From Rhizobium sp. NRK18 (GTDB lineage Bacteria; Pseudomonadota; Alphaproteobacteria; Rhizobiales; Rhizobiaceae), in assembly GCF_024385575.1 (NCBI RefSeq), contig NZ_JANFMV010000001.1, positions 3,997,681 to 4,061,680 of the forward strand: 64,000 bases of DNA. The letters run 5' to 3'. The notes beneath the pieces were generated by a model. It did no database searches, was not told the DNA's origin, and was given only the letters and a program-made list of their open reading frames with translations. Shown piece after piece: positions 1 to 64,000 of this stretch; position 1 is the stretch's first letter, and the number at the start of each line of letters is the position of its first letter. Made by a program: the position numbers and the translations under genes.

Positions 1-19
1 GGATCAGATCTTCGGTCAT
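1..19 (-). CDS. Start of an ABC transporter gene (probably ATPase), cut by window edge
   Basis: Only the first six codons (MTEDLI) are inside the window, reading off its left edge. The ATG at 17-19 has a strong ribosome site (GGAGG) 7 bases upstream and lies 19 bases after the stop of the preceding permease gene, so it continues the same operon. By position in OppABCDF-type operons it should be the ATP-binding subunit, the piece that is missing here (AgpD in Sinorhizobium). The product itself cannot be judged from six residues. Confidence 0.6.
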
Positions 20-38
20 GGCTCGTCCTCCTTCCGGC

Positions 39-1160
39 TCAATAGGGATCGATCGCGTCGCGCAGACCATCGCCAAGCGCGTTGAACGCAAAGACGGTGA
101 CGAGCACGAAGCCGACCGGTGTCAGGATCCATGGGTAGGAGCCGATGACCGAATAGTTGGCGGTATCCTGCAGCATGAGGCCCCAGGAAATGAGCGGTGG
201 TTTCACGGCAAAGCCGAGGAAACCGAGGAAGGATTCCAGCAGCACGACCGTCGGGATGGCGAGCGTCACGGCAACGATCACATGGCTCATGACATTCGGG
301 AAGATGTGCTGGAAGATGATCCGTCTGTCGGTCGCGCCGATCGCCATCGCCGCCTTCACATATTCGATGCGGGCGAGCGCCAGCGTCTTGCCGCGCACCT
401 CGCGCGACATCTGCGCCCAGCCGAGCGCCGACATGACGATGATGACGAAGGCGAGGAACACGTTGGTCGGCGCGGTGACCGGAATGAGCGAGGTGAGCGC
501 CAGGTAAAGCGGCAGCTGCGGGAAGGCGAGAACCAGTTCGACGAAGCGCTGAATCCAGGCATCGACGGCGCCGCCGAAATAGCCGGAAATCATGCCGATC
601 GTCGTGCCGACGACCGTGACCACGAAAACCACCGTCAGCGCGATCATCAGCGAGATGCGCGAGCCGTACATGGCGCGCGACAGCACGTCGCGGCCGAACT
701 TGTCGGTGCCGAGAATATGGATAGGCTTGCCGCCGACCGAGCCGAAGAGATGGGTCTTCATCGGAATGATGCCGAGCAGCTGGTATTCGAAGCCCGAAAC
801 GAAGAAGCCGAGCATGCGCGGATTGTCGTAATCGGGGCCGCTGATCGGCTGGAAGGTGACCGGGTCCAGCTCGTCACCATCGACGATCGGATAGACGCGC
901 GGGGAGACGAGATTGCCGTCCTTGTCGTGGATCGCAATCGATTCCGGCGGCATGTAGGCGCTGTCGGTCAGCTTCGGATCGACGGGAGACAGGAAGCCGG
1001 CAAAGACGGCCATGAACAGAAGCAGCGCCACGAGGATGAGGCCGAGCATGCCGGTCAGCGAATGGCGCAAACGGCGCCAGACGAGCGCGGCGTAGCTCTC
1101 GCTGCGGCCGGCTTCCTCAGGCACGTCGTTGTCGAGGGTGGATTCGGCGGGTGTGAGCAT
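39..1160 (-). CDS. agpC: Oligopeptide/alpha-galactoside-type ABC permease (OppC/DppC family)
   Basis: Inner-membrane permease of 373 residues. The N-terminal arm carries one membrane segment (about residues 37-58), followed by a long periplasmic loop and five further hydrophobic segments, the standard OppC/DppC layout. An EAA-type loop near residues 270-290 (AMAIGATDRRIIFQHIFPN) should contact the ATPase. Its ATG overlaps the stop of the upstream permease gene (TGATG), so the two are translationally coupled and would form the heterodimeric channel. The neighbouring GH4 glycosidase and AraC regulator give the alpha-galactoside assignment, as in the Sinorhizobium meliloti agp genes. The permease sequence alone would equally fit a peptide importer. 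Confidence 0.85.
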   Translation of the reverse strand: MLTPAESTLDNDVPEEAGRSESYAALVWRRLRHSLTGMLGLILVALLLFMAVFAGFLSPVDPKLTDSAYMPPESIAIHDKDGNLVSPRVYPIVDGDELDPVTFQPISGPDYDNPRMLGFFVSGFEYQLLGIIPMKTHLFGSVGGKPIHILGTDKFGRDVLSRAMYGSRISLMIALTVVFVVTVVGTTIGMISGYFGGAVDAWIQRFVELVLAFPQLPLYLALTSLIPVTAPTNVFLAFVIIVMSALGWAQMSREVRGKTLALARIEYVKAAMAIGATDRRIIFQHIFPNVMSHVIVAVTLAIPTVVLLESFLGFLGFAVKPPLISWGLMLQDTANYSVIGSYPWILTPVGFVLVTVFAFNALGDGLRDAIDPY

Positions 1161-2167
1161 CAGCGTGCGCCTCCCAGTCTGACGCGCGGATCAAGGGCGG
1201 CGAGCAACATGTCGGCGATGATGTTGCCGACGATCAGAGTTGCCGACAGAACGAGCATGAAGGTCGCCGTGACATAGACGTCGCCGACATACATGGAACC
1301 GACGATGGCCGGTCCGACGGTCGGCAGGGCGAAGATGATCGCGACCTCGATTTCGCCGGTCAGCATGTAGGGCAGAACGACGCCCTGATACATGACCAGC
1401 GGATGCAGGGCATTGGGAACCGCGTGGCGCATGATGACCGCGCTTTCCCGAAGGCCCTTGGCGCGCGCCGTCTCGACATATTGCGCATTCAGCGTGTCGA
1501 GCAGATTGCCGCGCATGACGCGCATGTTGTAGGCGAGGCCGCCAAAGGTGGCGATCGCGACCACCGGCCAGATGTGGCTGACGAGATCGACGAATTTTCC
1601 CCATGACCATGGCGCGCCGCCGTAGCGGGGCGAGAAGAAGCTGCCGATCTCGCTGACATTGAAATGGAAGACCAGGACATAGACCATGATCAGCGCCATC
1701 AGGAAGCGCGGCACGGTCATACCGAGGAAGGCGACGCCGGACAAAAGCGTGTCGACCCAGCTGTACTGGCGCGTGGCGGCCATGATGCCGAAACTGATGC
1801 CGAGGATGGATGCGAAGATGTGGCAGGTCAGCGCCAGCAGCAACGTGCGCGGCAGGCGCTCGGCGACGACGTCCGCCACCGGCTTGTTGTAGTAGAGGCT
1901 GGTACCGAAATCGCCATGGGTGACGATGCCCTTGATCCAGTTGACGTACTGCACCGCCATCGGCTTGTCGAGGCCGTGCTCGACGGCATAGGCCTTGGCC
2001 TGTGCGTCCGCCTGCTCGAAGGAAGCACCGCCGAGATTGATCAGCTGCGAGCGGATGTAGTCGCTGTAGTCGCCGGGTGGGGCCTGAATGATCGCAAACG
2101 TCACGACGCTCAGGACAAAGAGGACCGGTATCGCCGACAGGATGCGGAGGATAAGAAATCGGATCAT
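1160..2167 (-). CDS. agpB: Oligopeptide/alpha-galactoside-type ABC permease (OppB/DppB family)
   Basis: Inner-membrane permease of 335 residues, normal for OppB/DppB. It starts with a typical membrane anchor (MIRFLILRILSAIPVLFVLS), has a periplasmic segment containing GDFGTSLYYNKPV and ends with five more hydrophobic segments. The EAA loop (ETARAKGLRESAVIMRHAVPNA, near residues 230-250) is well conserved. It follows the binding-protein gene after a 116-base gap that holds a long stem-loop, and it overlaps the next permease by one base. Together with the flanking genes it should import an alpha-galactoside such as melibiose or raffinose. Substrate is inferred from context. Confidence 0.85.
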   Translation of the reverse strand: MIRFLILRILSAIPVLFVLSVVTFAIIQAPPGDYSDYIRSQLINLGGASFEQADAQAKAYAVEHGLDKPMAVQYVNWIKGIVTHGDFGTSLYYNKPVADVVAERLPRTLLLALTCHIFASILGISFGIMAATRQYSWVDTLLSGVAFLGMTVPRFLMALIMVYVLVFHFNVSEIGSFFSPRYGGAPWSWGKFVDLVSHIWPVVAIATFGGLAYNMRVMRGNLLDTLNAQYVETARAKGLRESAVIMRHAVPNALHPLVMYQGVVLPYMLTGEIEVAIIFALPTVGPAIVGSMYVGDVYVTATFMLVLSATLIVGNIIADMLLAALDPRVRLGGAR

Positions 2168-2231
2168 TCATGCGCTCCTGCAAGAAGGGTGCTGTCCATG
2201 GTCAAGGATCGTGTCGCCCTGGTTGCGCAAT

Positions 2232-2267
2232 CCGCACCCCTCCCCGCCGGAGCGGGAAAGGATGCGG
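2232..2267 (-). promoter_or_regulatory. Intercistronic stem-loop after the binding-protein gene
   Basis: A 36-base hairpin: 16-bp stem (G-U pairs included) with a TCCG loop, lying between the binding-protein stop and the permease start on the minus strand. There is no T-run, so it is more likely an mRNA 3'-end protector that raises binding-protein over permease message than a full terminator. Confidence 0.65.
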
Positions 2268-2283
2268 CGCTGGGAGGTAGTGG

Positions 2284-4368
2284 TTACTCGGTGATTGCGC
2301 CTGCACCGCCGGGCTTGCCCGGAAGCGCATCCTTGTGCAGTTCGTAGCCGCCCTGCTTGTCGGTCGGCACATAGAGCCGCTCGCGCATGATCGCGCCTTC
2401 CGCCCAGTTGAACATGAAGATCGGCGCTCCGTTCGGGATATTGGCGAACCGCTTGTTGATGATCAGGGCACCGGGATACTCGACCAGGCCAACGGTGTTG
2501 ACGTTGGTCGTGTAGACCTTCTGGTATTCCTTCATCAACGTCGCCTTCTCCTCCGGATCGCTGGAGGCGATGAACTTGTTGACGATGTCGACCAGCTGCT
2601 TTTCGAACGGCATCAGGTCAAGCTCGTCCTTGCCGTTGGCACGGTGGAACCAGCTGGTACGCGGGCCGGTTGGTGCCAGCTGCGGCGTGTTCTGGACGAC
2701 GGAGGCCAGTTCGGCATTGGTGCGCAGCACCATCCAGTCGAACTTGCCGCCATAATTTGCCTGATCGCGGTTCTTGCCGTCCTGGGAATTCAGAACGACC
2801 CGAATCCCGAGCTTCTCCATCTGGCCGATCACGCCTTCGGCGAGGTTCTTGTCCGTGCCGTAGGTGTTGTTGACCAGAAGCGAGATCTCGACGTCCTTGC
2901 CGCCGGCAGTACCGGCCGGGAAGTTGACGATACCGTTGCCGTCCGTGTCCTTCAGGCCGGCTTCCGCCAGCTCCTTCTTGGCGCCTTCGAGATCGAAGGG
3001 GTAGTACATGGTCGACTCGCGGTCGTAGAAGTTAGAGCCGGACAGGATGCCGCCAGGATAGGTGGCGACGAACGGTCCTTTCACCAGTGCCTCGCCGAGC
3101 TTCTTGCGATCCATCGCCATGGTGACGGCCTTGCGGAAATGCTCGTTGCGGTTCAGTTCGCGGACGGCCTGCTCGCGCTCGTCCGGATCACCCCAGCCAT
3201 TGCCCGAGAAGTTCATCATCAGATTGTAGCCGATGAGACGGGGACCGAAGGCGAGACGCGCCGGAGCGTTCGGCTCGGCCGCACGTTTCAGCGAGGAGAC
3301 GAAGTTTTCCGGCTGTTCGAGGTTCGACAGGTCGGCCGAGCCGGCAACGGCCTGCACGTCGCGGTCCGCCCAGGTCGACAGCTTGTAGTGGACCTCGTCG
3401 AGATACGGCAGCTGATTGCCCTTCTCGTCGACCTTCCAGTAGTAGGGGTTGCGACGCAGCACGATGATGTCGTCCGGCCGGTATTCGACGGGAACCCATG
3501 CGCCCATGACCGGGAAGTTCATGTAATCCGGCGGGAAGGCGTTCTTGTACTGCTCGTAGGTGTTCTTCGAATATTTCGGATGCTGCGGCTGCAGCATGTG
3601 TGCCGGGCCGGGGCAGAAGGTGCCGTAGGCCATGTTGTAGAGGAACTGTTTCGGGAAGGCGTCCTTGAAGGTCCACTCGATCGTGTACTTGTCGATCGCC
3701 TTCAGGGTCGTGCCCTGGCCGAAGGTTTCCTGCGTCGCACCGTTCAGCGGATAGACGTTCGGATCGAGAACGTTGTCGTTCCAGTAGAACATCACGTCAT
3801 CGGAGGTGAAATCGACACCGTCCGACCACTTGGCCCCTTCGATCAGGTGCATGGTCAGCTTGTGGCCGTCGGACGACCATTCCCAGCTCTTGGCAAGGTT
3901 CGGCAGCGGCTCCAGTTCGTCGGCCTTGACCTCAAACAGCGGGCCGGTGCGCGTCAGGCACTCGTACATGCCGATATCGATGCCGCCCCAGCCCTGGTTC
4001 TGGCCGGCGCTGTAGTTCCAACCCTCAGGCCGGCCGCCGATGACGTGGCGGAGCGTGCCGCCATAAACGCCGATACCGTCCGGCATGTTGCCGGTCTTGT
4101 AGACCATCGGCTCCTTCGGCAGACGATCCTTGACCGGCGGCAGCTTGCCCGTGTCGACGAAATCCTTCGTCATCCATGCGGGCTCGTGATATTCCGGCAG
4201 CGCCTTGAACTCCAGGATGTCATTGATGCCCACATACTGGACCTTCGTCTGCGCCGGGAAATCCGGCGCGGCCGGAACTGGCTGCAGATCGGAGGCCCGA
4301 ACCTGGACTGTAAGGGCGGCGGCGCTCATAAGCAGTGCCGCGGTCAGCTTGAGATATCGGCTATTCAT
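2284..4368 (-). CDS. agpA: Periplasmic solute-binding protein, family 5 (AgpA-like)
   Basis: Binding protein of 694 residues with a cleavable signal peptide (MNSRYLKLTAALLMSAAALT, cut near VRAS). This is much longer than the usual 530-residue DppA/OppA and matches the oversized alpha-galactoside-binding AgpA type of rhizobia. The family 5 core is visible: NLAKSWEWSSDGHKLTMHL, then WSDGVDFTSDDVMFYW, and later a RKAVTMAMDRKKLGEAL segment. The chosen ATG begins the signal peptide; an in-frame start 90 bases upstream would add a hydrophilic tail before it and is rejected. First transporter gene after the glycosidase, separated by a stem-loop. AgpA is required for melibiose and raffinose uptake in S. 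meliloti (established for that organism); equivalence here is inferred. Confidence 0.8.
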   Translation of the reverse strand: MNSRYLKLTAALLMSAAALTVQVRASDLQPVPAAPDFPAQTKVQYVGINDILEFKALPEYHEPAWMTKDFVDTGKLPPVKDRLPKEPMVYKTGNMPDGIGVYGGTLRHVIGGRPEGWNYSAGQNQGWGGIDIGMYECLTRTGPLFEVKADELEPLPNLAKSWEWSSDGHKLTMHLIEGAKWSDGVDFTSDDVMFYWNDNVLDPNVYPLNGATQETFGQGTTLKAIDKYTIEWTFKDAFPKQFLYNMAYGTFCPGPAHMLQPQHPKYSKNTYEQYKNAFPPDYMNFPVMGAWVPVEYRPDDIIVLRRNPYYWKVDEKGNQLPYLDEVHYKLSTWADRDVQAVAGSADLSNLEQPENFVSSLKRAAEPNAPARLAFGPRLIGYNLMMNFSGNGWGDPDEREQAVRELNRNEHFRKAVTMAMDRKKLGEALVKGPFVATYPGGILSGSNFYDRESTMYYPFDLEGAKKELAEAGLKDTDGNGIVNFPAGTAGGKDVEISLLVNNTYGTDKNLAEGVIGQMEKLGIRVVLNSQDGKNRDQANYGGKFDWMVLRTNAELASVVQNTPQLAPTGPRTSWFHRANGKDELDLMPFEKQLVDIVNKFIASSDPEEKATLMKEYQKVYTTNVNTVGLVEYPGALIINKRFANIPNGAPIFMFNWAEGAIMRERLYVPTDKQGGYELHKDALPGKPGGAGAITE

Positions 4369-4442
4369 CTTCACTCCCCTGTTTGACGTTGACGGTCTTG
4401 CCGTCGCCAAGTGTTCGGCGCTTCCATTGTCAACGGAAGGCC

Positions 4443-4465
4443 TGGGCGGTTCCTCCAACCGCCCA
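4443..4465 (-). promoter_or_regulatory. Intercistronic stem-loop between glycosidase and binding-protein genes
   Basis: Perfect 9-bp stem (TGGGCGGTT / AACCGCCCA) with a 5-base loop just after the glycosidase stop. It lacks a T-run on either strand. Probable processing or stability element inside the operon. Confidence 0.5.
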
Positions 4466-4477
4466 TCCCTTTGCGGC

Positions 4478-5938
4478 CTAGCCGGCCTTGCGTTCCTGCC
4501 TTGCGGCGCGCAGTTCCTCGATCGAGCGCACCTCGCGGCGGGCAGAGCCCTGCCAGTCGCGTGTCTTCACGGTCGCCTTCGACAAACGTTCCTTTGCCGC
4601 CGGAATGGCATCGGCAAATTGCGGTAGCCAGCGCGCCTGGGCGACGAGCATCTCGTCCACCATCTGCCAGACCTCTTCCGGCGTGCAGATCGCGCCGACC
4701 AGCGGATCATGAAGAACGGCTTGCTTCAGCAGTTCGACATCGCCGGTGACGGCCGCGTGAACCGACATGCGCTGAACATTGATCGAGGCCATGCAGGTGG
4801 CGGCGGCGGCTTCGGGCAGCGTGATGCCGGCCGCCATGTTGATCCCGAAGCGGTCGACGAAGCCCGGCGACTCGATGATCGCATCGGACGGCAGGTTGGT
4901 GATGACGCCTTTGTTCTTCTGGTTGAAGTGGCCGCGATAGACCCGGCCCGTCTCCAGGGCCTCGAGAATGTAGCTGGCATGCTCGTTGGAACGCTTGTAC
5001 TGGCTGAAAGGACGCTTGGCGCCTTCCAGAACGCTCGGGAACTCGGTTTCGAACCAGTTGCGGTTCTCCGTCGTGTAACGCAGGTAGCCGCCGGTCTCGC
5101 CGTGAATCCAGTCGGACATGTCAATCCATTTGGCGATCTCGTCCGGGCGCTTGCGATACCACGGAAGGTATTCCGACAGATGGCCGTTGCTTTCGGTCGA
5201 ATAGACGCCGAAGCGCTTCAGCACGTCGATGCGGACCTTCTCCTGCTGGCTGATCACCGGATGGCGCTCGAAGGCCGCGACCAGTTCGTCCTTGCCGACC
5301 TTGCGACCCTTGACGCGAACGTCGACGAACCAGGTCTGATGGTTGATGCCCGAGCAGATGAAGTCGAGATCGTCATGGCTGACGCCGAGCACTTCGGCGA
5401 TCTGCTCGCCGCCGTGCTGCACGCCGTGGCAGAGGCCGATCGTATCGACCTTGCCGTATTCGATCGCAGCCCAGGTGTTCATGACCATCGGGTTTGCGTA
5501 ATTCAGGAAGCGGGCGCCCGGCTCGGCGACTTCGCGGATGTCCTTGCAGAAATCGAGGATGACCGGGATGTTGCGCTGACCGTACAGGATGCCACCCGCG
5601 CAGATGGTATCTCCGACGCACTGGTCGATGCCGTATTTCAGCGGAATGCGGATATCGTCCGCATAGGCCTCAAGCCCGCCGACACGCACGCAGGATACGA
5701 TATAGCGCGCGCCTTCGATCGCCTTGCGGCGGTCCGTCGTTGCGCTGATGCGCACCTTCAGGCCACTCGCCTCCTTGATCGTGTTCAGCACCTTCTCGAT
5801 GAGGGAGAGATTATGCTCGGATATGTCGGTGAGCGCGAATTCGACGTCCTGAAATTCAGGAACGGACAAAATGTCCGAAAACAGCTTGCGCGTGAACTCG
5901 ACGCTGCCGGCGCCGATGATCGCGATCTTGAAACTCAT
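4478..5938 (-). CDS. melA: GH4 NAD- and metal-dependent glycosidase (alpha-galactosidase MelA type)
   Basis: Cytoplasmic glycoside hydrolase family 4 enzyme, 486 residues, no signal peptide. The N-terminal NAD motif is IIGAGSV (residues 7-13). The metal-binding Cys and His are C170 (in GLCHGVQ) and H200 (in SGINHQTW), and NYANPM lies at 146-151. The second of two nearby ATGs is taken because GGAGAG sits correctly in front of it. First gene of the agp operon, divergent from the AraC regulator. From memory, enterobacterial MelA carries CHSV at the active-site Cys while CHG is seen in alpha-glucosidase and glucuronidase members, so galactoside specificity rests on the agp neighbourhood and is not proved by the motif. 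Confidence 0.75.
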   Translation of the reverse strand: MSFKIAIIGAGSVEFTRKLFSDILSVPEFQDVEFALTDISEHNLSLIEKVLNTIKEASGLKVRISATTDRRKAIEGARYIVSCVRVGGLEAYADDIRIPLKYGIDQCVGDTICAGGILYGQRNIPVILDFCKDIREVAEPGARFLNYANPMVMNTWAAIEYGKVDTIGLCHGVQHGGEQIAEVLGVSHDDLDFICSGINHQTWFVDVRVKGRKVGKDELVAAFERHPVISQQEKVRIDVLKRFGVYSTESNGHLSEYLPWYRKRPDEIAKWIDMSDWIHGETGGYLRYTTENRNWFETEFPSVLEGAKRPFSQYKRSNEHASYILEALETGRVYRGHFNQKNKGVITNLPSDAIIESPGFVDRFGINMAAGITLPEAAAATCMASINVQRMSVHAAVTGDVELLKQAVLHDPLVGAICTPEEVWQMVDEMLVAQARWLPQFADAIPAAKERLSKATVKTRDWQGSARREVRSIEELRAARQERKAG

Positions 5939-6110
5939 GGGGCTCTCCATCCTCTAAGCCCGACAAAGCAAAGCCTCTCCCGCCGGCGCCAGCTATCCGG
6001 CACGCGGTTCTCAAGAGCCAGATTGTCGGCAACTCCTCGTTCTTCGCCGTTGAATATGCCAAGATTTGATGAGATGAAAAGAGGAGCATTATGCTATTGA
6101 GGGTAAAATT

Positions 6111-6986
6111 GTGCTGCAGGAATTGATCGCCCACGGCGAGGACATGCGGAGTCTTTCCGTCGTCAGGTCGCGCGTCAATCTTCATACCATGCCGACCAGT
6201 GCAGGCTATGAAGTGCGTGAAAATACTAACTATTCCTGGGACGGACGGTTGCGCGGCAACACCCCCTTTACCGTTCTCCAGCACACAATCAGCGGTCGCG
6301 GATCGCTGCGCTACGAGAACCGCGACATAAAGATTCATGCGGGTGAGACGCTTCTGGTCATCATTCCCCACAATCACCGCTACTGGCTCGAGAAGGGCGA
6401 CCGGTGGGAATATTTCTGGATATCGATGAACGGCATCGATGCCCTTCGCATTCACGAAACCGTTCTCAATGCCCACGGTCCGGTTCTGAAGCTGAAGTCG
6501 AAGACGATCGATCGCCTCGCCAACTGCACGCTGCGGCTTCTCAAGGGCGAAGCCGAGACGCCGGGTGCCGCCTCGGCGATTGCCTACGAAGCGGCGATGC
6601 ATCTGCACGACGACGTCTTCGGCCCCTCGGACCGGGTGCTGAAGGAGCAGAACTCGATCACCCGGACGATGGAACACATCGCCGCCAATCTCGGCGCCGA
6701 CCTCAGCGTCGATGTACTCGCCTCGGTCGCGGGGCTGAGCCGGGCGCATTTCTCCCGCAGCTTCGCGTCGATGACGGGCCTGCCGCCTGCCGAATACGTG
6801 CAGCAGCGGCGCATGCGCCGCGCCGCGCGGTTGCTTACCGCCAACCGCGAGATGAGCATCAAGGAAATCGCGGCGCTGTGCGGCATGCCGGAGAACAACT
6901 ACTTCTCGAAGGTCTTTCGCAAGGCCTACGGCATCAGCCCCACCGAATTCCGCACCAACGGCATGTATGCCTCGGCCGACAAATGA
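6111..6986 (+). CDS. agpT: AraC-family activator of the adjacent sugar operon (AgpT-like)
   Basis: Regulator of 291 residues: N-terminal cupin-like sugar-sensing domain (about 25-160, with HAGETLLVIIPHNHRYWLEKG) and a C-terminal double helix-turn-helix (about 185-285; DVLASVAGLSRAHFSRSF, then IKEIAALCGMPENNYFSKVF). It starts with GTG, preceded at suitable distance by GAGGG. It is divergent from the glycosidase-agp operon across 172 bases, the position of AgpT, the AraC-type activator of alpha-galactoside genes in S. meliloti. It probably binds in that gap and activates the operon on sugar binding; I could not pick out its half-sites. Confidence 0.75.
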   Translation: MLQELIAHGEDMRSLSVVRSRVNLHTMPTSAGYEVRENTNYSWDGRLRGNTPFTVLQHTISGRGSLRYENRDIKIHAGETLLVIIPHNHRYWLEKGDRWEYFWISMNGIDALRIHETVLNAHGPVLKLKSKTIDRLANCTLRLLKGEAETPGAASAIAYEAAMHLHDDVFGPSDRVLKEQNSITRTMEHIAANLGADLSVDVLASVAGLSRAHFSRSFASMTGLPPAEYVQQRRMRRAARLLTANREMSIKEIAALCGMPENNYFSKVFRKAYGISPTEFRTNGMYASADK

Positions 6987-7014
6987 GCCTGGGCGCGACC
7001 TGAACCCTGCCTCT

Positions 7015-7893
7015 TCAGCGGACCCGGCCGACGAGGTCGGCGGCGGCCTTGTTGGCGGCAATCAGGGCGCCTTCGATCTCGTCGCCCTGCAGCAGCCGCG
7101 CGGTCATGACGCCGATGAACTCGTCGCCGGCGCCATGCGTGCTGACGACTTCAACCTCGATCGGCGGGACGGTGCCGCTGAGCCCCTCCCGGCTGGCGAA
7201 GGCCACGCCGCTTCCACCGGCAGTGACGACGGCCACCGGAAATGAGCCTGCCAGGACCCTTGCGGAAGCCAGCGTCTCATCGAGCGTCCCGATGTCCGGC
7301 CCGCCGGCAATTGCCTGCGCTTCGAGGGCGTTGACAACGAGGATATCGACCAGCGCCGCCAGCTCCGGAGAGAGCGCCCGTGCCGGAGCGGCATTCAGAA
7401 CGACCCGCCCTCCGGCCTTCTTCATCGCCTTGGCCGCGAGCACATTGGCGCCATCCGGCACCTCGTTCTGCAGGACGAGGATATTGTCTGCGGCGAACAG
7501 CGCCGATGCGGCTTCGACGTCGTCCTCGCCAAGCTTCAGATTGCTGCCCGACACGATGACCGCCCCATAGTCGCCCTCGGCATCGAAGATGGCGACGCTC
7601 ATGCCGGACCCCTCGCCCACCAGCACGCGGACATGGCTGCGATCGACGCCATGGCGGTCGAGATGGTCGAGAAGCGCGTGGCCGAACGCGTCATCCGCCA
7701 CCGCGCCGATCATCGCCGAGGCAACGCCCTGCCTGACAGCGGCGACCGCCTGGTTGCCGCCCTTTCCACCGCAGGCCGGGTGCCACGAGGTGCCCGTCAC
7801 GGTCTCGCCCTTGCGCGGCCGTCCGGGGCCCTTGACGATGATATCGTAATGCAGGCTGCCGAAGACGACGACGGCCGGGCGGAGGTCGCTCAT
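7015..7893 (-). CDS. PfkB-family sugar kinase (ribokinase-like)
   Basis: ATP-dependent carbohydrate kinase, 292 residues. N-terminal substrate motif GGKGGNQAVAAVRQG (about 43-57) is ribokinase-like; the C-terminal signature HGAGDEFIGVMTA holds the catalytic Asp (about residue 257). Last gene of a three-gene operon; its ATG overlaps the RpiR stop by four bases (ATGA). It should phosphorylate the product of the upstream isomerase/epimerase. The signature has E where most ribokinases have T/A-F after GAGD, which suggests a divergent substrate. The sugar is unknown and no transporter belongs to the operon. Confidence 0.8.
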   Translation of the reverse strand: MSDLRPAVVVFGSLHYDIIVKGPGRPRKGETVTGTSWHPACGGKGGNQAVAAVRQGVASAMIGAVADDAFGHALLDHLDRHGVDRSHVRVLVGEGSGMSVAIFDAEGDYGAVIVSGSNLKLGEDDVEAASALFAADNILVLQNEVPDGANVLAAKAMKKAGGRVVLNAAPARALSPELAALVDILVVNALEAQAIAGGPDIGTLDETLASARVLAGSFPVAVVTAGGSGVAFASREGLSGTVPPIEVEVVSTHGAGDEFIGVMTARLLQGDEIEGALIAANKAAADLVGRVR

Positions 7894-8765
7894 GAAAACT
7901 TGTCCTTCCGCTTTGACGTGACGGCACTCATGGTCTTTTGCAGGTTCGCTTCCGCAGCCTCGTAATCGCGCTGGGCGACGGCAACGAAGACGGCATCCAA
8001 TATATTGAGCTGGGCGATGCGGGCGGCGGCGTTCTCGCCCATCAGCGGCGACCCTTGAGCGGTCGAGCAGAGCACGACGTCGGCATGCTGGGCCAGCGGC
8101 GAACTGTTGTAATTGGTCACGGCGATGGTGCCGGCACCATTGCGCCGTGCGAGCTGAAGCGCCTCGATGACGGCAACCGTGTTGCCGGAATGCGAGAAGG
8201 CGATCGCCACATCGCCTTCGCCAAGCAGCGCCGCCGACATCAGCATCATGTGGGCATCGTCATGAACGCTCGTGCGCACGCCGATCCTCAGGAACTTGTG
8301 CGCGACATCGCGGGCGATCTGCGCAGAACCGCCAATCCCGTAGAAATCGCGTTGCCAGGCGTGATGGATGAGATCGGCGGCACGGTCGAAGGCACCGATG
8401 TCGATGATCGACAGCGTCTCCTCCAAGGCCTGCGTCGCGGTCTGGAAGACCTTGCGGATGATCTGCTCGGAGGTGTCGCCCGGGGAAAGCTCCTGGTGCA
8501 TCTCCGTGGTCGGCAGTTGCCTGTACTGCGCAAGGGCTGACCGGAACTCGCGATAGCCGGCAAAACCGAGCTTCTTGGTGATCTTGACCACCATCGCTTC
8601 CGAAACTCCCGTCTGGGTGGCAATATCCTTCAGCGCCGTCGCGTCGTTGAAGTCTCGCAGCGACAGGACCGTCTCGACGACGCTTGCCTCCAGCGGCGTC
8701 AGCTGCGGCATGCGCATGCGGATGCGCGGCCCGACGCTCCTGATGTCGGATAGATCAGCGCTCAC
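7890..8765 (-). CDS. MurR/RpiR-family transcriptional regulator
   Basis: Regulator of 291 residues with an N-terminal RpiR helix-turn-helix (ALKDIATQTGVSEAMVVKITKKLGF) and a C-terminal SIS sugar-phosphate-binding domain (GIGGSAQIARDVAHKFLRIG, then AIAFSHSGNTVAVIEAL). The GTG start overlaps the isomerase stop (GTGA). A longer in-frame reading to 8915 runs back into the isomerase gene with low-complexity sequence and is rejected. Placement inside the operon suggests autoregulation and control by the phosphosugar that the kinase makes. Confidence 0.8.
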   Translation of the reverse strand: MSADLSDIRSVGPRIRMRMPQLTPLEASVVETVLSLRDFNDATALKDIATQTGVSEAMVVKITKKLGFAGYREFRSALAQYRQLPTTEMHQELSPGDTSEQIIRKVFQTATQALEETLSIIDIGAFDRAADLIHHAWQRDFYGIGGSAQIARDVAHKFLRIGVRTSVHDDAHMMLMSAALLGEGDVAIAFSHSGNTVAVIEALQLARRNGAGTIAVTNYNSSPLAQHADVVLCSTAQGSPLMGENAAARIAQLNILDAVFVAVAQRDYEAAEANLQKTMSAVTSKRKDKFS

Positions 8766-9754
8766 CGTCCGGCTCCGCCAAACATGAGCTCCTGAACGAT
8801 GGCCTGCGCAGCCACTGCATCCTGGCGCTCGATCGCATCGCCGAGCCGGTTGTCCCGCTCCATCCGGTCGACCACCTGTAGCATGCGCTTGACCGTTTCG
8901 ATGTTGACCTCGCATTCGCGCACCGGATCGAGGCCCGTCATGTCCGGGAAGGTGTCGAAATAGATGGCGCCGTCGTAACCGTCGCGGCGGATCTGCCGCA
9001 GCAGTTCGATCGTCTGCAGCGAATGGACCGCACCGACCATCAATCCGTCGTCGCGCTTGGCGTAACCGTCATTGAGATGGACACCGAGGAGACGGCTGTG
9101 GCGGGCGATCATCGCGGCCGCGAAGGCCGGCTGTTCGTCGGCATAGAGCACATGCGCGAAATCCAGCGTCACACCGAGATTTTCTGCGCCCACCTCGCGG
9201 ATCGCCAGCAGGGTTGTCGCGCAATCCGGCAGCAGACTGTAGCTGCGCGGCTCGTTCGGTTTGTACTCGATCGAGATCAGGCAGTCGGGATCATGCGCAC
9301 AAACTTCACGAATTCCATCTATCTCGTGTTGCCAAAGGCGATCATAATCCGCCTGGAAGGCATAATCGAACCCGTCCTGACCAAGCCAGATGGTCATCAG
9401 GTTTGCGCCTGCCTCGCGGGCTGCATCAATGCCTGCCTTGGTGAGGTCGATCGCCTCACGACGGACACCGGCATCCGGATGGGTGAAGGCACCGAGCTTG
9501 AAGGCCGGATTGGTGTAATACCGCATGGCAAAGCCGTTGATGTGCAGGCCGAGATCATCAAGCTTGATGCGTAGATCGGATGGCTTCTCGGCGACGTGAT
9601 CGGGATAATTGAGATCCAGGTCCGTCAGCCCTTTCACCTTTGCCGCCCGCGCCGCCATCTGCAGCATGGACGGCTTGCCCTTCAGATCCGGCCATTCACC
9701 GGCGGGGTTCGAGGCAAAGGAGTTCAAACGCGTGGTAAAACGCAGACCGGACAT
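8762..9754 (-). CDS. Sugar isomerase/epimerase, xylose-isomerase-like TIM barrel
   Basis: 330 residues, AP-endonuclease-2/xylose-isomerase-like fold. Probable metal ligands are in ISIEYKPNEPRSY (Glu), GVTLDFAHVLYADEQP (Asp, His) and LGVHLNDGYAKRDDG (His, Asp). First gene of a tightly coupled operon with an RpiR regulator and a PfkB kinase, so it probably converts an imported ketose or polyol product into the kinase substrate. Its C-terminal tail (about 290-330) is a helical extension. The exact reaction cannot be read from the sequence. Confidence 0.7.
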   Translation of the reverse strand: MSGLRFTTRLNSFASNPAGEWPDLKGKPSMLQMAARAAKVKGLTDLDLNYPDHVAEKPSDLRIKLDDLGLHINGFAMRYYTNPAFKLGAFTHPDAGVRREAIDLTKAGIDAAREAGANLMTIWLGQDGFDYAFQADYDRLWQHEIDGIREVCAHDPDCLISIEYKPNEPRSYSLLPDCATTLLAIREVGAENLGVTLDFAHVLYADEQPAFAAAMIARHSRLLGVHLNDGYAKRDDGLMVGAVHSLQTIELLRQIRRDGYDGAIYFDTFPDMTGLDPVRECEVNIETVKRMLQVVDRMERDNRLGDAIERQDAVAAQAIVQELMFGGAGR

Positions 9755-9924
9755 CAGCTATCATCCCTTCGATATCTTCATGCCCTTTCTTCACAGCATT
9801 TTCTTTATTTGTAAAGTAAGAAGATTTGGAAGCCGCTTGCGGTCCTGCGGTTTCGAGGATGCTCGCGCCCAGAAATTGGGCACGCACAAAAATCGTACAT
9901 GCGCCATCTGCGACGTATTGACAT

Positions 9925-9969
9925 ATGCTAAAATTGGATGAAATGATTTGACTGATACAAATTTTGCAT
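9925..9969. promoter_or_regulatory. Inverted repeat in divergent promoter region, candidate LysR operator
   Basis: An AT-rich 224-base gap separates the isomerase operon (minus) from the LysR gene (plus). It holds arms ATGCTAAAATT (9925-9935) and AATTTTGCAT (9960-9969), complementary except for one extra T, ending 9 bases before the LysR start. A TTGACA box lies at 9918-9923. The site would suit LysR autoregulation. No other element is obvious in the gap. Confidence 0.35.
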
Positions 9970-9978
9970 TAAGGCCCT

Positions 9979-10950
9979 ATGGAAACGCGTGATCTACAGA
10001 CCTTTCTGGCCGTGGCTGAAAGCGGCAGCATAACCAAGGCTGCCGAAGCCCTCGGGCGTTCGCAGCCATCGGTCACGCGCACCATCCAGGATCTCGAAGC
10101 GGAACTCGGCTTTGCACTTTTGCAGCGGGTGGGACGCCGCGTGCAGCTATCCGAAGAGGGCGTCGCCTTCGAAGAGGAAGCCCGGCGCCTGCTGATGTCC
10201 TTTACCGAACTGGCCGCCCGCGCCAAGACGATCGCTGCCGGCAAGGGCCGCATCCTGCAGATCGCAACGACATCGGCAATCGGCACCGCTCTCATCCCAA
10301 CGGCACTTGCAGAGCTCAGGAACGTGGCTTTGCCGCACGAGACCCATCTGGGCCAGTTCCTGCCGTCGGTCGTCGCCCAGGAAGTGCGCAGCGGCCGGGC
10401 GGAGATCGGCTTTTCCAGCCTGCCGCTCGATACGCCAGGGCTCGATGTCCTGCGGCTGTACTCGGCACCGGACGTCGTGGCGCTACGTGAGGACGACCCG
10501 CTTGCAGCGCTTGACGTCGTGCCTCTTTCCGCATTGGCCGGACGCCGGATCGCAACCATGCTCAACCCCTTGCGCTTCCAGCTGCATGTGGCGCGCGCGC
10601 TCGCCTCCAAGGGCATCGAGACCGGTCCGGTCATCCGCACGAACATCTCCTACGGCGCCCTGCAGCTGGTGCGCGAGACCGGGGTCGTGGCGGTCATCGA
10701 GCCTGTGTCGGCCTATGGGCTCAGCCTGCCGGGCGTCGTCATCCGGCCCATCGATGTGACGGTCCCGTTCTACTGGGGCGTTATCGCCGCCGAAAGGCGA
10801 CCGCTCCGTCCGCTGGCCGAAGCGCTGATGGAAGCGGTGGAAGCCGTCGCCGAACGCTCGATCGCCGGTTTCAAAAAGCTCGACCCGGCGCTTGCCGGCC
10901 AATTGGTGACAGGCCCGACATCGGCCACAAACCACGGAAATGACGCATGA
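9979..10950 (+). CDS. LysR-family transcriptional regulator
   Basis: 323 residues: N-terminal winged helix-turn-helix (LQTFLAVAESGSITKAAEAL, then SQPSVTRTIQDLEAELGFAL) and a LysR substrate-binding domain. It is the first gene of the plus-strand operon; its TGA overlaps the monooxygenase ATG (ATGA). A LysR gene co-transcribed with its targets is less common than a divergent one. It likely controls the monooxygenase/CMD/ABC cluster downstream; the inducer is unknown. Confidence 0.85.
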   Translation: METRDLQTFLAVAESGSITKAAEALGRSQPSVTRTIQDLEAELGFALLQRVGRRVQLSEEGVAFEEEARRLLMSFTELAARAKTIAAGKGRILQIATTSAIGTALIPTALAELRNVALPHETHLGQFLPSVVAQEVRSGRAEIGFSSLPLDTPGLDVLRLYSAPDVVALREDDPLAALDVVPLSALAGRRIATMLNPLRFQLHVARALASKGIETGPVIRTNISYGALQLVRETGVVAVIEPVSAYGLSLPGVVIRPIDVTVPFYWGVIAAERRPLRPLAEALMEAVEAVAERSIAGFKKLDPALAGQLVTGPTSATNHGNDA

Positions 10951-12416
10951 GCGACACCACAACAGTGCCTAATCCCGAAGGTCTTGCCGCGCTCGAGGCG
11001 CAGCTCGCGCGGGATTTCGACTATCTCGAACTGCCAGCCAAGCCGTGGGTGCCGGAACATTGTTCGGACGGCAAGCGCGTGCGGGACGTCGTCGTCATCG
11101 GTGCCGGCATGTGCGGGCTGGCCGCGACCGCCAAGCTGGTTCTGACCGGCATCACCAATGTTGTCGCCTATGACGCCGCGCCGGAAGGCCTCGAAGGTCC
11201 CTGGGTCACCTTCGCGCGCATGGAGACGCTCCGCTCGCCGAAGTCGCTGACCGGCCCTGCACTCGGTTTGCCGCAACTTACCTTTCGCGCCTGGTTCACC
11301 GCGCAATGGGGGGCGGAGGCATGGCAGTCGCTGGACAAGATCCCCCGCACGCAGTGGATGGACTACCTGATCTGGTATCGCAACGTCCTCAACCTGCCGG
11401 TGCGCAACGGCGTGAAGATGACCGGCATTTCCTTTGAAGGCGACCTGATCGGTATCGATCTCGAGGGCGCGGAGACCGGCCGCGTCTACACCCGCCGCCT
11501 CGTGCTCGCCACCGGCCGCTCCGGCCTGGGCGGCTTCGCCGTCCCGGACTTCCTCCAGGGCATCGACCGAACGCTCTGGGCGCATTCTGCCGACGATATC
11601 GATTTCGATGCCCTGAAGGGCAAGAGGATTGCCGTGATCGGCGCCGGCGCCTCTTCCATGGACAATGCGGCGACGGCGCTAGAGGCTGGCGCGGGGGCTG
11701 TCGATCTTTTGATCCGGCGCAAGGAAATGCCGCGCATCAACAAGATGACCGGCGTCGGCAGCCAAGGCATGGTGCACGGCATGCTGCCGCTTGCCGATCA
11801 CTGGAAGTGGAAGTTCTTCGATTATTCCGCCGCCACGCAGACACCACCGCCGCATTCCTCGACGCTGCGCGTCTCGCGCCACGAGAACGCCCGGTTCCTC
11901 CTCGACTGCGGCATCGTCTCCGTTGCCGAGGACGGCAAGGAACTGCTGATCGAGACGACACAGGGGCGGTTGCGCTACGATTATCTGATCGCCGCGACCG
12001 GCTTTACCAACAATTTCGACGGCCGGCCGGAATTTGCGACAATCGCGCCGCATATCCGCAAATGGTCAGACGGCAGATACAAGCCGGACATGGGGCCGCC
12101 GCGCGAGTCGCTGGTCGAGGCGCCGGATCTCGGGCCCGTTTTCGAATTCCGGGAAAAGGTGCCGGGGGAGTGCCCGCAGCTCAGGCACATTCACTGCTTC
12201 AACGACGCAGCCATGCTGACCCACGGCAAGGTCTCCGGCGATATTCCCGCCGTCAGCGCTGGCGCGGACAGGCTTGTTCGCGGGATCGCCGCCTCGCTCT
12301 TCGCCGAGGATATCGAAACCCATTACGCCAATCTCGTTGCCTATGACGTCCCCGAACTGGTCGGCGACGAATGGACCGATTCAACCCCTCTCTTGCAGAA
12401 GGAGACCGCATTGTGA
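10947..12416 (+). CDS. FAD/NAD(P)-dependent monooxygenase-like flavoprotein
   Basis: 489 residues with two dinucleotide-binding folds: VVIGAGMCGLAATAKL (about 48-63) for FAD, and IAVIGAGASSMDNAATAL (about 228-245) for NAD(P)H. This is the layout of class B flavin monooxygenases and related oxidoreductases. The Baeyer-Villiger fingerprint FxGxxxHxxxW is not present between them (the segment reads GIDRTLWAHSADD). Coupled to the LysR gene upstream and to the CMD gene downstream (GTGA overlap). Probably oxidises the compound brought in by the ABC importer of the same operon. Substrate unknown. Confidence 0.7.
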   Translation: MSDTTTVPNPEGLAALEAQLARDFDYLELPAKPWVPEHCSDGKRVRDVVVIGAGMCGLAATAKLVLTGITNVVAYDAAPEGLEGPWVTFARMETLRSPKSLTGPALGLPQLTFRAWFTAQWGAEAWQSLDKIPRTQWMDYLIWYRNVLNLPVRNGVKMTGISFEGDLIGIDLEGAETGRVYTRRLVLATGRSGLGGFAVPDFLQGIDRTLWAHSADDIDFDALKGKRIAVIGAGASSMDNAATALEAGAGAVDLLIRRKEMPRINKMTGVGSQGMVHGMLPLADHWKWKFFDYSAATQTPPPHSSTLRVSRHENARFLLDCGIVSVAEDGKELLIETTQGRLRYDYLIAATGFTNNFDGRPEFATIAPHIRKWSDGRYKPDMGPPRESLVEAPDLGPVFEFREKVPGECPQLRHIHCFNDAAMLTHGKVSGDIPAVSAGADRLVRGIAASLFAEDIETHYANLVAYDVPELVGDEWTDSTPLLQKETAL

Positions 12417-12895
12417 TCGACGCCATGGACAAGGCCGCCGGCCTTTCGCCAGACGACGCCGTTTTCGGCGCAAGGCGGTTTCGCCCCGAATTCGTCGAGG
12501 GCGCGGAGCTCTGCCGTCTGTCGGTGCTGGCCCCCAAGACCGATCAGGGCCTGCCGCCGGTGCTTCGCCTGGCGCTCGCCCGCCGCATGGCCGCGCTCAA
12601 CAAGGATCAGGTTCTGGTCGAGGGCTATGACGCCGAGCTTGCCTCTCTTGGACCGACACCCGCACAGCTGACCCTCGCCCATGGCGATACCGATCTCGAA
12701 GAGCCGCTGGCAACGATTGCCCGTCATACCGATCTCGTCACCATGACGCCAAGCAAGGCGGCCAGGAGCGACATCGAACGGCTCGAATTGGCGGGACTGA
12801 CCAATCCCCAGATCGTCGCGCTGTCCGAACTGATCGCCTTCGTCAATTTCCAGACCCGTGTTGCCGCAGGTCTCAGACTGCTGAGGTCGGCATAA
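12413..12895 (+). CDS. CMD-domain protein, Avi_7170-type, without the redox cysteine pair
   Basis: 160 residues with a carboxymuconolactone-decarboxylase/AhpD-like helical fold (LPPVLRLALARRMAAL; LTNPQIVALSELIAFVNFQTRVAAG). It resembles the family catalogued as CMD domain protein, Avi_7170 family. The GTG start overlaps the preceding stop and has GGAG at proper distance; an earlier ATG at 12371 would lie inside the monooxygenase gene. Only one cysteine is visible and no CxxC, so unlike its neighbour it cannot do AhpD-type thiol chemistry alone. It may be the structural partner of the next gene product. Confidence 0.7.
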   Translation: MIDAMDKAAGLSPDDAVFGARRFRPEFVEGAELCRLSVLAPKTDQGLPPVLRLALARRMAALNKDQVLVEGYDAELASLGPTPAQLTLAHGDTDLEEPLATIARHTDLVTMTPSKAARSDIERLELAGLTNPQIVALSELIAFVNFQTRVAAGLRLLRSA

Positions 12896-13458
12896 TGTCT
12901 TCGATCCGTCTGAAGCCCCTGAACTGGCACCCCTACATCGAGCCGGTCGCCCTCGCGGAGGCAACGCCCGAGCAGTTGGATGCCATGAAGGTGACACCGT
13001 CCGCCAAGAAGGTGTCGAACTATGTGCTGACGCTGGCGCACGATCCGGAGAGCTATGTCGCCCGCACCGTGCTCTTCAACGCCATCATGTATGTCGAGGG
13101 CGGCCTTGCCCGCCCTGACCGCGAGCTTGGTGCGCTTGGCGCATCGATCGTCAATGGCTGCAAGTATTGCGCCGTCGTCCATGCCCGTCGGCACGCCGAG
13201 CTGACGAAGAACGACGACGTCGTCACGGCTCTCTATCTCAACAAGCCGGAGGAGCTCGGGCCCCGCGATGCGGCGATCCACGCCTTTGCCAGCCGTCTGT
13301 CGGCGGCGCCTTCCGAGGCGACGGCAGAGGACATCGCGGCACTGAGGGAGGTCGGCATGAACGACGTCGAGATCATCGACCTCATCCATGCCATCTCGAT
13401 CTTCGGCTGGGCCAACCGCCTGATGCATGTGCTCGGCTATGCCGACAATGAAAAATAG
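12895..13458 (+). CDS. Alkylhydroperoxidase-domain protein, Avi_7169-type
   Basis: 187 residues with the full AhpD active-site pattern E77-x11-C89-x2-C92-x3-H96 (in NGCKYCAVVHARRH). AhpD-type proteins use the cysteine pair to reduce peroxides or to handle thiol adducts. Its ATG overlaps the stop of the CMD gene (TAATG), so both CMD-fold proteins are made together. Pairing with a flavin monooxygenase suggests removal of a peroxide or sulfenyl by-product, or a distinct step in the same catabolic path. This is inference. Confidence 0.75.
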   Translation: MSSIRLKPLNWHPYIEPVALAEATPEQLDAMKVTPSAKKVSNYVLTLAHDPESYVARTVLFNAIMYVEGGLARPDRELGALGASIVNGCKYCAVVHARRHAELTKNDDVVTALYLNKPEELGPRDAAIHAFASRLSAAPSEATAEDIAALREVGMNDVEIIDLIHAISIFGWANRLMHVLGYADNEK

Positions 13459-13530
13459 CGGTGCCGGCACCGATATCGCCACGCCGGACACGATCGCCAT
13501 CGCCACGAACCAAGGGGACACCAACCAGAA

Positions 13531-14271
13531 ATGCTCGAAATCAAAGACCTGAAGCTGTCCTACGGAAGCTCCCGGATCCTGAACGGTGTCGACCTGTCGG
13601 TAAAGCGCGGTGACGTCGTCTCGATCATCGGCCCCAGCGGCACCGGCAAGACGACGCTGCTCAAATGCATCAACTACCTCGCCAAGCCGGCATCGGGCAC
13701 GATCACCTTCGACCAGATCCACATGGACTACGAACGCGCCGACAAGGCCGCCATCCGGGCGATCCGGCTGCGCACGGCAATGGTGTTCCAGCAGTTCAAC
13801 GTGTTCAAGAACATGACGGTCATCGAAAACGTCATGGACCCGCTTGTCGTGGTGCAGCGCAAATCCAAGGAGGAAGCGCGCGAAATCGCACTGCAGGAGC
13901 TGGATCGCGTTGGTCTTTCAGACAAGCTCAACCACTATCCCTCGCAGCTTTCGGGCGGCCAGCTTCAGCGTACCGGGATCGCCCGAGCGCTTGCCGTCAA
14001 GCCCGACGTGATGCTCTTCGACGAGCCCACATCATCGCTCGACCCCGAACTGGTCGGCGAAGTCCTCAAGGTGATCCGCGATGTCGCGTCGTCCGGCATG
14101 ACGTCGCTTCTCGTCACCCATGAGATGAAATTTGCGCGCAGCATTTCCAACCGGATCGTCTTCATGGACGGCGGTGTCGTCGCAGCCGACGGCAGCCCGG
14201 ACGCAATCTTCGACGAGCCCTCCACGCCACGCCTCGCGCAATTCCTGCAGTCTGAATACTCGTTTCAATAA
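13531..14271 (+). CDS. Polar amino-acid-type ABC transporter ATPase
   Basis: 246 residues. Walker A GPSGTGKTTL (about 33-42), signature LSGGQLQR, Walker B VMLFDEPTSSLD and the switch histidine in LLVTHEMKF are all intact. GlnQ/HisP family. It opens the importer half of the operon, 72 bases after the peroxidase gene, and is followed by the binding protein and two permeases. The order ATPase, binding protein, permease, permease is one of the usual ones for this family. Confidence 0.9.
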   Translation: MLEIKDLKLSYGSSRILNGVDLSVKRGDVVSIIGPSGTGKTTLLKCINYLAKPASGTITFDQIHMDYERADKAAIRAIRLRTAMVFQQFNVFKNMTVIENVMDPLVVVQRKSKEEAREIALQELDRVGLSDKLNHYPSQLSGGQLQRTGIARALAVKPDVMLFDEPTSSLDPELVGEVLKVIRDVASSGMTSLLVTHEMKFARSISNRIVFMDGGVVAADGSPDAIFDEPSTPRLAQFLQSEYSFQ

Positions 14272-14286
14272 GAAGGGAACTTAGAC

Positions 14287-15114
14287 ATGTCCATCATCCA
14301 TTCCATGACCCGTCGCCAGCTCGGCATCGCCGTAGCCGGAGGTATTTTCACGGCCCTCACGCTCTGCGGCGCTGCCCGCGCCGAGGACGTCCGTACCATC
14401 AAGATCGCCACGGCGGCCGAATCCAAGCCGCTCTCCTGGGGTGCGCTCGGCGAGGAGCCGCAGGGCTATGAGCCCGAACTGCTGAAGGCCATCAACGCCA
14501 AGCTGCCGCAATACAAGTTCGAGATGGAAGGCGCTGCCGACATCGCCCAGGAAACCGGCCTCGTGACCGGCAAGTATGACATGGCGACCGGTGGCTATTA
14601 CTGGTCCGACGCCCGCGCGAAGCAGTTCCTCATCCCGAAGAACCCGGAAGGGGCGAGCATGATGAAGATCTACAGCCGCAAGGACAGCGGCATCCAGGAG
14701 ATGAAGGATCTCGTCGGCAAGAAGATCGTGCCGGTCACGGCCGGTGGCGGCGTCTATCGTTTCGTCACCAAGTGGCAGGAAGCGAACCCCGACTACAAGA
14801 TCGACGTTTCGACCTCGAGCGCCGGCATTCCCTATCCGGACCGCCTGAAGGAGGTTCAGAACGGCAAGTACGACGCGCTCGTGCTGCCTTCCAACCTCGG
14901 CGAGCAAACCGTGATCGACAATCAGAAGCTCGACATCCAGGCCTCCGAGCCGGTGGTGATCAACAACACCTACATCCTCATCCACAAGTCGGCGGAAAAC
15001 GAGAAGCTTGCCGAGGACATCAACACGGCGCTCGGCGAACTGCGGGAGGACGGCACGATCGACAAGCTGTCCCAGAAGTGGTTCGGCGAAGAAATCAGCG
15101 AGTACATGAAGTAA
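14287..15114 (+). CDS. Polar amino-acid-type ABC substrate-binding protein
   Basis: 275 residues, family 3 extracellular solute-binding fold (DLVGKKIVPVTAGGGVYRFV; KLSQKWFGEEISEYMK at the C terminus). The signal peptide begins MSIIHSMTRRQLGIAVAGG and ends near AARAED; the RRQLG pair makes Tat export possible. The ligand site departs from standard amino-acid binders (IATAAESKPLSWG instead of the usual GxxxxFxPF), which suggests a non-standard ligand. Together with the monooxygenase genes it probably serves import of the compound that the operon degrades. Confidence 0.85.
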   Translation: MSIIHSMTRRQLGIAVAGGIFTALTLCGAARAEDVRTIKIATAAESKPLSWGALGEEPQGYEPELLKAINAKLPQYKFEMEGAADIAQETGLVTGKYDMATGGYYWSDARAKQFLIPKNPEGASMMKIYSRKDSGIQEMKDLVGKKIVPVTAGGGVYRFVTKWQEANPDYKIDVSTSSAGIPYPDRLKEVQNGKYDALVLPSNLGEQTVIDNQKLDIQASEPVVINNTYILIHKSAENEKLAEDINTALGELREDGTIDKLSQKWFGEEISEYMK

Positions 15115-15128
15115 TCCGGCTTCCGGAT
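15114..15128 (+). promoter_or_regulatory. Short stem-loop after binding-protein gene
   Basis: Six-bp stem ATCCGG / CCGGAT with a three-base loop beginning on the last base of the binding-protein stop codon and followed by TTTCC. Small, but it sits at the same place as larger hairpins in other importer operons of the window. Confidence 0.35.
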
Positions 15129-15181
15129 TTCCTGAGATATCGTCAGCGGCAGGCTGAAGACACACCAAGGAGTGTTTCAAC

Positions 15182-15889
15182 GTGAATCTATCCGAGATGA
15201 TTCCCGAGTTGCTCTCGGCACTGCCGCTGACGCTGGCAATCATGTTCGTCGCGATGGCCGCCGGCTTCTGCCTGGCGCTCCTCGCGACGACGCTCAGGGT
15301 CCGCAGGATCCCGATCCTGAGCCAGCTAGCCGACCTCTATGTCTCCTATGCGCGCAGCGTGCCGGTCGTCCTGCAGCTGTTCGTCGCCTTCTACGGTCTG
15401 CCCCTCGTGGTCGGCCTGATGGGCATCGAGGACTTTTTCTCGGCCAACGTCGCAGCCATGGTCGGCCTCAGCCTCTATCACGGCGGCTATCTGTCGGAGG
15501 TCATGCGGCCGGCCTATCTTGCCGTCGACCGCGGCCAGCACGATGCCGCCGACAGCCTGGGATACACCTTCCGGCAGAAGGTGACCCGGATCGTCGGCCC
15601 GCAGGCCGTGCATATCGCGCTTCCGGGCTATGGCAACTCGATCATCTACCTGATCCACAACGTCGCCCTGGTCATGTACATCGGCGCGGCTGACGTCATG
15701 GCGACGGCGCATCTCGTCATGGAGCGAGATTACAACCAGTACCAGTTCGAGACCTATCTCATTCTGGCGGTGATCTACTCCATCCTCTGCCTGATCACCT
15801 GGCTCATCGTGCGCTTCTTCGAGCAGCGTTCCGCCAAATACACCGTCAAGGGCGCGCAGGTAAAACTCGTCGCCATGCCCAGCGTCTGA
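15182..15889 (+). CDS. Polar amino-acid-type ABC permease (HisM/GlnP family)
   Basis: 235 residues with about five membrane segments and the family loop (DAADSLGYTFRQKVTRIVGPQ) that docks on the ATPase. The motif YARSVPVVLQLFVAFYGLP is typical of GlnP/HisQ permeases. A GTG at 15182 serves as start, preceded by AAGGAG. Forms the channel with the next gene product. Confidence 0.88.
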   Translation: MNLSEMIPELLSALPLTLAIMFVAMAAGFCLALLATTLRVRRIPILSQLADLYVSYARSVPVVLQLFVAFYGLPLVVGLMGIEDFFSANVAAMVGLSLYHGGYLSEVMRPAYLAVDRGQHDAADSLGYTFRQKVTRIVGPQAVHIALPGYGNSIIYLIHNVALVMYIGAADVMATAHLVMERDYNQYQFETYLILAVIYSILCLITWLIVRFFEQRSAKYTVKGAQVKLVAMPSV

Positions 15890-15904
15890 CCGGAGACAAG
15901 ATCC

Positions 15905-16597
15905 ATGTTCGACATCAGCGTCCTCTGGCCGGATTTCGTCAGCATCATGAGCGCAGTGCCGCGCACGCTCGTCATGGCGGTGGCGATCTTCATCCTGTCG
16001 ACCCTCATCGGCAGCCTGTTCGCGCTCGCGGAATATCGCCGCATCCCGATCCTCAGGCACCTGGTCATCGCCTACAAGATCGCCTTCAAGGGCGTACCGA
16101 TGGTCGTCGTCGTCTTTCTCGCCTATTACGGCCTGCCGGCGACACTGCACTTCCTGGCCGCAACACTCGGCATCGACTTCAACGGCCACACGACACCGAA
16201 CTGGGTGACGCTCATCGTCGCGCTCACCGCCTGCGTGGCGGCGTTCCAGGCCGAAGTCGTGAAGGGTGCTCTGAACTCGTTCGACACCGGACAGGCCGAC
16301 GCGGCCTATTCGCTCGGCTATCGGGGCACGCAGATGTTTCGCCGCATCCTTCTGCCGCAGGTCACCGTCGCCGCCATTCCGGACCTCGCCAATTCGTTCA
16401 TGGTGATCATGAAGGCGCTGTCGCTCGGATTTGCGATCGAAGTCGTCGACATCTTCGCCCAGTCACAGCTGACCGCCGCGTTGAACTTCTACTATCTCGA
16501 AGCCTTCCTCGTCGCCGTGGTCATCTACATGGTGATCGCCTACCTCGTCACCCAGATTGCCGACCGGACGGAACGGGCCCTGAGGCTGCGCAGCTGA
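15905..16597 (+). CDS. Polar amino-acid-type ABC permease (HisQ/GlnP family)
   Basis: 230 residues, five predicted membrane segments, with the ATPase-contact loop DAAYSLGYRGTQMFRRILLPQ and the motif FKGVPMVVVVFLAYYGLP. Last gene of the monooxygenase/importer operon; its stop lies 10 bases from the convergent stop of the dehydrogenase gene, leaving no room for a separate terminator. Heterodimer partner of the preceding permease. Confidence 0.88.
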   Translation: MFDISVLWPDFVSIMSAVPRTLVMAVAIFILSTLIGSLFALAEYRRIPILRHLVIAYKIAFKGVPMVVVVFLAYYGLPATLHFLAATLGIDFNGHTTPNWVTLIVALTACVAAFQAEVVKGALNSFDTGQADAAYSLGYRGTQMFRRILLPQVTVAAIPDLANSFMVIMKALSLGFAIEVVDIFAQSQLTAALNFYYLEAFLVAVVIYMVIAYLVTQIADRTERALRLRS

Positions 16598-16607
16598 TAG
16601 CGGCAAC

Positions 16608-18023
16608 TTAGCCGACCAGCTTGCCGGGATTGAAGAGATTGTCCGGATCGAGGAACCGCTTCATTTCGCCGATCCAGCGCAGCTTCACCGGGTCAGCGGT
16701 TTCGGTAAGCGAGTGGATACGTTTGGAACCCACGCCGTGTTCCGCCGAAAACGAGCCGCCGAGGAAGCGGATATCCTTGTAGAGGGCGGCTTCCGCCGCA
16801 GCGAGCGTTTCGGCGGGCATCTCGCCGCCGCGCCGGTTCAGGATGATGTGCAGGTTGCCATCGGCGATATGGCCGAAGATGAGGGGCTTCAGGTCCGGAT
16901 CGACCGCCTGCAGGCCTTCTTCGAGGCGCGCCACATAGGCTTCGGTCTCGGAGAGCGGAACCGACACATCGTAGGACGGGGCTGCCGGGAAGGCATGATA
17001 GACCTGCTCGGTGTCTTCCCGCAGACGCCAGAGCGCATCGCGCTGGGCGAGCGAACTTGCAAGCACCGCCTCGGTTTCCGGGAAGCGCTCGAGCATCGTC
17101 TCGTAGAGCACGGCGATATCCTCGGCGAGGCGCACTTCGTCGTGTCCGGCAAACGACAGGAGAAGATTGACCGGATTGTCATTTCGATAACCGGGCGCGC
17201 TCCAGCCGTGATTGCCGGCCGAAAAGCCGAAAAAGCCGCTCCACATGGCTTCGGCGGCGGCAAGCTGACCGGACTTCAGCGTACGCGCCTCTGTCAGGAG
17301 CGCGAAGACGGCGGCAAGTGAGGGAAGTCCGAAGAGCGCGGTTGCGCCTTCCGGCACCAGCGGCTCCAGCTTGACGGCGACGCGGGTCACGATTCCGAGC
17401 GTTCCTTCCGCGCCGATGAAGAGATGCTTGAGATCGTAGCCGGCGGAGTTCTTGACGACCCGGGTCAGATCCGAAAACACGCTGCCATCTGCGAGAACGG
17501 CCTCAAGACCGAGAACGCGATGCCGCATGACGCCGTTGCGGAAGGCCATGATGCCACCGGCATTGGTCGATACCAACCCGCCGATCGTCGCCGACCCGCG
17601 CGCGGCGAGATCGATGCCCGGCGACAGCCCGTCCACGGCAGCGGCTTCCTGCAAGGTCTGCAATATGGCGCCTGCCTCGACGACCGCAACCTGCTCGACG
17701 GGGTCGAGACGCTCGATCCGGTTCATGCGTTCCAGGCTGACGACGATCTCGCCGGCCTTCGAGATGCCGCCGCCCACGAGCCCCGTCTTGCCGCCGTGCG
17801 GCACGATGGCGATGCGGTGTTCCCGGCAGAGCCGGACGACGGCGGCGACCTGGTCGGTGGAGCCCGGATAGACGACCACCCCGCAGCGCAGGTTGTCCGG
17901 ATGCCAGCCCGGATCTGCGCCCAACACATCCGCGCCGGTCTTCACGTTCCTCGGCCCGACCGCCTCTTCAAGTGACGAGAGGAAGCCCGCGGGCAGGACG
18001 GCACTGTTATCGATCGCATTCAC
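16608..18023 (-). CDS. FAD-linked D-2-hydroxyacid dehydrogenase (GlcD/D-lactate dehydrogenase family)
   Basis: 471 residues: FAD_binding_4 domain (about 35-215; VPHGGKTGLVGGG and GGLVSTNAGGIMAFRNGVMRH) and a C-terminal FAD-oxidase domain (LIFGHIADGNLHI; SAEHGVGSKRIHSL). These enzymes oxidise D-lactate, glycolate or D-2-hydroxyglutarate and pass electrons to the respiratory chain. The GTG start begins the conserved region; a further in-frame start at 18089 falls inside the reductase gene. Third gene after the Rieske oxygenase and its reductase, so a hydroxy-acid released by that oxygenase is a plausible substrate. Confidence 0.8.
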   Translation of the reverse strand: MNAIDNSAVLPAGFLSSLEEAVGPRNVKTGADVLGADPGWHPDNLRCGVVVYPGSTDQVAAVVRLCREHRIAIVPHGGKTGLVGGGISKAGEIVVSLERMNRIERLDPVEQVAVVEAGAILQTLQEAAAVDGLSPGIDLAARGSATIGGLVSTNAGGIMAFRNGVMRHRVLGLEAVLADGSVFSDLTRVVKNSAGYDLKHLFIGAEGTLGIVTRVAVKLEPLVPEGATALFGLPSLAAVFALLTEARTLKSGQLAAAEAMWSGFFGFSAGNHGWSAPGYRNDNPVNLLLSFAGHDEVRLAEDIAVLYETMLERFPETEAVLASSLAQRDALWRLREDTEQVYHAFPAAPSYDVSVPLSETEAYVARLEEGLQAVDPDLKPLIFGHIADGNLHIILNRRGGEMPAETLAAAEAALYKDIRFLGGSFSAEHGVGSKRIHSLTETADPVKLRWIGEMKRFLDPDNLFNPGKLVG

Positions 18024-18046
18024 GGTGGTTGTCTTTCTTTGGGGTG

Positions 18047-19126
18047 TTACAGGTCCAGCACCATTGGCTGCAGCGGCCTGGAGCAGCAAAGCAAAACATC
18101 GTTCTCGTCCAGCTCGTCAAGCGGCTCCTCGAAATATTCCACCTTTCCTTCCGTCACTCTGCACTTACATGACCCGCAAATTCCGGCACGGCAGCTGAAC
18201 TCGGGCGACAGGCCCTGGTCCTCGAGGAAGGAAAGCAATGAGGAGGCGGACGGATCCCAGATCAGGTCCTTTTCCGACTTCGAGAGACGAATGGCCAAAC
18301 CGGAAGACACATCGGCCGATGGTACAGGCGCTTCCACCTTCCGGACCGGTGCTGCAGTTTGCGCGCCGAGCTTTTTCCCGTTGGTGAAGAACTCGTAGGC
18401 GATCCGCTCTTCGCGAACTCCAAGTCCGGTCAGGAGTCCGAACATGGCCTGCATGAATGGCTCGGGTCCGCACATGTAGACGTCGTAATCGTCAAGCGGC
18501 AGAAAGCCCTGCAGGACCTCGCGCGTGATCGTACCCGCCGTCTGGAAACGGACCGCGGCGTGGTCTTCATCCGTCGGCGTGCGGTAACAGATGTGGCTGT
18601 GGATGCCGGGTCTGACGGCTTGCAGCGCACGCACCTCGTCGCCGAGGGCCTGCACCTCGCCATTCTCGCAGGCGTGCAGGAAATAGACCGGACGGTCGCT
18701 CTGGTGCGCCAGCTCGTGCAGCATCGAGATCATCGGCGTCAGCCCGACGCCTCCGCTCAAGAGGAGGACGGCGCGCGTGCTGCATGCGTCGAGCGTGAAA
18801 TCACCCGACGGCCCCGCGATTTCGAGCACGTCGCCCGGATTGACCGTGTCATGCAGCAGCGCCGAGGCGTGCTCGGTGCCGGGAGCGCTCTCGCGCTTGA
18901 CCGTGATCCGGTAACGTCCCTGAAGGCTCGGCGGCGAGGACACCGTATAGGTTCGGCGCAGTGTCCTGCCCGCTTCGCCCATGGGTACGGGAATGTTGAC
19001 GGTCAGGAACTGGCCTGCCTTGAAAGGCAGCCAGTCTCCTTCCTTTGACGGCTCGAGAAGGAAAGACGTGATGACCGCGCTTTCCCTTACCTTCTCGACG
19101 ACGGTGAATTTGCGAAAGCCGCTCAT
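18047..19126 (-). CDS. Oxygenase reductase with FNR-type flavin domain and C-terminal 2Fe-2S ferredoxin
   Basis: 359 residues. Order: ferredoxin-reductase beta barrel (LRRTYTVSS, about 57-65), NAD(P)-binding domain (LLSGGVGLTPMISML and VYMCGPEPFM), linker, then a plant-type 2Fe-2S domain (CRAGICGSCKC with the fourth Cys in VLLCC). It feeds electrons from NAD(P)H to a terminal Rieske oxygenase. The ATG overlaps the stop of the oxygenase gene (ATGA), so the two are an obligate pair. Same architecture as VanB and carnitine monooxygenase reductase, but with a longer linker (about 270-290). Confidence 0.88.
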   Translation of the reverse strand: MSGFRKFTVVEKVRESAVITSFLLEPSKEGDWLPFKAGQFLTVNIPVPMGEAGRTLRRTYTVSSPPSLQGRYRITVKRESAPGTEHASALLHDTVNPGDVLEIAGPSGDFTLDACSTRAVLLLSGGVGLTPMISMLHELAHQSDRPVYFLHACENGEVQALGDEVRALQAVRPGIHSHICYRTPTDEDHAAVRFQTAGTITREVLQGFLPLDDYDVYMCGPEPFMQAMFGLLTGLGVREERIAYEFFTNGKKLGAQTAAPVRKVEAPVPSADVSSGLAIRLSKSEKDLIWDPSASSLLSFLEDQGLSPEFSCRAGICGSCKCRVTEGKVEYFEEPLDELDENDVLLCCSRPLQPMVLDL

Positions 19127-20163
19127 TCCGCCGCTTCAGCCGTCACTGCGTTTTCCGCCTCGATCATCTGCGCCAGGCGTCGGCGGAAGCGCAGCGGGCC
19201 GACGTCGATCTTGAGGTCGAGGTTCGGTGTGTGCTTGTTGGCCATTCCATGATGGACGGCTTCGAGCACGGCCTTGTCCTCTTCGAAGGCGCCGCGGACC
19301 GACTTGGCGAAGCGGGCCGAGACATCCGGGTCGTCGGGTGCGAAATTGCGCATCTGGAACCAGAAGTACCGGGTGCTGTTCTCGTCGACCGGCGTCATGA
19401 AATTGTAGCTGTCCATCCAGAAGGCATTTGCCGGCAGGTTGGTCTCGTCACCACCGGTGCCAACCGGCGTGAAAATGGCCTTGATGATGGCATTCGACGG
19501 ATAGCGCACTTCGTAATGCTGCTTGCGGTCGCAATTGCCGGAAAACTGCAGGAATGGCGCGTAGAAGGGTGCCGGCTCGCTGTCGAGCATCCACCGCCAT
19601 ACGACGACACCATCATCCTTGATCGTCGTCTGGAGCGGCGTTTCCTCGCATGCGGAACTCGCAAACGAGCTCTGGTGCACCCAGGCGACGTGCGAGGGGT
19701 CGAGCAGGTTGTCGGTGAGATAAAGATAGTTGGCGGCAAGCTGCATGGAGTCGCCACGATTGATGCCCCATGTCGGGTCGTCAAAGTGCTCGACCTCGAA
19801 GATGTCGTCGGGATTGGCCTTCTCGGCCTCGCCCATCCAGATCCAGATGAGGCCGTAACGCTCCTCTACAGGATAGGACCGTACCCGCGCCACATGCGGA
19901 ATGCGCTCCGCACCCGGCACGCGGGTGCAGGCGCCGGAACAGTCGAACGTCAGGCCGTGATAGCCGCATTCGACGTCGTCACCCTTCAACCGCCCCATCG
20001 AGAGCGGCAGCTTTCTGTGCGGACAGGCATCTTCGAGCGCCACCGGGCGTCCGTCCGCGGTGCGATAGAGCACAATCGGCTCGCCGAGGATTTTCATCGG
20101 GGTCAACTGCCGACCAACCTCGTTATCCCAGGCGGCGGCGTACCAGGCGTTCTTCAAAAACAT
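19123..20163 (-). CDS. Rieske non-haem iron oxygenase, terminal component (VanA/O-demethylase-like)
   Basis: 346 residues. Rieske centre C47-x-H49 ... C66-x2-H69 (ACPHRKLPLSMG; CGYHGLTF). Mononuclear iron site N152, D155, H158, H163 (NLLDPSHVAWVH). Size and motifs fit the VanA/dicamba O-demethylase branch, which removes methyl groups from aryl ethers or hydroxylates small substrates. The ATG at 20163 is preferred over one 15 bases upstream because GAGGG lies at the right distance. Divergent from a LysR gene with two dyads between. Aromatic versus amino-acid-like substrate is undecided; importers on both sides belong to the polar amino-acid class. Confidence 0.85.
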   Translation of the reverse strand: MFLKNAWYAAAWDNEVGRQLTPMKILGEPIVLYRTADGRPVALEDACPHRKLPLSMGRLKGDDVECGYHGLTFDCSGACTRVPGAERIPHVARVRSYPVEERYGLIWIWMGEAEKANPDDIFEVEHFDDPTWGINRGDSMQLAANYLYLTDNLLDPSHVAWVHQSSFASSACEETPLQTTIKDDGVVVWRWMLDSEPAPFYAPFLQFSGNCDRKQHYEVRYPSNAIIKAIFTPVGTGGDETNLPANAFWMDSYNFMTPVDENSTRYFWFQMRNFAPDDPDVSARFAKSVRGAFEEDKAVLEAVHHGMANKHTPNLDLKIDVGPLRFRRRLAQMIEAENAVTAEAAE

Positions 20164-20221
20164 GTCACCCTCTTTCATTCGTTATCTCTCGTCGATGTTC
20201 ATCGCGATCGGCCTTGGAGAC

Positions 20222-20259
20222 AAGCAATCTGAATTGCTTTTAATTTTAGTTGAGCTAAA
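20222..20259. promoter_or_regulatory. Two dyads between Rieske and LysR genes, candidate LysR operators
   Basis: AAGCAA-TCTGAA-TTGCTT (20222-20239) is a perfect 6-bp inverted repeat. TTTAG-TTGAG-CTAAA (20245-20259) is a perfect 5-bp one and also fits the LysR T-N11-A rule. Both lie in the 122-base divergent gap, a classical arrangement of a LysR recognition site and activation site. Confidence 0.5.
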
Positions 20260-20285
20260 CTGATCGAAAATCCGCCACGAGACCC

Positions 20286-21215
20286 ATGTCAGAACAGATC
20301 TCGCTCAGAAACCTTCAGGCATTCGAAGCGATCGGTCGCTGCGGCGGCGTGACGGCGGCGGCCCGCGACCTCGGCGTATCGCCCGGCGCGATCAGCCAGC
20401 ACGTGCATCTGATCGAGGAAAATCTGGGAGTGAAGCTGATCGAACGGCGCGGTCGGACGGTGGAGCTGACCTCCTGGGGAAAGCTCTATTATGAGGAAAT
20501 CGCCAAGGGATTTTCACAAATCCGCGGCGCGCAGGACGTCATCGATCGTGCCCGCAATGCCGACGCGATCATCCTGAGTGCGCTGCCTTCCGTCGCCTCT
20601 CGATGGATCGGCCAGCGGATATTCGACTGGCATGAACAGCATCCGGACTCGAACATCAAGGTCGTCGGAACAGGCAGCGAACCCCGTCTCGGCCGCGATG
20701 TCGCGGACTTCCGCATAACCTATGGGGAGTCCATCGCGAACCACGAGCATTTCGTCGAACTTTTCACCGATTGGGCCGTGCCGGTCTGCTCGCCAAAGCT
20801 TCTGGCCGGCCAGACGCTCGAACGTCCCGAAGACCTCTTCTCGCTGCCGCTTCTCTTCATATCCTGGGACCAGCGATACAAGCCGCAGCCGCGATGGGCC
20901 GACTGGGCGTCCCTGATCTCAGCTCCCTTCACCCGGACGGACAGCGGGCTCTCCTTCACACTGTCCAGCGGCGCCATAGATGCAGCCGTCGCCGGACGCG
21001 GCATCGTGCTTGCCCAGGTCTCGATGATCACCGACGAGCTGGCGACAAAAAGCCTGGTCATTCCCTTCGACATCCGCCTGAAGCTGACCGAAAGCTACTG
21101 GCTCGCCTGGGACCGCGCCGCTCTTCAAAAGCCGCATGCAGCGGCCTTCAAGACCTGGCTCATCGCCATTTCACGCGAACAGGCGCGCCTGTCCGCACCT
21201 CCGGTTGCGCGTTAG
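20286..21215 (+). CDS. LysR-family regulator (GcvA-like) of the Rieske operon
   Basis: 309 residues. Helix-turn-helix LQAFEAIGRCGGVTAAARDL with SPGAISQHVHLIEENLGVKL, then a GcvA-type effector domain (PSVASRWIGQRIFDWHEQHP). Transcribed away from the Rieske oxygenase operon across a gap with two palindromes, so it most likely controls that operon. It may also influence the importer operon that follows 173 bases downstream on the same strand. Confidence 0.85.
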   Translation: MSEQISLRNLQAFEAIGRCGGVTAAARDLGVSPGAISQHVHLIEENLGVKLIERRGRTVELTSWGKLYYEEIAKGFSQIRGAQDVIDRARNADAIILSALPSVASRWIGQRIFDWHEQHPDSNIKVVGTGSEPRLGRDVADFRITYGESIANHEHFVELFTDWAVPVCSPKLLAGQTLERPEDLFSLPLLFISWDQRYKPQPRWADWASLISAPFTRTDSGLSFTLSSGAIDAAVAGRGIVLAQVSMITDELATKSLVIPFDIRLKLTESYWLAWDRAALQKPHAAAFKTWLIAISREQARLSAPPVAR

Positions 21216-21295
21216 GCAGACAGCCGCGCGGCCTGGCATCGATGCCGTTTCCGAATCCGAAACAACCATATTGACAGATCGTTTTCTTCTCGATC

Positions 21296-21313
21296 TATTT
21301 GTATAGTCAAATA
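21296..21313. promoter_or_regulatory. Palindrome TATTTG-N6-CAAATA upstream of the importer, candidate GntR/HutC operator
   Basis: Perfect 6-bp inverted repeat around TATAGT, 75 bases before the binding-protein ATG. A TTGACA box at 21271-21276 precedes it, so a bound protein would cover the promoter or its start site. The core TTGTATAGTCAA resembles HutC-type sites (CTTGTATGTACAAG in Pseudomonas, from memory). The HutC-like gene at 24444 in the same operon is the obvious candidate. Confidence 0.45.
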
Positions 21314-21388
21314 CAGAAGCAGGACCAAAACCTGCGCTATCACCGGGAACATAACGCCCCATCGTGTTGGGGGAAACTGGAGAGAACC

Positions 21389-22216
21389 ATGCGGATGAAT
21401 CGTATCCTGAAGGCGGCCGCAGCCACCGCCATCATTCTTGCCTCGTCGCTCAGCGCGCATGCCGCGGACGTCCTTGAAAGCGTCAAGAGCTCAGGCGTCC
21501 TGAAGGTCGGCACGGAAACCGCCTTCGCGCCGTTCGACTATATCGACGCCGGCGAACATGTCGGCCTGAACGTCGATCTCTTCGCCGAAATCGGCAAGGA
21601 ACTCGGCGTGAAGATCGAATGGGTCGCCCTGCCTTGGGAAGGCGTTCTGCCGGGCCTCGAAGCCGGCAAGTTCGACATCGTGGCCGGCCCGGCAACCATC
21701 ACCAAGGCCCGTACCGAGCGCTACCGCTTCACGCCGCCGATCGCCGAAGCAACCGTTGCAATCCTGAAGAAGGCTGGCGATGACACGATCAGCAAGCCGG
21801 AAGACATTGCCGGCAAGGCAATCGGCGCCGGCAAGGCGTCCGCCCAGCTCGATCAGCTCAAGACCTTCGGCGACACCCTGTCCAAGCCCGTGGAAATCCG
21901 CGAATATCCGGGCAATACCGAAGCCTATGCCGACCTCGCCGCCGGCCGCATCGCCGGTGTCGCCAATTCGCTTCCGAACATCTCCTTCGTCGCCAAGCAG
22001 CGTCCTGACACGTTCGCCGTCGTGCTCCCGCCCTTCGGCGTAAAGGCCTATTTCGGCTATCCGGGCATGAAGGATGCCGACCATGCGTCGCTGATGGACG
22101 CGATCGACCAGGCCATGCTGAAGATCAAGGCAGACGGTCGCCTCGCCGAAATTCAGAAGAAGTGGTTCGGCGCCAGCTTCGATACGCCTGATTTCGTCAA
22201 AGAACCCGCACTCTGA
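21389..22216 (+). CDS. Polar amino-acid-type ABC substrate-binding protein
   Basis: 275 residues, signal peptide ending at SAHAAD, then the family 3 core GVLKVGTETAFAPFDYID, a canonical alpha-amino-acid-binding entry. The C terminus (AEIQKKWFGASFDTP) is also typical. The chosen ATG has GGAGAG in front; an in-frame start at 21299 would put 30 unrelated residues before the signal peptide. First gene of the operon binding protein, permease, permease, ATPase, GntR regulator, aminotransferase. Confidence 0.9.
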   Translation: MRMNRILKAAAATAIILASSLSAHAADVLESVKSSGVLKVGTETAFAPFDYIDAGEHVGLNVDLFAEIGKELGVKIEWVALPWEGVLPGLEAGKFDIVAGPATITKARTERYRFTPPIAEATVAILKKAGDDTISKPEDIAGKAIGAGKASAQLDQLKTFGDTLSKPVEIREYPGNTEAYADLAAGRIAGVANSLPNISFVAKQRPDTFAVVLPPFGVKAYFGYPGMKDADHASLMDAIDQAMLKIKADGRLAEIQKKWFGASFDTPDFVKEPAL

Positions 22217-22229
22217 CATCTATCGGCCG

Positions 22230-22269
22230 GAGGCCGGACGGGAGCACAACACGCTCCGCATCCGGCCTC
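22230..22269 (+). promoter_or_regulatory. Intercistronic stem-loop after binding-protein gene
   Basis: Outer 9-bp stem GAGGCCGGA / TCCGGCCTC, a small internal loop, then inner 5-bp stem GGAGC / GCTCC. Followed by a pyrimidine tract (TTCCTCTCC). It could stop part of the transcripts or protect the binding-protein mRNA, giving more binding protein than permease. Confidence 0.65.
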
Positions 22270-22308
22270 TTCCTCTCCGCCGTCGAGCAAATGCGGACGA
22301 CCTAGGCA

Positions 22309-22947
22309 ATGTCTACAAAACTGTTCTGGCTGCTTGTGCAGGCGTCCGTCCATACGGTCGTCATCAGCATCGTGTCGATCGTGATCGGCCTCATCCTGGC
22401 GATCCTCATCTCGGCCTGCCTGCTTTCGGGCAAGCGATGGCTGGTGAAGCTTTCGCGCATCTATGTCAGCTTCTTTCGCGGCGTGCCGCTGCTCGTGCAG
22501 CTGCTGCTGATCTACAATCTCCTGCCGGTCATCGGCATCAACGTGCCGAGCGTGGTCGCGGCGATTGCCGGACTGGCGCTCTGCACGTCGGCCTATCAGG
22601 CGGAAAACCTTCGCGGCGGTTTTGAAAGCGTGCCGGTCGGCCTGATCGAATCCGCCGACATGGCCGGGTTGAGCCCTCGTCAGACATTCCGGCGCATCCG
22701 CGTGCCGCTCGCCATCCGCATGACGCTTCCGGCGCTCATCAACGAGGCCATCCTGATCCTGAAATCGTCCTCCCTGATTTCCGTTGTCGGCGTTGTCGAA
22801 TTGACCCGTATGGCGCAGGACCTGTCGGCCAGCACATTCCAGCCCCTGCCGATCTTCGCCGCCGCCGGCCTTCTCTACCTCATCATCAACTGGGTGGTCG
22901 CGCTGCTCGGACGCGTCGTTGAACGAACCTTGCCGGGACAAGCCTGA
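22309..22947 (+). CDS. Polar amino-acid-type ABC permease
   Basis: 212 residues with about four or five membrane segments. YVSFFRGVPLLVQLLLIYNLLP and the loop ESADMAGLSPRQTFRRIRVP mark the HisM/GlnP family. Its last base is the first base of the next permease ATG (TGATG coupling). Slightly shorter than the usual 220-240 residues. Confidence 0.88.
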   Translation: MSTKLFWLLVQASVHTVVISIVSIVIGLILAILISACLLSGKRWLVKLSRIYVSFFRGVPLLVQLLLIYNLLPVIGINVPSVVAAIAGLALCTSAYQAENLRGGFESVPVGLIESADMAGLSPRQTFRRIRVPLAIRMTLPALINEAILILKSSSLISVVGVVELTRMAQDLSASTFQPLPIFAAAGLLYLIINWVVALLGRVVERTLPGQA

Positions 22948-23609
22948 TGACTTTCGATACCACCCTGATCCTCGACAGCCTGCCGGCGATCTTCAAGGGA
23001 GCGCTGGTCACCCTGTCGCTGTGGATCGGCGGCACGATCGGCGCCGTGATCCTCGGCTTCTTCGTGGCGGTCGTCCGGCGCTATGGTCCGGCGCCCGCAG
23101 CGGCTGTCCTTGCGCTCTGCGTCGAGGTCCTCCGCGGCACGCCCTTCCTGATCCAGATCTTCCTTCTCTATTACGGCGGGCCCTATGCCGGGATATCGCT
23201 CGATCCCATTCCGGCCGGCCTCCTCTGCCTCTGCCTTTATGGCGCGGCCTATTTCAGCGAGATCTTCCGCGCCGGCTTCCTCGCTGTTCCGAGAGGCCAC
23301 ATCGAGGCCGCGGAGTGCCTCGGCTTCACCCGCGGACAGATCATCCGGCGGATCCTGCTGCCGGAAATGACCATGCTCGTGCTGCCGCCATCGACCAACA
23401 TGTCGATTATTCTGCTCAAGGAAACGGCCGTTCTCTCGATCATCACCGTTCCGGAAATGACGCTGACGATCAGCGCTCTCGGCTCCCAGCAATATGCCTT
23501 CCTCGAAGCCATCTTCCTGCTCGCCATCATCTATTGGGGTCTCGTGGAACTGGCCGGCAGACTGGGCCGCGCCGCCGAAACCCGGCTCTCCAGATACAGG
23601 TTCTCCTAG
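22947..23609 (+). CDS. Polar amino-acid-type ABC permease
   Basis: 220 residues, same family as the preceding gene; CVEVLRGTPFLIQIFLLYYGGP and EAAECLGFTRGQIIRRILLPE are the diagnostic segments. The second half-channel of the importer. Two bases separate it from the ATPase ATG. Confidence 0.88.
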   Translation: MTFDTTLILDSLPAIFKGALVTLSLWIGGTIGAVILGFFVAVVRRYGPAPAAAVLALCVEVLRGTPFLIQIFLLYYGGPYAGISLDPIPAGLLCLCLYGAAYFSEIFRAGFLAVPRGHIEAAECLGFTRGQIIRRILLPEMTMLVLPPSTNMSIILLKETAVLSIITVPEMTLTISALGSQQYAFLEAIFLLAIIYWGLVELAGRLGRAAETRLSRYRFS

Positions 23610-23611
23610 CC

Positions 23612-24403
23612 ATGACGACACCCGCCATCGAAGTCAGAAACCTCGCGAAGAAATTCGCCGACGTCACCGTTCTCCAGGATATCGACCTGGAAGTCGCACA
23701 AGGCCAGGTGGCCTGCCTCATCGGCCCATCGGGATCCGGCAAGAGCACACTGCTCAGATGCATCGCCTTTCTTGAGGAGCATTCGCAGGGCACGATCTCG
23801 ATCGACGGGCAGGCGCTGGGCTTCTTCGAGAACGCCCAGGGCGTGCGTGAACGCCTCCCAGCATCCTCCATCCGTGAGGTGCGCTCGCGGATCGGCATGG
23901 TGTTCCAGCAGTTCAATCTGTGGCCGCACATGACTGCATTGGGCAATGTAAGCGAGGCGCTGAAGACGGTCGACGGCATGAAGAAGGCCGAGGCCGAAGA
24001 GATTGCCATGATGCAGCTGAAGAAGGTCGGTCTGGAGCATCGCGCCTCGCATTACCCGTCGCAGCTCTCCGGCGGCCAGCAGCAGCGCGTGGCGATTGCC
24101 AGAGCGCTGGCGCGTCAACCGAAGATCATGCTGTTCGACGAAGCGACATCGGCGCTCGATCCGGAGCTGACCGGCGAAGTGCTGAACGTCATGCGCAGCC
24201 TTGCCGAGGAAGGCATGACCATGGTGGTGGTCACGCATGAAATCGGCTTTGCCGCCTCCGTCGCCAACCAGATCAATTTCCTCGATCACGGCAAGCTGCT
24301 CTTCAAGGGCCCGCCGTCGGAGGTCTTCCAGAAACCGCGCCACCCGCGGCTTGAACAGTTCCTCGACACCTATCTGGACCGGGGCGCCTCCGCGCTGCTT
24401 TGA
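23612..24403 (+). CDS. Polar amino-acid-type ABC ATPase
   Basis: 263 residues. Walker A GPSGSGKSTLLR, signature LSGGQQQRVAIARAL, Walker B IMLFDEATSALDPE and switch TMVVVTHEIGFA are intact. The frame is open back to 22919 but that part is the shadow of the permease; the ATG at 23612 begins the conserved domain. An insertion after the first strand pair (AQGVRERLPASSIREVRS, about 70-90) is common in GlnQ relatives of rhizobia. Confidence 0.9.
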   Translation: MTTPAIEVRNLAKKFADVTVLQDIDLEVAQGQVACLIGPSGSGKSTLLRCIAFLEEHSQGTISIDGQALGFFENAQGVRERLPASSIREVRSRIGMVFQQFNLWPHMTALGNVSEALKTVDGMKKAEAEEIAMMQLKKVGLEHRASHYPSQLSGGQQQRVAIARALARQPKIMLFDEATSALDPELTGEVLNVMRSLAEEGMTMVVVTHEIGFAASVANQINFLDHGKLLFKGPPSEVFQKPRHPRLEQFLDTYLDRGASALL

Positions 24404-24443
24404 GAGTGGGCGGTCGCGAAACGATGCGAGACGAGATGACGCC

Positions 24444-25181
24444 ATGAACGACAGGACCAAAGCATCGACCGTCGCACCGTCACTGCATCAGCGCATCCTT
24501 GGCGACATCGAGCAGAACATCCTGACCGGCGCCTGGCCTCCCGGCCACAGGGTACCATCCGAAATCGCCCTGACGGAGCAATACCAGTGCTCGCGCATGA
24601 CGGTCAGCAAGGTGCTGGCCCAGCTTGCCCGGGCCGGCCTGATCGTCCGGCGGCGCAAGACCGGCAGTTTCGTTCTGCCGCAACGGACACACAGCGCCAT
24701 TCTCGAGATTTCCGACGTCAAGGACGAGGTCAAGGCTCTCGGCCTGCCGTATCGCTACCAGATTCTGGCGCGGCGCATCCGGCCGATTTCCAAGGATGAG
24801 GAAGCCGGCTCGCAGCCGTCCAAGCGGCAGCAGATGCTGGACGTCGAGTGCCTGCATCTGGCGGATGGCCAGCCGTTCTGCCTCGAGGAACGGAGCATAC
24901 ACCTCGCCGCTGTGCCGGATGCGGCTGAGGAAGAGTTCAAGACGCTGTCGCCGGGCGCCTGGCTTCTCAACCATGTGCCATGGACGGCGGCCGAGCACCG
25001 GATCGCGGCGATAGAGGCTTCGGAGACGGCGGCGAAAAACCTTAATATGGCGGAGGGTGCGCCATGCCTCGCCATCGAACGTCGCACATGGCGGGCTGGC
25101 GAACCGGTGACCTTCGCGCGGCTCACCTATCCGGGCCACAAATGGACGCTGACCGCACATTTCATCCCCTCGCAGAACTGA
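24444..25181 (+). CDS. GntR-family regulator, HutC/UTRA subfamily
   Basis: 245 residues: winged helix-turn-helix (SLHQRILGDIEQNIL; RVPSEIALTEQYQCSRMTVS) and a UTRA effector domain ending in FARLTYPGHKWTLTAHF, the hallmark end of HutC-type histidine-utilisation repressors, whose inducer is urocanate. Here no hut genes are visible, so the effector may be another imidazole or amino-acid derivative. It is the fifth gene of the importer operon and probably represses it through the palindrome at 21296-21313. Confidence 0.82.
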   Translation: MNDRTKASTVAPSLHQRILGDIEQNILTGAWPPGHRVPSEIALTEQYQCSRMTVSKVLAQLARAGLIVRRRKTGSFVLPQRTHSAILEISDVKDEVKALGLPYRYQILARRIRPISKDEEAGSQPSKRQQMLDVECLHLADGQPFCLEERSIHLAAVPDAAEEEFKTLSPGAWLLNHVPWTAAEHRIAAIEASETAAKNLNMAEGAPCLAIERRTWRAGEPVTFARLTYPGHKWTLTAHFIPSQN

Positions 25182-25227
25182 GGGGCGGGCGCATACCCAA
25201 TTTCTTTTCCGTAATCGGGAGATCACC

Positions 25228-26337
25228 ATGCCATTGGGCAAGCATATACGCGACGAAGTCCGGGCACTGACACCGTACAATGCCGGGCTGACGATCGAGG
25301 AAGTGATGGCGGCCTATCAGCCCGCAAGCATCGCCAAGCTCGGCTCCAACGAAAACCCCTTCGGGCCGTCGCCGAAGGCCGTTCAGGCGATGAACGCTCT
25401 CGGCTCGTCGATTGCGCTCTATCCCGACCCTCTGGCCCGCAGTGTCGGCACCGCACTGGCCGAAAAGCTTGGCGTCGACCCGCAGACGATTATCTTCGGG
25501 AACGGATCCGAAGACCTGATCGGCGCCGTGTGCCGGGCTGTGCTGAACCCCGGCGATGTCGTGGCGACGCTTTATCCCTCGTTCCCGCTTCACGAGGACT
25601 ACGCGACGACGATGGGGGCGACGGTCGAGCGGATCGTCATCGGCGACGACTTCGCCATTCCGCTCGACGACCTCATCGCAGCCGCCAATCGCGCCAAGAT
25701 GCTGATCTTCTCGAACCCGATGAACCCGGTCGGCGCCTGGCTAGGCACCGAGGCGTTTCGCAGGCTGACAGCATCCTTGTCGAAGGACACCTTGCTGGTC
25801 GTCGATGAAGCCTATTTCGAATATGCGGCGCTCGAAGACGACTTCCCGTCGGCGCTCGAGGCGCTCAAGGGCTCCGAGCTCAACTGGCTTGTCCTCAGAA
25901 CCCTCTCGAAGGCCTATGGTCTGGCGGGTTTGCGGATCGGCTACGGCATTACCAGCAGCCCTGACTTCAAGTCCTATCTCGACAGGGTCCGCACGCCGTT
26001 TAACGTCAATGCGGCCGCCCAGGCTGCCGCACTCGCCGCCATCGCCGACGAAGATCATGTGCAGGCCGGGGTGCGCTACATCCGCTCCGAGCGGGAAAGG
26101 CTGGCCCGGATATTGACGGATGAAGGCCTGAAGGTCGCCCCGTCGGCCGGCAATTTTCTCTTCGTCGACACCGGCCAGCCCTCCGATGCCGTCGCCACCG
26201 CGCTTTTGAGAAGCGGCACCATCGTCAAACCCTGGCGTCAGGAAGGCTTCCGCCACTTCATCCGGGTCAGCATCGGCAAGGCGGAGGACAACGACAAGTT
26301 CGTCGCGGATTTCCTTGCCTTCATGCGAAAGACATGA
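25228..26337 (+). CDS. HisC-like class I/II aminotransferase
   Basis: 369 residues, fold type I PLP enzyme close to histidinol-phosphate aminotransferase. KLGSNENPFGPSPKA (about 36-50) is the HisC N-terminal signature, and the PLP lysine is in TLSKAYGLAGLRIGYG (about residue 227). It has a clear ribosome site (GGGAG). No histidine-biosynthesis gene is near; it sits behind an amino-acid importer and a HutC-like regulator, so a catabolic transamination of the imported amino acid (aromatic or imidazole) is more likely than biosynthesis. This is inferred from context. Confidence 0.75.
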   Translation: MPLGKHIRDEVRALTPYNAGLTIEEVMAAYQPASIAKLGSNENPFGPSPKAVQAMNALGSSIALYPDPLARSVGTALAEKLGVDPQTIIFGNGSEDLIGAVCRAVLNPGDVVATLYPSFPLHEDYATTMGATVERIVIGDDFAIPLDDLIAAANRAKMLIFSNPMNPVGAWLGTEAFRRLTASLSKDTLLVVDEAYFEYAALEDDFPSALEALKGSELNWLVLRTLSKAYGLAGLRIGYGITSSPDFKSYLDRVRTPFNVNAAAQAAALAAIADEDHVQAGVRYIRSERERLARILTDEGLKVAPSAGNFLFVDTGQPSDAVATALLRSGTIVKPWRQEGFRHFIRVSIGKAEDNDKFVADFLAFMRKT

Positions 26338-26352
26338 CGACACAGGCGCAGT

Positions 26353-26381
26353 CGATGCCACCGGGATCTCCGCTGGCATCG
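26353..26381. terminator. Stem-loop between convergent genes
   Basis: Perfect 8-bp stem CGATGCCA / TGGCATCG with a 13-base loop in the 75-base gap between the aminotransferase and allophanate hydrolase stops. No T-run follows on either strand, so terminator function is only likely by position. Confidence 0.35.
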
Positions 26382-26412
26382 ATCGCGTAATGCACGCCAC
26401 AGGCCGGCACGA

Positions 26413-28218
26413 TTAACCGCGCAGTTCCTTGATATACGCCCGCCAGCCGCCAAGTTCGGTGATCTCGCGGGCGCCCGAAACCGCATGGGCTTCGCAGAGA
26501 AAGCCGGAGACCTGCGATCCGTCATCGAGCGTAAGCTTGCCGATGCCGAGCGGCGCCGGGATATTGGCCACGAACCTGCCGAAGCCAGCCGGCGGCAGTT
26601 TCCACACCTCGACCTCCAGCCCCTTGCCATCGAAGCCCGGCTCGCGGATCAGGCCCGGTTTCGGCGGCGTGGTGTTCGGCAGGACGAACAGGCGATAGTC
26701 GCCGGCCGTGCGGCAGGACTTGACCAGAGTGCCGCCCGGACCGGTCAGTTCGTGATTGAGCGGCATCCCGGTCAGATGGGCGCCGACGACCACGACGGAA
26801 ATCGTGCCGTCATCCATCGGCTTGACGCGGCTTGCCTCGGGGATCGCGGCCGTCTTGTCCTTGCCCATGCCGGCGGCGAGCGCCCGGTGCATGGCGTCGG
26901 CAAAGGGGCCCAGCGCCCCGTCGGAGAAACCGGGGCCGATCAGCGTGACGCCGGACGGCAGATGGCCGGCCGGATCGAAGCCGGCGGGAATGGCAATGCC
27001 GGCATAGCCGAAGAGATTGGCGAAGTTGGTGTAGCGGCCGAAGTGACCGTTCCTGGCGATCGGATCGGCCAGCATCTCCTCGACGCTGTAAGTCGTCGGC
27101 GACGTCGGCAGCATCAGCACGTCGACCTTGCTCCACTCGACCTTGGCCTTCTGCCGCAGGGCCTCGAGCTTGTACCTGCCCTCGAATGCCGCCACGGCGT
27201 CGTAGGCTTTGGCGCCTTCGATGATGCTCCGCACCGTCGGATCAAAATCATCGGCATTGGTCGCGATGAAATCCTTGACCGCCGCCAGCCGTTCGGCCAC
27301 CCACGGCCCGTTATAAAGAAGCTCGGCCGCCTCGCGGAACGGCGCATAGTCGAAGGGAACGATGGTGGCGCCGAGCGACTTCGCCCTTTCGATGGCGGCG
27401 TCGTAGAGCGCTTCATAGGCCTTATTGCCGTAGAATTCGCGCTCGGCGCCGTCGAGAACGCCGATCCGCAGGCCGGACGCCGGCAGGCCGACCGGGACGG
27501 CCTCGGCCGAGAACGGATCGGCGGCGTCATAGCCCTCCATGATCCGGCGCACGACAATGCCGTCGCCGACCGTCGCGGCGAAGACGGTCACGACGTCGAC
27601 ACTGCGGCAGGCAGGAATGACGCCGGTGTTCGGCACGAGACCCGGCGTCGGCTTGATGCCGACGAGATTGTTGAAAGCGGCGGGTACGCGACCCGAACCG
27701 GCCGTATCCGTCCCGAGCGAAAAGGCGACCAGCCCCGAGGCCATGGCAATGGCGGAGCCGGAACTCGAGCCACCCGAGACATAGGCCTTGTCGAACACGC
27801 AACGCGGCGCGCCATAAGGCGAGCGCGTGCCGTTGAGGCCGGTTGCGAACTGATCGAGATTGGTCTTGCCGACCACCAGCGCGCCGGCCGCCTTCAGCCG
27901 GGCGATCAGGGTCGCATCGGCTTCGGGGCTGTATTCGTAGGCCGGGCAAGCCGCCGTTGTCGGCAGCCCGGCGACGTCGATATTGTCCTTCACCGCGAAG
28001 GGAATACCCCACAGCGGCAGCGAGTTCGCCTCCGGCGCGCGCGCCATCAGCTCCTTGGCGGCAGAACGAAGCATGTCGTCCGGCGCACGGGTGATGAAGA
28101 TCGCCGGGTCGTCGGAGGCATTGCAGCGGGCGATCACCTCTTCGACGAGATCGAGCGGCGTCATTCCCTTGGCGTAGGCGTCGCGAATGGATGAAAGGTC
28201 GAGAATTTCGGGCAGCAT
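26413..28218 (-). CDS. atzF: Allophanate hydrolase (AtzF-like)
   Basis: 601 residues: amidase-signature domain (about 1-440) and the C-terminal AtzF/DUR1 domain (about 470-600; GTLVKSCRTAGDYRLFVLP). The Ser-cisSer-Lys triad is readable: K77 in FAVKDN, the cis-Ser in GGSSSGSA (149-156) and nucleophile S175 in DTAGSGRVPA. It splits allophanate into CO2 and ammonia. Last gene of the guanidine operon, ATG overlapping the carboxylase stop (TGATG). Allophanate would come from the deiminated product of the carboxylase. Confidence 0.9.
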   Translation of the reverse strand: MLPEILDLSSIRDAYAKGMTPLDLVEEVIARCNASDDPAIFITRAPDDMLRSAAKELMARAPEANSLPLWGIPFAVKDNIDVAGLPTTAACPAYEYSPEADATLIARLKAAGALVVGKTNLDQFATGLNGTRSPYGAPRCVFDKAYVSGGSSSGSAIAMASGLVAFSLGTDTAGSGRVPAAFNNLVGIKPTPGLVPNTGVIPACRSVDVVTVFAATVGDGIVVRRIMEGYDAADPFSAEAVPVGLPASGLRIGVLDGAEREFYGNKAYEALYDAAIERAKSLGATIVPFDYAPFREAAELLYNGPWVAERLAAVKDFIATNADDFDPTVRSIIEGAKAYDAVAAFEGRYKLEALRQKAKVEWSKVDVLMLPTSPTTYSVEEMLADPIARNGHFGRYTNFANLFGYAGIAIPAGFDPAGHLPSGVTLIGPGFSDGALGPFADAMHRALAAGMGKDKTAAIPEASRVKPMDDGTISVVVVGAHLTGMPLNHELTGPGGTLVKSCRTAGDYRLFVLPNTTPPKPGLIREPGFDGKGLEVEVWKLPPAGFGRFVANIPAPLGIGKLTLDDGSQVSGFLCEAHAVSGAREITELGGWRAYIKELRG

Positions 28219-31200
28219 CAGATGTCCTCAAGCACGGCCAGCACATCGCCGGCTCTTACGTTTCGCCCGGCTCCGGCGCGCAGTTCCTTCACGCGGCCGG
28301 CAGCATGGGCAGTGATGGTGATTTCCATTTTCATGGATTCGATTATGGCGAGCGTATCCCCCGCCGCAACGGTCTGGCCCTCCTCGACGAGAACCTTCCA
28401 GACATTGCCGGGCACCGCGCTCTCGACGCCGAAGCATCCCTCCGGAATATCCCCGCCGGCATGGTGGCCGGGGCCTTCGTCGACGGTGAAACTGTCGAGC
28501 CCCTGCTCCTTCCAGCGCCGCCGCTCGGCCTCGAAGGCCGCCTGCTGGCTTGCCTTGAAGGTGGCGATGGACGCGGCATTCGCCGCAATGCCGGCCTCGT
28601 AGTCCGCATAGGAGAATTCGCCGTCTTCCACACGGATCGGGTAACCGCCATGCGGGAAGGCGGCGCGCGCCTCCGTCAGTTCGGCATGGCTTACCGGGAA
28701 GAAGCGGACCTGATCGAAGAAATCGAGAAGCCATGGCTTGCCGTGACCGAAGACCGGCGTCTGGCGCCAGGTGTTCCACATCTGGATGGTGCGGCCGAAC
28801 AGCTGGTAGCCGCCGGGGCCCTCCATGCCGTAGATGCACATATAGGCGCCGCCGATGCCAACCGCGTTTTCCGGCGTCCATGTGCGAGCCGGATTATACT
28901 TGGTCGTCACCAGCCGATGGCGCGGATCGAGCGGAGTCGCCACCGGCGCGCCGAGATAGACGTCGCCGAGCCCCATCACCAGATAGCTGGCATCGAAGAT
29001 GGTCTGCTTGACCGCCTCCTCGTCCGAAAGCCCGTTTATCCGGCGAATGAACTCGATGTTGGACGGGCACCATGGTGCATTCGGCCGAACCAGTTCCTGA
29101 TACTTGCGCATCGCCAGTTCGGCATCCGGATCGTTCCAGGAAAGCGGCAGCCAGACCGTGCGGCTCGGAACCTTGACCGCGTTGATCGACGGCAGCGAGG
29201 CTTCGATTTCGCCGAGCAGACCGACAAGGCGCGATCGCGTCAACGCCGTGCCGTGATAATGGACCTGCAGCGAGCGGATGCCCGGCGTCAGGTCGACGAG
29301 TCCCGGCACTTTCTCGTCCTGCAGGGCCTGCATCAGCAGATGGGCGCGCAATCTGAGGCCGATCGAAAGCTGCATCGGTCCGTATTCGACCAGCAGGTTG
29401 TCATCACCCTGCCGGCGGTAGACGACCGGCACCTCGCCTTCGTCACTGCCGCCAATGATCGGCGAGCCTGCCGTCTCGCCGAGCCCGATGACCGTTGGGC
29501 CGGCCAGCGCGTCGTCAGGGCGGTGCACCGCATGAAAGCGGATCCTGTCGCCCGGCTTGAACTGGCCCATTTTCCACTGCTCGTCTCGGGCAATGACCGC
29601 CGGGCAGACGAATCCGCCGAGGCTCGGCCCGTCGGGGCCGAGGATGATCGGCATGTCGCCGGTGAAGTCGATCGCGCCGATGGCATAGGGATTGTCGTGC
29701 AGGTTGGAGGGATGAAGGCCCGCCTCGCCGCCATCTTCGCGCGCCCATTTCGGTGCCGGCCCCATCAGCCGGACGCCCGTGCGCGCCGAGTTGAAATGCA
29801 CTTCGTATTCGGTCGAAAACAGTGTCTCGATGTCTTCCTCGAGGAAGAAATCCGGCGCCCCGTGCGGACCGTAGAGGACGCCCACCTGCCATTCCCGCGT
29901 CAGCGGCGCCGGCTTGCCGGCAGGCGTGACGTCGGTTTGCGAAGCGCGTGCGAGCCTGAGCACATGGCCGGCCTTCAGCGTGCCGGTGGCATTGCCGCCG
30001 AACTGACCCAGACCGAAGGTTGCGCGCGAACCTAGGACGACCGGAGCGGCGAAGCCACCGGCGACGGCCAGATAGGCGCGCTGGCCGGGGCCGTCGATCG
30101 TTCCGATAATGAGCGTCTGGCCGGCCTTAACCGACAACGCCGTATCATGCGGCACCGGCTCGCCATCGAGCTTCATCGGCATGCGCGCGCCGGCAAGGGC
30201 TATCGTGACGTCGGAGAAGAATTTCAGCACGGGACCGGAAACCGTCAGCTCCAGCGCTGCCGTCTCGTCATGATTGCCGACGAGACGGTTGGCGTGGCGG
30301 AAGGAATAGTCGTCCATCGGGCCGGACGGCGGCACGCCGACATGCCAGAGGCCGAGACGACCGGGCAGTTCCTGAAGGCTCGACTGCGCGCCGGGAGCGA
30401 TCACCTCGATCACGTCCGGCACGAAGCCGAAATCCTTCAGCGCCGTCGTGGCGACATCACCTTTTCGGAAGAGGTCAGAGGTCGCAATCGCCTTCAGATA
30501 GTCGAGGTTGGTCTCGATGCCGCAAAGGGACGTGCCGTCGAGCGCCTTTTCCAGTGCAGCGATCGCCGATGCACGGTCGTCTCCCGAAACGATCAGCTTG
30601 GCGAGCATCGGGTCGTAATAGGGCGTGACCTCCGTCCCGGTCTCGATCCAGCCATCGACGCGCACATCGGCCGGAAAGACGACCTCCGTCAGGAGCCCGG
30701 CGCTCGGCCGGAAATCCGCATGCGGCATTTCCGCATAGACGCGCGCCTCGATGGCCGCACCTCGCGGCGTCAGGGTCTCGTTTCCAGCCAGCACGTCTTC
30801 ATCGGCCGCCTGGCGGATCATCCACTCGACGAGATCGATGCCAAAGACGGTTTCCGTCACCGGATGCTCGACCTGCAGGCGTGTATTGACTTCGAGAAAG
30901 TAGAACTCCTCGCGGGCCGGATCGTAGATGAACTCCACCGTCCCGGCGGAGGCGTAGGCAACCTTTTCGCCGAGCGAGATTGCCGCCGCGTGCAGACGGC
31001 TGCGGACCGCGTCGGACAATCCCGGCGCCGGCGTCTCCTCGACCACCTTCTGGTTTCGCCGCTGCAGCGAGCAGTCGCGCTCGCCGAGCGCGATCACCCT
31101 GCCTTTGCCGTCGCCGAAGATCTGCACCTCGACATGGCGGGCCTTTGAAACGAAGCGCTCCAGATAGACGCGGGCGTCGCCGAAACTCGAACGCGCCGTG

Positions 31201-31754
31201 CGCTGGACGCTCTCGAAAGCCGCCTTGAGGCTCGCCGCATCGGCGCAGAGCTGCATGCCGATGCCGCCGCCGCCGGCAGTCGACTTCAGCATGACCGGAT
31301 AGCCGATCGCCTCGGCGGCTTCCAGGGCCGCATCGGCGCTGTCGAGCAGATCCGATCCGGGCAACAGCGGCACGCCGCTTGCCTTGGCAAGTTCGCGCGC
31401 CGTGTGCTTCAGCCCGAAAGCCGAGATGTTTTCAGGCTTCGGGCCGATGAAGGCGATACCCTCCGCCTTCAGCCGCTCGGCAAAGCCGATATTCTCCGAC
31501 AGGAAGCCGTAGCCGGGATGCACGGCCTCCGCCCCCGTCGCCTTGCAGGCGGCGACGACGGCATCGACGTCAAGATAGCTTTCAGCCGCCGGCGCGGGTC
31601 CCAGGCGAACGGCTTCGTTGGCCATCAGCACGGCCTTCGAGAAGCGATCGGCGTCCGAATAGACGGCGACCGAGGCAATCCCGAGCCTCTTCAGCGTACG
31701 GATGATCCTGACCGCGATCTCGCCGCGGTTGGCAATGAGCACCTTTTTGAACAT
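28218..31754 (-). CDS. Guanidine carboxylase, biotin-dependent (urea-carboxylase-like)
   Basis: 1178 residues: biotin carboxylase half (about 1-450; VHPGYGFLSENIGFAE; the ATP-grasp glycine loop TAGGGGIGMQ), KipA/KipI-like carboxyltransferase region (about 470-1050; WHVGVPPSGPMDDYS), and C-terminal biotinyl domain with the acceptor K1142 in ESMKMEI. By family it would be called urea carboxylase. The guanidine-I riboswitch, the two DUF1989 proteins and the absence of urease-type genes indicate guanidine carboxylase, which makes carboxyguanidine from guanidine, bicarbonate and ATP (described for Pseudomonas syringae and others). The urea and guanidine enzymes reportedly differ by an Asn/Asp in the carboxyltransferase domain; I cannot place that residue without an alignment. 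Confidence 0.85.
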   Translation of the reverse strand: MFKKVLIANRGEIAVRIIRTLKRLGIASVAVYSDADRFSKAVLMANEAVRLGPAPAAESYLDVDAVVAACKATGAEAVHPGYGFLSENIGFAERLKAEGIAFIGPKPENISAFGLKHTARELAKASGVPLLPGSDLLDSADAALEAAEAIGYPVMLKSTAGGGGIGMQLCADAASLKAAFESVQRTARSSFGDARVYLERFVSKARHVEVQIFGDGKGRVIALGERDCSLQRRNQKVVEETPAPGLSDAVRSRLHAAAISLGEKVAYASAGTVEFIYDPAREEFYFLEVNTRLQVEHPVTETVFGIDLVEWMIRQAADEDVLAGNETLTPRGAAIEARVYAEMPHADFRPSAGLLTEVVFPADVRVDGWIETGTEVTPYYDPMLAKLIVSGDDRASAIAALEKALDGTSLCGIETNLDYLKAIATSDLFRKGDVATTALKDFGFVPDVIEVIAPGAQSSLQELPGRLGLWHVGVPPSGPMDDYSFRHANRLVGNHDETAALELTVSGPVLKFFSDVTIALAGARMPMKLDGEPVPHDTALSVKAGQTLIIGTIDGPGQRAYLAVAGGFAAPVVLGSRATFGLGQFGGNATGTLKAGHVLRLARASQTDVTPAGKPAPLTREWQVGVLYGPHGAPDFFLEEDIETLFSTEYEVHFNSARTGVRLMGPAPKWAREDGGEAGLHPSNLHDNPYAIGAIDFTGDMPIILGPDGPSLGGFVCPAVIARDEQWKMGQFKPGDRIRFHAVHRPDDALAGPTVIGLGETAGSPIIGGSDEGEVPVVYRRQGDDNLLVEYGPMQLSIGLRLRAHLLMQALQDEKVPGLVDLTPGIRSLQVHYHGTALTRSRLVGLLGEIEASLPSINAVKVPSRTVWLPLSWNDPDAELAMRKYQELVRPNAPWCPSNIEFIRRINGLSDEEAVKQTIFDASYLVMGLGDVYLGAPVATPLDPRHRLVTTKYNPARTWTPENAVGIGGAYMCIYGMEGPGGYQLFGRTIQMWNTWRQTPVFGHGKPWLLDFFDQVRFFPVSHAELTEARAAFPHGGYPIRVEDGEFSYADYEAGIAANAASIATFKASQQAAFEAERRRWKEQGLDSFTVDEGPGHHAGGDIPEGCFGVESAVPGNVWKVLVEEGQTVAAGDTLAIIESMKMEITITAHAAGRVKELRAGAGRNVRAGDVLAVLEDI

Positions 31755-31757
31755 GGC

Positions 31758-32408
31758 TCAGGCCTCATCGTCCCAGACGAGGACGCGGATCGGTGTCGGA
31801 TCGAAGCCGTTGCAGGGATTGTTGATCTGCGGGCAGTTGGAGATGACGAGAAGCACGTCCATCTCCGCCTTCAACTCCACATAATCGCCGGGCGCGGAAA
31901 TGCCGTCGACGATGGTCATCTTCCCGTCCGGCTCGATCGGCACGTTCATGAAGAAGTTGATGTTGGGGGCGACGTCGCGCTTGCTCATCCCGTGCTTCGA
32001 CACTTCGATGACAAAGTTGTCGCGGCAGGCATGCAGGTACTTCGTGCCATGCCCGAAACGCACGGTATTGCTCTCGCAGGAGCAGGCGCCTGCGGACGTG
32101 TCGTGGCGGCCGCAGCTGTCGGCGGTCATGATCGCCATCAACCGGCCTTCGCTCGACATGATCTTCGTGCCGGTCGTGATGTAGGCCGCGCCCTGCTCGC
32201 GCATGGTCTCCTGGTTGGAATAGCGCTCGGAGAAATCGGTCGCGTTATAAAACAGCGTATCGACGGCCTGCTGGCCGTAGCTGTCCTCGATGCGCAGGAC
32301 CTGTCCCTTTTTCACGAAGGTCGAAAACGGTGCTTCGGCCGGAATGTAATGGTCCTGAACAGCATTCTCGGGCGTGCGGGCGGGTGATGTTGCAACAAAA
32401 TCGGTCAT
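31758..32408 (-). CDS. DUF1989 protein, smaller subunit of carboxyguanidine deiminase (UAAP/CgdAB type)
   Basis: 216 residues of the DUF1989 (urea carboxylase-associated) family. A metal-site-like stretch is seen in DSCGRHDTSAGACSC, with later SNCPQINNPCNG. Its start is the ATG at 32408; an open frame upstream covers the neighbour gene. Lies three bases before the carboxylase gene and 11 bases after its larger paralogue. In guanidine-degrading bacteria the pair forms carboxyguanidine deiminase (CgdA and CgdB), releasing ammonia to give allophanate. I am unsure which letter fits which subunit, so no symbol is given. Confidence 0.82.
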   Translation of the reverse strand: MTDFVATSPARTPENAVQDHYIPAEAPFSTFVKKGQVLRIEDSYGQQAVDTLFYNATDFSERYSNQETMREQGAAYITTGTKIMSSEGRLMAIMTADSCGRHDTSAGACSCESNTVRFGHGTKYLHACRDNFVIEVSKHGMSKRDVAPNINFFMNVPIEPDGKMTIVDGISAPGDYVELKAEMDVLLVISNCPQINNPCNGFDPTPIRVLVWDDEA

Positions 32409-32419
32409 GATGTCCTCCC

Positions 32420-33247
32420 TCAGGCTTCCGAAAAGGCGTTGTTCTCGAAGCCGCGAACGGCTTCGGCGGTTGCCGTTCGGCAGAGGTCGTCCGCCGCCGG
32501 CTCGCTTGCGGCAATGCGGGTCACGCTCACCGGATTCGGGGCATAGGCCGGGTTCGGATCGAGGGGATGCGGGCAATTGGAGAAGACAATGGTCATGTCC
32601 ATCTCCGCACGAAGCTCGACATAGTCGGCCCCGTTCAGAAGCTCCGGCTTCCAGACGAACCGGCCGTCGCTGTCCACCCGAACCGGCGCAAAAAGCGCAA
32701 GCGCCGCGGGAATATCGCGCTTGTCGAGGCCGAGCTTCGTCGTGGCGATGATGAAGTTGTCGCGCGTGTTGCGCATCGCCTGGCTGTTGGCGGTCGCATA
32801 TTTCTTCGCATTGGAGCTGGCGGTGGAGCCGCCCATCAGGCAGTCATGAGCGCCGGACGTGTCCTCTACGATCGAGAACATCACCTTGCCCATGTCGGAG
32901 AAGATCACCCTGCCCTTGCCAAGCCCGGTGGTCCACTGCAGCTTCACCGTATCGGGCAGGTTCAGCCTTTCGGACGGGTCGGCGGCATTCCAGGCAACGA
33001 GCGAAAGCGTCGAGAAGCCGTCTTCGAGGCTGACGCGCAGCACCTCGTTCTTCTTCACCTTCGTCGACCAGTACCAGCCGCCGGGAATGACCTCGCGGTG
33101 GACGATCCTGTCGGCGGCGATGGTCGGCGCCGGCAACGGGCTTTTGCCCGGCAGTGCCTTCGGGGCGAATTCCAGCCCCTTCTTCTGATGCTCTTCATAG
33201 CGCGCGCGGTTGGCGGCGATTTCTTCCGGAGAACGTCTGATGTGCAC
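32420..33247 (-). CDS. DUF1989 protein, larger subunit of carboxyguanidine deiminase (UAAP/CgdAB type)
   Basis: 275 residues, paralogue of the next gene with a longer N terminus (RRSPEEIAANRARYEEHQKK, about 4-23). Shared features: DTSGAHDCLMGGS aligning with the HDTSAG site of the partner, RDNFIIATTKLGLDKRDIP and FSNCPHPLDPNP. The partner has extra cysteines at the metal site, so catalysis may reside mainly there or at the interface. Begins the enzyme half of the guanidine operon, after twin GC-rich hairpins. Confidence 0.82.
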   Translation of the reverse strand: MHIRRSPEEIAANRARYEEHQKKGLEFAPKALPGKSPLPAPTIAADRIVHREVIPGGWYWSTKVKKNEVLRVSLEDGFSTLSLVAWNAADPSERLNLPDTVKLQWTTGLGKGRVIFSDMGKVMFSIVEDTSGAHDCLMGGSTASSNAKKYATANSQAMRNTRDNFIIATTKLGLDKRDIPAALALFAPVRVDSDGRFVWKPELLNGADYVELRAEMDMTIVFSNCPHPLDPNPAYAPNPVSVTRIAASEPAADDLCRTATAEAVRGFENNAFSEA

Positions 33248-33273
33248 GGTTCTTCTCCTTCGTCGTTACGTTG

Positions 33274-33321
33274 GCCGGGCCGTCCCGGCTAGTGGCCTTC
33301 CGTGACCGGGCCGTCCCGGTC
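33274..33321 (-). promoter_or_regulatory. Twin GC-rich hairpins at the transporter/enzyme junction
   Basis: Two near-identical hairpins with the same CCGT loop: GCCGGG / CCCGGC (33274-33289), ending on the ATPase stop codon, and GACCGGG / CCCGGTC (33304-33321) inside the last codons of the ATPase gene. They separate importer genes from enzyme genes in the guanidine operon and may tune mRNA decay between the two halves. Confidence 0.5.
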
Positions 33322-34074
33322 AGGCCGAATGAGAGATGCCTGGCCGGCCTTGCGCGGCGGCCAGATCGCGATGTCGCGGGTAATCGTCGCGCCGTAGCGG
33401 AGCTTTTCCTCCGGCCGGTCGCGCAGACGCTCGAAGGCGACGACCCGGGTCGCAAGCGTGAAGGCTTCGCGCATGTCGTGCGTGACCATCACCACCGTCA
33501 TCGGGTTCTCGTGCCAGAGCCGCTTCATCAGCTGATGGATCTCGGCGCGGATACCGGGATCGAGCGCCCCGAAGGGTTCGTCAAGCAACAGCACCTTCGG
33601 CTTCATGATGAGGGCCTGGGCGAGCGCCAGACGCTGCTGCATGCCGCCCGACAGCTGTGCCGGATACTTGTCCTCGGCATGGCCGAGGCCGACTTCGGCG
33701 ACCATGGCCCGCGCCTCGTCGATCGCCGCCCGGCGCGCCGCGCCAAACAGCCTCGCGGTCGCGCCGGCCGCCGTCATCTCCTTGCCGATCAGCACGTTGC
33801 CGAGGACGGTGAGGTGCGGAAAGACCGAATAGCGCTGGAACACGACGCCACGGTCCGGTCCCGGTTCGGGCGGCAAGGGCTCGCCGTCCATCAGGATGGT
33901 GCCGCGCGTCTGGCGCTCCTGGCCGAGCAGCATGCGGAGAAAAGTGGTTTTGCCACAGCCCGACGGGCCGACGAGCGCAACGAAGGCGCGGGATTCGATC
34001 TCGATGGAAACGTCTTCCAGAACGATCTGGTCGCCATATTCCTTCCAGACCTTGTCGATGACCAGCCGGCTCAT
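33289..34074 (-). CDS. NitT/TauT-family ABC ATPase of the guanidine operon
   Basis: 261 residues. Walker A GPSGCGKTTFLRML, signature LSGGMQQRLALAQAL, Walker B VLLLDEPFGALDPG and switch VVMVTHDMREA are intact. SsuB/TauB/NrtD class. ATG overlaps the permease stop (ATGA). C terminus ends in a short charged tail (RPDRDGPVTEGH) encoded partly by a hairpin. Energises the importer that presumably takes up guanidine or a guanidine-yielding compound. Confidence 0.88.
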   Translation of the reverse strand: MSRLVIDKVWKEYGDQIVLEDVSIEIESRAFVALVGPSGCGKTTFLRMLLGQERQTRGTILMDGEPLPPEPGPDRGVVFQRYSVFPHLTVLGNVLIGKEMTAAGATARLFGAARRAAIDEARAMVAEVGLGHAEDKYPAQLSGGMQQRLALAQALIMKPKVLLLDEPFGALDPGIRAEIHQLMKRLWHENPMTVVMVTHDMREAFTLATRVVAFERLRDRPEEKLRYGATITRDIAIWPPRKAGQASLIRPDRDGPVTEGH

Positions 34075-34889
34075 GCGTTCTTCTCCAGGTCGGACCAGGG
34101 GAAGATGGCGATGCGCAGCCGATCGAGGACCAGGTCCGTGCCAACGGCGAGCAGCGTGATCCAGACGACATAGGGAAAGATGACATCCATCGCCAGATAG
34201 CGGCGGACGAGGAAGATGCGGTAGCCGAGGCCGGCATCCGACGAGATGGCTTCGGCAGCGATCAGAAACAGCCAGGCAGGGCCGAGCTGCAGGCGCACGC
34301 AGGTAAACAGCCGCGGCAGGATCTGCGGCAGCACGACGCGAAGCGCAATCTGCCAGGACGAGCCGCCGAGCGTTTCGGCCTTGATGATCTGCTCGCGCGG
34401 CAGCTCCAGGGCTTTCAGAGCCAGGTCGCGGATCATGATCGGCGTCACGCCGATGACGATCAGGGTGATCTTGGAGGCTTCGCCGAGGCCCATGATGATG
34501 AAAAGGATCGGCAGCAGCGCCAGCGGCGGCACCATGGAGATCGTGGCGACGAAAGGAGCGAGAAAGGCTCTGACATAGGGCAACATGCCGATCAGCATGC
34601 CGACTGCCAGCGCGATGGCCGTCGCGATGCCGATGCCCGAGAAAAGCCTGGTCAGGCTCGCCGCCGTGTCGGTCCAGAGCAGATAGTCGCCGGTGCGCGC
34701 ATCCGCCATCAGCGCCATGCGATTGATGGCGTCGGCAAATCCCGCAAAGCTCGGCAAAAGCTTGTCATTGGCGTTTTCCGCCAGCCGCGCCGCCGAGCCT
34801 ATCATGTAGGCGGTCAGCAATGCGGCGAAGGGCAGAAGCGCAAGCGCGAGCTTCAGTCCGTTCGACGGGCGCGTATTGATCCAGCGCAT
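34071..34889 (-). CDS. NitT/TauT-family ABC permease of the guanidine operon
   Basis: 272 residues with six or so membrane segments, beginning LALALLPFAALLTAYMIGSA. The ATPase-contact loop is KAETLGGSSWQIALRVVLPQILPR. SsuC/TauC family; such importers act with one homodimeric permease, and only one permease gene is present here. Preceded by the binding-protein gene (73-base gap). Confidence 0.88.
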   Translation of the reverse strand: MRWINTRPSNGLKLALALLPFAALLTAYMIGSAARLAENANDKLLPSFAGFADAINRMALMADARTGDYLLWTDTAASLTRLFSGIGIATAIALAVGMLIGMLPYVRAFLAPFVATISMVPPLALLPILFIIMGLGEASKITLIVIGVTPIMIRDLALKALELPREQIIKAETLGGSSWQIALRVVLPQILPRLFTCVRLQLGPAWLFLIAAEAISSDAGLGYRIFLVRRYLAMDVIFPYVVWITLLAVGTDLVLDRLRIAIFPWSDLEKNA

Positions 34890-34962
34890 GGTCCTCTCCG
34901 GTGATCGAGTGGCAACGAGGACCGACCGGCAATCCGCCCGGCCCCCGTCATCGCTTTCCGAC

Positions 34963-36036
34963 TTAGAGCGCGCCCTTGGCAGCAGCGTCCATATAGGTGG
35001 TCGCGAAGCGCAGCTTCACATTGCCCTTGTCACCGAGCACGGAGCCGTCCGGCATCTCGATGCCGATGACGTCTGCCGACGCAGCTCCGTTGCCGAGCAA
35101 GCCCTTCTCGAACAGGAAGTTGCGCACGTGGTCCATGGTCTTCGGCAGTTCGGCAGACGTGGTGAAGCTGACGGCGTCTTCCGGCTTGTCGAAGAGCTTG
35201 GTGGCGGCGAGCTGGGCGTCGAAACCGGCGAGATCGGTGCCCGATGCCTTGCCCATTTCCTCGCGCGCGGCCTTGGCCTCGTCGCTGTCGCCCGCCATCG
35301 CCTTCATCGTGTCATACCAGATACCGGCGAGCGCCTTGCCGAAATCGGGGTTGTCCTTCAGCACGTCCGTGTTGGCGACCATCAGGTCGATGATTTCGCC
35401 GGGGATCTGCGAGCTGTCGAAGACCTTGTGAGCGTCGGGTTCTTCCAGGATGGTCGAGACCAGCGGGTTCCAGGTGACAACGGCCGTGACGTCCGGCGTC
35501 TTGTAGGCGGCGACCATGTCGGCGTCCGACGTGTTGACGATGGTGACGTCCTTCTCGCTCATGCCGATGCTTTCGAGACCGCGCGCCAGCAGATACTCCG
35601 ATACGGAGAATTCGACGAGGTTGACCTTCTGGGCCTTGATGTCCTCGAACTTGTCCTTGTCCTTCAGGATGACGGCGTCATTGCCGTTCGAGAAGTCGCC
35701 GACGATGACCGCGGTCGTGTCGACGCCGCCGGCCGCCGGGATCGACAGGCCATCCATATTGGTGAGCGTGACGGCGTCGAACTGACCGGCCGTATACTGG
35801 TTCATGGATTCAACGTAATCGTTGAACTGCGTGACATCGATGGTGATGCCGTATTTGTCCGCCCACTTCTTGACGATGCCGTGGTCGGCCGCATAGCCCC
35901 AGGGCATCCAGCCGACATAGATCGACCAGGCGACCTTGAACTCCTTCTTGGCTTCCGCATGCGCAGGCGCAAAGGCAGCCACGGCAAGCGAAGCCGAAAG
36001 AGCGGTGATGGAAAGGATTTTCTTGAAAGTCTGCAT
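34963..36036 (-). CDS. NitT/TauT-family substrate-binding protein of the guanidine operon
   Basis: 357 residues. Signal peptide MQTFKKILSITALSASLAVA ending near PAHAEAKK. The core KVAWSIYVGWMPWGYAADHGIVKKW is a SsuA/NMT1-like fold. Start is the ATG at 36036 with a GGGG(A) ribosome site; the frame is open further upstream across the riboswitch but that part is non-coding. First gene after the guanidine-I riboswitch, so it is the gene most directly controlled by it. Ligand presumably guanidine or a guanidine derivative; the binding site has not been tested. Confidence 0.88.
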   Translation of the reverse strand: MQTFKKILSITALSASLAVAAFAPAHAEAKKEFKVAWSIYVGWMPWGYAADHGIVKKWADKYGITIDVTQFNDYVESMNQYTAGQFDAVTLTNMDGLSIPAAGGVDTTAVIVGDFSNGNDAVILKDKDKFEDIKAQKVNLVEFSVSEYLLARGLESIGMSEKDVTIVNTSDADMVAAYKTPDVTAVVTWNPLVSTILEEPDAHKVFDSSQIPGEIIDLMVANTDVLKDNPDFGKALAGIWYDTMKAMAGDSDEAKAAREEMGKASGTDLAGFDAQLAATKLFDKPEDAVSFTTSAELPKTMDHVRNFLFEKGLLGNGAASADVIGIEMPDGSVLGDKGNVKLRFATTYMDAAAKGAL

Positions 36037-36061
36037 TGGTATTCCCCTTTTGTCATTTTCC

Positions 36062-36099
36062 AAAAAGGGATCGGCACAGACCAACGCCGCCAATCCCTT
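36062..36099 (-). terminator. Intrinsic terminator, expression platform of the guanidine riboswitch
   Basis: Arms AAGGGATTGGC (36099-36089) and GCCGATCCCTT (36075-36065) form an 11-bp stem with a single G-U pair, followed by TTTTT. It lies in the leader of the binding-protein gene, 26 bases before the ATG. The first two bases of its 5' arm (36099, 36098) are also the last two bases of the proposed aptamer P1 strand GCCAA, so the folded aptamer and the terminator compete. That is the expected logic of an ON switch. Confidence 0.8.
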
Positions 36100-36217
36100 G
36101 GCTAACGAGGTCTCCCGGGCTTTTGTCCCGCCGTGCACCCGACAGGATGTCTCCCTGCCGGTGGCTGCTCTCGGACCAGTCACGCTTCACATGAAGCGCC
36201 GGAACCCTAGCGGCCAA
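36098..36217 (-). promoter_or_regulatory. Guanidine-I (ykkC) riboswitch
   Basis: Reading the minus strand, the conserved blocks of the guanidine-I aptamer appear in order and spacing: GCTAGGGTTCCG (36211-36200), ACTGGTCCGAGAG (36180-36168) and ACGGCGGGACAAAAGCCCGG then GAGA (36134-36111). A closing P1 helix TTGGC (36217-36213) / GCCAA (36102-36098) can be drawn. A variable hairpin GGCGCTTCATGTGAAGCG joins the first two blocks. The aptamer ends at the terminator upstream of the importer and guanidine carboxylase genes. This class senses free guanidinium and turns genes on (established for the class). Confidence 0.95.
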
Positions 36218-36232
36218 CTCTATTGCTACCGA

Positions 36233-36248
36233 AGCAAGTTCGGTGCCA
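36233..36248 (-). promoter_or_regulatory. Sigma-54 promoter of the guanidine operon
   Basis: TGGCACCGAACTTGCT matches the sigma-54 consensus TGGCACG-N4-TTGCW at every position but one, with the required 10 bases between the -24 GG and -12 GC. Transcription would begin near 36222, about 5 bases before the riboswitch aptamer, an excellent fit. It implies NtrC-type nitrogen-starvation control above the riboswitch. No clear NtrC site (TGCACC-N5-GGTGCA) is visible upstream; a TGGGCGCCCA palindrome lies at 36292-36301. The rest of the 324-base gap up to the hydrolase gene shows nothing else. Confidence 0.8.
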
Positions 36249-36360
36249 ACTCGAAAAATCCATTAAAATCAGAATGATTTCGACTTTGCCTTGGGCGCCC
36301 ACTCCCGTCTGACGTCCGCTTTTTAGGCTCGACGCTCAAGATATGGGCATAAGTGACGCT

Positions 36361-37119
36361 CTATCCGGCCAGGAAATCCCGAACGATGGCGTTGAAGATC
36401 TCAGGCTTTTCCATGTGCACGATGTGCGCGCAACCGGGGACGACGGCCAATCGGCAATTCGGGATCGTGCGCCACAGCCTTTCCGGCTGGCTCCAGCCGT
36501 AGGATCGATCGCCGTCGCCCCAAATCACCAGCGTCGGCATGGGGAAAGCCGCGAGATTGTCCGAGCCGTCCCATGTCTCCCAGGCGGAAAGGCTGGCAAG
36601 GGCGGCCTGCATCGTGGCTTTCGCCCCTTCGGCAAGGCAGATGGGGTAGCGTTCGGCCCGTTCGCCGATTTCAAACCAAGTGGCTGCTATGCGGGCGGCG
36701 GTCGCCTGCAGCCCTTCGGTCTTCAGACGTTGGCGCGACACGTCGATCGCTTCGAAGCGGTCCGGCAGCATGCCGACCGGCCCGGTGCCGTAGAGAACCA
36801 GCCGCTCTATGCGTTCCGGCGCCATCGCCGCCATCTGCTGAACCACCATGCCGCCCATGGAATGGCCGAGGAGATGGAACGTGTCGACGCCTGCCTCGGT
36901 CAGCGTGTCGAGCACATGCCGGGCATGGCCTTCGATCGTATCCGGCGCGAGCATGCCGGCGCTGTCTCCGAACCCCGCGAGATTGGGCGCGAGACAACGA
37001 AAGCCGTCCGAGAAGGCCTGCAGCTGCTCCTCCCACAGGCCCGCGCCACCAAGATAGCCATGCACGAAAACGAGCGGCGGCCCGCTCTCTCCCGTTCGTT
37101 TCAGGGCGAGCATGGTCAT
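36361..37119 (-). CDS. Alpha/beta-hydrolase
   Basis: 252 residues. Oxyanion motif HGYLGGAG (about 20-27), nucleophile elbow GHSMGG (Ser near residue 92), catalytic Asp in IWGDGDRSYG and His in PGCAHIVHMEKP. 3-Oxoadipate-enol-lactonase/esterase branch. Last gene of the sulfonate-type operon, 5 bases after the HpsN-like gene. It may open an ester, lactone or amide form of the substrate or product. Specific reaction unknown. Confidence 0.75.
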   Translation of the reverse strand: MTMLALKRTGESGPPLVFVHGYLGGAGLWEEQLQAFSDGFRCLAPNLAGFGDSAGMLAPDTIEGHARHVLDTLTEAGVDTFHLLGHSMGGMVVQQMAAMAPERIERLVLYGTGPVGMLPDRFEAIDVSRQRLKTEGLQATAARIAATWFEIGERAERYPICLAEGAKATMQAALASLSAWETWDGSDNLAAFPMPTLVIWGDGDRSYGWSQPERLWRTIPNCRLAVVPGCAHIVHMEKPEIFNAIVRDFLAG

Positions 37120-37124
37120 GCGCT

Positions 37125-38429
37125 CTACTCGGCCGCCGACAGGTCAAAATTTTCGCCGGGGAAGTATTTGCGCAGCCGGATATCGGCCGTGCGGGCATGG
37201 CCCTCCATCCCCTCAAGCCGCGAGATGCGGGCCGTCGCAAGCGCCACGGGCCTGGAGCCGGCTTGCGTCGCGCGTTGCCAGGTCACGACCTTCATGAACT
37301 TGTGGACCGACAGTCCGCCCGTATATCGCGCGGCGCCGGAGGTCGGCAGGACGTGGTTGGGGCCCGCCGACTTGTCGCCATAGGCGACCGTCGTTTCCTC
37401 GCCGAGGAACAGCGATCCGTAGCACTTGAGCCGCGCCAGCCACCAGTCGAGATCCGCTGCCTGAACGCTCAGATGTTCCGGCGCATAATCATCGGCCGTC
37501 GCCGCCACTTCCTCGCGGTCTGAACAGACGATCACTTCTGCATAATCACGCCAGGCTGCAATCGCGCTGGCCCGGTTCGGCTCCGGCAGGGTGTCGATGA
37601 AATCCGGGACGATCCTGATGACCGTCTCTGCCAGCTCCATGCTGTCGGTGACCAGCCAGACGGGCGAATTGTAGCCGTGCTCCGCCTGCCCGACGAGATC
37701 GGCGGCAACGATCTCGGCGTCTGCGGTGGCATCGGCCACGATCAGGCTGTCGGTCGGCCCGGCCAGCATGTCGATGCCGACGCGACCGAAGAGAAGGCGC
37801 TTGGCTTCGGCGACGAATTGATTGCCGGGGCCGACGAGAATGTCGGACTTCGGCTGCCCGAACAGGCCGAAAGCCATCGCGGCCACGCCCTGCACCCCGC
37901 CCATGGCAAGGATCGAGTCGGCGCCGCAAAGGTCGGCGGTGTAGAGAATGGCCGGGTGAACCCCGTCGGCGCGCGGAGGCGAGCAGACGGTGATGTGGCC
38001 GCAGCCGGCGACCTTTGCCGTCGTCACGGTCATGATCGCCGAGGCGACATGGCTGTAGCGTCCGCCGGGTACGTAACAGCCGGCCGCCTGGCAGGGGATC
38101 ACCCGCTGCCCAGCGACGAGACCCGGCACGATCTCGATTTCCGTCTCCGTCAACGTCGCCTTCTGCGCCTCGGCAAACTTGCGGATATTGTCGTGCGCGA
38201 AGCGAATATCATCCTTCACCTTCTGCGGCAGGCTGGCCGCCGCGGCCTCGATCTGGGCGCGGCCAACCAGAATGTCTCCATCATAGCGATCGAATTTCGC
38301 CGCATAGGCCTTCGCGGCGGCATCGCCACCCTTCTCGATTTCCTCCAGGATGGTCCGCACCGTTTCGGTGACGGAGGCAGAATCGCTCTCGGCGGTTTTG
38401 TCCGCCTTTTTCAGATAGGTACGCGACAT
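37125..38429 (-). CDS. hpsN: HisD-family dehydrogenase, probably HpsN-like sulfopropanediol 3-dehydrogenase
   Basis: 434 residues, histidinol-dehydrogenase family (AGCYVPGGRYSHVASAIMT; GPGNQFVAEAKRLLFGRVGID; YAPEHLSVQ; GPNHVLPTSGAARYTGGLSV). There are no other his genes here, and the N terminus (SRTYLKKADKT) and Tau-type importer context match HpsN, the NAD enzyme that oxidises 2,3-dihydroxypropane-1-sulfonate to sulfolactate in Ruegeria and Cupriavidus. HisD itself oxidises histidinol twice. Placed 58 bases after the permease. The assignment rests on overall resemblance from memory and context; substrate-site residues were not aligned. Confidence 0.65.
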   Translation of the reverse strand: MSRTYLKKADKTAESDSASVTETVRTILEEIEKGGDAAAKAYAAKFDRYDGDILVGRAQIEAAAASLPQKVKDDIRFAHDNIRKFAEAQKATLTETEIEIVPGLVAGQRVIPCQAAGCYVPGGRYSHVASAIMTVTTAKVAGCGHITVCSPPRADGVHPAILYTADLCGADSILAMGGVQGVAAMAFGLFGQPKSDILVGPGNQFVAEAKRLLFGRVGIDMLAGPTDSLIVADATADAEIVAADLVGQAEHGYNSPVWLVTDSMELAETVIRIVPDFIDTLPEPNRASAIAAWRDYAEVIVCSDREEVAATADDYAPEHLSVQAADLDWWLARLKCYGSLFLGEETTVAYGDKSAGPNHVLPTSGAARYTGGLSVHKFMKVVTWQRATQAGSRPVALATARISRLEGMEGHARTADIRLRKYFPGENFDLSAAE

Positions 38430-38487
38430 TGGGCATTTCCTCGATACTGGGCCGGGACGATAGGGGTTGTGAGTATCGGTAAGCCGA

Positions 38488-39387
38488 TCAGGCCTTGCCC
38501 TTCCACGGCACCAGCTTGTGCTCGATGAAGCGCATCAGCATGTCGAACGCATAGGCGATGGCGGCGATGATGATGATGCCCATGATGACCGTCGGCGTCT
38601 GCAGGAACTGCGAGGCCGAGAGCACCATGTAGCCGATGCCCTTGGTCGCGGCGACCATTTCGGCGGCCACCAGCGTCGTCCAGCCAAAGCCGATGCCGAT
38701 CCGCATGGCGGTCAGGATTTCCGGCATGGCGGCCGGCAGGATCACATAGCGCATGACCTTCCAGCGGCTGGCGCCGAACGAATAGGCCGCATGGATCTGC
38801 TCGATCGCCGCCGACTTGACCCCCGAGCGGGCGCCAAGCGCCACCGGCGCAAAGACCGACAGGAAGATCAGCAGCACCTTGGAGGTTTCACCGATACCGA
38901 ACCAGATGATCATCAGGGGCAGATAGGCGAGCGGCGGGATCGGCCGGTAGAACTCGATCGGCGGATCGAAAATGCCGCGAATGAGCGGGCTCATTCCCAT
39001 GGCCAGTCCGAGCGGAATGCCGACGACGCAGGCGAGAATGAAGGCGCTGAAGACGCGCGCCGTCGAAACGCCGACATGGACGAGAAGCGAGGTGCCGGTG
39101 AAGCCGGACTCGAGCGTCGAGAAGAACTTGGAGACAATGGCACCCGGCGACGGCACGAAAAGGGGCTTGACCCAGCCCATGGCGGTGACGAGCCACCAGA
39201 CGGCGATGAGAATGAAAATGGTCGCCACGCTGAGGAGCAGCGTATCGCCCTGCCCCGGAACGCCGTAGGTTTCGCCTGGCCGTGTCGCTTTCGCCTTGGA
39301 CAGGCGTTTGACAATGCCACCGCCGGATGCGTTGGGTTTGGTTTCGACGGGGGCGTTGTCGGTGTTCTGTTCGATGACGTCGCTCAT
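38488..39387 (-). CDS. tauC: Taurine/sulfonate-type ABC permease (TauC-like)
   Basis: 299 residues: hydrophilic N-terminal 50 residues, then six membrane segments. The ATPase-contact loop is AAYSFGASRWKVMRYVILPAAMPE, and PIEFYRPIPPLAYLPLMIIWFGIGE is the family signature. ATG overlaps the ATPase stop (ATGA). A longer open frame to 40041 is the shadow of the ATPase gene. Homodimeric channel of the TauABC-type importer. Confidence 0.85.
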   Translation of the reverse strand: MSDVIEQNTDNAPVETKPNASGGGIVKRLSKAKATRPGETYGVPGQGDTLLLSVATIFILIAVWWLVTAMGWVKPLFVPSPGAIVSKFFSTLESGFTGTSLLVHVGVSTARVFSAFILACVVGIPLGLAMGMSPLIRGIFDPPIEFYRPIPPLAYLPLMIIWFGIGETSKVLLIFLSVFAPVALGARSGVKSAAIEQIHAAYSFGASRWKVMRYVILPAAMPEILTAMRIGIGFGWTTLVAAEMVAATKGIGYMVLSASQFLQTPTVIMGIIIIAAIAYAFDMLMRFIEHKLVPWKGKA

Positions 39388-40172
39388 GCTGCATTCTCCT
39401 CGTCGGCGAAGATGATGCTCAGCACCTGTTCGCGAAGCTTGATGAAGTCGGCCGACGCCTTGATGTCGCGGGCCTTCGCGCCCTCGATAAAGCGGCGAGA
39501 GAACGGCAGGTCGAAACGATGCGTGATGCGGCCGGGACGCGGCGACATGACGATCAGCTTCGTTCCCATGAACAGCGCCTCCTCCACGCTGTGGGTGATG
39601 AAAAAGACCGTCTTGCGGGTGCTTTCCCAGATTTGCAGGATAAGCTCCTGCGCCTTTTCGCGCGTCAGCGCGTCGAGGGCGCCCAGAGGCTCGTCCATCA
39701 ACAGGACACGCGGGTCGCAGGTCAGCGCCCGGGCAATGCCGATGCGCTGCTGCATGCCGCCCGAAAGCGCGTATATCGGCGATTCCTCGAAGCCATTCAG
39801 CCCGAGGAGATTTATGAAATTGTCGGCGATCCGGTCGCGTTCGGCTTTCGGCCGGTCCTGCAGCTTCAAACCGAAGGCGACGTTCTCGCGCACGGTCAAC
39901 CAGGGCATCAGCGCATGTTTCTGGAAAACCACCGAGCGATCTGCCCCTGGCCCCTCCACCCCGCGGCCATCGAGAAGAATCTCGCCGGTTGTGGGTGACA
40001 GGAAGCCGGCGATCAGGCTGAGAAGAGTGGACTTGCCGCATCCCGACGCGCCGAGCGCGACGACGAAATCGCCTTCGTCGAGCGTCAGATCGATTTGCCT
40101 CAACGCTTCGACCGGAGCACGGCCGCCGGCGAAGGGATAGATGACGGAGGCATTCTTGATTTCCAGCACCAT
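39384..40172 (-). CDS. tauB: Taurine/sulfonate-type ABC ATPase (TauB-like)
   Basis: 262 residues. Walker A GASGCGKSTLLSLIAG, signature LSGGMQQRIGIARAL, Walker B VLLMDEPLGALDALTRE, switch VFFITHSVEEA. TauB/SsuB class, and GRGVEGPGADRSVVFQKHAL is close to enterobacterial TauB. Start chosen at MVLEIKN; the codons before it contain the intercistronic hairpin region. Confidence 0.87.
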   Translation of the reverse strand: MVLEIKNASVIYPFAGGRAPVEALRQIDLTLDEGDFVVALGASGCGKSTLLSLIAGFLSPTTGEILLDGRGVEGPGADRSVVFQKHALMPWLTVRENVAFGLKLQDRPKAERDRIADNFINLLGLNGFEESPIYALSGGMQQRIGIARALTCDPRVLLMDEPLGALDALTREKAQELILQIWESTRKTVFFITHSVEEALFMGTKLIVMSPRPGRITHRFDLPFSRRFIEGAKARDIKASADFIKLREQVLSIIFADEENAA

Positions 40173-40192
40173 GGGATCATGCTCCTGTTGCT

Positions 40193-40224
40193 CCCCGGAC
40201 CTCGGCAAGGCCTTTGGTCCGGGG
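40193..40224 (-). promoter_or_regulatory. Intercistronic stem-loop after tauA
   Basis: Perfect 9-bp stem CCCCGGACC / GGTCCGGGG with a 14-base loop, 20 bases after the binding-protein stop and just before the ATPase gene. No T-run; likely protects tauA mRNA. Confidence 0.6.
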
Positions 40225-40243
40225 ATGCGGGACTACGATGGGG

Positions 40244-41230
40244 TTACTTCGCAGCGTCCGCATAGGTGGAATTGACGAACGGCGTGTAGTCGTCGGCAAC
40301 CGTATCGATACGGCCCGCGGATTTCAGGAAGTCCGCGGTGCCCTTGAGGGTCTTGGACGCGCCGCCAAGCCAGGTATCGGACACCTGATCCGCCATCGGC
40401 AGGAAGGTGAAGCCCTTCAGGATTTCCGGAACCTGTGCAGGATCGGCACCCGTCGCAGACGCAAGCGTTTTGACCTCTTCGCTGTCGGCGGTCCACTTGG
40501 CCGGATCGGCCAGATAGGACTTGTTGACGCGATCGACTTCCTTGAGGAAGGCGACGATCTTGTCCTTGTTTTCCTCGCCGAACTTGGTGTTCACAACCCA
40601 GGCATCGAACGTCGGATACCCCCATTCGGCGGTCTTCTCGGCGCCGAGCAGCAGCGTTCCCGTCTTCAGGATTTCGGACTGTACCGGCTGCCAGATCCAG
40701 GCGGCATCAATGGCGTTCTGCTGCCAGGCGGCGGCAATCTGGTCCGGCGGCATGTTCATGATGGTGACTTCGCTTTCGGCAATGCCCTCATGCTTCAGCG
40801 CGCCGATCAGCGAGAAATGCGCGGTCGAGCCGACCGGCACGGCAATGCGCTTGCCCTTGAGGTCGGCGAGCGTCTTGATGCCGGACGAATTGCTGACGAT
40901 CAGCGATTCCGCGCTACCGATCACGTCTGAAAAGGCGATCAGCTGAATATCGACGCCCTGGCTGGTGGCGATCGCCAGGGGCGAGGAACCCAGTTCCGAC
41001 AGCACAACATCACCGGATGCCATCGCGGCGATGACGTCGGTGCCGGACGCGAACTTGCGCCATTCGACGTCCCAGCCTGTCGCCTTCTGGATGGCGTCCG
41101 AGCTCGCCAGGAGCTGCATCGGTGTCGGATTGCCGAAATGGCCGATGATGATCGTTTCCGCCATTGCGGAGGTTGAAATGAGCACGGTCATGACACCCGC
41201 GACTGCACCACTCAATAAAGTCCTAAACAT
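40244..41230 (-). CDS. tauA: Taurine/sulfonate-binding periplasmic protein (TauA-like)
   Basis: 328 residues, signal peptide MFRTLLSGAVAGVMTVLIST cut after AMA. Strong resemblance to E. coli TauA: VEWRKFASGTDVIAAMASGD, SELGSSPLAIATSQGVDI, GKRIAVPVGSTAHFSL, PPDQIAAAWQQNAIDAAWIW. These segments line the sulfonate pocket in TauA. Start has GGAGAG before the ATG at 41230. It follows the racemase-family gene after 95 bases. Ligand could be taurine or another small aminosulfonate such as cysteate. Confidence 0.82.
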   Translation of the reverse strand: MFRTLLSGAVAGVMTVLISTSAMAETIIIGHFGNPTPMQLLASSDAIQKATGWDVEWRKFASGTDVIAAMASGDVVLSELGSSPLAIATSQGVDIQLIAFSDVIGSAESLIVSNSSGIKTLADLKGKRIAVPVGSTAHFSLIGALKHEGIAESEVTIMNMPPDQIAAAWQQNAIDAAWIWQPVQSEILKTGTLLLGAEKTAEWGYPTFDAWVVNTKFGEENKDKIVAFLKEVDRVNKSYLADPAKWTADSEEVKTLASATGADPAQVPEILKGFTFLPMADQVSDTWLGGASKTLKGTADFLKSAGRIDTVADDYTPFVNSTYADAAK

Positions 41231-41325
41231 TCCACTCTCCAGATTTTTTGGTTTGATGCGGGCTTTTGTGCTTGGGACTGCGGCCAGTTCCCGCTGTTTT
41301 TCTCTGGCCACAGGTATCGATCGGA

Positions 41326-42039
41326 TCACCCCTCCTCGCCGGTGGAGAAGGCCACGCAGGCCTCCGCCAGAACGTCCAGGGTATCCAGTGTAAAAGCGTC
41401 AGACGGCACGGCCGCTGAAACCAGCGACAGCTCCGAACAGGAGACGAGCAGGCCGTCCGCCCCCTGATCCAGAAGGCTTCGCGCAAGCCGCAGCATGGAA
41501 GCACGCGCCTCCTCAAGGCTGCCGCCCTTCTTGATGTGCCGGATGAGCGACAGAAGAGGCGCGTCGTATTTGAGATAGAGGGGCTGGCAGCCCGTGCCGT
41601 CAAACGCGTGATCGAAAACGCCGGTGATCCGCACCGCCGGCGAAGCCAGCATGCCGATCTTCGCGCCGGTCCCCATCTGCGCCGCCATCCGCTCAGCGGA
41701 AAGCTGCACCATGTCGAGAAACGGGATCGTCACGGCCGCACGGATCCGGTCCGCATAGTGGTGCGCCGTATTGCACGGCATGGCGAGCGCTTCTGCGCCA
41801 AAGGCCTCAAGTCTCGATGCCATTCCGGCGATCACGGGACCCGGATCTTCGCCCTTGCCTTCAATGAGGGCTGCAATGCGGGAGGGAATTTGCGGATTGT
41901 TGTCGACGAACATCGGCACATGATCGGCATCGTCCTCGGCCGGAGTGGCCGCAATGATCCGGTTCATCAGCAGCGCTGTCGCCTCGGGACCCATGCCGCC
42001 GATGATGCCGATCCGCCGCCTGGGCCCTGCCGCTGCCAT
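41326..42039 (-). CDS. Aspartate/glutamate racemase family protein
   Basis: 237 residues. The N-terminal motif IGIIGGMGPEATALLMNRII and two cysteines, one in AMPCNTAHHY (near residue 85) and one in LLVSCSELSLV (near 195), are the paired acid/base thiols of cofactor-independent racemases. Both are present, so it should be active. The ATG overlaps the DegT stop (TGATG). In an operon with a cysteate-lyase-like enzyme and a sulfonate importer, D/L-cysteate interconversion is a plausible role. This is inference; aspartate racemisation is the null expectation. Confidence 0.75.
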   Translation of the reverse strand: MAAAGPRRRIGIIGGMGPEATALLMNRIIAATPAEDDADHVPMFVDNNPQIPSRIAALIEGKGEDPGPVIAGMASRLEAFGAEALAMPCNTAHHYADRIRAAVTIPFLDMVQLSAERMAAQMGTGAKIGMLASPAVRITGVFDHAFDGTGCQPLYLKYDAPLLSLIRHIKKGGSLEEARASMLRLARSLLDQGADGLLVSCSELSLVSAAVPSDAFTLDTLDVLAEACVAFSTGEEG

Positions 42040-43247
42040 CACGCAGCTCCCTTCAACGCCAGCAACCGTCCGCAATGGACGACGATCTCGGCAATATGGG
42101 CGCAGTCCTCAAGGCTGAAGGTCAGCGGAATGCGCATGTCGAAGACGCCCGACAGCACCTCATCCGTCTGCGGCAAATGCTGGTCGTCGAGAAATCTCCA
42201 GCTATGGTGATTGCTGGTGAAGGCGACGGGATTGGCGTCGCCGAACCATTTCAGCTCGACACCGAGCGCTTTGGCATCGCTGACGAACTGCCGCGCATCC
42301 GCCTCCGATATGCCCTCGATCAGGAACTGGATGGAACTGCCGACCGGACTTTCCGCCGCGGGCCGCTCCGGAAGATGAAACAGGCCGGAACGCTGCAGGA
42401 CCTCTTCAACCGTATAATAGCGGTCGTTCCAGCGCGCGATATTGGCCGTCAGTCCCGCCAGTTGCGGCCTGAGGATCGCCGCGCGCAGATTGTCCATCCG
42501 GCCCGAGCAGTTGGGCGTTTCAAGCCTGACCTGTTCGAAGTATTCCGCCTCCGGAGCAGCGCCATGACGCTCATAGAGCATGTACGAGCCGGAGAGAATG
42601 ATGGCTCTCGCCATGAACTCCGGATCGTCGGATGTCAGCAGGCCACCTTCGCCGGAGTTCATATGCTTGTAGGTCTGTGTGCTGAAGCAGGCGGCGAGAC
42701 CGAAATTGCCACTCTTCCGGCCGCCCCATTGCGCGCCCATGGTGTGCGCGCAGTCTTCGATGACCTCGAAGCCGTGCTTGTCGGCAATGGCGACGATCCG
42801 GTCCATGTCGACGATGTGGCCGCGCATGTGCGAGAGAAGCAGAAAACGGGCGCCGGAAGACACGGCCTTGCGCTCCAGATCTTCCAGGTCGATGACCAGA
42901 TCCCGCGTGCATTCAACGAGGAGCGGCTTCCCACCCGCATTGACGATCGCGCCCGGCACTGGCGACAGCGTGAAGGCATTGGTGAGCACCGGCTCGCCCG
43001 GCCGCAAGCCGGCGGCGAGAAGCGCCACATGCATCGCATAGCCGCCGGAGGCGCATGCAAGGCAATATGGGACACCCTGCCATGCCGCAAACTCCGCTTC
43101 CAGCAGCGCCACTTCCGAGGTCTCGCCCGCAACCGTGTTGTAGCGGTGCAGCCGTCCGGTCTTCATGACCCGTACGGCGGCAGCAATGGCAGCATCGTCG
43201 AGCTGCTCCTGCTGCGTGAAAGCCCCTGTAAACGGCTGTGGCGCCAT
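42039..43247 (-). CDS. DegT/DnrJ/EryC1-family PLP aminotransferase
   Basis: 402 residues, fold type I. The PLP Lys is in FSTQTYKHMNSGEGGLLTSD (about residue 190), and the aspartate pairing with the cofactor ring is in VIEDCAHTMGAQ. The family usually makes amino sugars on nucleotide carriers, but no sugar-nucleotide gene is near. It lies between the cysteate-lyase-like gene (12 bases) and the racemase-family gene (overlap). It may transaminate the ketone form of the sulfonate substrate, or act on an unknown amino sugar sulfonate. Role unresolved. Confidence 0.75.
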   Translation of the reverse strand: MAPQPFTGAFTQQEQLDDAAIAAAVRVMKTGRLHRYNTVAGETSEVALLEAEFAAWQGVPYCLACASGGYAMHVALLAAGLRPGEPVLTNAFTLSPVPGAIVNAGGKPLLVECTRDLVIDLEDLERKAVSSGARFLLLSHMRGHIVDMDRIVAIADKHGFEVIEDCAHTMGAQWGGRKSGNFGLAACFSTQTYKHMNSGEGGLLTSDDPEFMARAIILSGSYMLYERHGAAPEAEYFEQVRLETPNCSGRMDNLRAAILRPQLAGLTANIARWNDRYYTVEEVLQRSGLFHLPERPAAESPVGSSIQFLIEGISEADARQFVSDAKALGVELKWFGDANPVAFTSNHHSWRFLDDQHLPQTDEVLSGVFDMRIPLTFSLEDCAHIAEIVVHCGRLLALKGAA

Positions 43248-43259
43248 GGAAATCTTGTC

Positions 43260-44285
43260 CTATTCGGCTGCGATTGGCGCAGCGTGATCGAAGGAAAATG
43301 CACCGGTGTAGCCGAACAGCGCTGCCGAACCGCCGGTGTGCAGGAAGACGACCCGCTCGCCCTTCTTGAACACGCCCTTGCCGATCAGATCGATCAGCCC
43401 TGCGGCGCCCTTTCCGGAATAGACCGGATCGAGAAGGATGCCTTCCAGTTGAGCGAACATCTCGATCGCCTTGATGGTCTCAGGGGTCGGAATGCCGTAG
43501 CCTTGGCCAACATAATCGGTGTTTGCGACAACATCGTCGCGCTCCACCACGCCGGGGCAACCAAGTTTCTCCGCCGTGGCGCAGGCGAGCTTGTAGACGT
43601 TTTCTTCCTGTTTGGGCTTGGGCGCTCGCACACCGATACCCATGAGCGGGATCTGCGCATTGATGGCCTTCAGTCCGGCGACGAGACCGGCCTGCGTGCC
43701 GGCACTGCCGGTCGCATGCACGAGATGATCAATCACCAGTCCACGCTCATTGGCCTGATAGACAAGTTCGAAGGCGCAATTGACGTAACCCAGTGCACCG
43801 GTCGCGTTGGAGCCGCCGCCGGGGATCGTGTAGACGGTCTTCCCGCTCTTTCGGAAGGTGTCCGCGACCGCCTCCATTTCCGCGTTCATGTCGAGCCCGC
43901 CGGGGCGCTTTTCCGCCGTAGCACCGTGGAGGTAGTCGAGGAAGACATTGCCGTTGGCATTGTAGTTCGGATCGTTCGATCCCGTGCGATCTTCCAGCAG
44001 GATATGGCACTGCATGCCGAGCCTGGCGGCAGCCGCCGCTGTCTGGCGCGCATGGTTGGACTGGGTCGCACCTTGCGTCATGACCATGTCGGCGCCCAGC
44101 GCCTGGGCCTCCGCCATGAGGAATTCGAGCTTGCGCGTCTTGTTGCCACCCGTCGACAGACCCGTGCAATCGTCACGCTTGATCCAGATTTCCGGCCCGC
44201 CGAGCTCGGCCGAAAGACGCTTCATCGGCTCCAGCGGGGTCGGCAGATGCGCCAGGTGGACACGGGGGAAACGAGACAGATGCAT
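43260..44285 (-). CDS. cuyA: PLP lyase, L-cysteate sulfo-lyase type (CuyA; D-cysteine desulfhydrase family)
   Basis: 341 residues, fold type II PLP enzyme of the ACC deaminase/D-cysteine desulfhydrase group. The PLP Lys is K49 in [13 protein letters not shown], and [14 protein letters not shown] holds the conserved Ser/Asn/His. The N terminus ([14 protein letters not shown]) closely recalls CuyA of Ruegeria pomeroyi, which turns L-cysteate into pyruvate, sulfite and ammonia. The ATG at 44285 has AAGG upstream; TTG at 44294 is an alternative. First gene of the operon, divergent from a LysR gene as cuyA commonly is. D-cysteine desulfhydrase is the alternative reading. Confidence 0.72.
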
Positions 44286-44299
44286 GGGAACCAACCTTC

Positions 44300-44383
44300 A
44301 TGAATATTGCATAATTCATAAGAAACCCATTTTATGACCTTGATCAAATGCCGTTTTTTCCGCCTATTATGCAAATATTGCAT
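44300..44383. promoter_or_regulatory. Divergent promoter with two dyads, candidate LysR operators
   Basis: Between the lyase and LysR genes: ATGAAT-N8-ATTCAT (44300-44319) near the lyase, and ATGCAA-ATA-TTGCAT (44369-44383) near the LysR start, both perfect 6-bp dyads. The element ATTGCAT occurs in both (44306-44312 and 44377-44383). The region is strikingly AT-rich. It fits one LysR protein controlling both directions. Confidence 0.55.
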
Positions 44384-44397
44384 GTTAGGAGAGATCC

Positions 44398-45297
44398 ATG
44401 CGGCTGGAGTGGCTGGAAGATATCGTTGCCGTCATCGAGACCGGCTCGTTCAATGCGGCTGCCACACGGCGCAATATCACCCAGCCCGCCTTCTCGAGGC
44501 GCATCCGGGCGATCGAGGAGTATATCGGCGCGGAACTGTTCGACCGCGACCGCAAGCCGGTCGGCCTGAAACTGGCGATCTCCGCGCAACAGGAAGATAT
44601 CAAACGGCTGGTCACACAGACGAAGGAGCTGGTCTACGAGCTGCGCCGGCACGGACGCGAGACCAACAACCGCATCGTCATCGCCAGCCAGCATGCCATC
44701 ACCGCCACGCGCGCACCTGCGATCGTCGAGACGCTTTCCAAGCGCATCGATGTGAGCGTCCGGCTGCGCTCGGCCAACCGCGACGAGTGTCTGGCCCTGC
44801 TCATGACAAAGCAGGCGGACCTTCTGCTCAACTACGAATCCGCCGCGGAAGCGGACACACGCGCGGAAGACTATTTCGAGCGGGCCCAGATCGACACGGA
44901 ACGCTTCATTCCGGTCTTTGCGTCAAGCAGCCTGAACCTGCTCAACGACTGCTATGCGCGCGGCGAACTCCCGATCGTCGCCTACCCGAGCGACGCCTTC
45001 CTCGGCTGGATCTTCAACGAGGAACTCCTGCCGCAAATCCGCAGCGGCGAGTTCGTCCGGCGCAAGGTGGAAACCGCCTTGACGCTTGCAGCACTGCAAT
45101 TTGCCGTCAACGCCGTCGGCATCGCCTGGGTGCCGGAAAGCATAGCGCGCGACAGCATCAGGAGCGGGTTGCTCTTCGACCTCAGCGATGTGCTGCCGTC
45201 GACCGTGCTGACGGTTTCCGCGCTTCGGCTTGCCGGCAAGCATACGGACATCGAGGAATTCCTCTGGAAGGAGATCCTGAACCATTGTCCCGGCTAG
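44398..45297 (+). CDS. LysR-family regulator of the sulfonate operon (CuyR-like)
   Basis: 299 residues: helix-turn-helix LEDIVAVIETGSFNAAATRR with TQPAFSRRIRAIEEYIGAEL, then a LysR effector domain. Ribosome site AGGAGAG is ideal. Divergent from the cuyA-led operon with two dyads between, so it very likely regulates it. LysR-type regulators accompany cuyA in roseobacters. Inducer unknown, perhaps cysteate or an intermediate. Confidence 0.85.
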   Translation: MRLEWLEDIVAVIETGSFNAAATRRNITQPAFSRRIRAIEEYIGAELFDRDRKPVGLKLAISAQQEDIKRLVTQTKELVYELRRHGRETNNRIVIASQHAITATRAPAIVETLSKRIDVSVRLRSANRDECLALLMTKQADLLLNYESAAEADTRAEDYFERAQIDTERFIPVFASSSLNLLNDCYARGELPIVAYPSDAFLGWIFNEELLPQIRSGEFVRRKVETALTLAALQFAVNAVGIAWVPESIARDSIRSGLLFDLSDVLPSTVLTVSALRLAGKHTDIEEFLWKEILNHCPG

Positions 45298-45324
45298 CCC
45301 ATACCGCTTAACTCGAAACAGCAG

Positions 45325-46869
45325 ATGGGCCCTGCACCAGCTTCTGCCGCACAACCCGAACCGATGAGCATCAACATCTCAAAGTCAGCACCGACACATC
45401 CGGACATCGTCTGGACCCGCCTATTTTCAGGGGTCGACCGCAACGGCGTCGAGCTGAATGTCCAGATCCGGCGTGCGCTGGTCTATGCCATCCAGACCGG
45501 CACGCTGACGGCAGGGGCACGACTGCCGTCAAGCAGGCGGCTTGCCGCCTTGCTCAATGTGGCGCGCAACACGGTGACGGGCGCTTACCAGACCCTGGTG
45601 GACGAAGGCTTTCTGGTCGCAACGGAAAGGCAGGGCATTTACGTCGCGCCGTCACTTCAGGAACACCCATCCGACCGGCATCGGGATGAAGCGGGTTCTC
45701 TGCGCTGGCAGTCGGGCTTTGCGATCCGCCCCTCGCTCCAGCGGCAGATCGACAAGCCGCGCGACTGGCTCGCCTTCCCCTACCCCTTCGTTTTCGGACA
45801 GTTCGACCCGTCCCTTTTTCCCACCAACAATTGGCGCGAAGCGGTCCGGGTGACATCGAGCGTCAAGGAAATCTACGGTTGGGCGGGCGATCAGGTGGAT
45901 GACGACGACCCGGACCTCGTCGAGCAGTTGCGCGTGCAGGTCCTGCCGTCACGCGGCATCTTTGCCGATCCGGACGAGATCATCGTCACGCTGGGTTCGC
46001 AGCAGGCGCTGTCGATGCTGGTGCAGCTGATGGTCGGCCGCGACACGATCGTCGGCGTCGAGGATCCCGGCTATGCCGACCTCCGCAACATGGTAGATCT
46101 GGCCTCCAGCGGTCGGCAGAACCTCAACATGGATGGCGACGGCGTCATTGTCGACGAGACCTTCGGCCGTTGCGACATCGCCTTCCTGACGGTCAGCCAC
46201 CATTGTCCGACGACGGCGGCAATGCCGCTTTCACGGCGCCAGACGCTCCTCGAACGCGCCGAGGCGGACAATGTCCTGATCGTCGAAGACGACTATGAAG
46301 GCGGGCTTTCGACCGATCCGCAACAGGACGTCCCGTCGCTGAAGAGCCTCGACCGGACAGGACGCGTCGTCTATGTGGGCAGCTTTTCCAAGGCACTCGC
46401 GCCGGGTCTGCGCATCGGCTACATCGTCGCGCCGCCCTCGGTGATCCGGGAGCTGCGCGTGCTTCGCCGCCTGCTGCTGCGCCATCCGCCGATCAACAAT
46501 CAGCGCATTCTGGCGACCTTCATCGCGCTCGGTCACTATCGCCAGCACATGGACCGGATGAGCATCGTTCTGGCGAAACGCGCCCAGCACATGACGACAA
46601 TGCTTGGTGAACACCTCTCCGACTGCCGTTGGCAGCGCAGTCCGGGCGCCAAGAATTTCTGGGTCGAGGCTCCTCCGGGGGTCGATTGCGTGACCCTTGC
46701 CGCGGCTGCCCGCGAAAAAGGCGTCCTGATCGAGCCGGGCGCGGCCTTCTTCGCCGATGCGTCGGCCGGGCGGCGCTTCTTTCGTCTGGGTTTCACCGCG
46801 ATTGCGGAAAAGCGTATCGGCCCGGGCCTTGCCCTGCTTTCCGAAGCCATTTCCGACTGCCGGTCCTGA
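45325..46869 (+). CDS. tauR: MocR-family regulator (GntR helix-turn-helix plus aminotransferase domain), TauR-like
   Basis: 514 residues: N-terminal GntR domain (about 40-115; LPSSRRLAALLNVARNTVTG) fused to a fold type I aminotransferase domain (about 160-510), with PLP Lys in YVGSFSKALAPGLRIGY (about 355). This is the MocR class, including TauR of Rhodobacter, the PLP-dependent activator of taurine genes. Directly upstream of the taurine:pyruvate aminotransferase on the same strand. Start uncertain: ATG 45325 or 45364, neither with a good ribosome site. TauR identity is by context. Confidence 0.75.
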   Translation: MGPAPASAAQPEPMSINISKSAPTHPDIVWTRLFSGVDRNGVELNVQIRRALVYAIQTGTLTAGARLPSSRRLAALLNVARNTVTGAYQTLVDEGFLVATERQGIYVAPSLQEHPSDRHRDEAGSLRWQSGFAIRPSLQRQIDKPRDWLAFPYPFVFGQFDPSLFPTNNWREAVRVTSSVKEIYGWAGDQVDDDDPDLVEQLRVQVLPSRGIFADPDEIIVTLGSQQALSMLVQLMVGRDTIVGVEDPGYADLRNMVDLASSGRQNLNMDGDGVIVDETFGRCDIAFLTVSHHCPTTAAMPLSRRQTLLERAEADNVLIVEDDYEGGLSTDPQQDVPSLKSLDRTGRVVYVGSFSKALAPGLRIGYIVAPPSVIRELRVLRRLLLRHPPINNQRILATFIALGHYRQHMDRMSIVLAKRAQHMTTMLGEHLSDCRWQRSPGAKNFWVEAPPGVDCVTLAAAAREKGVLIEPGAAFFADASAGRRFFRLGFTAIAEKRIGPGLALLSEAISDCRS

Positions 46870-46977
46870 CCCGGCAGCCAGGTTCGGCTTTTGGGGGAGC
46901 CAGAGCGCCGATTGGCCTCCGCCCGGCAGCGGCCCCATGCTATGGATAGCGATCACCGAACCGCCAAGGAGCGCATC

Positions 46978-48360
46978 ATGGGTATCGCTGCCAATCCCAA
47001 CGACCTCAGCCATGTCATCGAAGCCGATCGTGCCCATGTGTGGCACCATCTCATCCAGCACAAGCCATTCGAGACCATCGATCCGCGCGTCTTCGTCGAG
47101 GGCAAGGGCATGCGCCTGTGGGATGCGACCGGTCGCGAGTTCCTCGATGCCGTCTCCGGCGGCGTGTGGACCGTCAATGTCGGCTACGGCCGCACGTCGA
47201 TTGCCGACGCGGTCCGCGACCAGCTCGTCAAGCTCAACTATTTCGCCGGCGCGTCGGGTTCGGTCCCAAGCGCTCTGTTTGCCGAAAAGCTGATGACCAA
47301 GATGCCCGGCATGACCCGGGTATACTATTCGAACTCCGGCTCGGAGGCCAATGAGAAGGTCTTCAAGATGGTCCGGCAGATTTCGCACCGCCACCATGGC
47401 GGCAAGAAATACAAGATCCTCTATCGCGACCGCGACTATCACGGCACCACGCTCGGCTGCCTCGCCGCCGGTGGACAGGAGGAGCGCAAAGCTCAGTACG
47501 GGCCCCTGCCGGAAGGCTTCGTCGAAGTGCCGCACTGCCTCGAATACCGCAGCCAGTGGGGCGATATCGACAATTACGGCGAACGGGCGGCCAATGCCAT
47601 CGAGGAGGTCATCCTGCGCGAAGGCCCCGACACGATCGGTCTTCTGTGCCTTGAGCCGGTAACGGCAGGCGGCGGCGTGATCGTGCCGCCCAAGGGCTAC
47701 TGGCCGCGGGTTCAGGAAATCTGCCGCAAGTACGATATCCTCCTGCACATCGACGAGGTCGTCTGCGGTGTCGGCCGGACGGGCAAATGGTTCGGCTACC
47801 AGCACTTCGGCGTCGAGCCCGACTTCGTGACGATGGCCAAGGGTCTGGCCTCGGGCTATGCGGCGATTTCCTGCACCGTGACGACGGAAAAGATCTTCGA
47901 CATGTTCAAGGACGATCCGACCGACACACTCTCGCATTTCCGCGATATCTCGACCTTCGGCGGATGCGTCTCCGGACCGGCTGCCGCACTCGAGAACATG
48001 CGGATCATCGAGGACGAAAACCTGCTCGAGAACACGACGAACATGGGCCACCGCGTTTTGGACAATCTTCGGGCGCTCCAGGAAAAGCACGCCGCGATCG
48101 GCGATGTGCGCGGGCTTGGGCTGTTCTGCGGCGCAGAGCTAGTCGCCGACCGCAAGACCAAGGAGCCGCTGGAGGAGAAGAAGGTCCAGGCCGTGGTTGC
48201 CGATTGCATGGCGCAAGGCGTGATCATCGGCGCGACCAACCGATCCGTGCCCGGTCTGAACAACACGCTGTGCCTGAGCCCGGCGCTGATCATCACCGCC
48301 GCCGATGTCGACGCCATCACGGATGCCATCGACAAGGCCCTGACGAAGGTTCTCGGCTAG
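46978..48360 (+). CDS. tpa: Taurine:pyruvate aminotransferase
   Basis: 460 residues, class III PLP aminotransferase. PLP Lys K288 in TMAKGLASGYAAIS, ring-pairing D259 in HIDEVVCGVGRTGKW. Long identities with the Bilophila Tpa are recognisable: YVWHHL/AHVWHHLIQHKPFE, LDAVSGGVWTVNVGYGR and FRDISTFGGC. It converts taurine and pyruvate into sulfoacetaldehyde and alanine. ATG 46978 chosen because AAGGAG precedes it. Followed by a terminator, so tpa is the end of its transcript. Xsc (sulfoacetaldehyde acetyltransferase) is not in the window. Confidence 0.88.
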   Translation: MGIAANPNDLSHVIEADRAHVWHHLIQHKPFETIDPRVFVEGKGMRLWDATGREFLDAVSGGVWTVNVGYGRTSIADAVRDQLVKLNYFAGASGSVPSALFAEKLMTKMPGMTRVYYSNSGSEANEKVFKMVRQISHRHHGGKKYKILYRDRDYHGTTLGCLAAGGQEERKAQYGPLPEGFVEVPHCLEYRSQWGDIDNYGERAANAIEEVILREGPDTIGLLCLEPVTAGGGVIVPPKGYWPRVQEICRKYDILLHIDEVVCGVGRTGKWFGYQHFGVEPDFVTMAKGLASGYAAISCTVTTEKIFDMFKDDPTDTLSHFRDISTFGGCVSGPAAALENMRIIEDENLLENTTNMGHRVLDNLRALQEKHAAIGDVRGLGLFCGAELVADRKTKEPLEEKKVQAVVADCMAQGVIIGATNRSVPGLNNTLCLSPALIITAADVDAITDAIDKALTKVLG

Positions 48361-48390
48361 GCTCCGCCCGCAATCCGACAAACACACGAA

Positions 48391-48420
48391 AGGGAGCGGG
48401 CCATGCCTGCTCCCTATTTT
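48391..48420. terminator. Bidirectional terminator between tpa and the convergent reductase gene
   Basis: Nine-bp stem (outer GGGAGC / GCTCCC, inner GGG / CCT with one G-U) and 5-base loop, followed by TATTTT on the plus strand. It ends on the reductase stop codon; on the minus strand the stem is followed by TTTCG. Serves tpa mainly. Confidence 0.7.
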
Positions 48421-49166
48421 CGTGCGACCTGGAACGGCGACCAGGACTGGCTGACGGGCATGATTTCAACGGAATTGATGTTCACATGCGCCGGCAGCGA
48501 CGCGACCCAGTAGATTGTTTCGGCGATATCCTCCGGCTGCAGCGGATCGGCACCGGAATAGAGCCGGTCATAGGCCGCCTTGTCGCCCCCGGTCCGCACG
48601 AGCGTGAATTCGCTTTCCGACAGGCCCGGCTCGATGGAGGTCACCCTCACGCCCTTGCCGTGGAGGTCGGAGCGCAGTCCGAGCGAGAACTGCTGCACGA
48701 AGGCCTTGGTGCCGCCGTAGACGTTGCCGCCCGGATAGGGCCAGTTCGACGCCACGGAGGCGAGATTGACGATCAGCCCCTTTCGGGCGATCAGCGTGTC
48801 GATCAAAAGCCGGCTGATGGTCACAAGGCCCGTGATGTTCGTGTCGATCATCACCTTCCAGTCATCGAGGTCGCACTGATCGATCGGTCCGGTTCCAAGC
48901 GCGAGACCGGCATTGTTGATCAGCGCGTCAATGTCCTTGAAGGCGTCGGGTATTGCGGCCAGCGCTTCGCGTGTCGCCGCCTCGTCGCGAATATCGAAGA
49001 CCAGCGGACAGACCAGGTCCGGTCCGCCAAGCGCGTCCACCAGGGTTTCCAGCCGATCCTTGCGGCGGCCGGTGACGATGATCTTCCAGCCTTCGCGCAC
49101 GAACCTCCGGGCGATCGCGTCGCCAAAGCCGGAGCTGGCCCCCGTTATCATTGCTGTCTTCGTCAT
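48414..49166 (-). CDS. isfD: Short-chain dehydrogenase, sulfoacetaldehyde reductase (IsfD-like)
   Basis: 250 residues, classical SDR: NADP motif TGASSGFG (8-15), NNAG at 84-87, catalytic S140, Y150 and K154 (SVAS ... YGGTK). R34/R35 after the second strand favour NADPH. The YdfG-like branch includes IsfD of Klebsiella and Chromohalobacter, which reduces sulfoacetaldehyde to isethionate. Ribosome site GGAAGG. It lies beside tpa (convergent) and 55 bases after a TauE-family gene, the same trio as in Chromohalobacter. A general 3-hydroxyacid dehydrogenase is the alternative. Confidence 0.75.
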   Translation of the reverse strand: MTKTAMITGASSGFGDAIARRFVREGWKIIVTGRRKDRLETLVDALGGPDLVCPLVFDIRDEAATREALAAIPDAFKDIDALINNAGLALGTGPIDQCDLDDWKVMIDTNITGLVTISRLLIDTLIARKGLIVNLASVASNWPYPGGNVYGGTKAFVQQFSLGLRSDLHGKGVRVTSIEPGLSESEFTLVRTGGDKAAYDRLYSGADPLQPEDIAETIYWVASLPAHVNINSVEIMPVSQSWSPFQVARK

Positions 49167-49221
49167 GTTACACCTTCCGTTGTCAGATTTTTTGGAGCTG
49201 CGACCGTCCGTGGACCGGTGC

Positions 49222-49962
49222 CTAACCGGAGTGGATCATCCGGAACGCCTTGAAGGCGCTGACGACCGCAATCAGGACCAGACCGCCGGCGCCGACCCGC
49301 ACCCAGGCCTTGTGGCTGAGCTTTGGCCCGATGAAATGTCCGAGATAGTAACCGGCTATCGTCACGGGCAGATAGGCAAGCGCCTGCAGCGGCAATTGCG
49401 GGTCTATCTGCCCCAGGGACAACCGGCTCAGGATACTGAAGAGGTCAACCGCACCGAAAAAGATGGCGAGCGTTCCCCGCGTCGTCTCTCGCCGGGTCCC
49501 TCCGGCCAGAAGCCAGACGGCAATCAGGGGACCGCCGACGGCAAAGGTTGCCAGCAACAGGCCGACGACAAGACTGGTGATGGCGCCGATCACTTTTCCC
49601 GACAGCCAGCGTGGCGGCTCGTGGATCATGGCGACGAGGGCCGCACCGAAGACGACCACGGCGATCATCAGCCGCGTGGTGCCCTCGTCCAGGAAACCCG
49701 CCAGAAAGCCTCCTGAAACGGCCCCGAAGAAGCCGAAGAAGAGCAGGAACAGGGCAACCGGCCAGTCCACCGCACCATGTTTGCGATCAAGCAGGATCAG
49801 GACCGTGAGGACCAGATCATTGACGAGGATCAGTGGCACGAGCAGGTTGGGCGATACGGCGCCGAAAACGCCGATCGCCATGATCAGGGCATAACCGAAA
49901 CCGGTAATCCCCCGATAAAAGGCGGCGCCGAATGAAACCATGCTGTTTGGAAGAAACTCCAT
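49222..49962 (-). CDS. isfE: TauE/SafE-family anion exporter (IsfE-like)
   Basis: 246 residues, about eight hydrophobic segments in two halves (MVSFGAAFYRGITGFGYALI at the N terminus; ITSLVVGLLLATFAVGGPLI starting the second half), the TauE/SafE (DUF81) fold. Members export sulfite, sulfoacetate or isethionate. Co-transcribed with the IsfD-like reductase, so isethionate export is the best guess; sulfite from the CuyA-like lyase next door is an alternative cargo. The N terminus is short for the family, which usually begins one helix earlier. Confidence 0.75.
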   Translation of the reverse strand: MEFLPNSMVSFGAAFYRGITGFGYALIMAIGVFGAVSPNLLVPLILVNDLVLTVLILLDRKHGAVDWPVALFLLFFGFFGAVSGGFLAGFLDEGTTRLMIAVVVFGAALVAMIHEPPRWLSGKVIGAITSLVVGLLLATFAVGGPLIAVWLLAGGTRRETTRGTLAIFFGAVDLFSILSRLSLGQIDPQLPLQALAYLPVTIAGYYLGHFIGPKLSHKAWVRVGAGGLVLIAVVSAFKAFRMIHSG

Positions 49963-50193
49963 CCGCCGTCCTGTTCCAGCTGCGCACGCTGCCCGAAATT
50001 TCTACCGCACCCTCACTTCTAGGACGGCAGGCATCGATCGTACAGGACCAGCCTTCAGCGTCCATGGGACCACGCAGCGGCCCCAAGCGGCGTGGCGCTG
50101 GATGAGTGGAATCGCAATACTGTCGTTGGGGGCAGGCTTATGCATCGAGGTGCATCTTCGTCGAACGGGTCGATGCACCATCAAAACGCAAAG

Positions 50194-50223
50194 GAGCCGA
50201 AGTCCCGGATGGCACTTCGGCTC
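50194..50223 (-). terminator. Terminator of the microprotein gene
   Basis: Perfect 10-bp stem GAGCCGAAGT / ACTTCGGCTC with a 10-base loop, 31 bases after the microprotein stop, followed on the minus strand by CTTTGCGTTTTG. The 291 bases between this gene and isfE hold nothing else that I can identify. Confidence 0.7.
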
Positions 50224-50253
50224 ACTTTCAAAGGCTTGGCAGTCGAATGACGC

Positions 50254-50328
50254 TCACGCAAATCCGAGCATCGAAAGAATAAATCCAACAACGACGACCA
50301 GGCCGACAAGATAGATAATTCCGTTCAT
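50254..50328 (-). CDS. 24-residue single-pass membrane microprotein
   Basis: Reading MNGIIYLVGLVVVVGFILSM then LGFA, stop. Almost entirely hydrophobic, enough for one membrane helix, with only Asn2 and Tyr6 polar at the front. An ideal ribosome site (GGAGAG, 5 bases before the ATG) and a strong terminator just downstream make it a self-contained gene. Similar one-helix peptides beginning MNGIIYLVGL are, to my recollection, widespread in Rhizobiaceae with no known role. Too short for standard gene callers. Confidence 0.75.
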   Translation of the reverse strand: MNGIIYLVGLVVVVGFILSMLGFA

Positions 50329-50580
50329 GATATCTCTCCTTGGTAGGCCTGTTGAAAACGATCAAGCCACAGGTTTGTTCCCCGAATGTTGAGGACCGTC
50401 GCAGAAGCGGCGATGCAAATGATAGACAAGGTGAAAAACAAGGCTCGTCGGGAACAAATATGCTCGACATGCGTCTGTTAGGTGAAGGTCCGGAGCCGAG
50501 CCAGCACACGCATTTCTTAAGATGCCTACGGATGTCTGACCGGTCTTCGATCAAGGAACAGTCGGGAACTGGAGGACAAA

Positions 50581-51219
50581 ATGAGTTCGGTCGCCACACT
50601 TACCTTTGGGATTGCCAGTTCCATCGCGCTGGTCTGGACGGGCGTCGCCGTGGCATCGCTGGTCACGCCCTATTCGGGCAGCAGCCCGTTGCGCCCGTCG
50701 GAAGCCGAACAACTCTGGGTCTCTAAGCCGACACGCGTCGATATCGCCAGCCAACAGATGGAACGCCTGGCACCGCGACTGTCCACCTTTGCCGAGCGCG
50801 ACGCGAAAAGAGCGGCTGAACGCAAAACAGCAAGTGCCACTTCCACCTCCGCGACGATATCCGCCGATGCAGTGAGCGAGATTTCGTCGGCTGACAGCAG
50901 CGCAACCCTCCAGTCAGACAGCGGCGCCAAGTCGCAGATTTCGCCGGAACAGCTGGCGTGGTGCGGAAATCGCTATCGCTCCTACGATCCGCAGACCAAC
51001 ACCTATCGGGCCTATAGCGGCGAAACACGCACCTGCGCCTATCCCGGCGCATCGAGTACGCCCGCCGAGCAGGTCGTGGCGCAGCAGGATCTCGCGGGCG
51101 GCGACGCCGGTCATGTTGCCTGGTGCCAGTCCCACTATCGTTCATACGATGTCAGCACCGACACGTATCGATCCTATAGCGGCGATATCCGTCCCTGCAT
51201 TTCGCCGGTAAGCCGGTAA
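50581..51219 (+). CDS. BA14K-family protein with two lectin-like repeats
   Basis: 212 residues. N-terminal membrane anchor or uncleaved signal (about 5-30; TLTFGIASSIALVWTGVAVA), a Ser/Ala/Thr-rich linker (about 75-120), then two copies of the BA14K motif: AWCGNRYRSYDPQTNTYRAY (about 125-145) and AWCQSHYRSYDVSTDTYRSY (about 179-199), each followed by a Cys that can pair with the first. BA14K proteins of Brucella and rhizobia are surface, lectin-like and about 120-150 residues with one motif; two motifs is unusual. Preceded by 252 bases with no other gene. Confidence 0.8.
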   Translation: MSSVATLTFGIASSIALVWTGVAVASLVTPYSGSSPLRPSEAEQLWVSKPTRVDIASQQMERLAPRLSTFAERDAKRAAERKTASATSTSATISADAVSEISSADSSATLQSDSGAKSQISPEQLAWCGNRYRSYDPQTNTYRAYSGETRTCAYPGASSTPAEQVVAQQDLAGGDAGHVAWCQSHYRSYDVSTDTYRSYSGDIRPCISPVSR

Positions 51220-51259
51220 TTTCACAACGCCCCGCCGGACCTTCGCCGGATCTGCCGTT

Positions 51260-52477
51260 TTATCGGAAGGTGAAAAGATCGCCATCCGGATCGTCCTTGC
51301 CGGAAATGCGGCTCTTGACGATCTGGCCAGCAATCATGCTGAAGGTAATGCCATTTCCGCCAAAGCCCATGACGGAGAGAACCCGGCTGCAGCCGGGGAC
51401 CTGATCGATGATCGGAAGGCCGTCATCCGTCGTTCCGAAACGCGCCGACCACCGATAGGCAATTTTGCCGACCGGCCGCCCGAGAAGCGCTTCGAGCTTC
51501 TCGCCTATGCGGGCGATCTTCCGCTTCATGATATCGGGATCGGTGATGGTTGCCGACGTCGCTTCGTCCTCGCCGCCGGCGATGATGCGACCGTCCGGCG
51601 TGGCGCGAAAATAGAGATACGGGTCACTCGCCTCCCAGACGATGTGGGAGCTTAGCCAGGCCGGCCTCGGCGCATGGGGCTGCGTTGCCACCGCCCATGT
51701 CGCCATGATCTGATGATGCCCGCTCTGCATCGGCTTCAGAAACTCGTAACCGGAGCAGAAGACGACATGTCCGGCCGAAAGAAGCTGGCCGTCGGCGGTC
51801 GCCAGCACCACTTCGTCGCCGCTTTCCCGGTAATCGGTGATCTCGACAGGGCTGCAGACGGTCACCTCGTCTTGCGACAGCGAGCGAAAGAGCCCCGCTG
51901 TCATGCGGGCGGGATTGGCGGAGGCCGAACGATCCGAGCGGATCGCGCCTGTCCTTTCGAGCCCGTATTCCTCAACCAGCCGCGAGCCCTCCAGATATTC
52001 CGCCGAAAGGCCTTTGGCGGCACGCAACTCCGCTTCCTTGCGAAGCGCCCGGTAGCCAAGGTCGTCACCGGCCAGGAAGAGCGTCTTCTTTTCCTCCAAG
52101 GCGCAATCGACAGAGTGCTTCTTCATCAGGTCCACAAGGTCCTCGACCGCCCTGGCGGATCTTCGCCAGGCCCTGACGGCCTTGTCTTCCCCGATCATCT
52201 CCGAGAGCTTGAAGAGCGGCACATCGATCTCGTATTGGATCATGGCGGTGCTCGCCATCGTCGACCCATGAACGGGCGACCGTCTGTCGACGACCAGAAT
52301 GCGGCGGTTTTTGCCTGCCAGCATCCGGGTAACGATCGCACCGGAAATGCCGGCACCGACGACGATCACGTCATATTCCTTGCGCTCCGGGAGCGCCTGC
52401 GTTTCGACGCGGATATCCGGTGTCGCGGCCCAGAAAGGTCGTGCGGCGCGGAGGTCCGCCTTGGTCGTGATTGTCAT
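51260..52477 (-). CDS. DadA-like FAD-dependent oxidoreductase
   Basis: 405 residues. FAD motif VIVVGAGISGAIVTRMLAGK (about 35-54), and the C-terminal DAO signature RWSARFGTTDDGLPIIDQVP with a closing VLSVMGFGGNGITFS. This branch oxidises amines or D-amino acids, or is a gamma-glutamylputrescine-oxidase relative. No signal peptide. The open frame continues to 53338 but that part overlaps the transporter gene; the ATG at 52477 begins the protein. Stand-alone; substrate unknown. Confidence 0.8.
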   Translation of the reverse strand: MTITTKADLRAARPFWAATPDIRVETQALPERKEYDVIVVGAGISGAIVTRMLAGKNRRILVVDRRSPVHGSTMASTAMIQYEIDVPLFKLSEMIGEDKAVRAWRRSARAVEDLVDLMKKHSVDCALEEKKTLFLAGDDLGYRALRKEAELRAAKGLSAEYLEGSRLVEEYGLERTGAIRSDRSASANPARMTAGLFRSLSQDEVTVCSPVEITDYRESGDEVVLATADGQLLSAGHVVFCSGYEFLKPMQSGHHQIMATWAVATQPHAPRPAWLSSHIVWEASDPYLYFRATPDGRIIAGGEDEATSATITDPDIMKRKIARIGEKLEALLGRPVGKIAYRWSARFGTTDDGLPIIDQVPGCSRVLSVMGFGGNGITFSMIAGQIVKSRISGKDDPDGDLFTFR

Positions 52478-52641
52478 CGCATAGATCCTGACGCGGTTGG
52501 TATGGCGGCAATCCCGGCCGATTTCATCAGTTGGCTGGCCGGCAACGCAGCTGGATCGGCCAAGGCCGAAACTCCCTATTTTGCCGGCCAAGGCAGGCAC
52601 CGAGGCAGGGCCTGTTGCCCCTTTTTGAACGTGAACGGTTC

Positions 52642-53544
52642 CTATTTCTCCCTGGCGGACATATCGAGTTCTTCGGCAATCTGGGCATAGCTGACGAGGG
52701 CGAAGAGAGCGCTGCCGCCAAACACATTTCCGAACAGCGTCGGAAGATAGAAATGGGTGATGGCCTGCCCCATGTCGAGACTGCCGGAGAATATCAGCGA
52801 AGACGCCTCGACCGATCCGGCGACGATGTGGGAGAGGTGAAACAGCGCGATAAGATAGGTCATCAACGCGATCACCGGGAAACGGGAGCTCTCCGCCGAC
52901 GGTAAAAGCCACACGACCGTGGCGATCAGCCAGCCGGCAGCGACGGCGCGCAGGAACATGTAGCCACGCGAGGGCTCCATCGCCTCGTTGGCGATCTCCA
53001 GCGCAGCGGCCCGGATTTCGGGCGTGTGAAGAATATCGAAGGCCAGTCCCGCTCCGAAAATCAGCGTGCCGGCCAGATTGGCCGCAAACACGAGCGACCA
53101 GAGCCTGGCGATGGAGCAGATGCACTTGATATCGGGCTTGGCAAGGAAGGGGAGGACGGCGGTCAGCGTGATCTCGGTGAAGAGCTGCTGGCGCGCCAGA
53201 ATGACGATCAGGAAGCCGACGGCATAGCCCCAGCATTCCACCAGCGGCCGCCACTCCGCATCCGGAAGGTAATGGCGCAAGGCTGCCTGCGTGAAGACGG
53301 AAAAGCCGATCGACAGACCTGCGGCAAATCCCGACCACAACAGGCTGCTGGTCGGTCTGGCGAGTTCGGACTCCCCTTCCTTTCTGACGATTTCGTAGAC
53401 GGCAACGGGTCTGAGCTGGACGCGTTCATCCACTTCCCGCTTTTCGTTTCGGCTCAGGTGTTCGTCATCGCGACCGGCCGGCTGCTCGGCATCGGCAGGC
53501 CCTTTGCCAACGATCTCATCGTCTGTTCCGGATATCGAAGTCAT
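52642..53544 (-). CDS. Formate/nitrite transporter family protein
   Basis: 300 residues: hydrophilic N-terminal 50-60 residues, then six membrane helices of the FNT (FocA/NirC/YfdC) fold; LARQQLFTEITLTAVLPFL and GNVFGGSALFALVSY carry the helix-break motifs. FNT channels move formate, nitrite or hydrosulfide. The second ATG (53544) is chosen because AAGGA lies 6 bases before it and touches the first ATG. The upstream 20-bp tandem repeat duplicates this ribosome site. Closest in layout to YfdC, whose cargo is unknown. Confidence 0.82.
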   Translation of the reverse strand: MTSISGTDDEIVGKGPADAEQPAGRDDEHLSRNEKREVDERVQLRPVAVYEIVRKEGESELARPTSSLLWSGFAAGLSIGFSVFTQAALRHYLPDAEWRPLVECWGYAVGFLIVILARQQLFTEITLTAVLPFLAKPDIKCICSIARLWSLVFAANLAGTLIFGAGLAFDILHTPEIRAAALEIANEAMEPSRGYMFLRAVAAGWLIATVVWLLPSAESSRFPVIALMTYLIALFHLSHIVAGSVEASSLIFSGSLDMGQAITHFYLPTLFGNVFGGSALFALVSYAQIAEELDMSAREK

Positions 53545-53551
53545 GCTCATT

Positions 53552-53588
53552 CCTTGTCATCGAATGCCTGGCCTTGTCATCGAATGCC
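53552..53588. repeat. Tandem duplication at the FNT gene start
   Basis: The 17-mer CCTTGTCATCGAATGCC occurs at 53552-53568 and again at 53572-53588, exact, 20 bases apart. On the minus strand each copy reads GGCATTCGATGACAAGG, so the Shine-Dalgarno AAGG of the FNT gene is present twice. It looks like a recent slippage duplication or a double operator. Confidence 0.75.
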
Positions 53589-53697
53589 CGGATCGGCCAG
53601 GACTGGCCACCCTCAAAGCCGGATTGCTGATCATGACTTTTGGCGCGTCAGGAACAATTTGACGGGCCAATCTGTTCCCTCGGTCCGGGAGGAAAAC

Positions 53698-54792
53698 ATG
53701 ACAGAGGAACACGTCGGCGCACCGTCGATCGCGCGTGAGCGCCACAAATCCGCGAAAAAGGCGCAGAGCGCGATCGCCCAGATCGGTCTGGTCTTCACAA
53801 GCGACTGCGAGCCCGGAATATCGCGTCGCGCAGGTGCCGACGGTTTCAGCTACCACACGCCGGACGGCAAACGGCTGCGCAGCAAGACCGACATCCTGAG
53901 AATTAACGGGCTCGGCGTTCCCCCGGCCTACAGCGATGTCTGGATATGCCTCCATCCTCATGGGCATCTGCAGGCAACGGGTTTCGACGCGCGCAAGCGA
54001 AAGCAATATCGCTATCATCCCGACTGGCAGGAGCATCGCAGCGGTCTGAAATTTGCCCAGCTCCAGCAGATGGGCAGCGCCTTGCCACGCATCCGTCGAC
54101 GAATTGCCCGCGACATCGCCGATGGTCGCGATGCGGAGAAGGTCGTGCTGGCGGCCCTCGTCATGCTGCTCGATCTCACTCATATCCGTGTGGGAAACGA
54201 GCGTTACGCCATCGAGAACCGGACGTTCGGCGCGACGACCCTGGAAAAGAGGCATCTGAAAATCGAGGACGGGCGGCTCAGGCTGCGTTTTGTGGCGAAG
54301 GGTGGGAACCGCGTCCAGAAGACGCTCAAGAACAGGCGCCTCCAAAAGTTTCTCGAAGAGATCGCCGACCTGCCGGGGCGGCAGCTTTTCGCCTGGTCGG
54401 ATGGAGAAGGGCGCCGTGCATCGATCGATTCCGGCCGGCTCAACGACTACCTCAAGACCATTTCCGGACAGGCGATCTCGGCGAAATCCTTCCGCACCTG
54501 GGGCGGCACGGTTGCGGCCTTCGGTTGCGCCGTCGCGGCCCTCGATGCCGGTACGGTTCCGACCGTAAAGTCATTGTGCGAGGCAGCAGCGGCTGAACTT
54601 CACAACACACCGGCCATATGCCGCAAGAGTTATGTCCATCCACGCGTTCTGGCGCTGGCCTCCGGGGATGCGGACATACTGAAACGTTTCCGCAACTGGC
54701 GCGGGCGGCGAGCGAAACTCCATCGGGGACTGAGCACGAATGAATCCCTGTTGCTGGCGTTTCTGAGAAGCCGGATCGCGGATCACCTTTGA
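53698..54792 (+). CDS. DNA topoisomerase IB (poxvirus-like)
   Basis: 364 residues. The catalytic Tyr is about residue 312 in CRKSYVHPRVL; the pentad partners are recognisable in HIRVGNERYA (Arg), KGGNRVQKTL (Lys) and SFRTWGGTVAAF (Arg near the His position). N-terminal domain GFSYHTPDGKRLRSKTDILR is also typical. Relaxes supercoils by a 3'-phosphotyrosine link. Start ATG 53698 has GGGAGG; the frame extends upstream to 53026 without coding character. Scattered in bacteria and often on plasmids, with no fixed operon partners. Confidence 0.9.
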   Translation: MTEEHVGAPSIARERHKSAKKAQSAIAQIGLVFTSDCEPGISRRAGADGFSYHTPDGKRLRSKTDILRINGLGVPPAYSDVWICLHPHGHLQATGFDARKRKQYRYHPDWQEHRSGLKFAQLQQMGSALPRIRRRIARDIADGRDAEKVVLAALVMLLDLTHIRVGNERYAIENRTFGATTLEKRHLKIEDGRLRLRFVAKGGNRVQKTLKNRRLQKFLEEIADLPGRQLFAWSDGEGRRASIDSGRLNDYLKTISGQAISAKSFRTWGGTVAAFGCAVAALDAGTVPTVKSLCEAAAAELHNTPAICRKSYVHPRVLALASGDADILKRFRNWRGRRAKLHRGLSTNESLLLAFLRSRIADHL

Positions 54793-54943
54793 GCAGCCCC
54801 GCATCAATGTCGCACCCAGGAACAAAGGCTGGCGGCCCCGCGTTTTCATATCGACCTCCTGGCGATTTTTTACGGCTGCGTGCGGCCATCTCCGGAGATG
54901 ATCTGCCCTTCGATGTCGATGGGAGGAAGAGGAGAAAACGGCA

Positions 54944-57262
54944 ATGAACGACTATGATGCAGGCAGGTCGCACAGCGCGGTGTCGCATGATCCGGAAACG
55001 CCCGAATACGACCGCGCGACCGGCGGCTGGGGTTCACTGGAGGGCGTGGCTCGAATTTACGGCGAAGAGCGCAACTCTCCCATGGCACTCAAGGTGCTCG
55101 CCAAACTGAACAAGCCAAAGGGCGTGATGTGTTCTTCCTGCGCCTGGGCCAAGCCGGCAAACACAAAGACCTTCGAGTTCTGCGAGAACGGCGCCAAGGC
55201 GACACTCTGGGAGATCACGCCGAAGCGCGTGAAGCCGGAGTTTTTCGCCGAACACACGGTCACGGAGCTCAAAACCTGGCCGGATCACGATCTCGAACAT
55301 GCCGGACGTCTGACGCATCCGATGCGTTACGATGCGGCGACCGACCGCTATGTTCCCGTCGATTGGAGCGAAGCCTTCACCGAGATCGGAGCGGAGCTCA
55401 AGGCGCTGGAGCCGAAGGAGACCGTCTTCTATGCATCGGGCCATGCCGGCCTGGAAGCCTCCTATCTCTACGCGCTCCTTGCCCGCGTCTACGGCAACAA
55501 CAACCTGCCGCAATCCTCCAACATGTGCCACGAAACGACGTCCGTGAACCTGAAGACGTTCATCGGCACGCCTGTCGGCACCTGTACGCTGGAAGACTTC
55601 GAACAGTGCGATGCGATCTTCTTCTTCGGCCAGAATACCGGCACCAACAGTCCGCGCTTCCTGCATCAGCTGAAGGCGGCGGTTGACCGCGGCTGCACGA
55701 TCGTGACCTTCAATCCCTTGCGCGAACGCGGCCTGATCGAGTTCGTCGATCCGCAGAATATCGTCCAGATGACTGTCGGGAAGGCGACGAAAATTTCCAG
55801 CCGGTATTATCAGGTACGGCCGGGCGGCGATATCGCGGTGCTGGCCGGAATGATGAAATGCGTGTTCGCCGCCGAAGACGCGGCTCCCGGAACCGCTCTG
55901 GACAGGGGGTTCATAGACCGGGAGACCACGGGTTTCAGGTCGATGCGAGCGGCCGTCGAAGCCATGCAATGGGCGGATATCGAGGCGCATTCGGGGCTGA
56001 GCCGCGCCATGATTTCGGAAGCGGCGGATGTCTATCTCGCCTCCTCCAAGGTCATCGGCATTTACGGCATGGGTCTGACGCAGCATGTCAACGGCTGGCT
56101 GAACCTCGGCATGCTCGTCAATCTTCTCCTGCTTCGCGGCCATATCGGCCGCCCGGGCGCCGGCATTTCTCCGGTTCGCGGCCATTCCAACGTCCAGGGC
56201 CAGCGCACGGTGGGCATCGGCGAGAAGACCGCCAGCATCCCCCTCGACAGGCTCGAAGCCATGTTCAACTTCACGGCCCCGCGCGAGGACGGACGGAACG
56301 CGGTCGAGACGTGCGAAGGCATTCTCGACGGGTCGGTCAAGGCGCTGATCTCGCTCGGCGGCAATCTGGTGCGTGCCCTGCCCGACAGGACCCGCATGGA
56401 GGACGCCTGGCCGCGCCTTCGCGTGACGGTGAACATCGCCACAAAGCTCAACAGGTCGCATCTCACACCGGGTGCCGTTTCCTATATCCTGCCCTGTCTC
56501 GGCAGGACCGACATCGACGAGCAGGCGACCGGTCGCCAGGCGGTCTCGATGGAGGATTCCCTCAGCCATATCTACGGCTCCATCGGCAATGCCGAACCGC
56601 CGAGCGACATGCTGCTCTCCGAAGTCGCGATCATCTGCCGTCTTGCCAAAGCCACTCTCGAAAAAAACCCACGACTGAGATGGGACGAGTGGACAGCAAA
56701 TTACGACCTGATCCGCGACCTCATCGCCGAAACTTACCCGGACCAGTTTCACGGCTTCAACGCTCGGCTTCATCAGCCCGGCGGCTTCTATCGCGGCAAT
56801 TCGGCGCGCGAGCGCAAATGGGACACCGAGAGCGGCAAGGCGGAGTTCACGACGCCGACGACGATCACCAGCCTGGGTGAAGATGCCGGCGCCACGGGAC
56901 CTTCTCCCGAACGGATGACGCTTATCACGCTGCGCTCCAACGACCAGTTCAACACGACGATCTATGGCTATTCGGACCGCCTGCGCGGCCTCGAGGGCTG
57001 CCGCAACGTGGTGCTGATCAATCGCGACGAGATGCGACGGCTGGGCCTGACCGAAGGGCAGACCGTGTCGCTGACCTGCGACATTGATGACGGGGTGGAG
57101 CGCACGGTATCCGGCCTGACCGTTACGCCATACGATCTTCCGCCGGGTTGCGTTGCCGGATATTACCCGGAACTCAACCCGCTCGTTCCGCTCTCCTACC
57201 ACGAAAAGCATTCTAAGACGCCGGCCTACAAGGGAACGCCCGTGCGCTTTCTTTTGGAATGA
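54944..57262 (+). CDS. Molybdopterin oxidoreductase, FdhF/YdeP family
   Basis: 772 residues, DMSO-reductase superfamily. N-terminal cysteines C63, C66 and C80 (VMCSSCAWAK ... FEFC) may hold an iron-sulfur cluster, although the family's fourth ligand is not obvious. Cofactor-binding segments are FFFGQNTGTNSPRFLHQL and GAGISPVRGHSNVQGQRT; the C-terminal molydopterin-dinucleotide domain (NDQFNTTIYGYSDRLRG) is complete. Members resemble formate dehydrogenase H but mostly lack proven activity; E. coli YdeP is tied to acid resistance. Cytoplasmic, no Tat signal. The FNT-family gene nearby hints at formate, weakly. Confidence 0.85.
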   Translation: MNDYDAGRSHSAVSHDPETPEYDRATGGWGSLEGVARIYGEERNSPMALKVLAKLNKPKGVMCSSCAWAKPANTKTFEFCENGAKATLWEITPKRVKPEFFAEHTVTELKTWPDHDLEHAGRLTHPMRYDAATDRYVPVDWSEAFTEIGAELKALEPKETVFYASGHAGLEASYLYALLARVYGNNNLPQSSNMCHETTSVNLKTFIGTPVGTCTLEDFEQCDAIFFFGQNTGTNSPRFLHQLKAAVDRGCTIVTFNPLRERGLIEFVDPQNIVQMTVGKATKISSRYYQVRPGGDIAVLAGMMKCVFAAEDAAPGTALDRGFIDRETTGFRSMRAAVEAMQWADIEAHSGLSRAMISEAADVYLASSKVIGIYGMGLTQHVNGWLNLGMLVNLLLLRGHIGRPGAGISPVRGHSNVQGQRTVGIGEKTASIPLDRLEAMFNFTAPREDGRNAVETCEGILDGSVKALISLGGNLVRALPDRTRMEDAWPRLRVTVNIATKLNRSHLTPGAVSYILPCLGRTDIDEQATGRQAVSMEDSLSHIYGSIGNAEPPSDMLLSEVAIICRLAKATLEKNPRLRWDEWTANYDLIRDLIAETYPDQFHGFNARLHQPGGFYRGNSARERKWDTESGKAEFTTPTTITSLGEDAGATGPSPERMTLITLRSNDQFNTTIYGYSDRLRGLEGCRNVVLINRDEMRRLGLTEGQTVSLTCDIDDGVERTVSGLTVTPYDLPPGCVAGYYPELNPLVPLSYHEKHSKTPAYKGTPVRFLLE

Positions 57263-57350
57263 CCTGACATCGGTGCTCGCGCCGGCTCCGCTGGCTGCCC
57301 TCGCTCGCTATCCCGGCCTTCGATACGTTCGGTGAACAGGAGATGCGCCA

Positions 57351-57375
57351 GAGGCCGCCCCATCAAGGCGGCCTC
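57351..57375. terminator. Hairpin between convergent molybdoenzyme and LacI genes
   Basis: Perfect 9-bp stem GAGGCCGCC / GGCGGCCTC with a 7-base loop in the 126-base convergent gap, 14 bases after the LacI stop. T-runs are lacking, so terminator function is by position. Confidence 0.5.
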
Positions 57376-57388
57376 ATGATCAAACCGG

Positions 57389-58432
57389 TCAGGGTGTCGC
57401 CGGCTGGCTTGAAGAGCCCCGTACGATGAGTTCCAGTTCGACCAGGGCCGGCGTCCGGGGTCTGTCCTTCGCCCGGCTCGCATAGAGATAGTCGATGTGC
57501 TCGACGATCTTCTTGACCGGCATATTGAGCGCATCGATACCGGGGCCGATCAGTCCGAAGGTGTCGCAATCTCCGAAACTGATGACAGAAAGATCACGCG
57601 GGATGCTGATGTTGCGCTCCCGCGCAAGATCGAGAAGTCCCAGCGCGCTCAAATAGGAGGCGCAGATGACCGCCGTCGGCGGATCCGGCCGATCAAGCAA
57701 TTCGATACCTGCAAAATAGCCCGTCTGACGCTCCCAATCATGACCGACGATGAGCGTCTCGTCGACGCCCGGCCCATCGGACATGGTCCGCAAATATCCT
57801 GCAAGTCTGCCTTCCGCCGAACTGTGCCCCTTGCGGCCCGCAACCAGGCCAATGCGCCGATGCCCGAGGCCGAGAAGATGCTCGACGGCCTTTTTCATGC
57901 CCGAGGCATCATTGAACAGAACCCTGTCACAGGCGAGCGCAGGCACATCATTGTTGAAGAGGATGATATGCGTATCGAGCCCGGTCAGCAGCGGCGAAGC
58001 CTGCATCGCCGCGAAGTCACCCGAGGCGATCAGCGCTTCGATCCTGTGTTCCTCGAAAAACCGCAGCGCCTCCGTCATCGTGTCCGGGCTGCCATCGTGG
58101 GTGAGTGGCAGCACGATGCGCCCCCGAGCCTGCATGCGGGCCGTCAGCCCGGCCAGAATGGCAATCTGCAATTCATCATAAGAGGAAACGAGGAAGCCGA
58201 TCATCCGGCTGGCGTCCTTGCGGATGGTCGCGGCGGCGACATTCTTGACGAAGCCAAGCCGTGCGATCGCCGCCTCGATCCGCTCCTGGCTGGAGATCCG
58301 GATCGGGCGACCATTGAGAAAGCGCGACACTGTGCCAACCGCGACATCGGCATCGCGAGCGACATCGTGAATGGTCGGCTTGCGCGGCCGCGTGATGGTC
58401 GACGCCTGCTCAGGATCCTCTTTCGATTTCAA
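57389..58432 (-). CDS. LacI-family regulator of the GH95/sugar ABC operon
   Basis: 347 residues: LacI helix-turn-helix and hinge (TIHDVARDADVAVGTVSRFL, about 19-38) and a periplasmic-binding-like effector domain (GLVAGRKGHSSAEGR; VICASYLSALGLLDLARE). It starts with TTG, supported by a strong GGGGAGG six bases upstream. Last gene of the operon, 13 bases after the fucosidase stop. Presumably represses the operon from an operator upstream of the binding-protein gene, outside or at the edge of the window. Confidence 0.87.
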   Translation of the reverse strand: MKSKEDPEQASTITRPRKPTIHDVARDADVAVGTVSRFLNGRPIRISSQERIEAAIARLGFVKNVAAATIRKDASRMIGFLVSSYDELQIAILAGLTARMQARGRIVLPLTHDGSPDTMTEALRFFEEHRIEALIASGDFAAMQASPLLTGLDTHIILFNNDVPALACDRVLFNDASGMKKAVEHLLGLGHRRIGLVAGRKGHSSAEGRLAGYLRTMSDGPGVDETLIVGHDWERQTGYFAGIELLDRPDPPTAVICASYLSALGLLDLARERNISIPRDLSVISFGDCDTFGLIGPGIDALNMPVKKIVEHIDYLYASRAKDRPRTPALVELELIVRGSSSQPATP

Positions 58433-58445
58433 CCAAGACCTCCCC

Positions 58446-60863
58446 TCATGCCGCCCTTTTCATCCCGCCGTCCGCAGACCGGATCAACCGGACTTCTCCA
58501 CCCGCCGGCAGCGTCAAGGCAATTTTCTCGTCTTCCAGTCTGAATGTGCGACCTTGCACGATTTCGCTTCTGATCCGCAACTCCGAGAGCCTGCCGCCGC
58601 ACCAGATCATATCAATTTCCAGCTGCCCCCGGCCTCTCAATCCCCGCGCCTCGCCATCGGCCCAGGCTCCAGGCAAAGCCGGCAGGATGACGACTTCGCC
58701 GGACTGGCTTTGTACCAGCATTTCAGCGACGGCGGCGGTGTAGCCGAAATTCGCGTCTATGTTGAACGGCGGGCAGGCCGTCAGAAGATTGGGATATAGG
58801 CCACCGCCGAGATCGGCCTGTCGCTCAATGGTGGAGTCGACCGGGTTCAGCAGGTGCCCGATGTTGCGATAGGCCATATCCGCACGGCCGAGCCGCGCCC
58901 AGAGCGCCGCTTTCCAGGCAAAGGACCAACCGGTGCCGACATCGCCGCGCTCTTCGAGCACGCGCGAAGCGGCGGCGGCAAGCTCGGGCGTCTCGGCAGG
59001 CGATATCTGCGCCGCCGGAAAGACGCCGTAAAGGTGAGACACGTGGCGATGGGGGTGCTCGGCCTGCGGCAGGTCTTCGCTCCACTCCAGAAGCTGCCCG
59101 TCGGCGGCTATGCCAAAGCCCGGAAGCCGGGTGAGGGCAGCTGCCGCTTCAAGCACAACCGCATCTTCGGGCATGTCCAGAACAGCGGCGGCATCGACGA
59201 TCGTCGAGAAGAACTCCCTCAAGATCGCGATGTCCATGGTCGCACCGATGCTGAGTGCGTGGCGGCTTCCGTCGGGCAGGAAATACGTGTTTTCCGGCGA
59301 TGTCGACGGCGCCGTCGTCAGGCTGCCGTCCGGCAGCTCCACCACCCAGTCAAGGTAGAACTCGGCCGCGCTGCGCAGGATCGGCCAGGCCGTGTCACGC
59401 AAGAATTTTCTGTCGCCGCCGAACAGATAGTGTTGCCAGAGATGCTGGCAGAGCCACGCGCCCCCCATGGTCCAGAGGCCGTAACGGATCGGATAGTCAT
59501 GGGCCCGACCGTTGAGCGCACCGATGGCGGTGGTCTGGTACCGACCATCCACCTGGTGGTGGGCAACCCAGCCACGCATCCCGTACTGCACGGACGCGGT
59601 CCGCATGCCGAACACACTCAGGCTACTGATGAAATCGAAGAGCGGTTGATGGCATTCGGCAAGGTTGCAGGGCTCGGCCGGCCAGTAATTCATCTGCAGG
59701 TTAATGTTGATGGTGTAATTGGACCACCATGGCGGCTGTACCTTGTCGTTCCAGATGCCCTGAAGGTTTATCGCCCGTGACCCCGGTCTGCTCGACGAGA
59801 TCATCAAATAGCGACCGTAGTTGAACAGCAAGGCTTCCAGGGCAGGGTCGCGCGCGGGCCCCGCCTGGCGCTGCAGGCGTTCGTCCGTCGCCAGGGCGGA
59901 CGGACCGATCGGGGAGCCAAGCGTCAGGGAGGCCCGGTCGTAGAGTGCGCGATGGGCAGCCACATGTCGCTCAAGCAGACTGGCCAACCCCAAACGTTCG
60001 GCAGCATCTAGCCTGTCCATGCAATCCCGAAGCTGCACGTCGTCCTCACATCCGACAGAGGTTGCGACAAGCAGCGTGAAATCGCCTTCGACGACCAGCC
60101 CTTCACCATCCGATGCCACGGATGCCCCGAGAACGCGGACAACGGTGACGCATTTTCGTGGCGGATCATCCTCATAAAAAATGTTCTCGCCATCGCGGAC
60201 CCGTTCGTCCACGCCAGACCAGTCCACCATCGATGGCGCGTCAGCCCAGATGACAAGTTCCCGACCGGTGCTGCGGGACACATGGCGGGTCTTGGACGTG
60301 AGCGAAAGAACGGTTCTGGCCTGTGAAGGATTGTCGAAGCCGGCGTCGAGTACGAAAAGCTGATCGGGAGCCGACGCAAATGCCCGTCTTTTGACATGAC
60401 CGACCTCCGGTGCGTCATAATCAACCTCAGCGATCGCCGTGCCGAGATCGAGCCGTCGCGTGTAACCCTCCACGGCCTCGTGATCCCACCCGATGATCAG
60501 ATCGGCCGCCGGCAGATATGGCTGGTTGAACTCGGTGAGCAGCTTTTGTTCGACGAGAACCTCGGCGCCCGCCACGTCACCTGCAAACAGACGCCGGCGC
60601 ACTTCATCCAGAACAAGGGGGCCCATGGCTACCGGCGCGGGGGCATCCCGTCCCGCCCAAAAGCGATCGTCATTGAGGCAAATCACGTCTGTGGTCGTGC
60701 CGCCCCGGATCATCGCTCCGAGGTTGCCGTTGCCCAACGGAAGGGCTTCATTGAAATTGCGGCCCGGCGCACTGTAGAAGAGCCTGTGATATTCGTCCTG
60801 GAAGCGGCAATCCCCGGTCGTCGGGAGGCTTTCGGCCTCCGCCTGTCTGCAGTCCTCGTTCAT
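58446..60863 (-). CDS. GH95 family glycoside hydrolase (alpha-L-fucosidase/galactosidase), cytoplasmic
   Basis: 805 residues: N-terminal beta-sandwich (LPLGNGNLGAMIRGG, about 40-54), linker and (alpha/alpha)6 barrel. Catalytic segments of the GH95 inverting enzymes: NLQMNYWPAEPCN (about 389; paired Asn), TTAPSTSPENTYF (about 524; acid Glu) and NIDANFGYTAAVAEML (about 702). No signal peptide, so the substrate must be imported intact by the adjacent ABC system, unlike secreted gut GH95 enzymes. Lies between the permease (4 bases) and LacI genes. Alpha-1,2-L-fucosides and L-galactosides of plant xyloglucan are known GH95 substrates. Confidence 0.85.
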   Translation of the reverse strand: MNEDCRQAEAESLPTTGDCRFQDEYHRLFYSAPGRNFNEALPLGNGNLGAMIRGGTTTDVICLNDDRFWAGRDAPAPVAMGPLVLDEVRRRLFAGDVAGAEVLVEQKLLTEFNQPYLPAADLIIGWDHEAVEGYTRRLDLGTAIAEVDYDAPEVGHVKRRAFASAPDQLFVLDAGFDNPSQARTVLSLTSKTRHVSRSTGRELVIWADAPSMVDWSGVDERVRDGENIFYEDDPPRKCVTVVRVLGASVASDGEGLVVEGDFTLLVATSVGCEDDVQLRDCMDRLDAAERLGLASLLERHVAAHRALYDRASLTLGSPIGPSALATDERLQRQAGPARDPALEALLFNYGRYLMISSSRPGSRAINLQGIWNDKVQPPWWSNYTININLQMNYWPAEPCNLAECHQPLFDFISSLSVFGMRTASVQYGMRGWVAHHQVDGRYQTTAIGALNGRAHDYPIRYGLWTMGGAWLCQHLWQHYLFGGDRKFLRDTAWPILRSAAEFYLDWVVELPDGSLTTAPSTSPENTYFLPDGSRHALSIGATMDIAILREFFSTIVDAAAVLDMPEDAVVLEAAAALTRLPGFGIAADGQLLEWSEDLPQAEHPHRHVSHLYGVFPAAQISPAETPELAAAASRVLEERGDVGTGWSFAWKAALWARLGRADMAYRNIGHLLNPVDSTIERQADLGGGLYPNLLTACPPFNIDANFGYTAAVAEMLVQSQSGEVVILPALPGAWADGEARGLRGRGQLEIDMIWCGGRLSELRIRSEIVQGRTFRLEDEKIALTLPAGGEVRLIRSADGGMKRAA

Positions 60864-60867
60864 CTCT

Positions 60868-61695
60868 TCATTCCTTCACGCCGCCAGCCGTCAGGCCCTG
60901 CGTGATGAAGCGCAAGCCGAACAGCACCACCAGCAGGGCCGGGACCGCCAGCAGGACGAGGCTGGCATTGTAACGTCCTATGCCCGATGGCGTCGCGCCA
61001 AGCACCTCCTTGAAGCGCAACACGGCTTGCGCCGCCGTGGTGTGGGTCACGTCCGAGAGAAACAGGGACGGCAACAGGAAATCCTGCAGGGACCACATGA
61101 TGGAAAGAGCGCCAAGATTGACCAGCGCCGGCTTGCTGAGGGGCACGAAGATGTCGACGAAGACCCGGAAATGCGAGGCGCCGTCCATCAGCGCCGCTTC
61201 GATGAACGTCTTCGGCAGGCTTTCCGCGTAATTGCGAACCAGAAGCACACCGAAGGGCAGTGTCATCGCGGCCTCGGGGAGAGCGACGCCAATGAGCGTG
61301 TCGCGCAGGTTCGTCTCCCGCGTAATGAAAAACAGCGGAATCAGAATGGAGGTGAGCGGCACCGCCATGAAGATCAACACCACCGAATACAGGACTTCGC
61401 GACCCCGAAACTCGAAGAATGTGAAACCGTAGCCGGCAAGCGCGGAAATCAACACGACAACGAGCGCATGCGTCAGTGCGATGACGAAGGAGTTGAAATA
61501 GGTGCGCAGCAAGGACACGCCGCCGATCTCCTGGGTCAGCACGTCGATGAAGTTCTGCACGCCGTTGAAGGCGAATCCGCGTGACACCGCCGCGATCAGC
61601 GGCAGCGACCAAAGCGCTGCCAAGAGGATGATGAATGTCGTCATCACGATCTTTTCGTAACGGCGACGATACAGCATGTCGGATGATGCGCTCAT
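60868..61695 (-). CDS. Carbohydrate ABC permease (MalG family)
   Basis: 275 residues, six membrane segments, and the EAA loop EAALMDGASHFRVFVDIFVP (about 165-185), diagnostic of MalG-type permeases. ATG overlaps the stop of the partner permease (ATGA). Second half of the channel for the putative fuco-oligosaccharide. Confidence 0.9.
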   Translation of the reverse strand: MSASSDMLYRRRYEKIVMTTFIILLAALWSLPLIAAVSRGFAFNGVQNFIDVLTQEIGGVSLLRTYFNSFVIALTHALVVVLISALAGYGFTFFEFRGREVLYSVVLIFMAVPLTSILIPLFFITRETNLRDTLIGVALPEAAMTLPFGVLLVRNYAESLPKTFIEAALMDGASHFRVFVDIFVPLSKPALVNLGALSIMWSLQDFLLPSLFLSDVTHTTAAQAVLRFKEVLGATPSGIGRYNASLVLLAVPALLVVLFGLRFITQGLTAGGVKE

Positions 61696-62585
61696 TGGTG
61701 CCGATCCTTGCCGGAAAACCGCATGTGAATGGCGGAGAGAACGAGGGTCACCAGCAGCGTCGCGATGGCCGCCGCGGACCCGTATCCGACATTCGCCCCG
61801 GTGGTTGAAAACGCGTACACGTAGGTACCGGTAATCTCCGTCGCGCCGGCCGGGCCGCCGCCAGTGGAGAAGAAGACGATGTCGAAGGCGCGAAAGCTGG
61901 TCAGAAGCGTGGAAATGACAATCGTCCGGTGAGTACCCTTCATGATCGGAAACAGGATTTCGACGAAGAGACGCCAGGTTCCGGCGCCGTCGATGACGGC
62001 CGATTCGATCAGAGAGGTGTTGATGGTGCTGAGATTGGCCGTGTAATAGAGCACCGGCAGACCGATGATGTAGACGAAAAGGATGATCACCACGCCATAG
62101 GCAAGCGTCGGATCAATCAGCCAGTTCTGCGCCATCCATCCCAGTCCGATATCGGACAGCAGGACGTTCACCGAGCCGAACCGCGCCTCCAGCAGGGTGC
62201 GGAACACGGATGCGACCAGCGACAAGGGCATCAGCGCCGGCAGCAGAAATATCGTGTAGAGCAGGGTTCGTGCGCGCCATGTTGCCGACAGGGTGACGGC
62301 GATGAAGAAACCGAGGGTCAAGGCGGCGCCAATGCTGACGCCCGCGAAGACCAGGTTGTTGACGAAGGCCTTGAGGAAGCGGTGATCCGTGAACAGGAGC
62401 ACGAAGTTCTGCAGTCCGATCCACTTGCCGTTGACCAGTGACATCGAGATGCGTTGCAGGCTGGTATAAAACAGGAAGCCCGTCGAAAAGACATAGTAGA
62501 CCGCGAACATGAGTGCGAGCGGGCCAAAGAAGAGAATGGATTCCCGCAGGCCGAGACGATGGATGATCGGCTTCTGGTTCGACAT
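61692..62585 (-). CDS. Carbohydrate ABC permease (MalF/UgpA family)
   Basis: 297 residues, six membrane segments starting ESILFFGPLALMFAVYYVFS, and EAA loop ESAVIDGAGTWRLFVEILFP (about 190-210). Follows the binding-protein gene after a 58-base gap occupied by a stem-loop. No ATPase gene is in this operon, so a shared MsmK/UgpC-like ATPase elsewhere in the genome must energise it. Confidence 0.9.
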   Translation of the reverse strand: MSNQKPIIHRLGLRESILFFGPLALMFAVYYVFSTGFLFYTSLQRISMSLVNGKWIGLQNFVLLFTDHRFLKAFVNNLVFAGVSIGAALTLGFFIAVTLSATWRARTLLYTIFLLPALMPLSLVASVFRTLLEARFGSVNVLLSDIGLGWMAQNWLIDPTLAYGVVIILFVYIIGLPVLYYTANLSTINTSLIESAVIDGAGTWRLFVEILFPIMKGTHRTIVISTLLTSFRAFDIVFFSTGGGPAGATEITGTYVYAFSTTGANVGYGSAAAIATLLVTLVLSAIHMRFSGKDRHQ

Positions 62586-62607
62586 GACGTTTCCTTCGGA
62601 GAAGAGT

Positions 62608-62635
62608 GCCCCGTGCGCTGACCGCGCAACGGGGC
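62608..62635 (-). promoter_or_regulatory. Intercistronic stem-loop after binding-protein gene
   Basis: GCCCCG-T-TGCGC pairs with GCGCA-CGGGGC (11 pairs, one bulged T, 5-base loop) between the binding-protein and permease genes. Same position as hairpins in other importer operons of the window. Confidence 0.6.
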
Positions 62636-62643
62636 AGCCTGAA

Positions 62644-63939
62644 TTACAGGGCGTTCGAATAGCGACCGCTATCCCACTCGCCCTGCAGGTACTTGAGCTG
62701 CTGGTCGACCGGCGTGCCGCTCGTTATCGATTGAATGAGGGCGTCCCCGACAACATTGGAGAAGTCCGACACATTGTTTCGATCGCTTGAGGCATTGCGC
62801 ATCAGATCCGCTACCACGCCGTAATCCTTGGCGACCCTTTCGCTGGAGAAGTAGTCCGTCGGTAGGGTGTAGTTCTGCTTCGCCGGCACCACGAAGAGAG
62901 TGTCGTCCCATTGAGAGACGCCATCGCCCGACGTCATGAATTCCACGAACTTCGTCGCTTCCGCCTTGTGCTCGGAGGCCTTCGGCACGGCGAGACCGAC
63001 TTCGATGAAGCTGCGGATTGCAGGCGTGCCGCCATCCAGCATGACCGGCAACGGCGAAACCGTGACGTTGTCAAGCTTCATCCCGTTGGCCTTGCGGAAA
63101 GGGACGGAAAGAGTGCCCATCTCCCAGGTGCCCTGCAGGAACATCACCGATTTGCCCTGCTGGAACAGCTCGACGGAACGTCCATAGTCGAGGTCGAGGG
63201 TATCCTTGCCGAAGATGCCGTCCTTGAAGAGGCCGACGGTGGCTTCGAAACCGGCCTTGGCCTCCGGCGAATCCAGGCGACCGCCCTTGTCATACCGCAG
63301 CCTGTTGAACCAGCCCGGAGAGCCTTGCTCGATAATCGTGTCGCAGATCTCATCCAGGAACCAGTTTGCGCCGGTGAACGCGACAGGCACCAGATCGGGC
63401 CGCTTTTGCTTGACCGTCTTCACGAAGGCAGCGAGTTCGGCCCTGTTCTTCGGAATCTGCAGTCCGAGTTCGTCCATCAGATCGAGATTGTAATAGGCAA
63501 CAACCGAGCCGAGCGTTCCCATGGGGGCGATGTAAAGCGTGTCGTCGCCCGCCAGGAGTTTGGCCTGCTCGAGCGCCTTGGGCGCGAGCTGCGTCTCGAT
63601 CGGAGACGTGCCGTACTGGCTGTAGAGTTCCGGCAAGGGCTCGAGATAGTCCTTGACCAGCTTCACCATGCTGCTCGTCTGGACGGCGGCGACATCCACC
63701 GGATCGCCTGAAGAGAGCGCCAGAGGCAGGCGCTGCTGATAGGCGGATGATTCGAGGAAGTTCACTTTGACGTCGATGTTGGGATTGGCCTTCTCGAAGG
63801 CCGCAACCATCCTGTCGACCACCGGAGCGGGCGGAGCCCAGGTCCAGAATGTCAGGGTCGTCTGCTCCTGGGCCACTGCCCAGGAATTCCATGAGACGGC
63901 CAGCGTCCCGGCCAGCACGATGAATTTCGAAACACGCAT
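62644..63939 (-). CDS. Carbohydrate ABC substrate-binding protein (family 1)
   Basis: 431 residues with signal peptide (MRVSKFIVLAGTLAVSWNSW, cut near AVAQ). Family 1 features: TLTFWTWAPPAPVVDRMVAA at the mature N terminus, SVMFLQGTWEMGTLSVP in the middle and IRSFIEVGLAVPKASEHKAE near the C-terminal domain. Ribosome site GGGAGG. First gene of the operon binding protein, MalF, MalG, GH95, LacI. The last 61 bases of the window are its leader; no clear LacI palindrome is seen there. Confidence 0.88.
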   Translation of the reverse strand: MRVSKFIVLAGTLAVSWNSWAVAQEQTTLTFWTWAPPAPVVDRMVAAFEKANPNIDVKVNFLESSAYQQRLPLALSSGDPVDVAAVQTSSMVKLVKDYLEPLPELYSQYGTSPIETQLAPKALEQAKLLAGDDTLYIAPMGTLGSVVAYYNLDLMDELGLQIPKNRAELAAFVKTVKQKRPDLVPVAFTGANWFLDEICDTIIEQGSPGWFNRLRYDKGGRLDSPEAKAGFEATVGLFKDGIFGKDTLDLDYGRSVELFQQGKSVMFLQGTWEMGTLSVPFRKANGMKLDNVTVSPLPVMLDGGTPAIRSFIEVGLAVPKASEHKAEATKFVEFMTSGDGVSQWDDTLFVVPAKQNYTLPTDYFSSERVAKDYGVVADLMRNASSDRNNVSDFSNVVGDALIQSITSGTPVDQQLKYLQGEWDSGRYSNAL

Positions 63940-64000
63940 GATTTCCTCCCAGAAAGTTTCAACGCGCCGAATTTAGGCCTTTAGCCAGGCTGGCGAGGGC

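Follow-up and report, generated by a model that had tools for sequence, protein, structure and literature searches.

A guanidine assimilation operon described in Raoultella, Erwinia and Klebsiella carries, like the locus studied here, a guanidine-I aptamer before its importer genes, a guanidine-II aptamer further down and the same enzymes; the terms 'sigma', 'NtrC', 'RpoN' and 'coding' are absent from the available text of the review describing it (PMC12186494). In an ntrC mutant of Burkholderia cenocepacia under nitrogen limitation, expression of I35_7283-7286, which include a 'urea carboxylase' (log2 -6.0) and a related transporter protein, is reduced (PMC5491218); these NtrC-dependent carboxylase and transport genes are likened to ours by annotation only, and the accessible text of that study reads them as urea use, with no occurrence of 'guanidin' or 'riboswitch'. 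A survey of sigma-54 regulons predicts 102 COG3665 genes of the alpha, beta and gamma classes to be sigma-54 dependent; it lists COG3665 as poorly characterised and, in its available text, contains 'guanidin' nowhere and 'riboswitch' in one reference title only (PMC12316311). Tandems of a T-box and a guanidine aptamer before branched-chain amino-acid genes are reported in the accessible part of a further survey (PMC12452182).

Here we analysed a 64,000-nucleotide stretch of Rhizobium sp. NRK18 DNA (the window), which contains a cluster that probably represents a guanidine-nitrogen assimilation operon with three successive predicted gates.

Organization of the operon

The preliminary description had listed, in order on the minus strand, a promoter, an aptamer, a terminator, an importer and the enzyme genes. 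The analysis recovered all of these parts in that order, confirming the observation, and added further elements:

36416..36432, minus strand: candidate NtrC-type enhancer, one exact TGC-N11-GCA match upstream of the promoter
36333..36349, minus strand: second, imperfect NtrC-like site (TGCC...AGCG), weak, one mismatch
36233..36248, minus strand: sigma-54 promoter motif TGGCACcgaacTTGCT, predicted +1 about 36222
36110..36221, minus strand: guanidine-I (ykkC) aptamer, Rfam RF00442, 87.8 bits
36078..36113, minus strand: predicted antiterminator, 36113-36098 pairing with 36093-36078 (ViennaRNA pair probabilities)
36062..36099, minus strand: intrinsic terminator, stem 36099-36089/36075-36065 and U-run
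34963..36036, minus strand: ABC importer substrate-binding protein, TIGR03427, 549.9 bits against a cut-off of 333.9
34071..34889, minus strand: ABC importer permease, PF00528
33289..34074, minus strand: ABC importer ATPase (profile match), last codons encoding guanidine-II hairpin P1
33275..33322, minus strand: guanidine-II (mini-ykkC) aptamer, Rfam RF01068, 45.1 bits against 32
32420..33247, minus strand: UAAP1, CgdA-type carboxyguanidine deiminase subunit (DUF1989), TIGR03425
31758..32408, minus strand: UAAP2, CgdB-type subunit (DUF1989), TIGR03424
28218..31754, minus strand: guanidine carboxylase (urea carboxylase family), TIGR02712, Asp at both diagnostic positions
26413..28218, minus strand: allophanate hydrolase, TIGR02713, 770 bits

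The UAAP1 and UAAP2 matches scored 279.1 bits (cut-off 206.0) and 328.7 bits (cut-off 284.7), respectively, and the two DUF1989 proteins, members of a group that we take to be COG3665, are predicted to form the carboxyguanidine deiminase CgdAB; the UAAP2 reading frame is open from 32576, with a probable start at the ATG at about 32408. Guanidine carboxylases are recognized by two Asp residues, at positions equivalent to 1330 and 1584 of the K. lactis protein (PMC11410670). On alignment to 5i8i, D696 of the window's carboxylase aligns to K. lactis Asn1330 and the D of GLGD to position 1584 (counted by hand); with both diagnostic residues in place, the enzyme is assigned by its sequence to the guanidine carboxylases.

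Sigma-54 promoter and candidate NtrC sites

The near-consensus sigma-54 promoter proposed to precede the aptamer was substantiated: GG and GC lie 12 bp apart in a TGGCAC-N5-TTGC context matching 10 of 11 consensus bases, and the motif is conserved in relatives beyond chance. The C of the -12 GC at 36234 places the +1 near 36222, in agreement with the start just before the aptamer that had been predicted. A motif of at least 9/11 within 150 nt upstream of guanidine-I was present at 49 of 58 loci of the order and 35 of 38 loci of other classes, compared with none of 101 downstream regions, none of 101 reverse-strand regions and 1.4% of shuffled order loci; these sets leave out 15 order matches below the gathering score and three phylum-scan matches outside the order (G586, G431 and the second in G542), and include L115, which is also below that score. 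Among the named relatives (the best 80 of 332 loci, ranked by likeness to cgdA), the motif stands 12-16 nt before the aptamer in 76 of 78 (-12 C at -16 to -12). Against the three-gate reading, just one of five loci from other orders of the class carries it. The pairing of sigma-54 promoter and riboswitch, put forward as a reading of this sequence, is present here and is not peculiar to it, recurring across the Pseudomonadota genomes sampled.

For NtrC, we take TGC-N11-GCA to be the consensus frame. It occurs upstream at 47 of 78 named loci (from the best 80 of 332) versus 6.5 ± 2.0 after shuffling; in the wider order set the control spacings N9 and N13 were raised beside N11, and in other classes the frame (15/45) did no better than control spacings (9-14/45), while GCAC-N7-GTGC exceeded its control (9/45 versus 0.6 expected). 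The exact site in the window lies farther upstream than the relatives' usual cluster, and the imperfect one at the distance where their sites cluster. NifA-type sites (TGT-N10-ACA) showed no enrichment and were rejected. The genome carries both rpoN and ntrC. With sites enriched in named relatives and one exact match in the window, the operon is a candidate member of an NtrC regulon.

Guanidine-I aptamer and terminator

A covariance-model search identified the proposed guanidine-I aptamer well above the gathering score of 63 bits, as the sole match at E <= 0.001 in the genome. The terminator claimed to follow it was likewise found, its stem leading into a U-run; in a looser scan this site was one of three terminator-like sites in 3.2 kb, with 2.0 in shuffles. 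Folded as nascent RNA up to 36065 or 36060, the leader prefers the terminator, and in longer RNA the antiterminator prevails; folding alone does not establish an effect of guanidine on this choice. Terminators follow guanidine-I at 64 of 78 named loci (mostly Rhizobiaceae; from the best 80 of 332) and at none of 78 controls. A terminator mechanism common to the phylum is unsupported, with strict terminators at 4 of 55 loci in the order set (window included) and 1 of 45 in the phylum set. From the terminator and antiterminator folds and the known behaviour of the class, guanidine is predicted to relieve termination.

A guanidine-II aptamer overlaps the ATPase gene

The preliminary description spoke of double control; its sigma-54 and guanidine-I components stand, and the account is incomplete, having missed a guanidine-II switch between the importer and enzyme genes. 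This element has two hairpins with ACGR loops and overlaps the ATPase stop codon: hairpin P1 (33322-33303) consists of ATPase codons, the TAG that ends the gene (33291-33289) falls in the linker, and hairpin P2 (33288-33275) sits in the 41-nt gap that follows. The two aptamers are 2.8 kb apart and the second is partly coding, an arrangement distinct from tandem riboswitches, whose aptamers are contiguous in one untranslated leader.

Among the named relatives (the best 80 of 332), Rfam places guanidine-II at the same ATPase/cgdA junction in 74; within these 80, both hairpins fall inside the ATPase frame in 31, one in 35, the arrangement to which the window belongs, and neither in 9. Related genomes also supplied the pairing and codon counts: at the 37 loci where the aptamer is fully embedded, 28 of them distinct, 98.2% of stem cells pair, a value reached by 0 of 500 shuffles, and all Arg codons in the hairpins are CGG (107/107), compared with 18% elsewhere in the ATPase gene. 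L279 counts as embedded on its pattern and scores below the Rfam threshold.

The neighbourhood of guanidine-II was examined in 86 loci, comprising 74 named loci whose loop pattern matched twice and a further 12 taken from the order sample; L284, with a P2 loop that does not fit the pattern, is not among them and was used in the hairpin alignment. In the preceding 300 nt none of the 86 had a sigma-54 site of at least 9, nor was there a sigma-70-like site with under four mismatches; because this stretch lacks promoter-like sites, guanidine-II is most probably part of the operon mRNA. A terminator after it was rejected, a T4 run occurring within 60 nt in just 1 of 86. The linker in the window offers no qualifying anti-Shine-Dalgarno pairing of the published expression-platform model; there, UUCUCC at the start of cgdA is the pairing partner of the Shine-Dalgarno sequence. 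Such pairing belongs to the expression platform, not the aptamer, and by its sequence the element is filed as a guanidine-II aptamer. In relatives, with identical pairs counted once (69 of 86), linker complementarity to the Shine-Dalgarno sequence was moderate (14/25 and 18/31 versus 11% and 24% shuffled; 2/13 versus 10% where the stop precedes P1).

Predicted regulatory logic

The likely logic joins nitrogen status through sigma-54/NtrC AND guanidine through guanidine-I, both at transcription, with guanidine-II then acting on enzyme translation. The AND gate proposed earlier is well supported by the promoter counts above, the relatives' NtrC-like sites, the presence of rpoN and ntrC, and the NtrC dependence published for Burkholderia cenocepacia; it omitted the guanidine-II layer and is predicted from anatomy. 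Under nitrogen limitation, phosphorylated NtrC and sigma-54 would start transcription at a conserved promoter near 36222, and the RNA would therefore begin with the guanidine-I aptamer. Guanidine bound there would free the aptamer's 3' tail to form the antiterminator, letting polymerase pass 36099-36062, where it would otherwise halt. Importer synthesis would, through these two gates, need both low nitrogen and guanidine.

At the third gate, guanidine-II would control cgdA at the level of translation and perhaps, through coupling, the genes behind it as well, imposing a second, cooperative guanidine check on the ATP-consuming enzymes. Since ATPase codons make up P1 here, and the whole aptamer in 31 of the named relatives (the best 80 of 332), a ribosome finishing the ATPase must unwind guanidine-II. 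We tentatively suggest, at somewhat less than even confidence, that this codon-built element is a ribosome-clocked checkpoint, in which guanidine could refold it and signal only between ribosomes finishing the ATPase, so that enzyme translation would read guanidine together with importer synthesis, below the sigma-54 and guanidine-I AND gate.

The evidence on guanidine-II also bears on a rather unlikely two-gate account, in which sigma-54 and guanidine-I alone function, guanidine-II is a relic or a set of mRNA-stabilising or gene-spacing stem-loops, and cgdA is coupled to the ATPase. It fits the lack of conserved Shine-Dalgarno sequestration by RNAalifold in any of the three arrangement classes, the closeness of the ATPase stop to the next start at embedded loci (a few bases at most, and often an overlap), and the natural losses of guanidine-II at L212, L213 and L250. 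It is at odds with the match of the junction, ligand-binding loops included, to the Rfam model in nearly all named relatives (best 80 of 332), with the persistence of guanidine-II despite altered stop-codon position, and with its occurrence in the guanidine-I operon of 24 of 35 further genomes, mostly of other classes (only guanidine-II matches in genomes with guanidine-I being compared). The least probable alternative, which we reject, takes the RDGP/RDDP tail for a functional ATPase motif and the RNA likeness for a by-product; the peptide is indeed nearly constant among close relatives, yet none of 29 ATPases from importer operons without an Rfam guanidine-II at the junction end in an RDDP-type peptide, nine named loci (best 80 of 332) with the stop before P1 keep the RNA and lack the peptide, the CGG codons are invariant, and in G179 a G-C to A-U change stays paired while replacing Arg by Gln.

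At the promoter, a reading of the sigma-54 motif as a decoy, the operon being read from elsewhere, could appeal to its absence from importer-bearing loci L100, L249 and L271 and from L175, L179 and L180, three loci in other orders of the class where an importer protein gene comes first; with position and sequence conserved, no sigma-70-like site found in 33200-36400, and the reported NtrC dependence of Burkholderia genes of the same annotation (in the accessible text), we regard it as very improbable. The three-gate reading is retained.

Comparison with known systems

Earlier work has described the genes, both classes of switch, operons with two switches and the control of such genes by NtrC; neither the conserved sigma-54/guanidine-I unit nor the coding-embedded guanidine-II was found in the literature searched. 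By sequence comparison, the predicted three-layer layout, with guanidine-II partly within a neighbouring gene's code, is common to many relatives. It would link guanidine riboswitches with the general response to nitrogen starvation, supporting guanidine as a nitrogen source here, and offers an easily tested ligand-sensing RNA within protein code, where synonymous mutations would break the RNA and leave the protein intact. As in tandem riboswitches, more than one sensor serves one transcription unit; the available text of a review of these describes no tandem that involves one of the four guanidine classes (PMC9481103), whereas the present operon carries two guanidine aptamers, 2.8 kb apart. 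Guanidine-II precedes the carboxylase in Raoultella, Erwinia and Klebsiella, according to the accessible text of the review (PMC12186494); here, in contrast, it lies ahead of cgdA and shares part of its sequence with the coding region of the ATPase.

Operon content and enzyme identity

Family models outline a complete guanidine-carboxylase pathway operon on the minus strand (36250-26413), agreeing, in the same gene order, with the preliminary description of a guanidine-nitrogen operon with importer, two DUF1989 proteins, carboxylase and allophanate hydrolase.

Genes of the operon, in order
Gene 1 (-): importer substrate-binding protein (TIGR03427)
Gene 2 (-): importer permease (family model)
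Gene 3 (-): importer ATPase (family model)
Gene 4 (-): UAAP1, DUF1989, CgdA family (family model)
Gene 5 (-): UAAP2, DUF1989, CgdB family (family model)
Gene 6 (-): urea-carboxylase-family enzyme (TIGR02712)
Gene 7 (-): allophanate hydrolase (TIGR02713)

In alignment, Asp696 of the carboxylase stands opposite Asn1330 of K. lactis urea amidolyase, and an Asp is retained at K. lactis position 1584 (counted by hand); Asp at both positions (1330, 1584) characterizes guanidine carboxylases in the accessible text of PMC11410670, and the Asp/Asn rule is also given in that of PMC12186494. The gene setting suggests guanidine as the importer substrate, the models themselves saying just 'putative urea' and nitrate/taurine-like. 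Upstream, pointing toward the operon in the same direction, an alpha/beta hydrolase (36361-37119), a histidinol-dehydrogenase-like gene (37125-38429) and a taurine-type ABC importer (from 38488) form what looks like a separate sulfonate-use cluster (36361-41329, minus strand); a convergent downstream cluster (21299-26337, plus strand) holds polar amino-acid ABC transporter parts and a HisC-like aminotransferase.

Sigma-54 promoter and likely nitrogen control

Regulatory elements of the window
36432-36416 (-): exact TGC-N11-GCA site, farther from the aptamer than the relatives' site cluster
36349-36333 (-): imperfect NtrC-like site, within the relatives' cluster range
36221-36110 (-): guanidine-I aptamer, 87.8 bits (Rfam)
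36099-36089 paired with 36075-36065, then a U-run (-): terminator 3' of guanidine-I
33322-33275 (-): guanidine-II aptamer, 45.1 bits (Rfam)

The sigma-54 consensus is TGGCACG-N4-TTGC, and promoters were scored as matches to it, with GG and GC obligatory (maximum 11). In the window's motif, TGGCACcgaacTTGCT, the -12 element has its C at 36234, guanidine-I begins 13 nt further on, and the predicted transcription start is therefore 36222, just where it had been anticipated. The motif recurs in relatives: scores of at least 9 within 150 nt upstream of guanidine-I were found at 49/58 loci of the order, 1/5 of other orders of the class and 35/38 of other classes, relative to 0/101 control regions just downstream, 0/101 on the reverse strand and 1.4% of mononucleotide shuffles of the order loci. 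The -12 C lies 6-17 nt from the aptamer in 48 of the 49 motif-bearing order loci and 35-85 nt from it in all but one of 36 other-class loci (score at least 8). Among the named loci (best 80 of 332 relatives), 78 carry guanidine-I by pattern, and in 76 of these the promoter stands at -16 to -12, none being found at L249 and L271; three guanidine-I importer operons from other orders of the class (L175, L179, L180) showed no motif of at least 8 within 150 nt.

Motifs of at least 8 precede 43/44 order loci that begin with the importer protein and 3/6 that begin with UAAP1. Two genomes with both operon kinds (G193, G034) have the motif at the importer-first kind only, a third (G095) at each. Three of the six UAAP1-first operons lack the motif (L082, L089 and L091, set beside L069 and L087, with L086 and L101 as counter-case); some genomes may split nitrogen-dependent uptake from nitrogen-independent degradation.

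NtrC binds palindromes of the frame TGC-N11-GCA. This frame occurs upstream in 47/78 named loci (best 80 of 332) versus 6.5±2.0 after shuffling and 6-12 for control spacings N9, N10, N12 and N13, and 44 of 64 such sites start 101-140 nt before the aptamer. The order set gave 22/56 versus 4.8±2.0 shuffled, with N9 (12) and N13 (11) raised as well; in other classes, 15/45 was not above control spacings (9-14), and GCAC-N7-GTGC occurred in 9/45 versus 0.6. The genome encodes rpoN and ntrC. Nitrogen-limited B. cenocepacia mutated in ntrC shows lower expression of genes carrying the annotation urea carboxylase (log2 -6.0) and its related transport (PMC5491218), and 102 COG3665 genes are predicted to depend on sigma-54 in a survey of its regulon (PMC12316311); as far as the accessible parts of both go, sigma-54 control of such operons is thus partly in print. 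No account joining sigma-54 to guanidine-I appeared in the literature searched, nor in the guanidine-biology review PMC12186494.

Guanidine-I and its terminator

The proposed guanidine-I aptamer was recovered by its covariance model, as the genome's one match at E ≤ 0.001. Minimum-energy folding of 36221-36030 pairs residues 36113-36098, the 3' tail of the aptamer, with 36093-36078, a predicted antiterminator that blocks the terminator; nascent-RNA folds favoured the antiterminator at ends 36080-36070 and the terminator at 36065 and 36060. Behind guanidine-I, strict terminators were found in 64/78 named loci (best 80 of 332), against 4/55 in the order set and 1/45 in the phylum set, and control stretches 400 nt farther on had none (0/78 named, 0/55 order), so the terminator platform is mainly a trait of close relatives. 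ROSE thermosensor elements lie just upstream of the operon, on the opposite strand, in two Rhizobium mongolense genomes (L262:1209-1297(-), L263:1190-1277(-)).

A guanidine-II aptamer overlapping the ATPase gene

The double control first proposed, sigma-54 promoter plus guanidine-I, is well supported by comparison yet incomplete, guanidine-II having been missed. In the window its first hairpin (P1) is formed by the last ATPase codons, the stop TAG lies in the linker, and P2 occupies the 41-nt gap before cgdA, the UAAP1 gene. An Rfam scan of all 80 named loci (best 80 of 332) found guanidine-I in 78 and guanidine-II at this junction in 74, the exceptions being L212, L213, L240 (contig end), L250, L252 and L279. 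At L212, L213 and L250 the hairpins are decayed at the usual position, natural losses useful for comparison.

Position of the ATPase stop in the named loci (best 80 of 332)
Both hairpins inside the ATPase frame: 30/80 (L279 by pattern only), plus L284, added since its stop also lies behind P2
Stop between hairpins: 35/80
Stop before P1: 9/80
Decayed element: 3/80
No ATPase match: 2/80

Across the order sample, guanidine-I occurs in 60/249 genomes and guanidine-II in 58/249, most guanidine-II loci preceding other genes. Both share one operon and strand in 12/249: six fully embedded, two half embedded (the window included) and four not. G203 is a thirteenth case, by pattern only, with its loops behind the ATPase stop.

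RNA or peptide

Across the 37 loci with a fully embedded aptamer (28 of them distinct), 98.2% of stem cells are paired (shuffled mean 97.3, 0/500 as high; slid controls 57.4% at most), and CGG is the codon at 107/107 hairpin Arg positions versus 18% of 1567 Arg codons in the remaining ATPase. Two stem pairs in the 37 loci changed on both sides, as reached by 8/500 shuffles. The RD(D/G) tail occurs in 0/29 ATPases of importer operons outside the two-switch set (including L103, truncated at the edge of its contig, and L067, the G203 case), and where the stop precedes P1 the RNA persists although the peptide is absent. On a tree of 86 rows (74 named loci with two loop-pattern matches, 12 order-sample loci), stop position needs just three changes, by a quick method and with some long branches. 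Because of the pairing, the CGG codons, the tail's absence elsewhere, the peptide-free loci and this tree, we read the sequences as pointing to selection on the RNA, with counts that come from related rows and are not independent.

In the accessible text of PMC9094411, guanidine-II is modelled as a translational ON switch in which bound ligand joins the hairpins and takes up the anti-Shine-Dalgarno. Linker-to-Shine-Dalgarno pairing of at least 5 occurs in 14/25 half-embedded loci (11% shuffled), 18/31 embedded loci (24%) and 2/13 with the stop before P1 (10%). It was not seen in the window, where the predicted fold pairs the Shine-Dalgarno with the cgdA start instead. No promoter for guanidine-II was found in the 86 rows (sigma-54 sites of at least 9 in 0, of at least 8 in 2), and 85/86 lack a T-run behind it. 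Coupling to ATPase translation likely matters for the step from aptamer to translation.

Comparison with known two-switch operons

The pathway and its parts are already known. Of tandems, a review, in its accessible text, lists none for any guanidine class (PMC9481103), and another survey, likewise seen in part, reports T-box plus guanidine tandems (PMC12452182). No description of guanidine-II inside a coding sequence turned up in the literature searched, in which subscription papers are thinly covered; this is not proof of absence. In the phylum scan, guanidine-II follows guanidine-I by 1.9-4.9 kb on the same strand in 24 of 35 guanidine-I genomes absent from the order sample (two of them of the window's family). 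Of ten guanidine-II loci inspected, seven, all from other classes, have the aptamer ahead of the carboxylase rather than cgdA, with the UAAP2 stop clearly before it in six; operon genes were not found at two, and in G603, of the window's class, it lies before UAAP1 and is overlapped over 28 nt by the ATPase match. The carboxylase-preceding arrangement agrees with the enterobacterial layout in the accessible part of PMC12186494, so operons with two guanidine switches are already known. From these operons the window differs in the place of guanidine-II and in its overlap with the ATPase gene.
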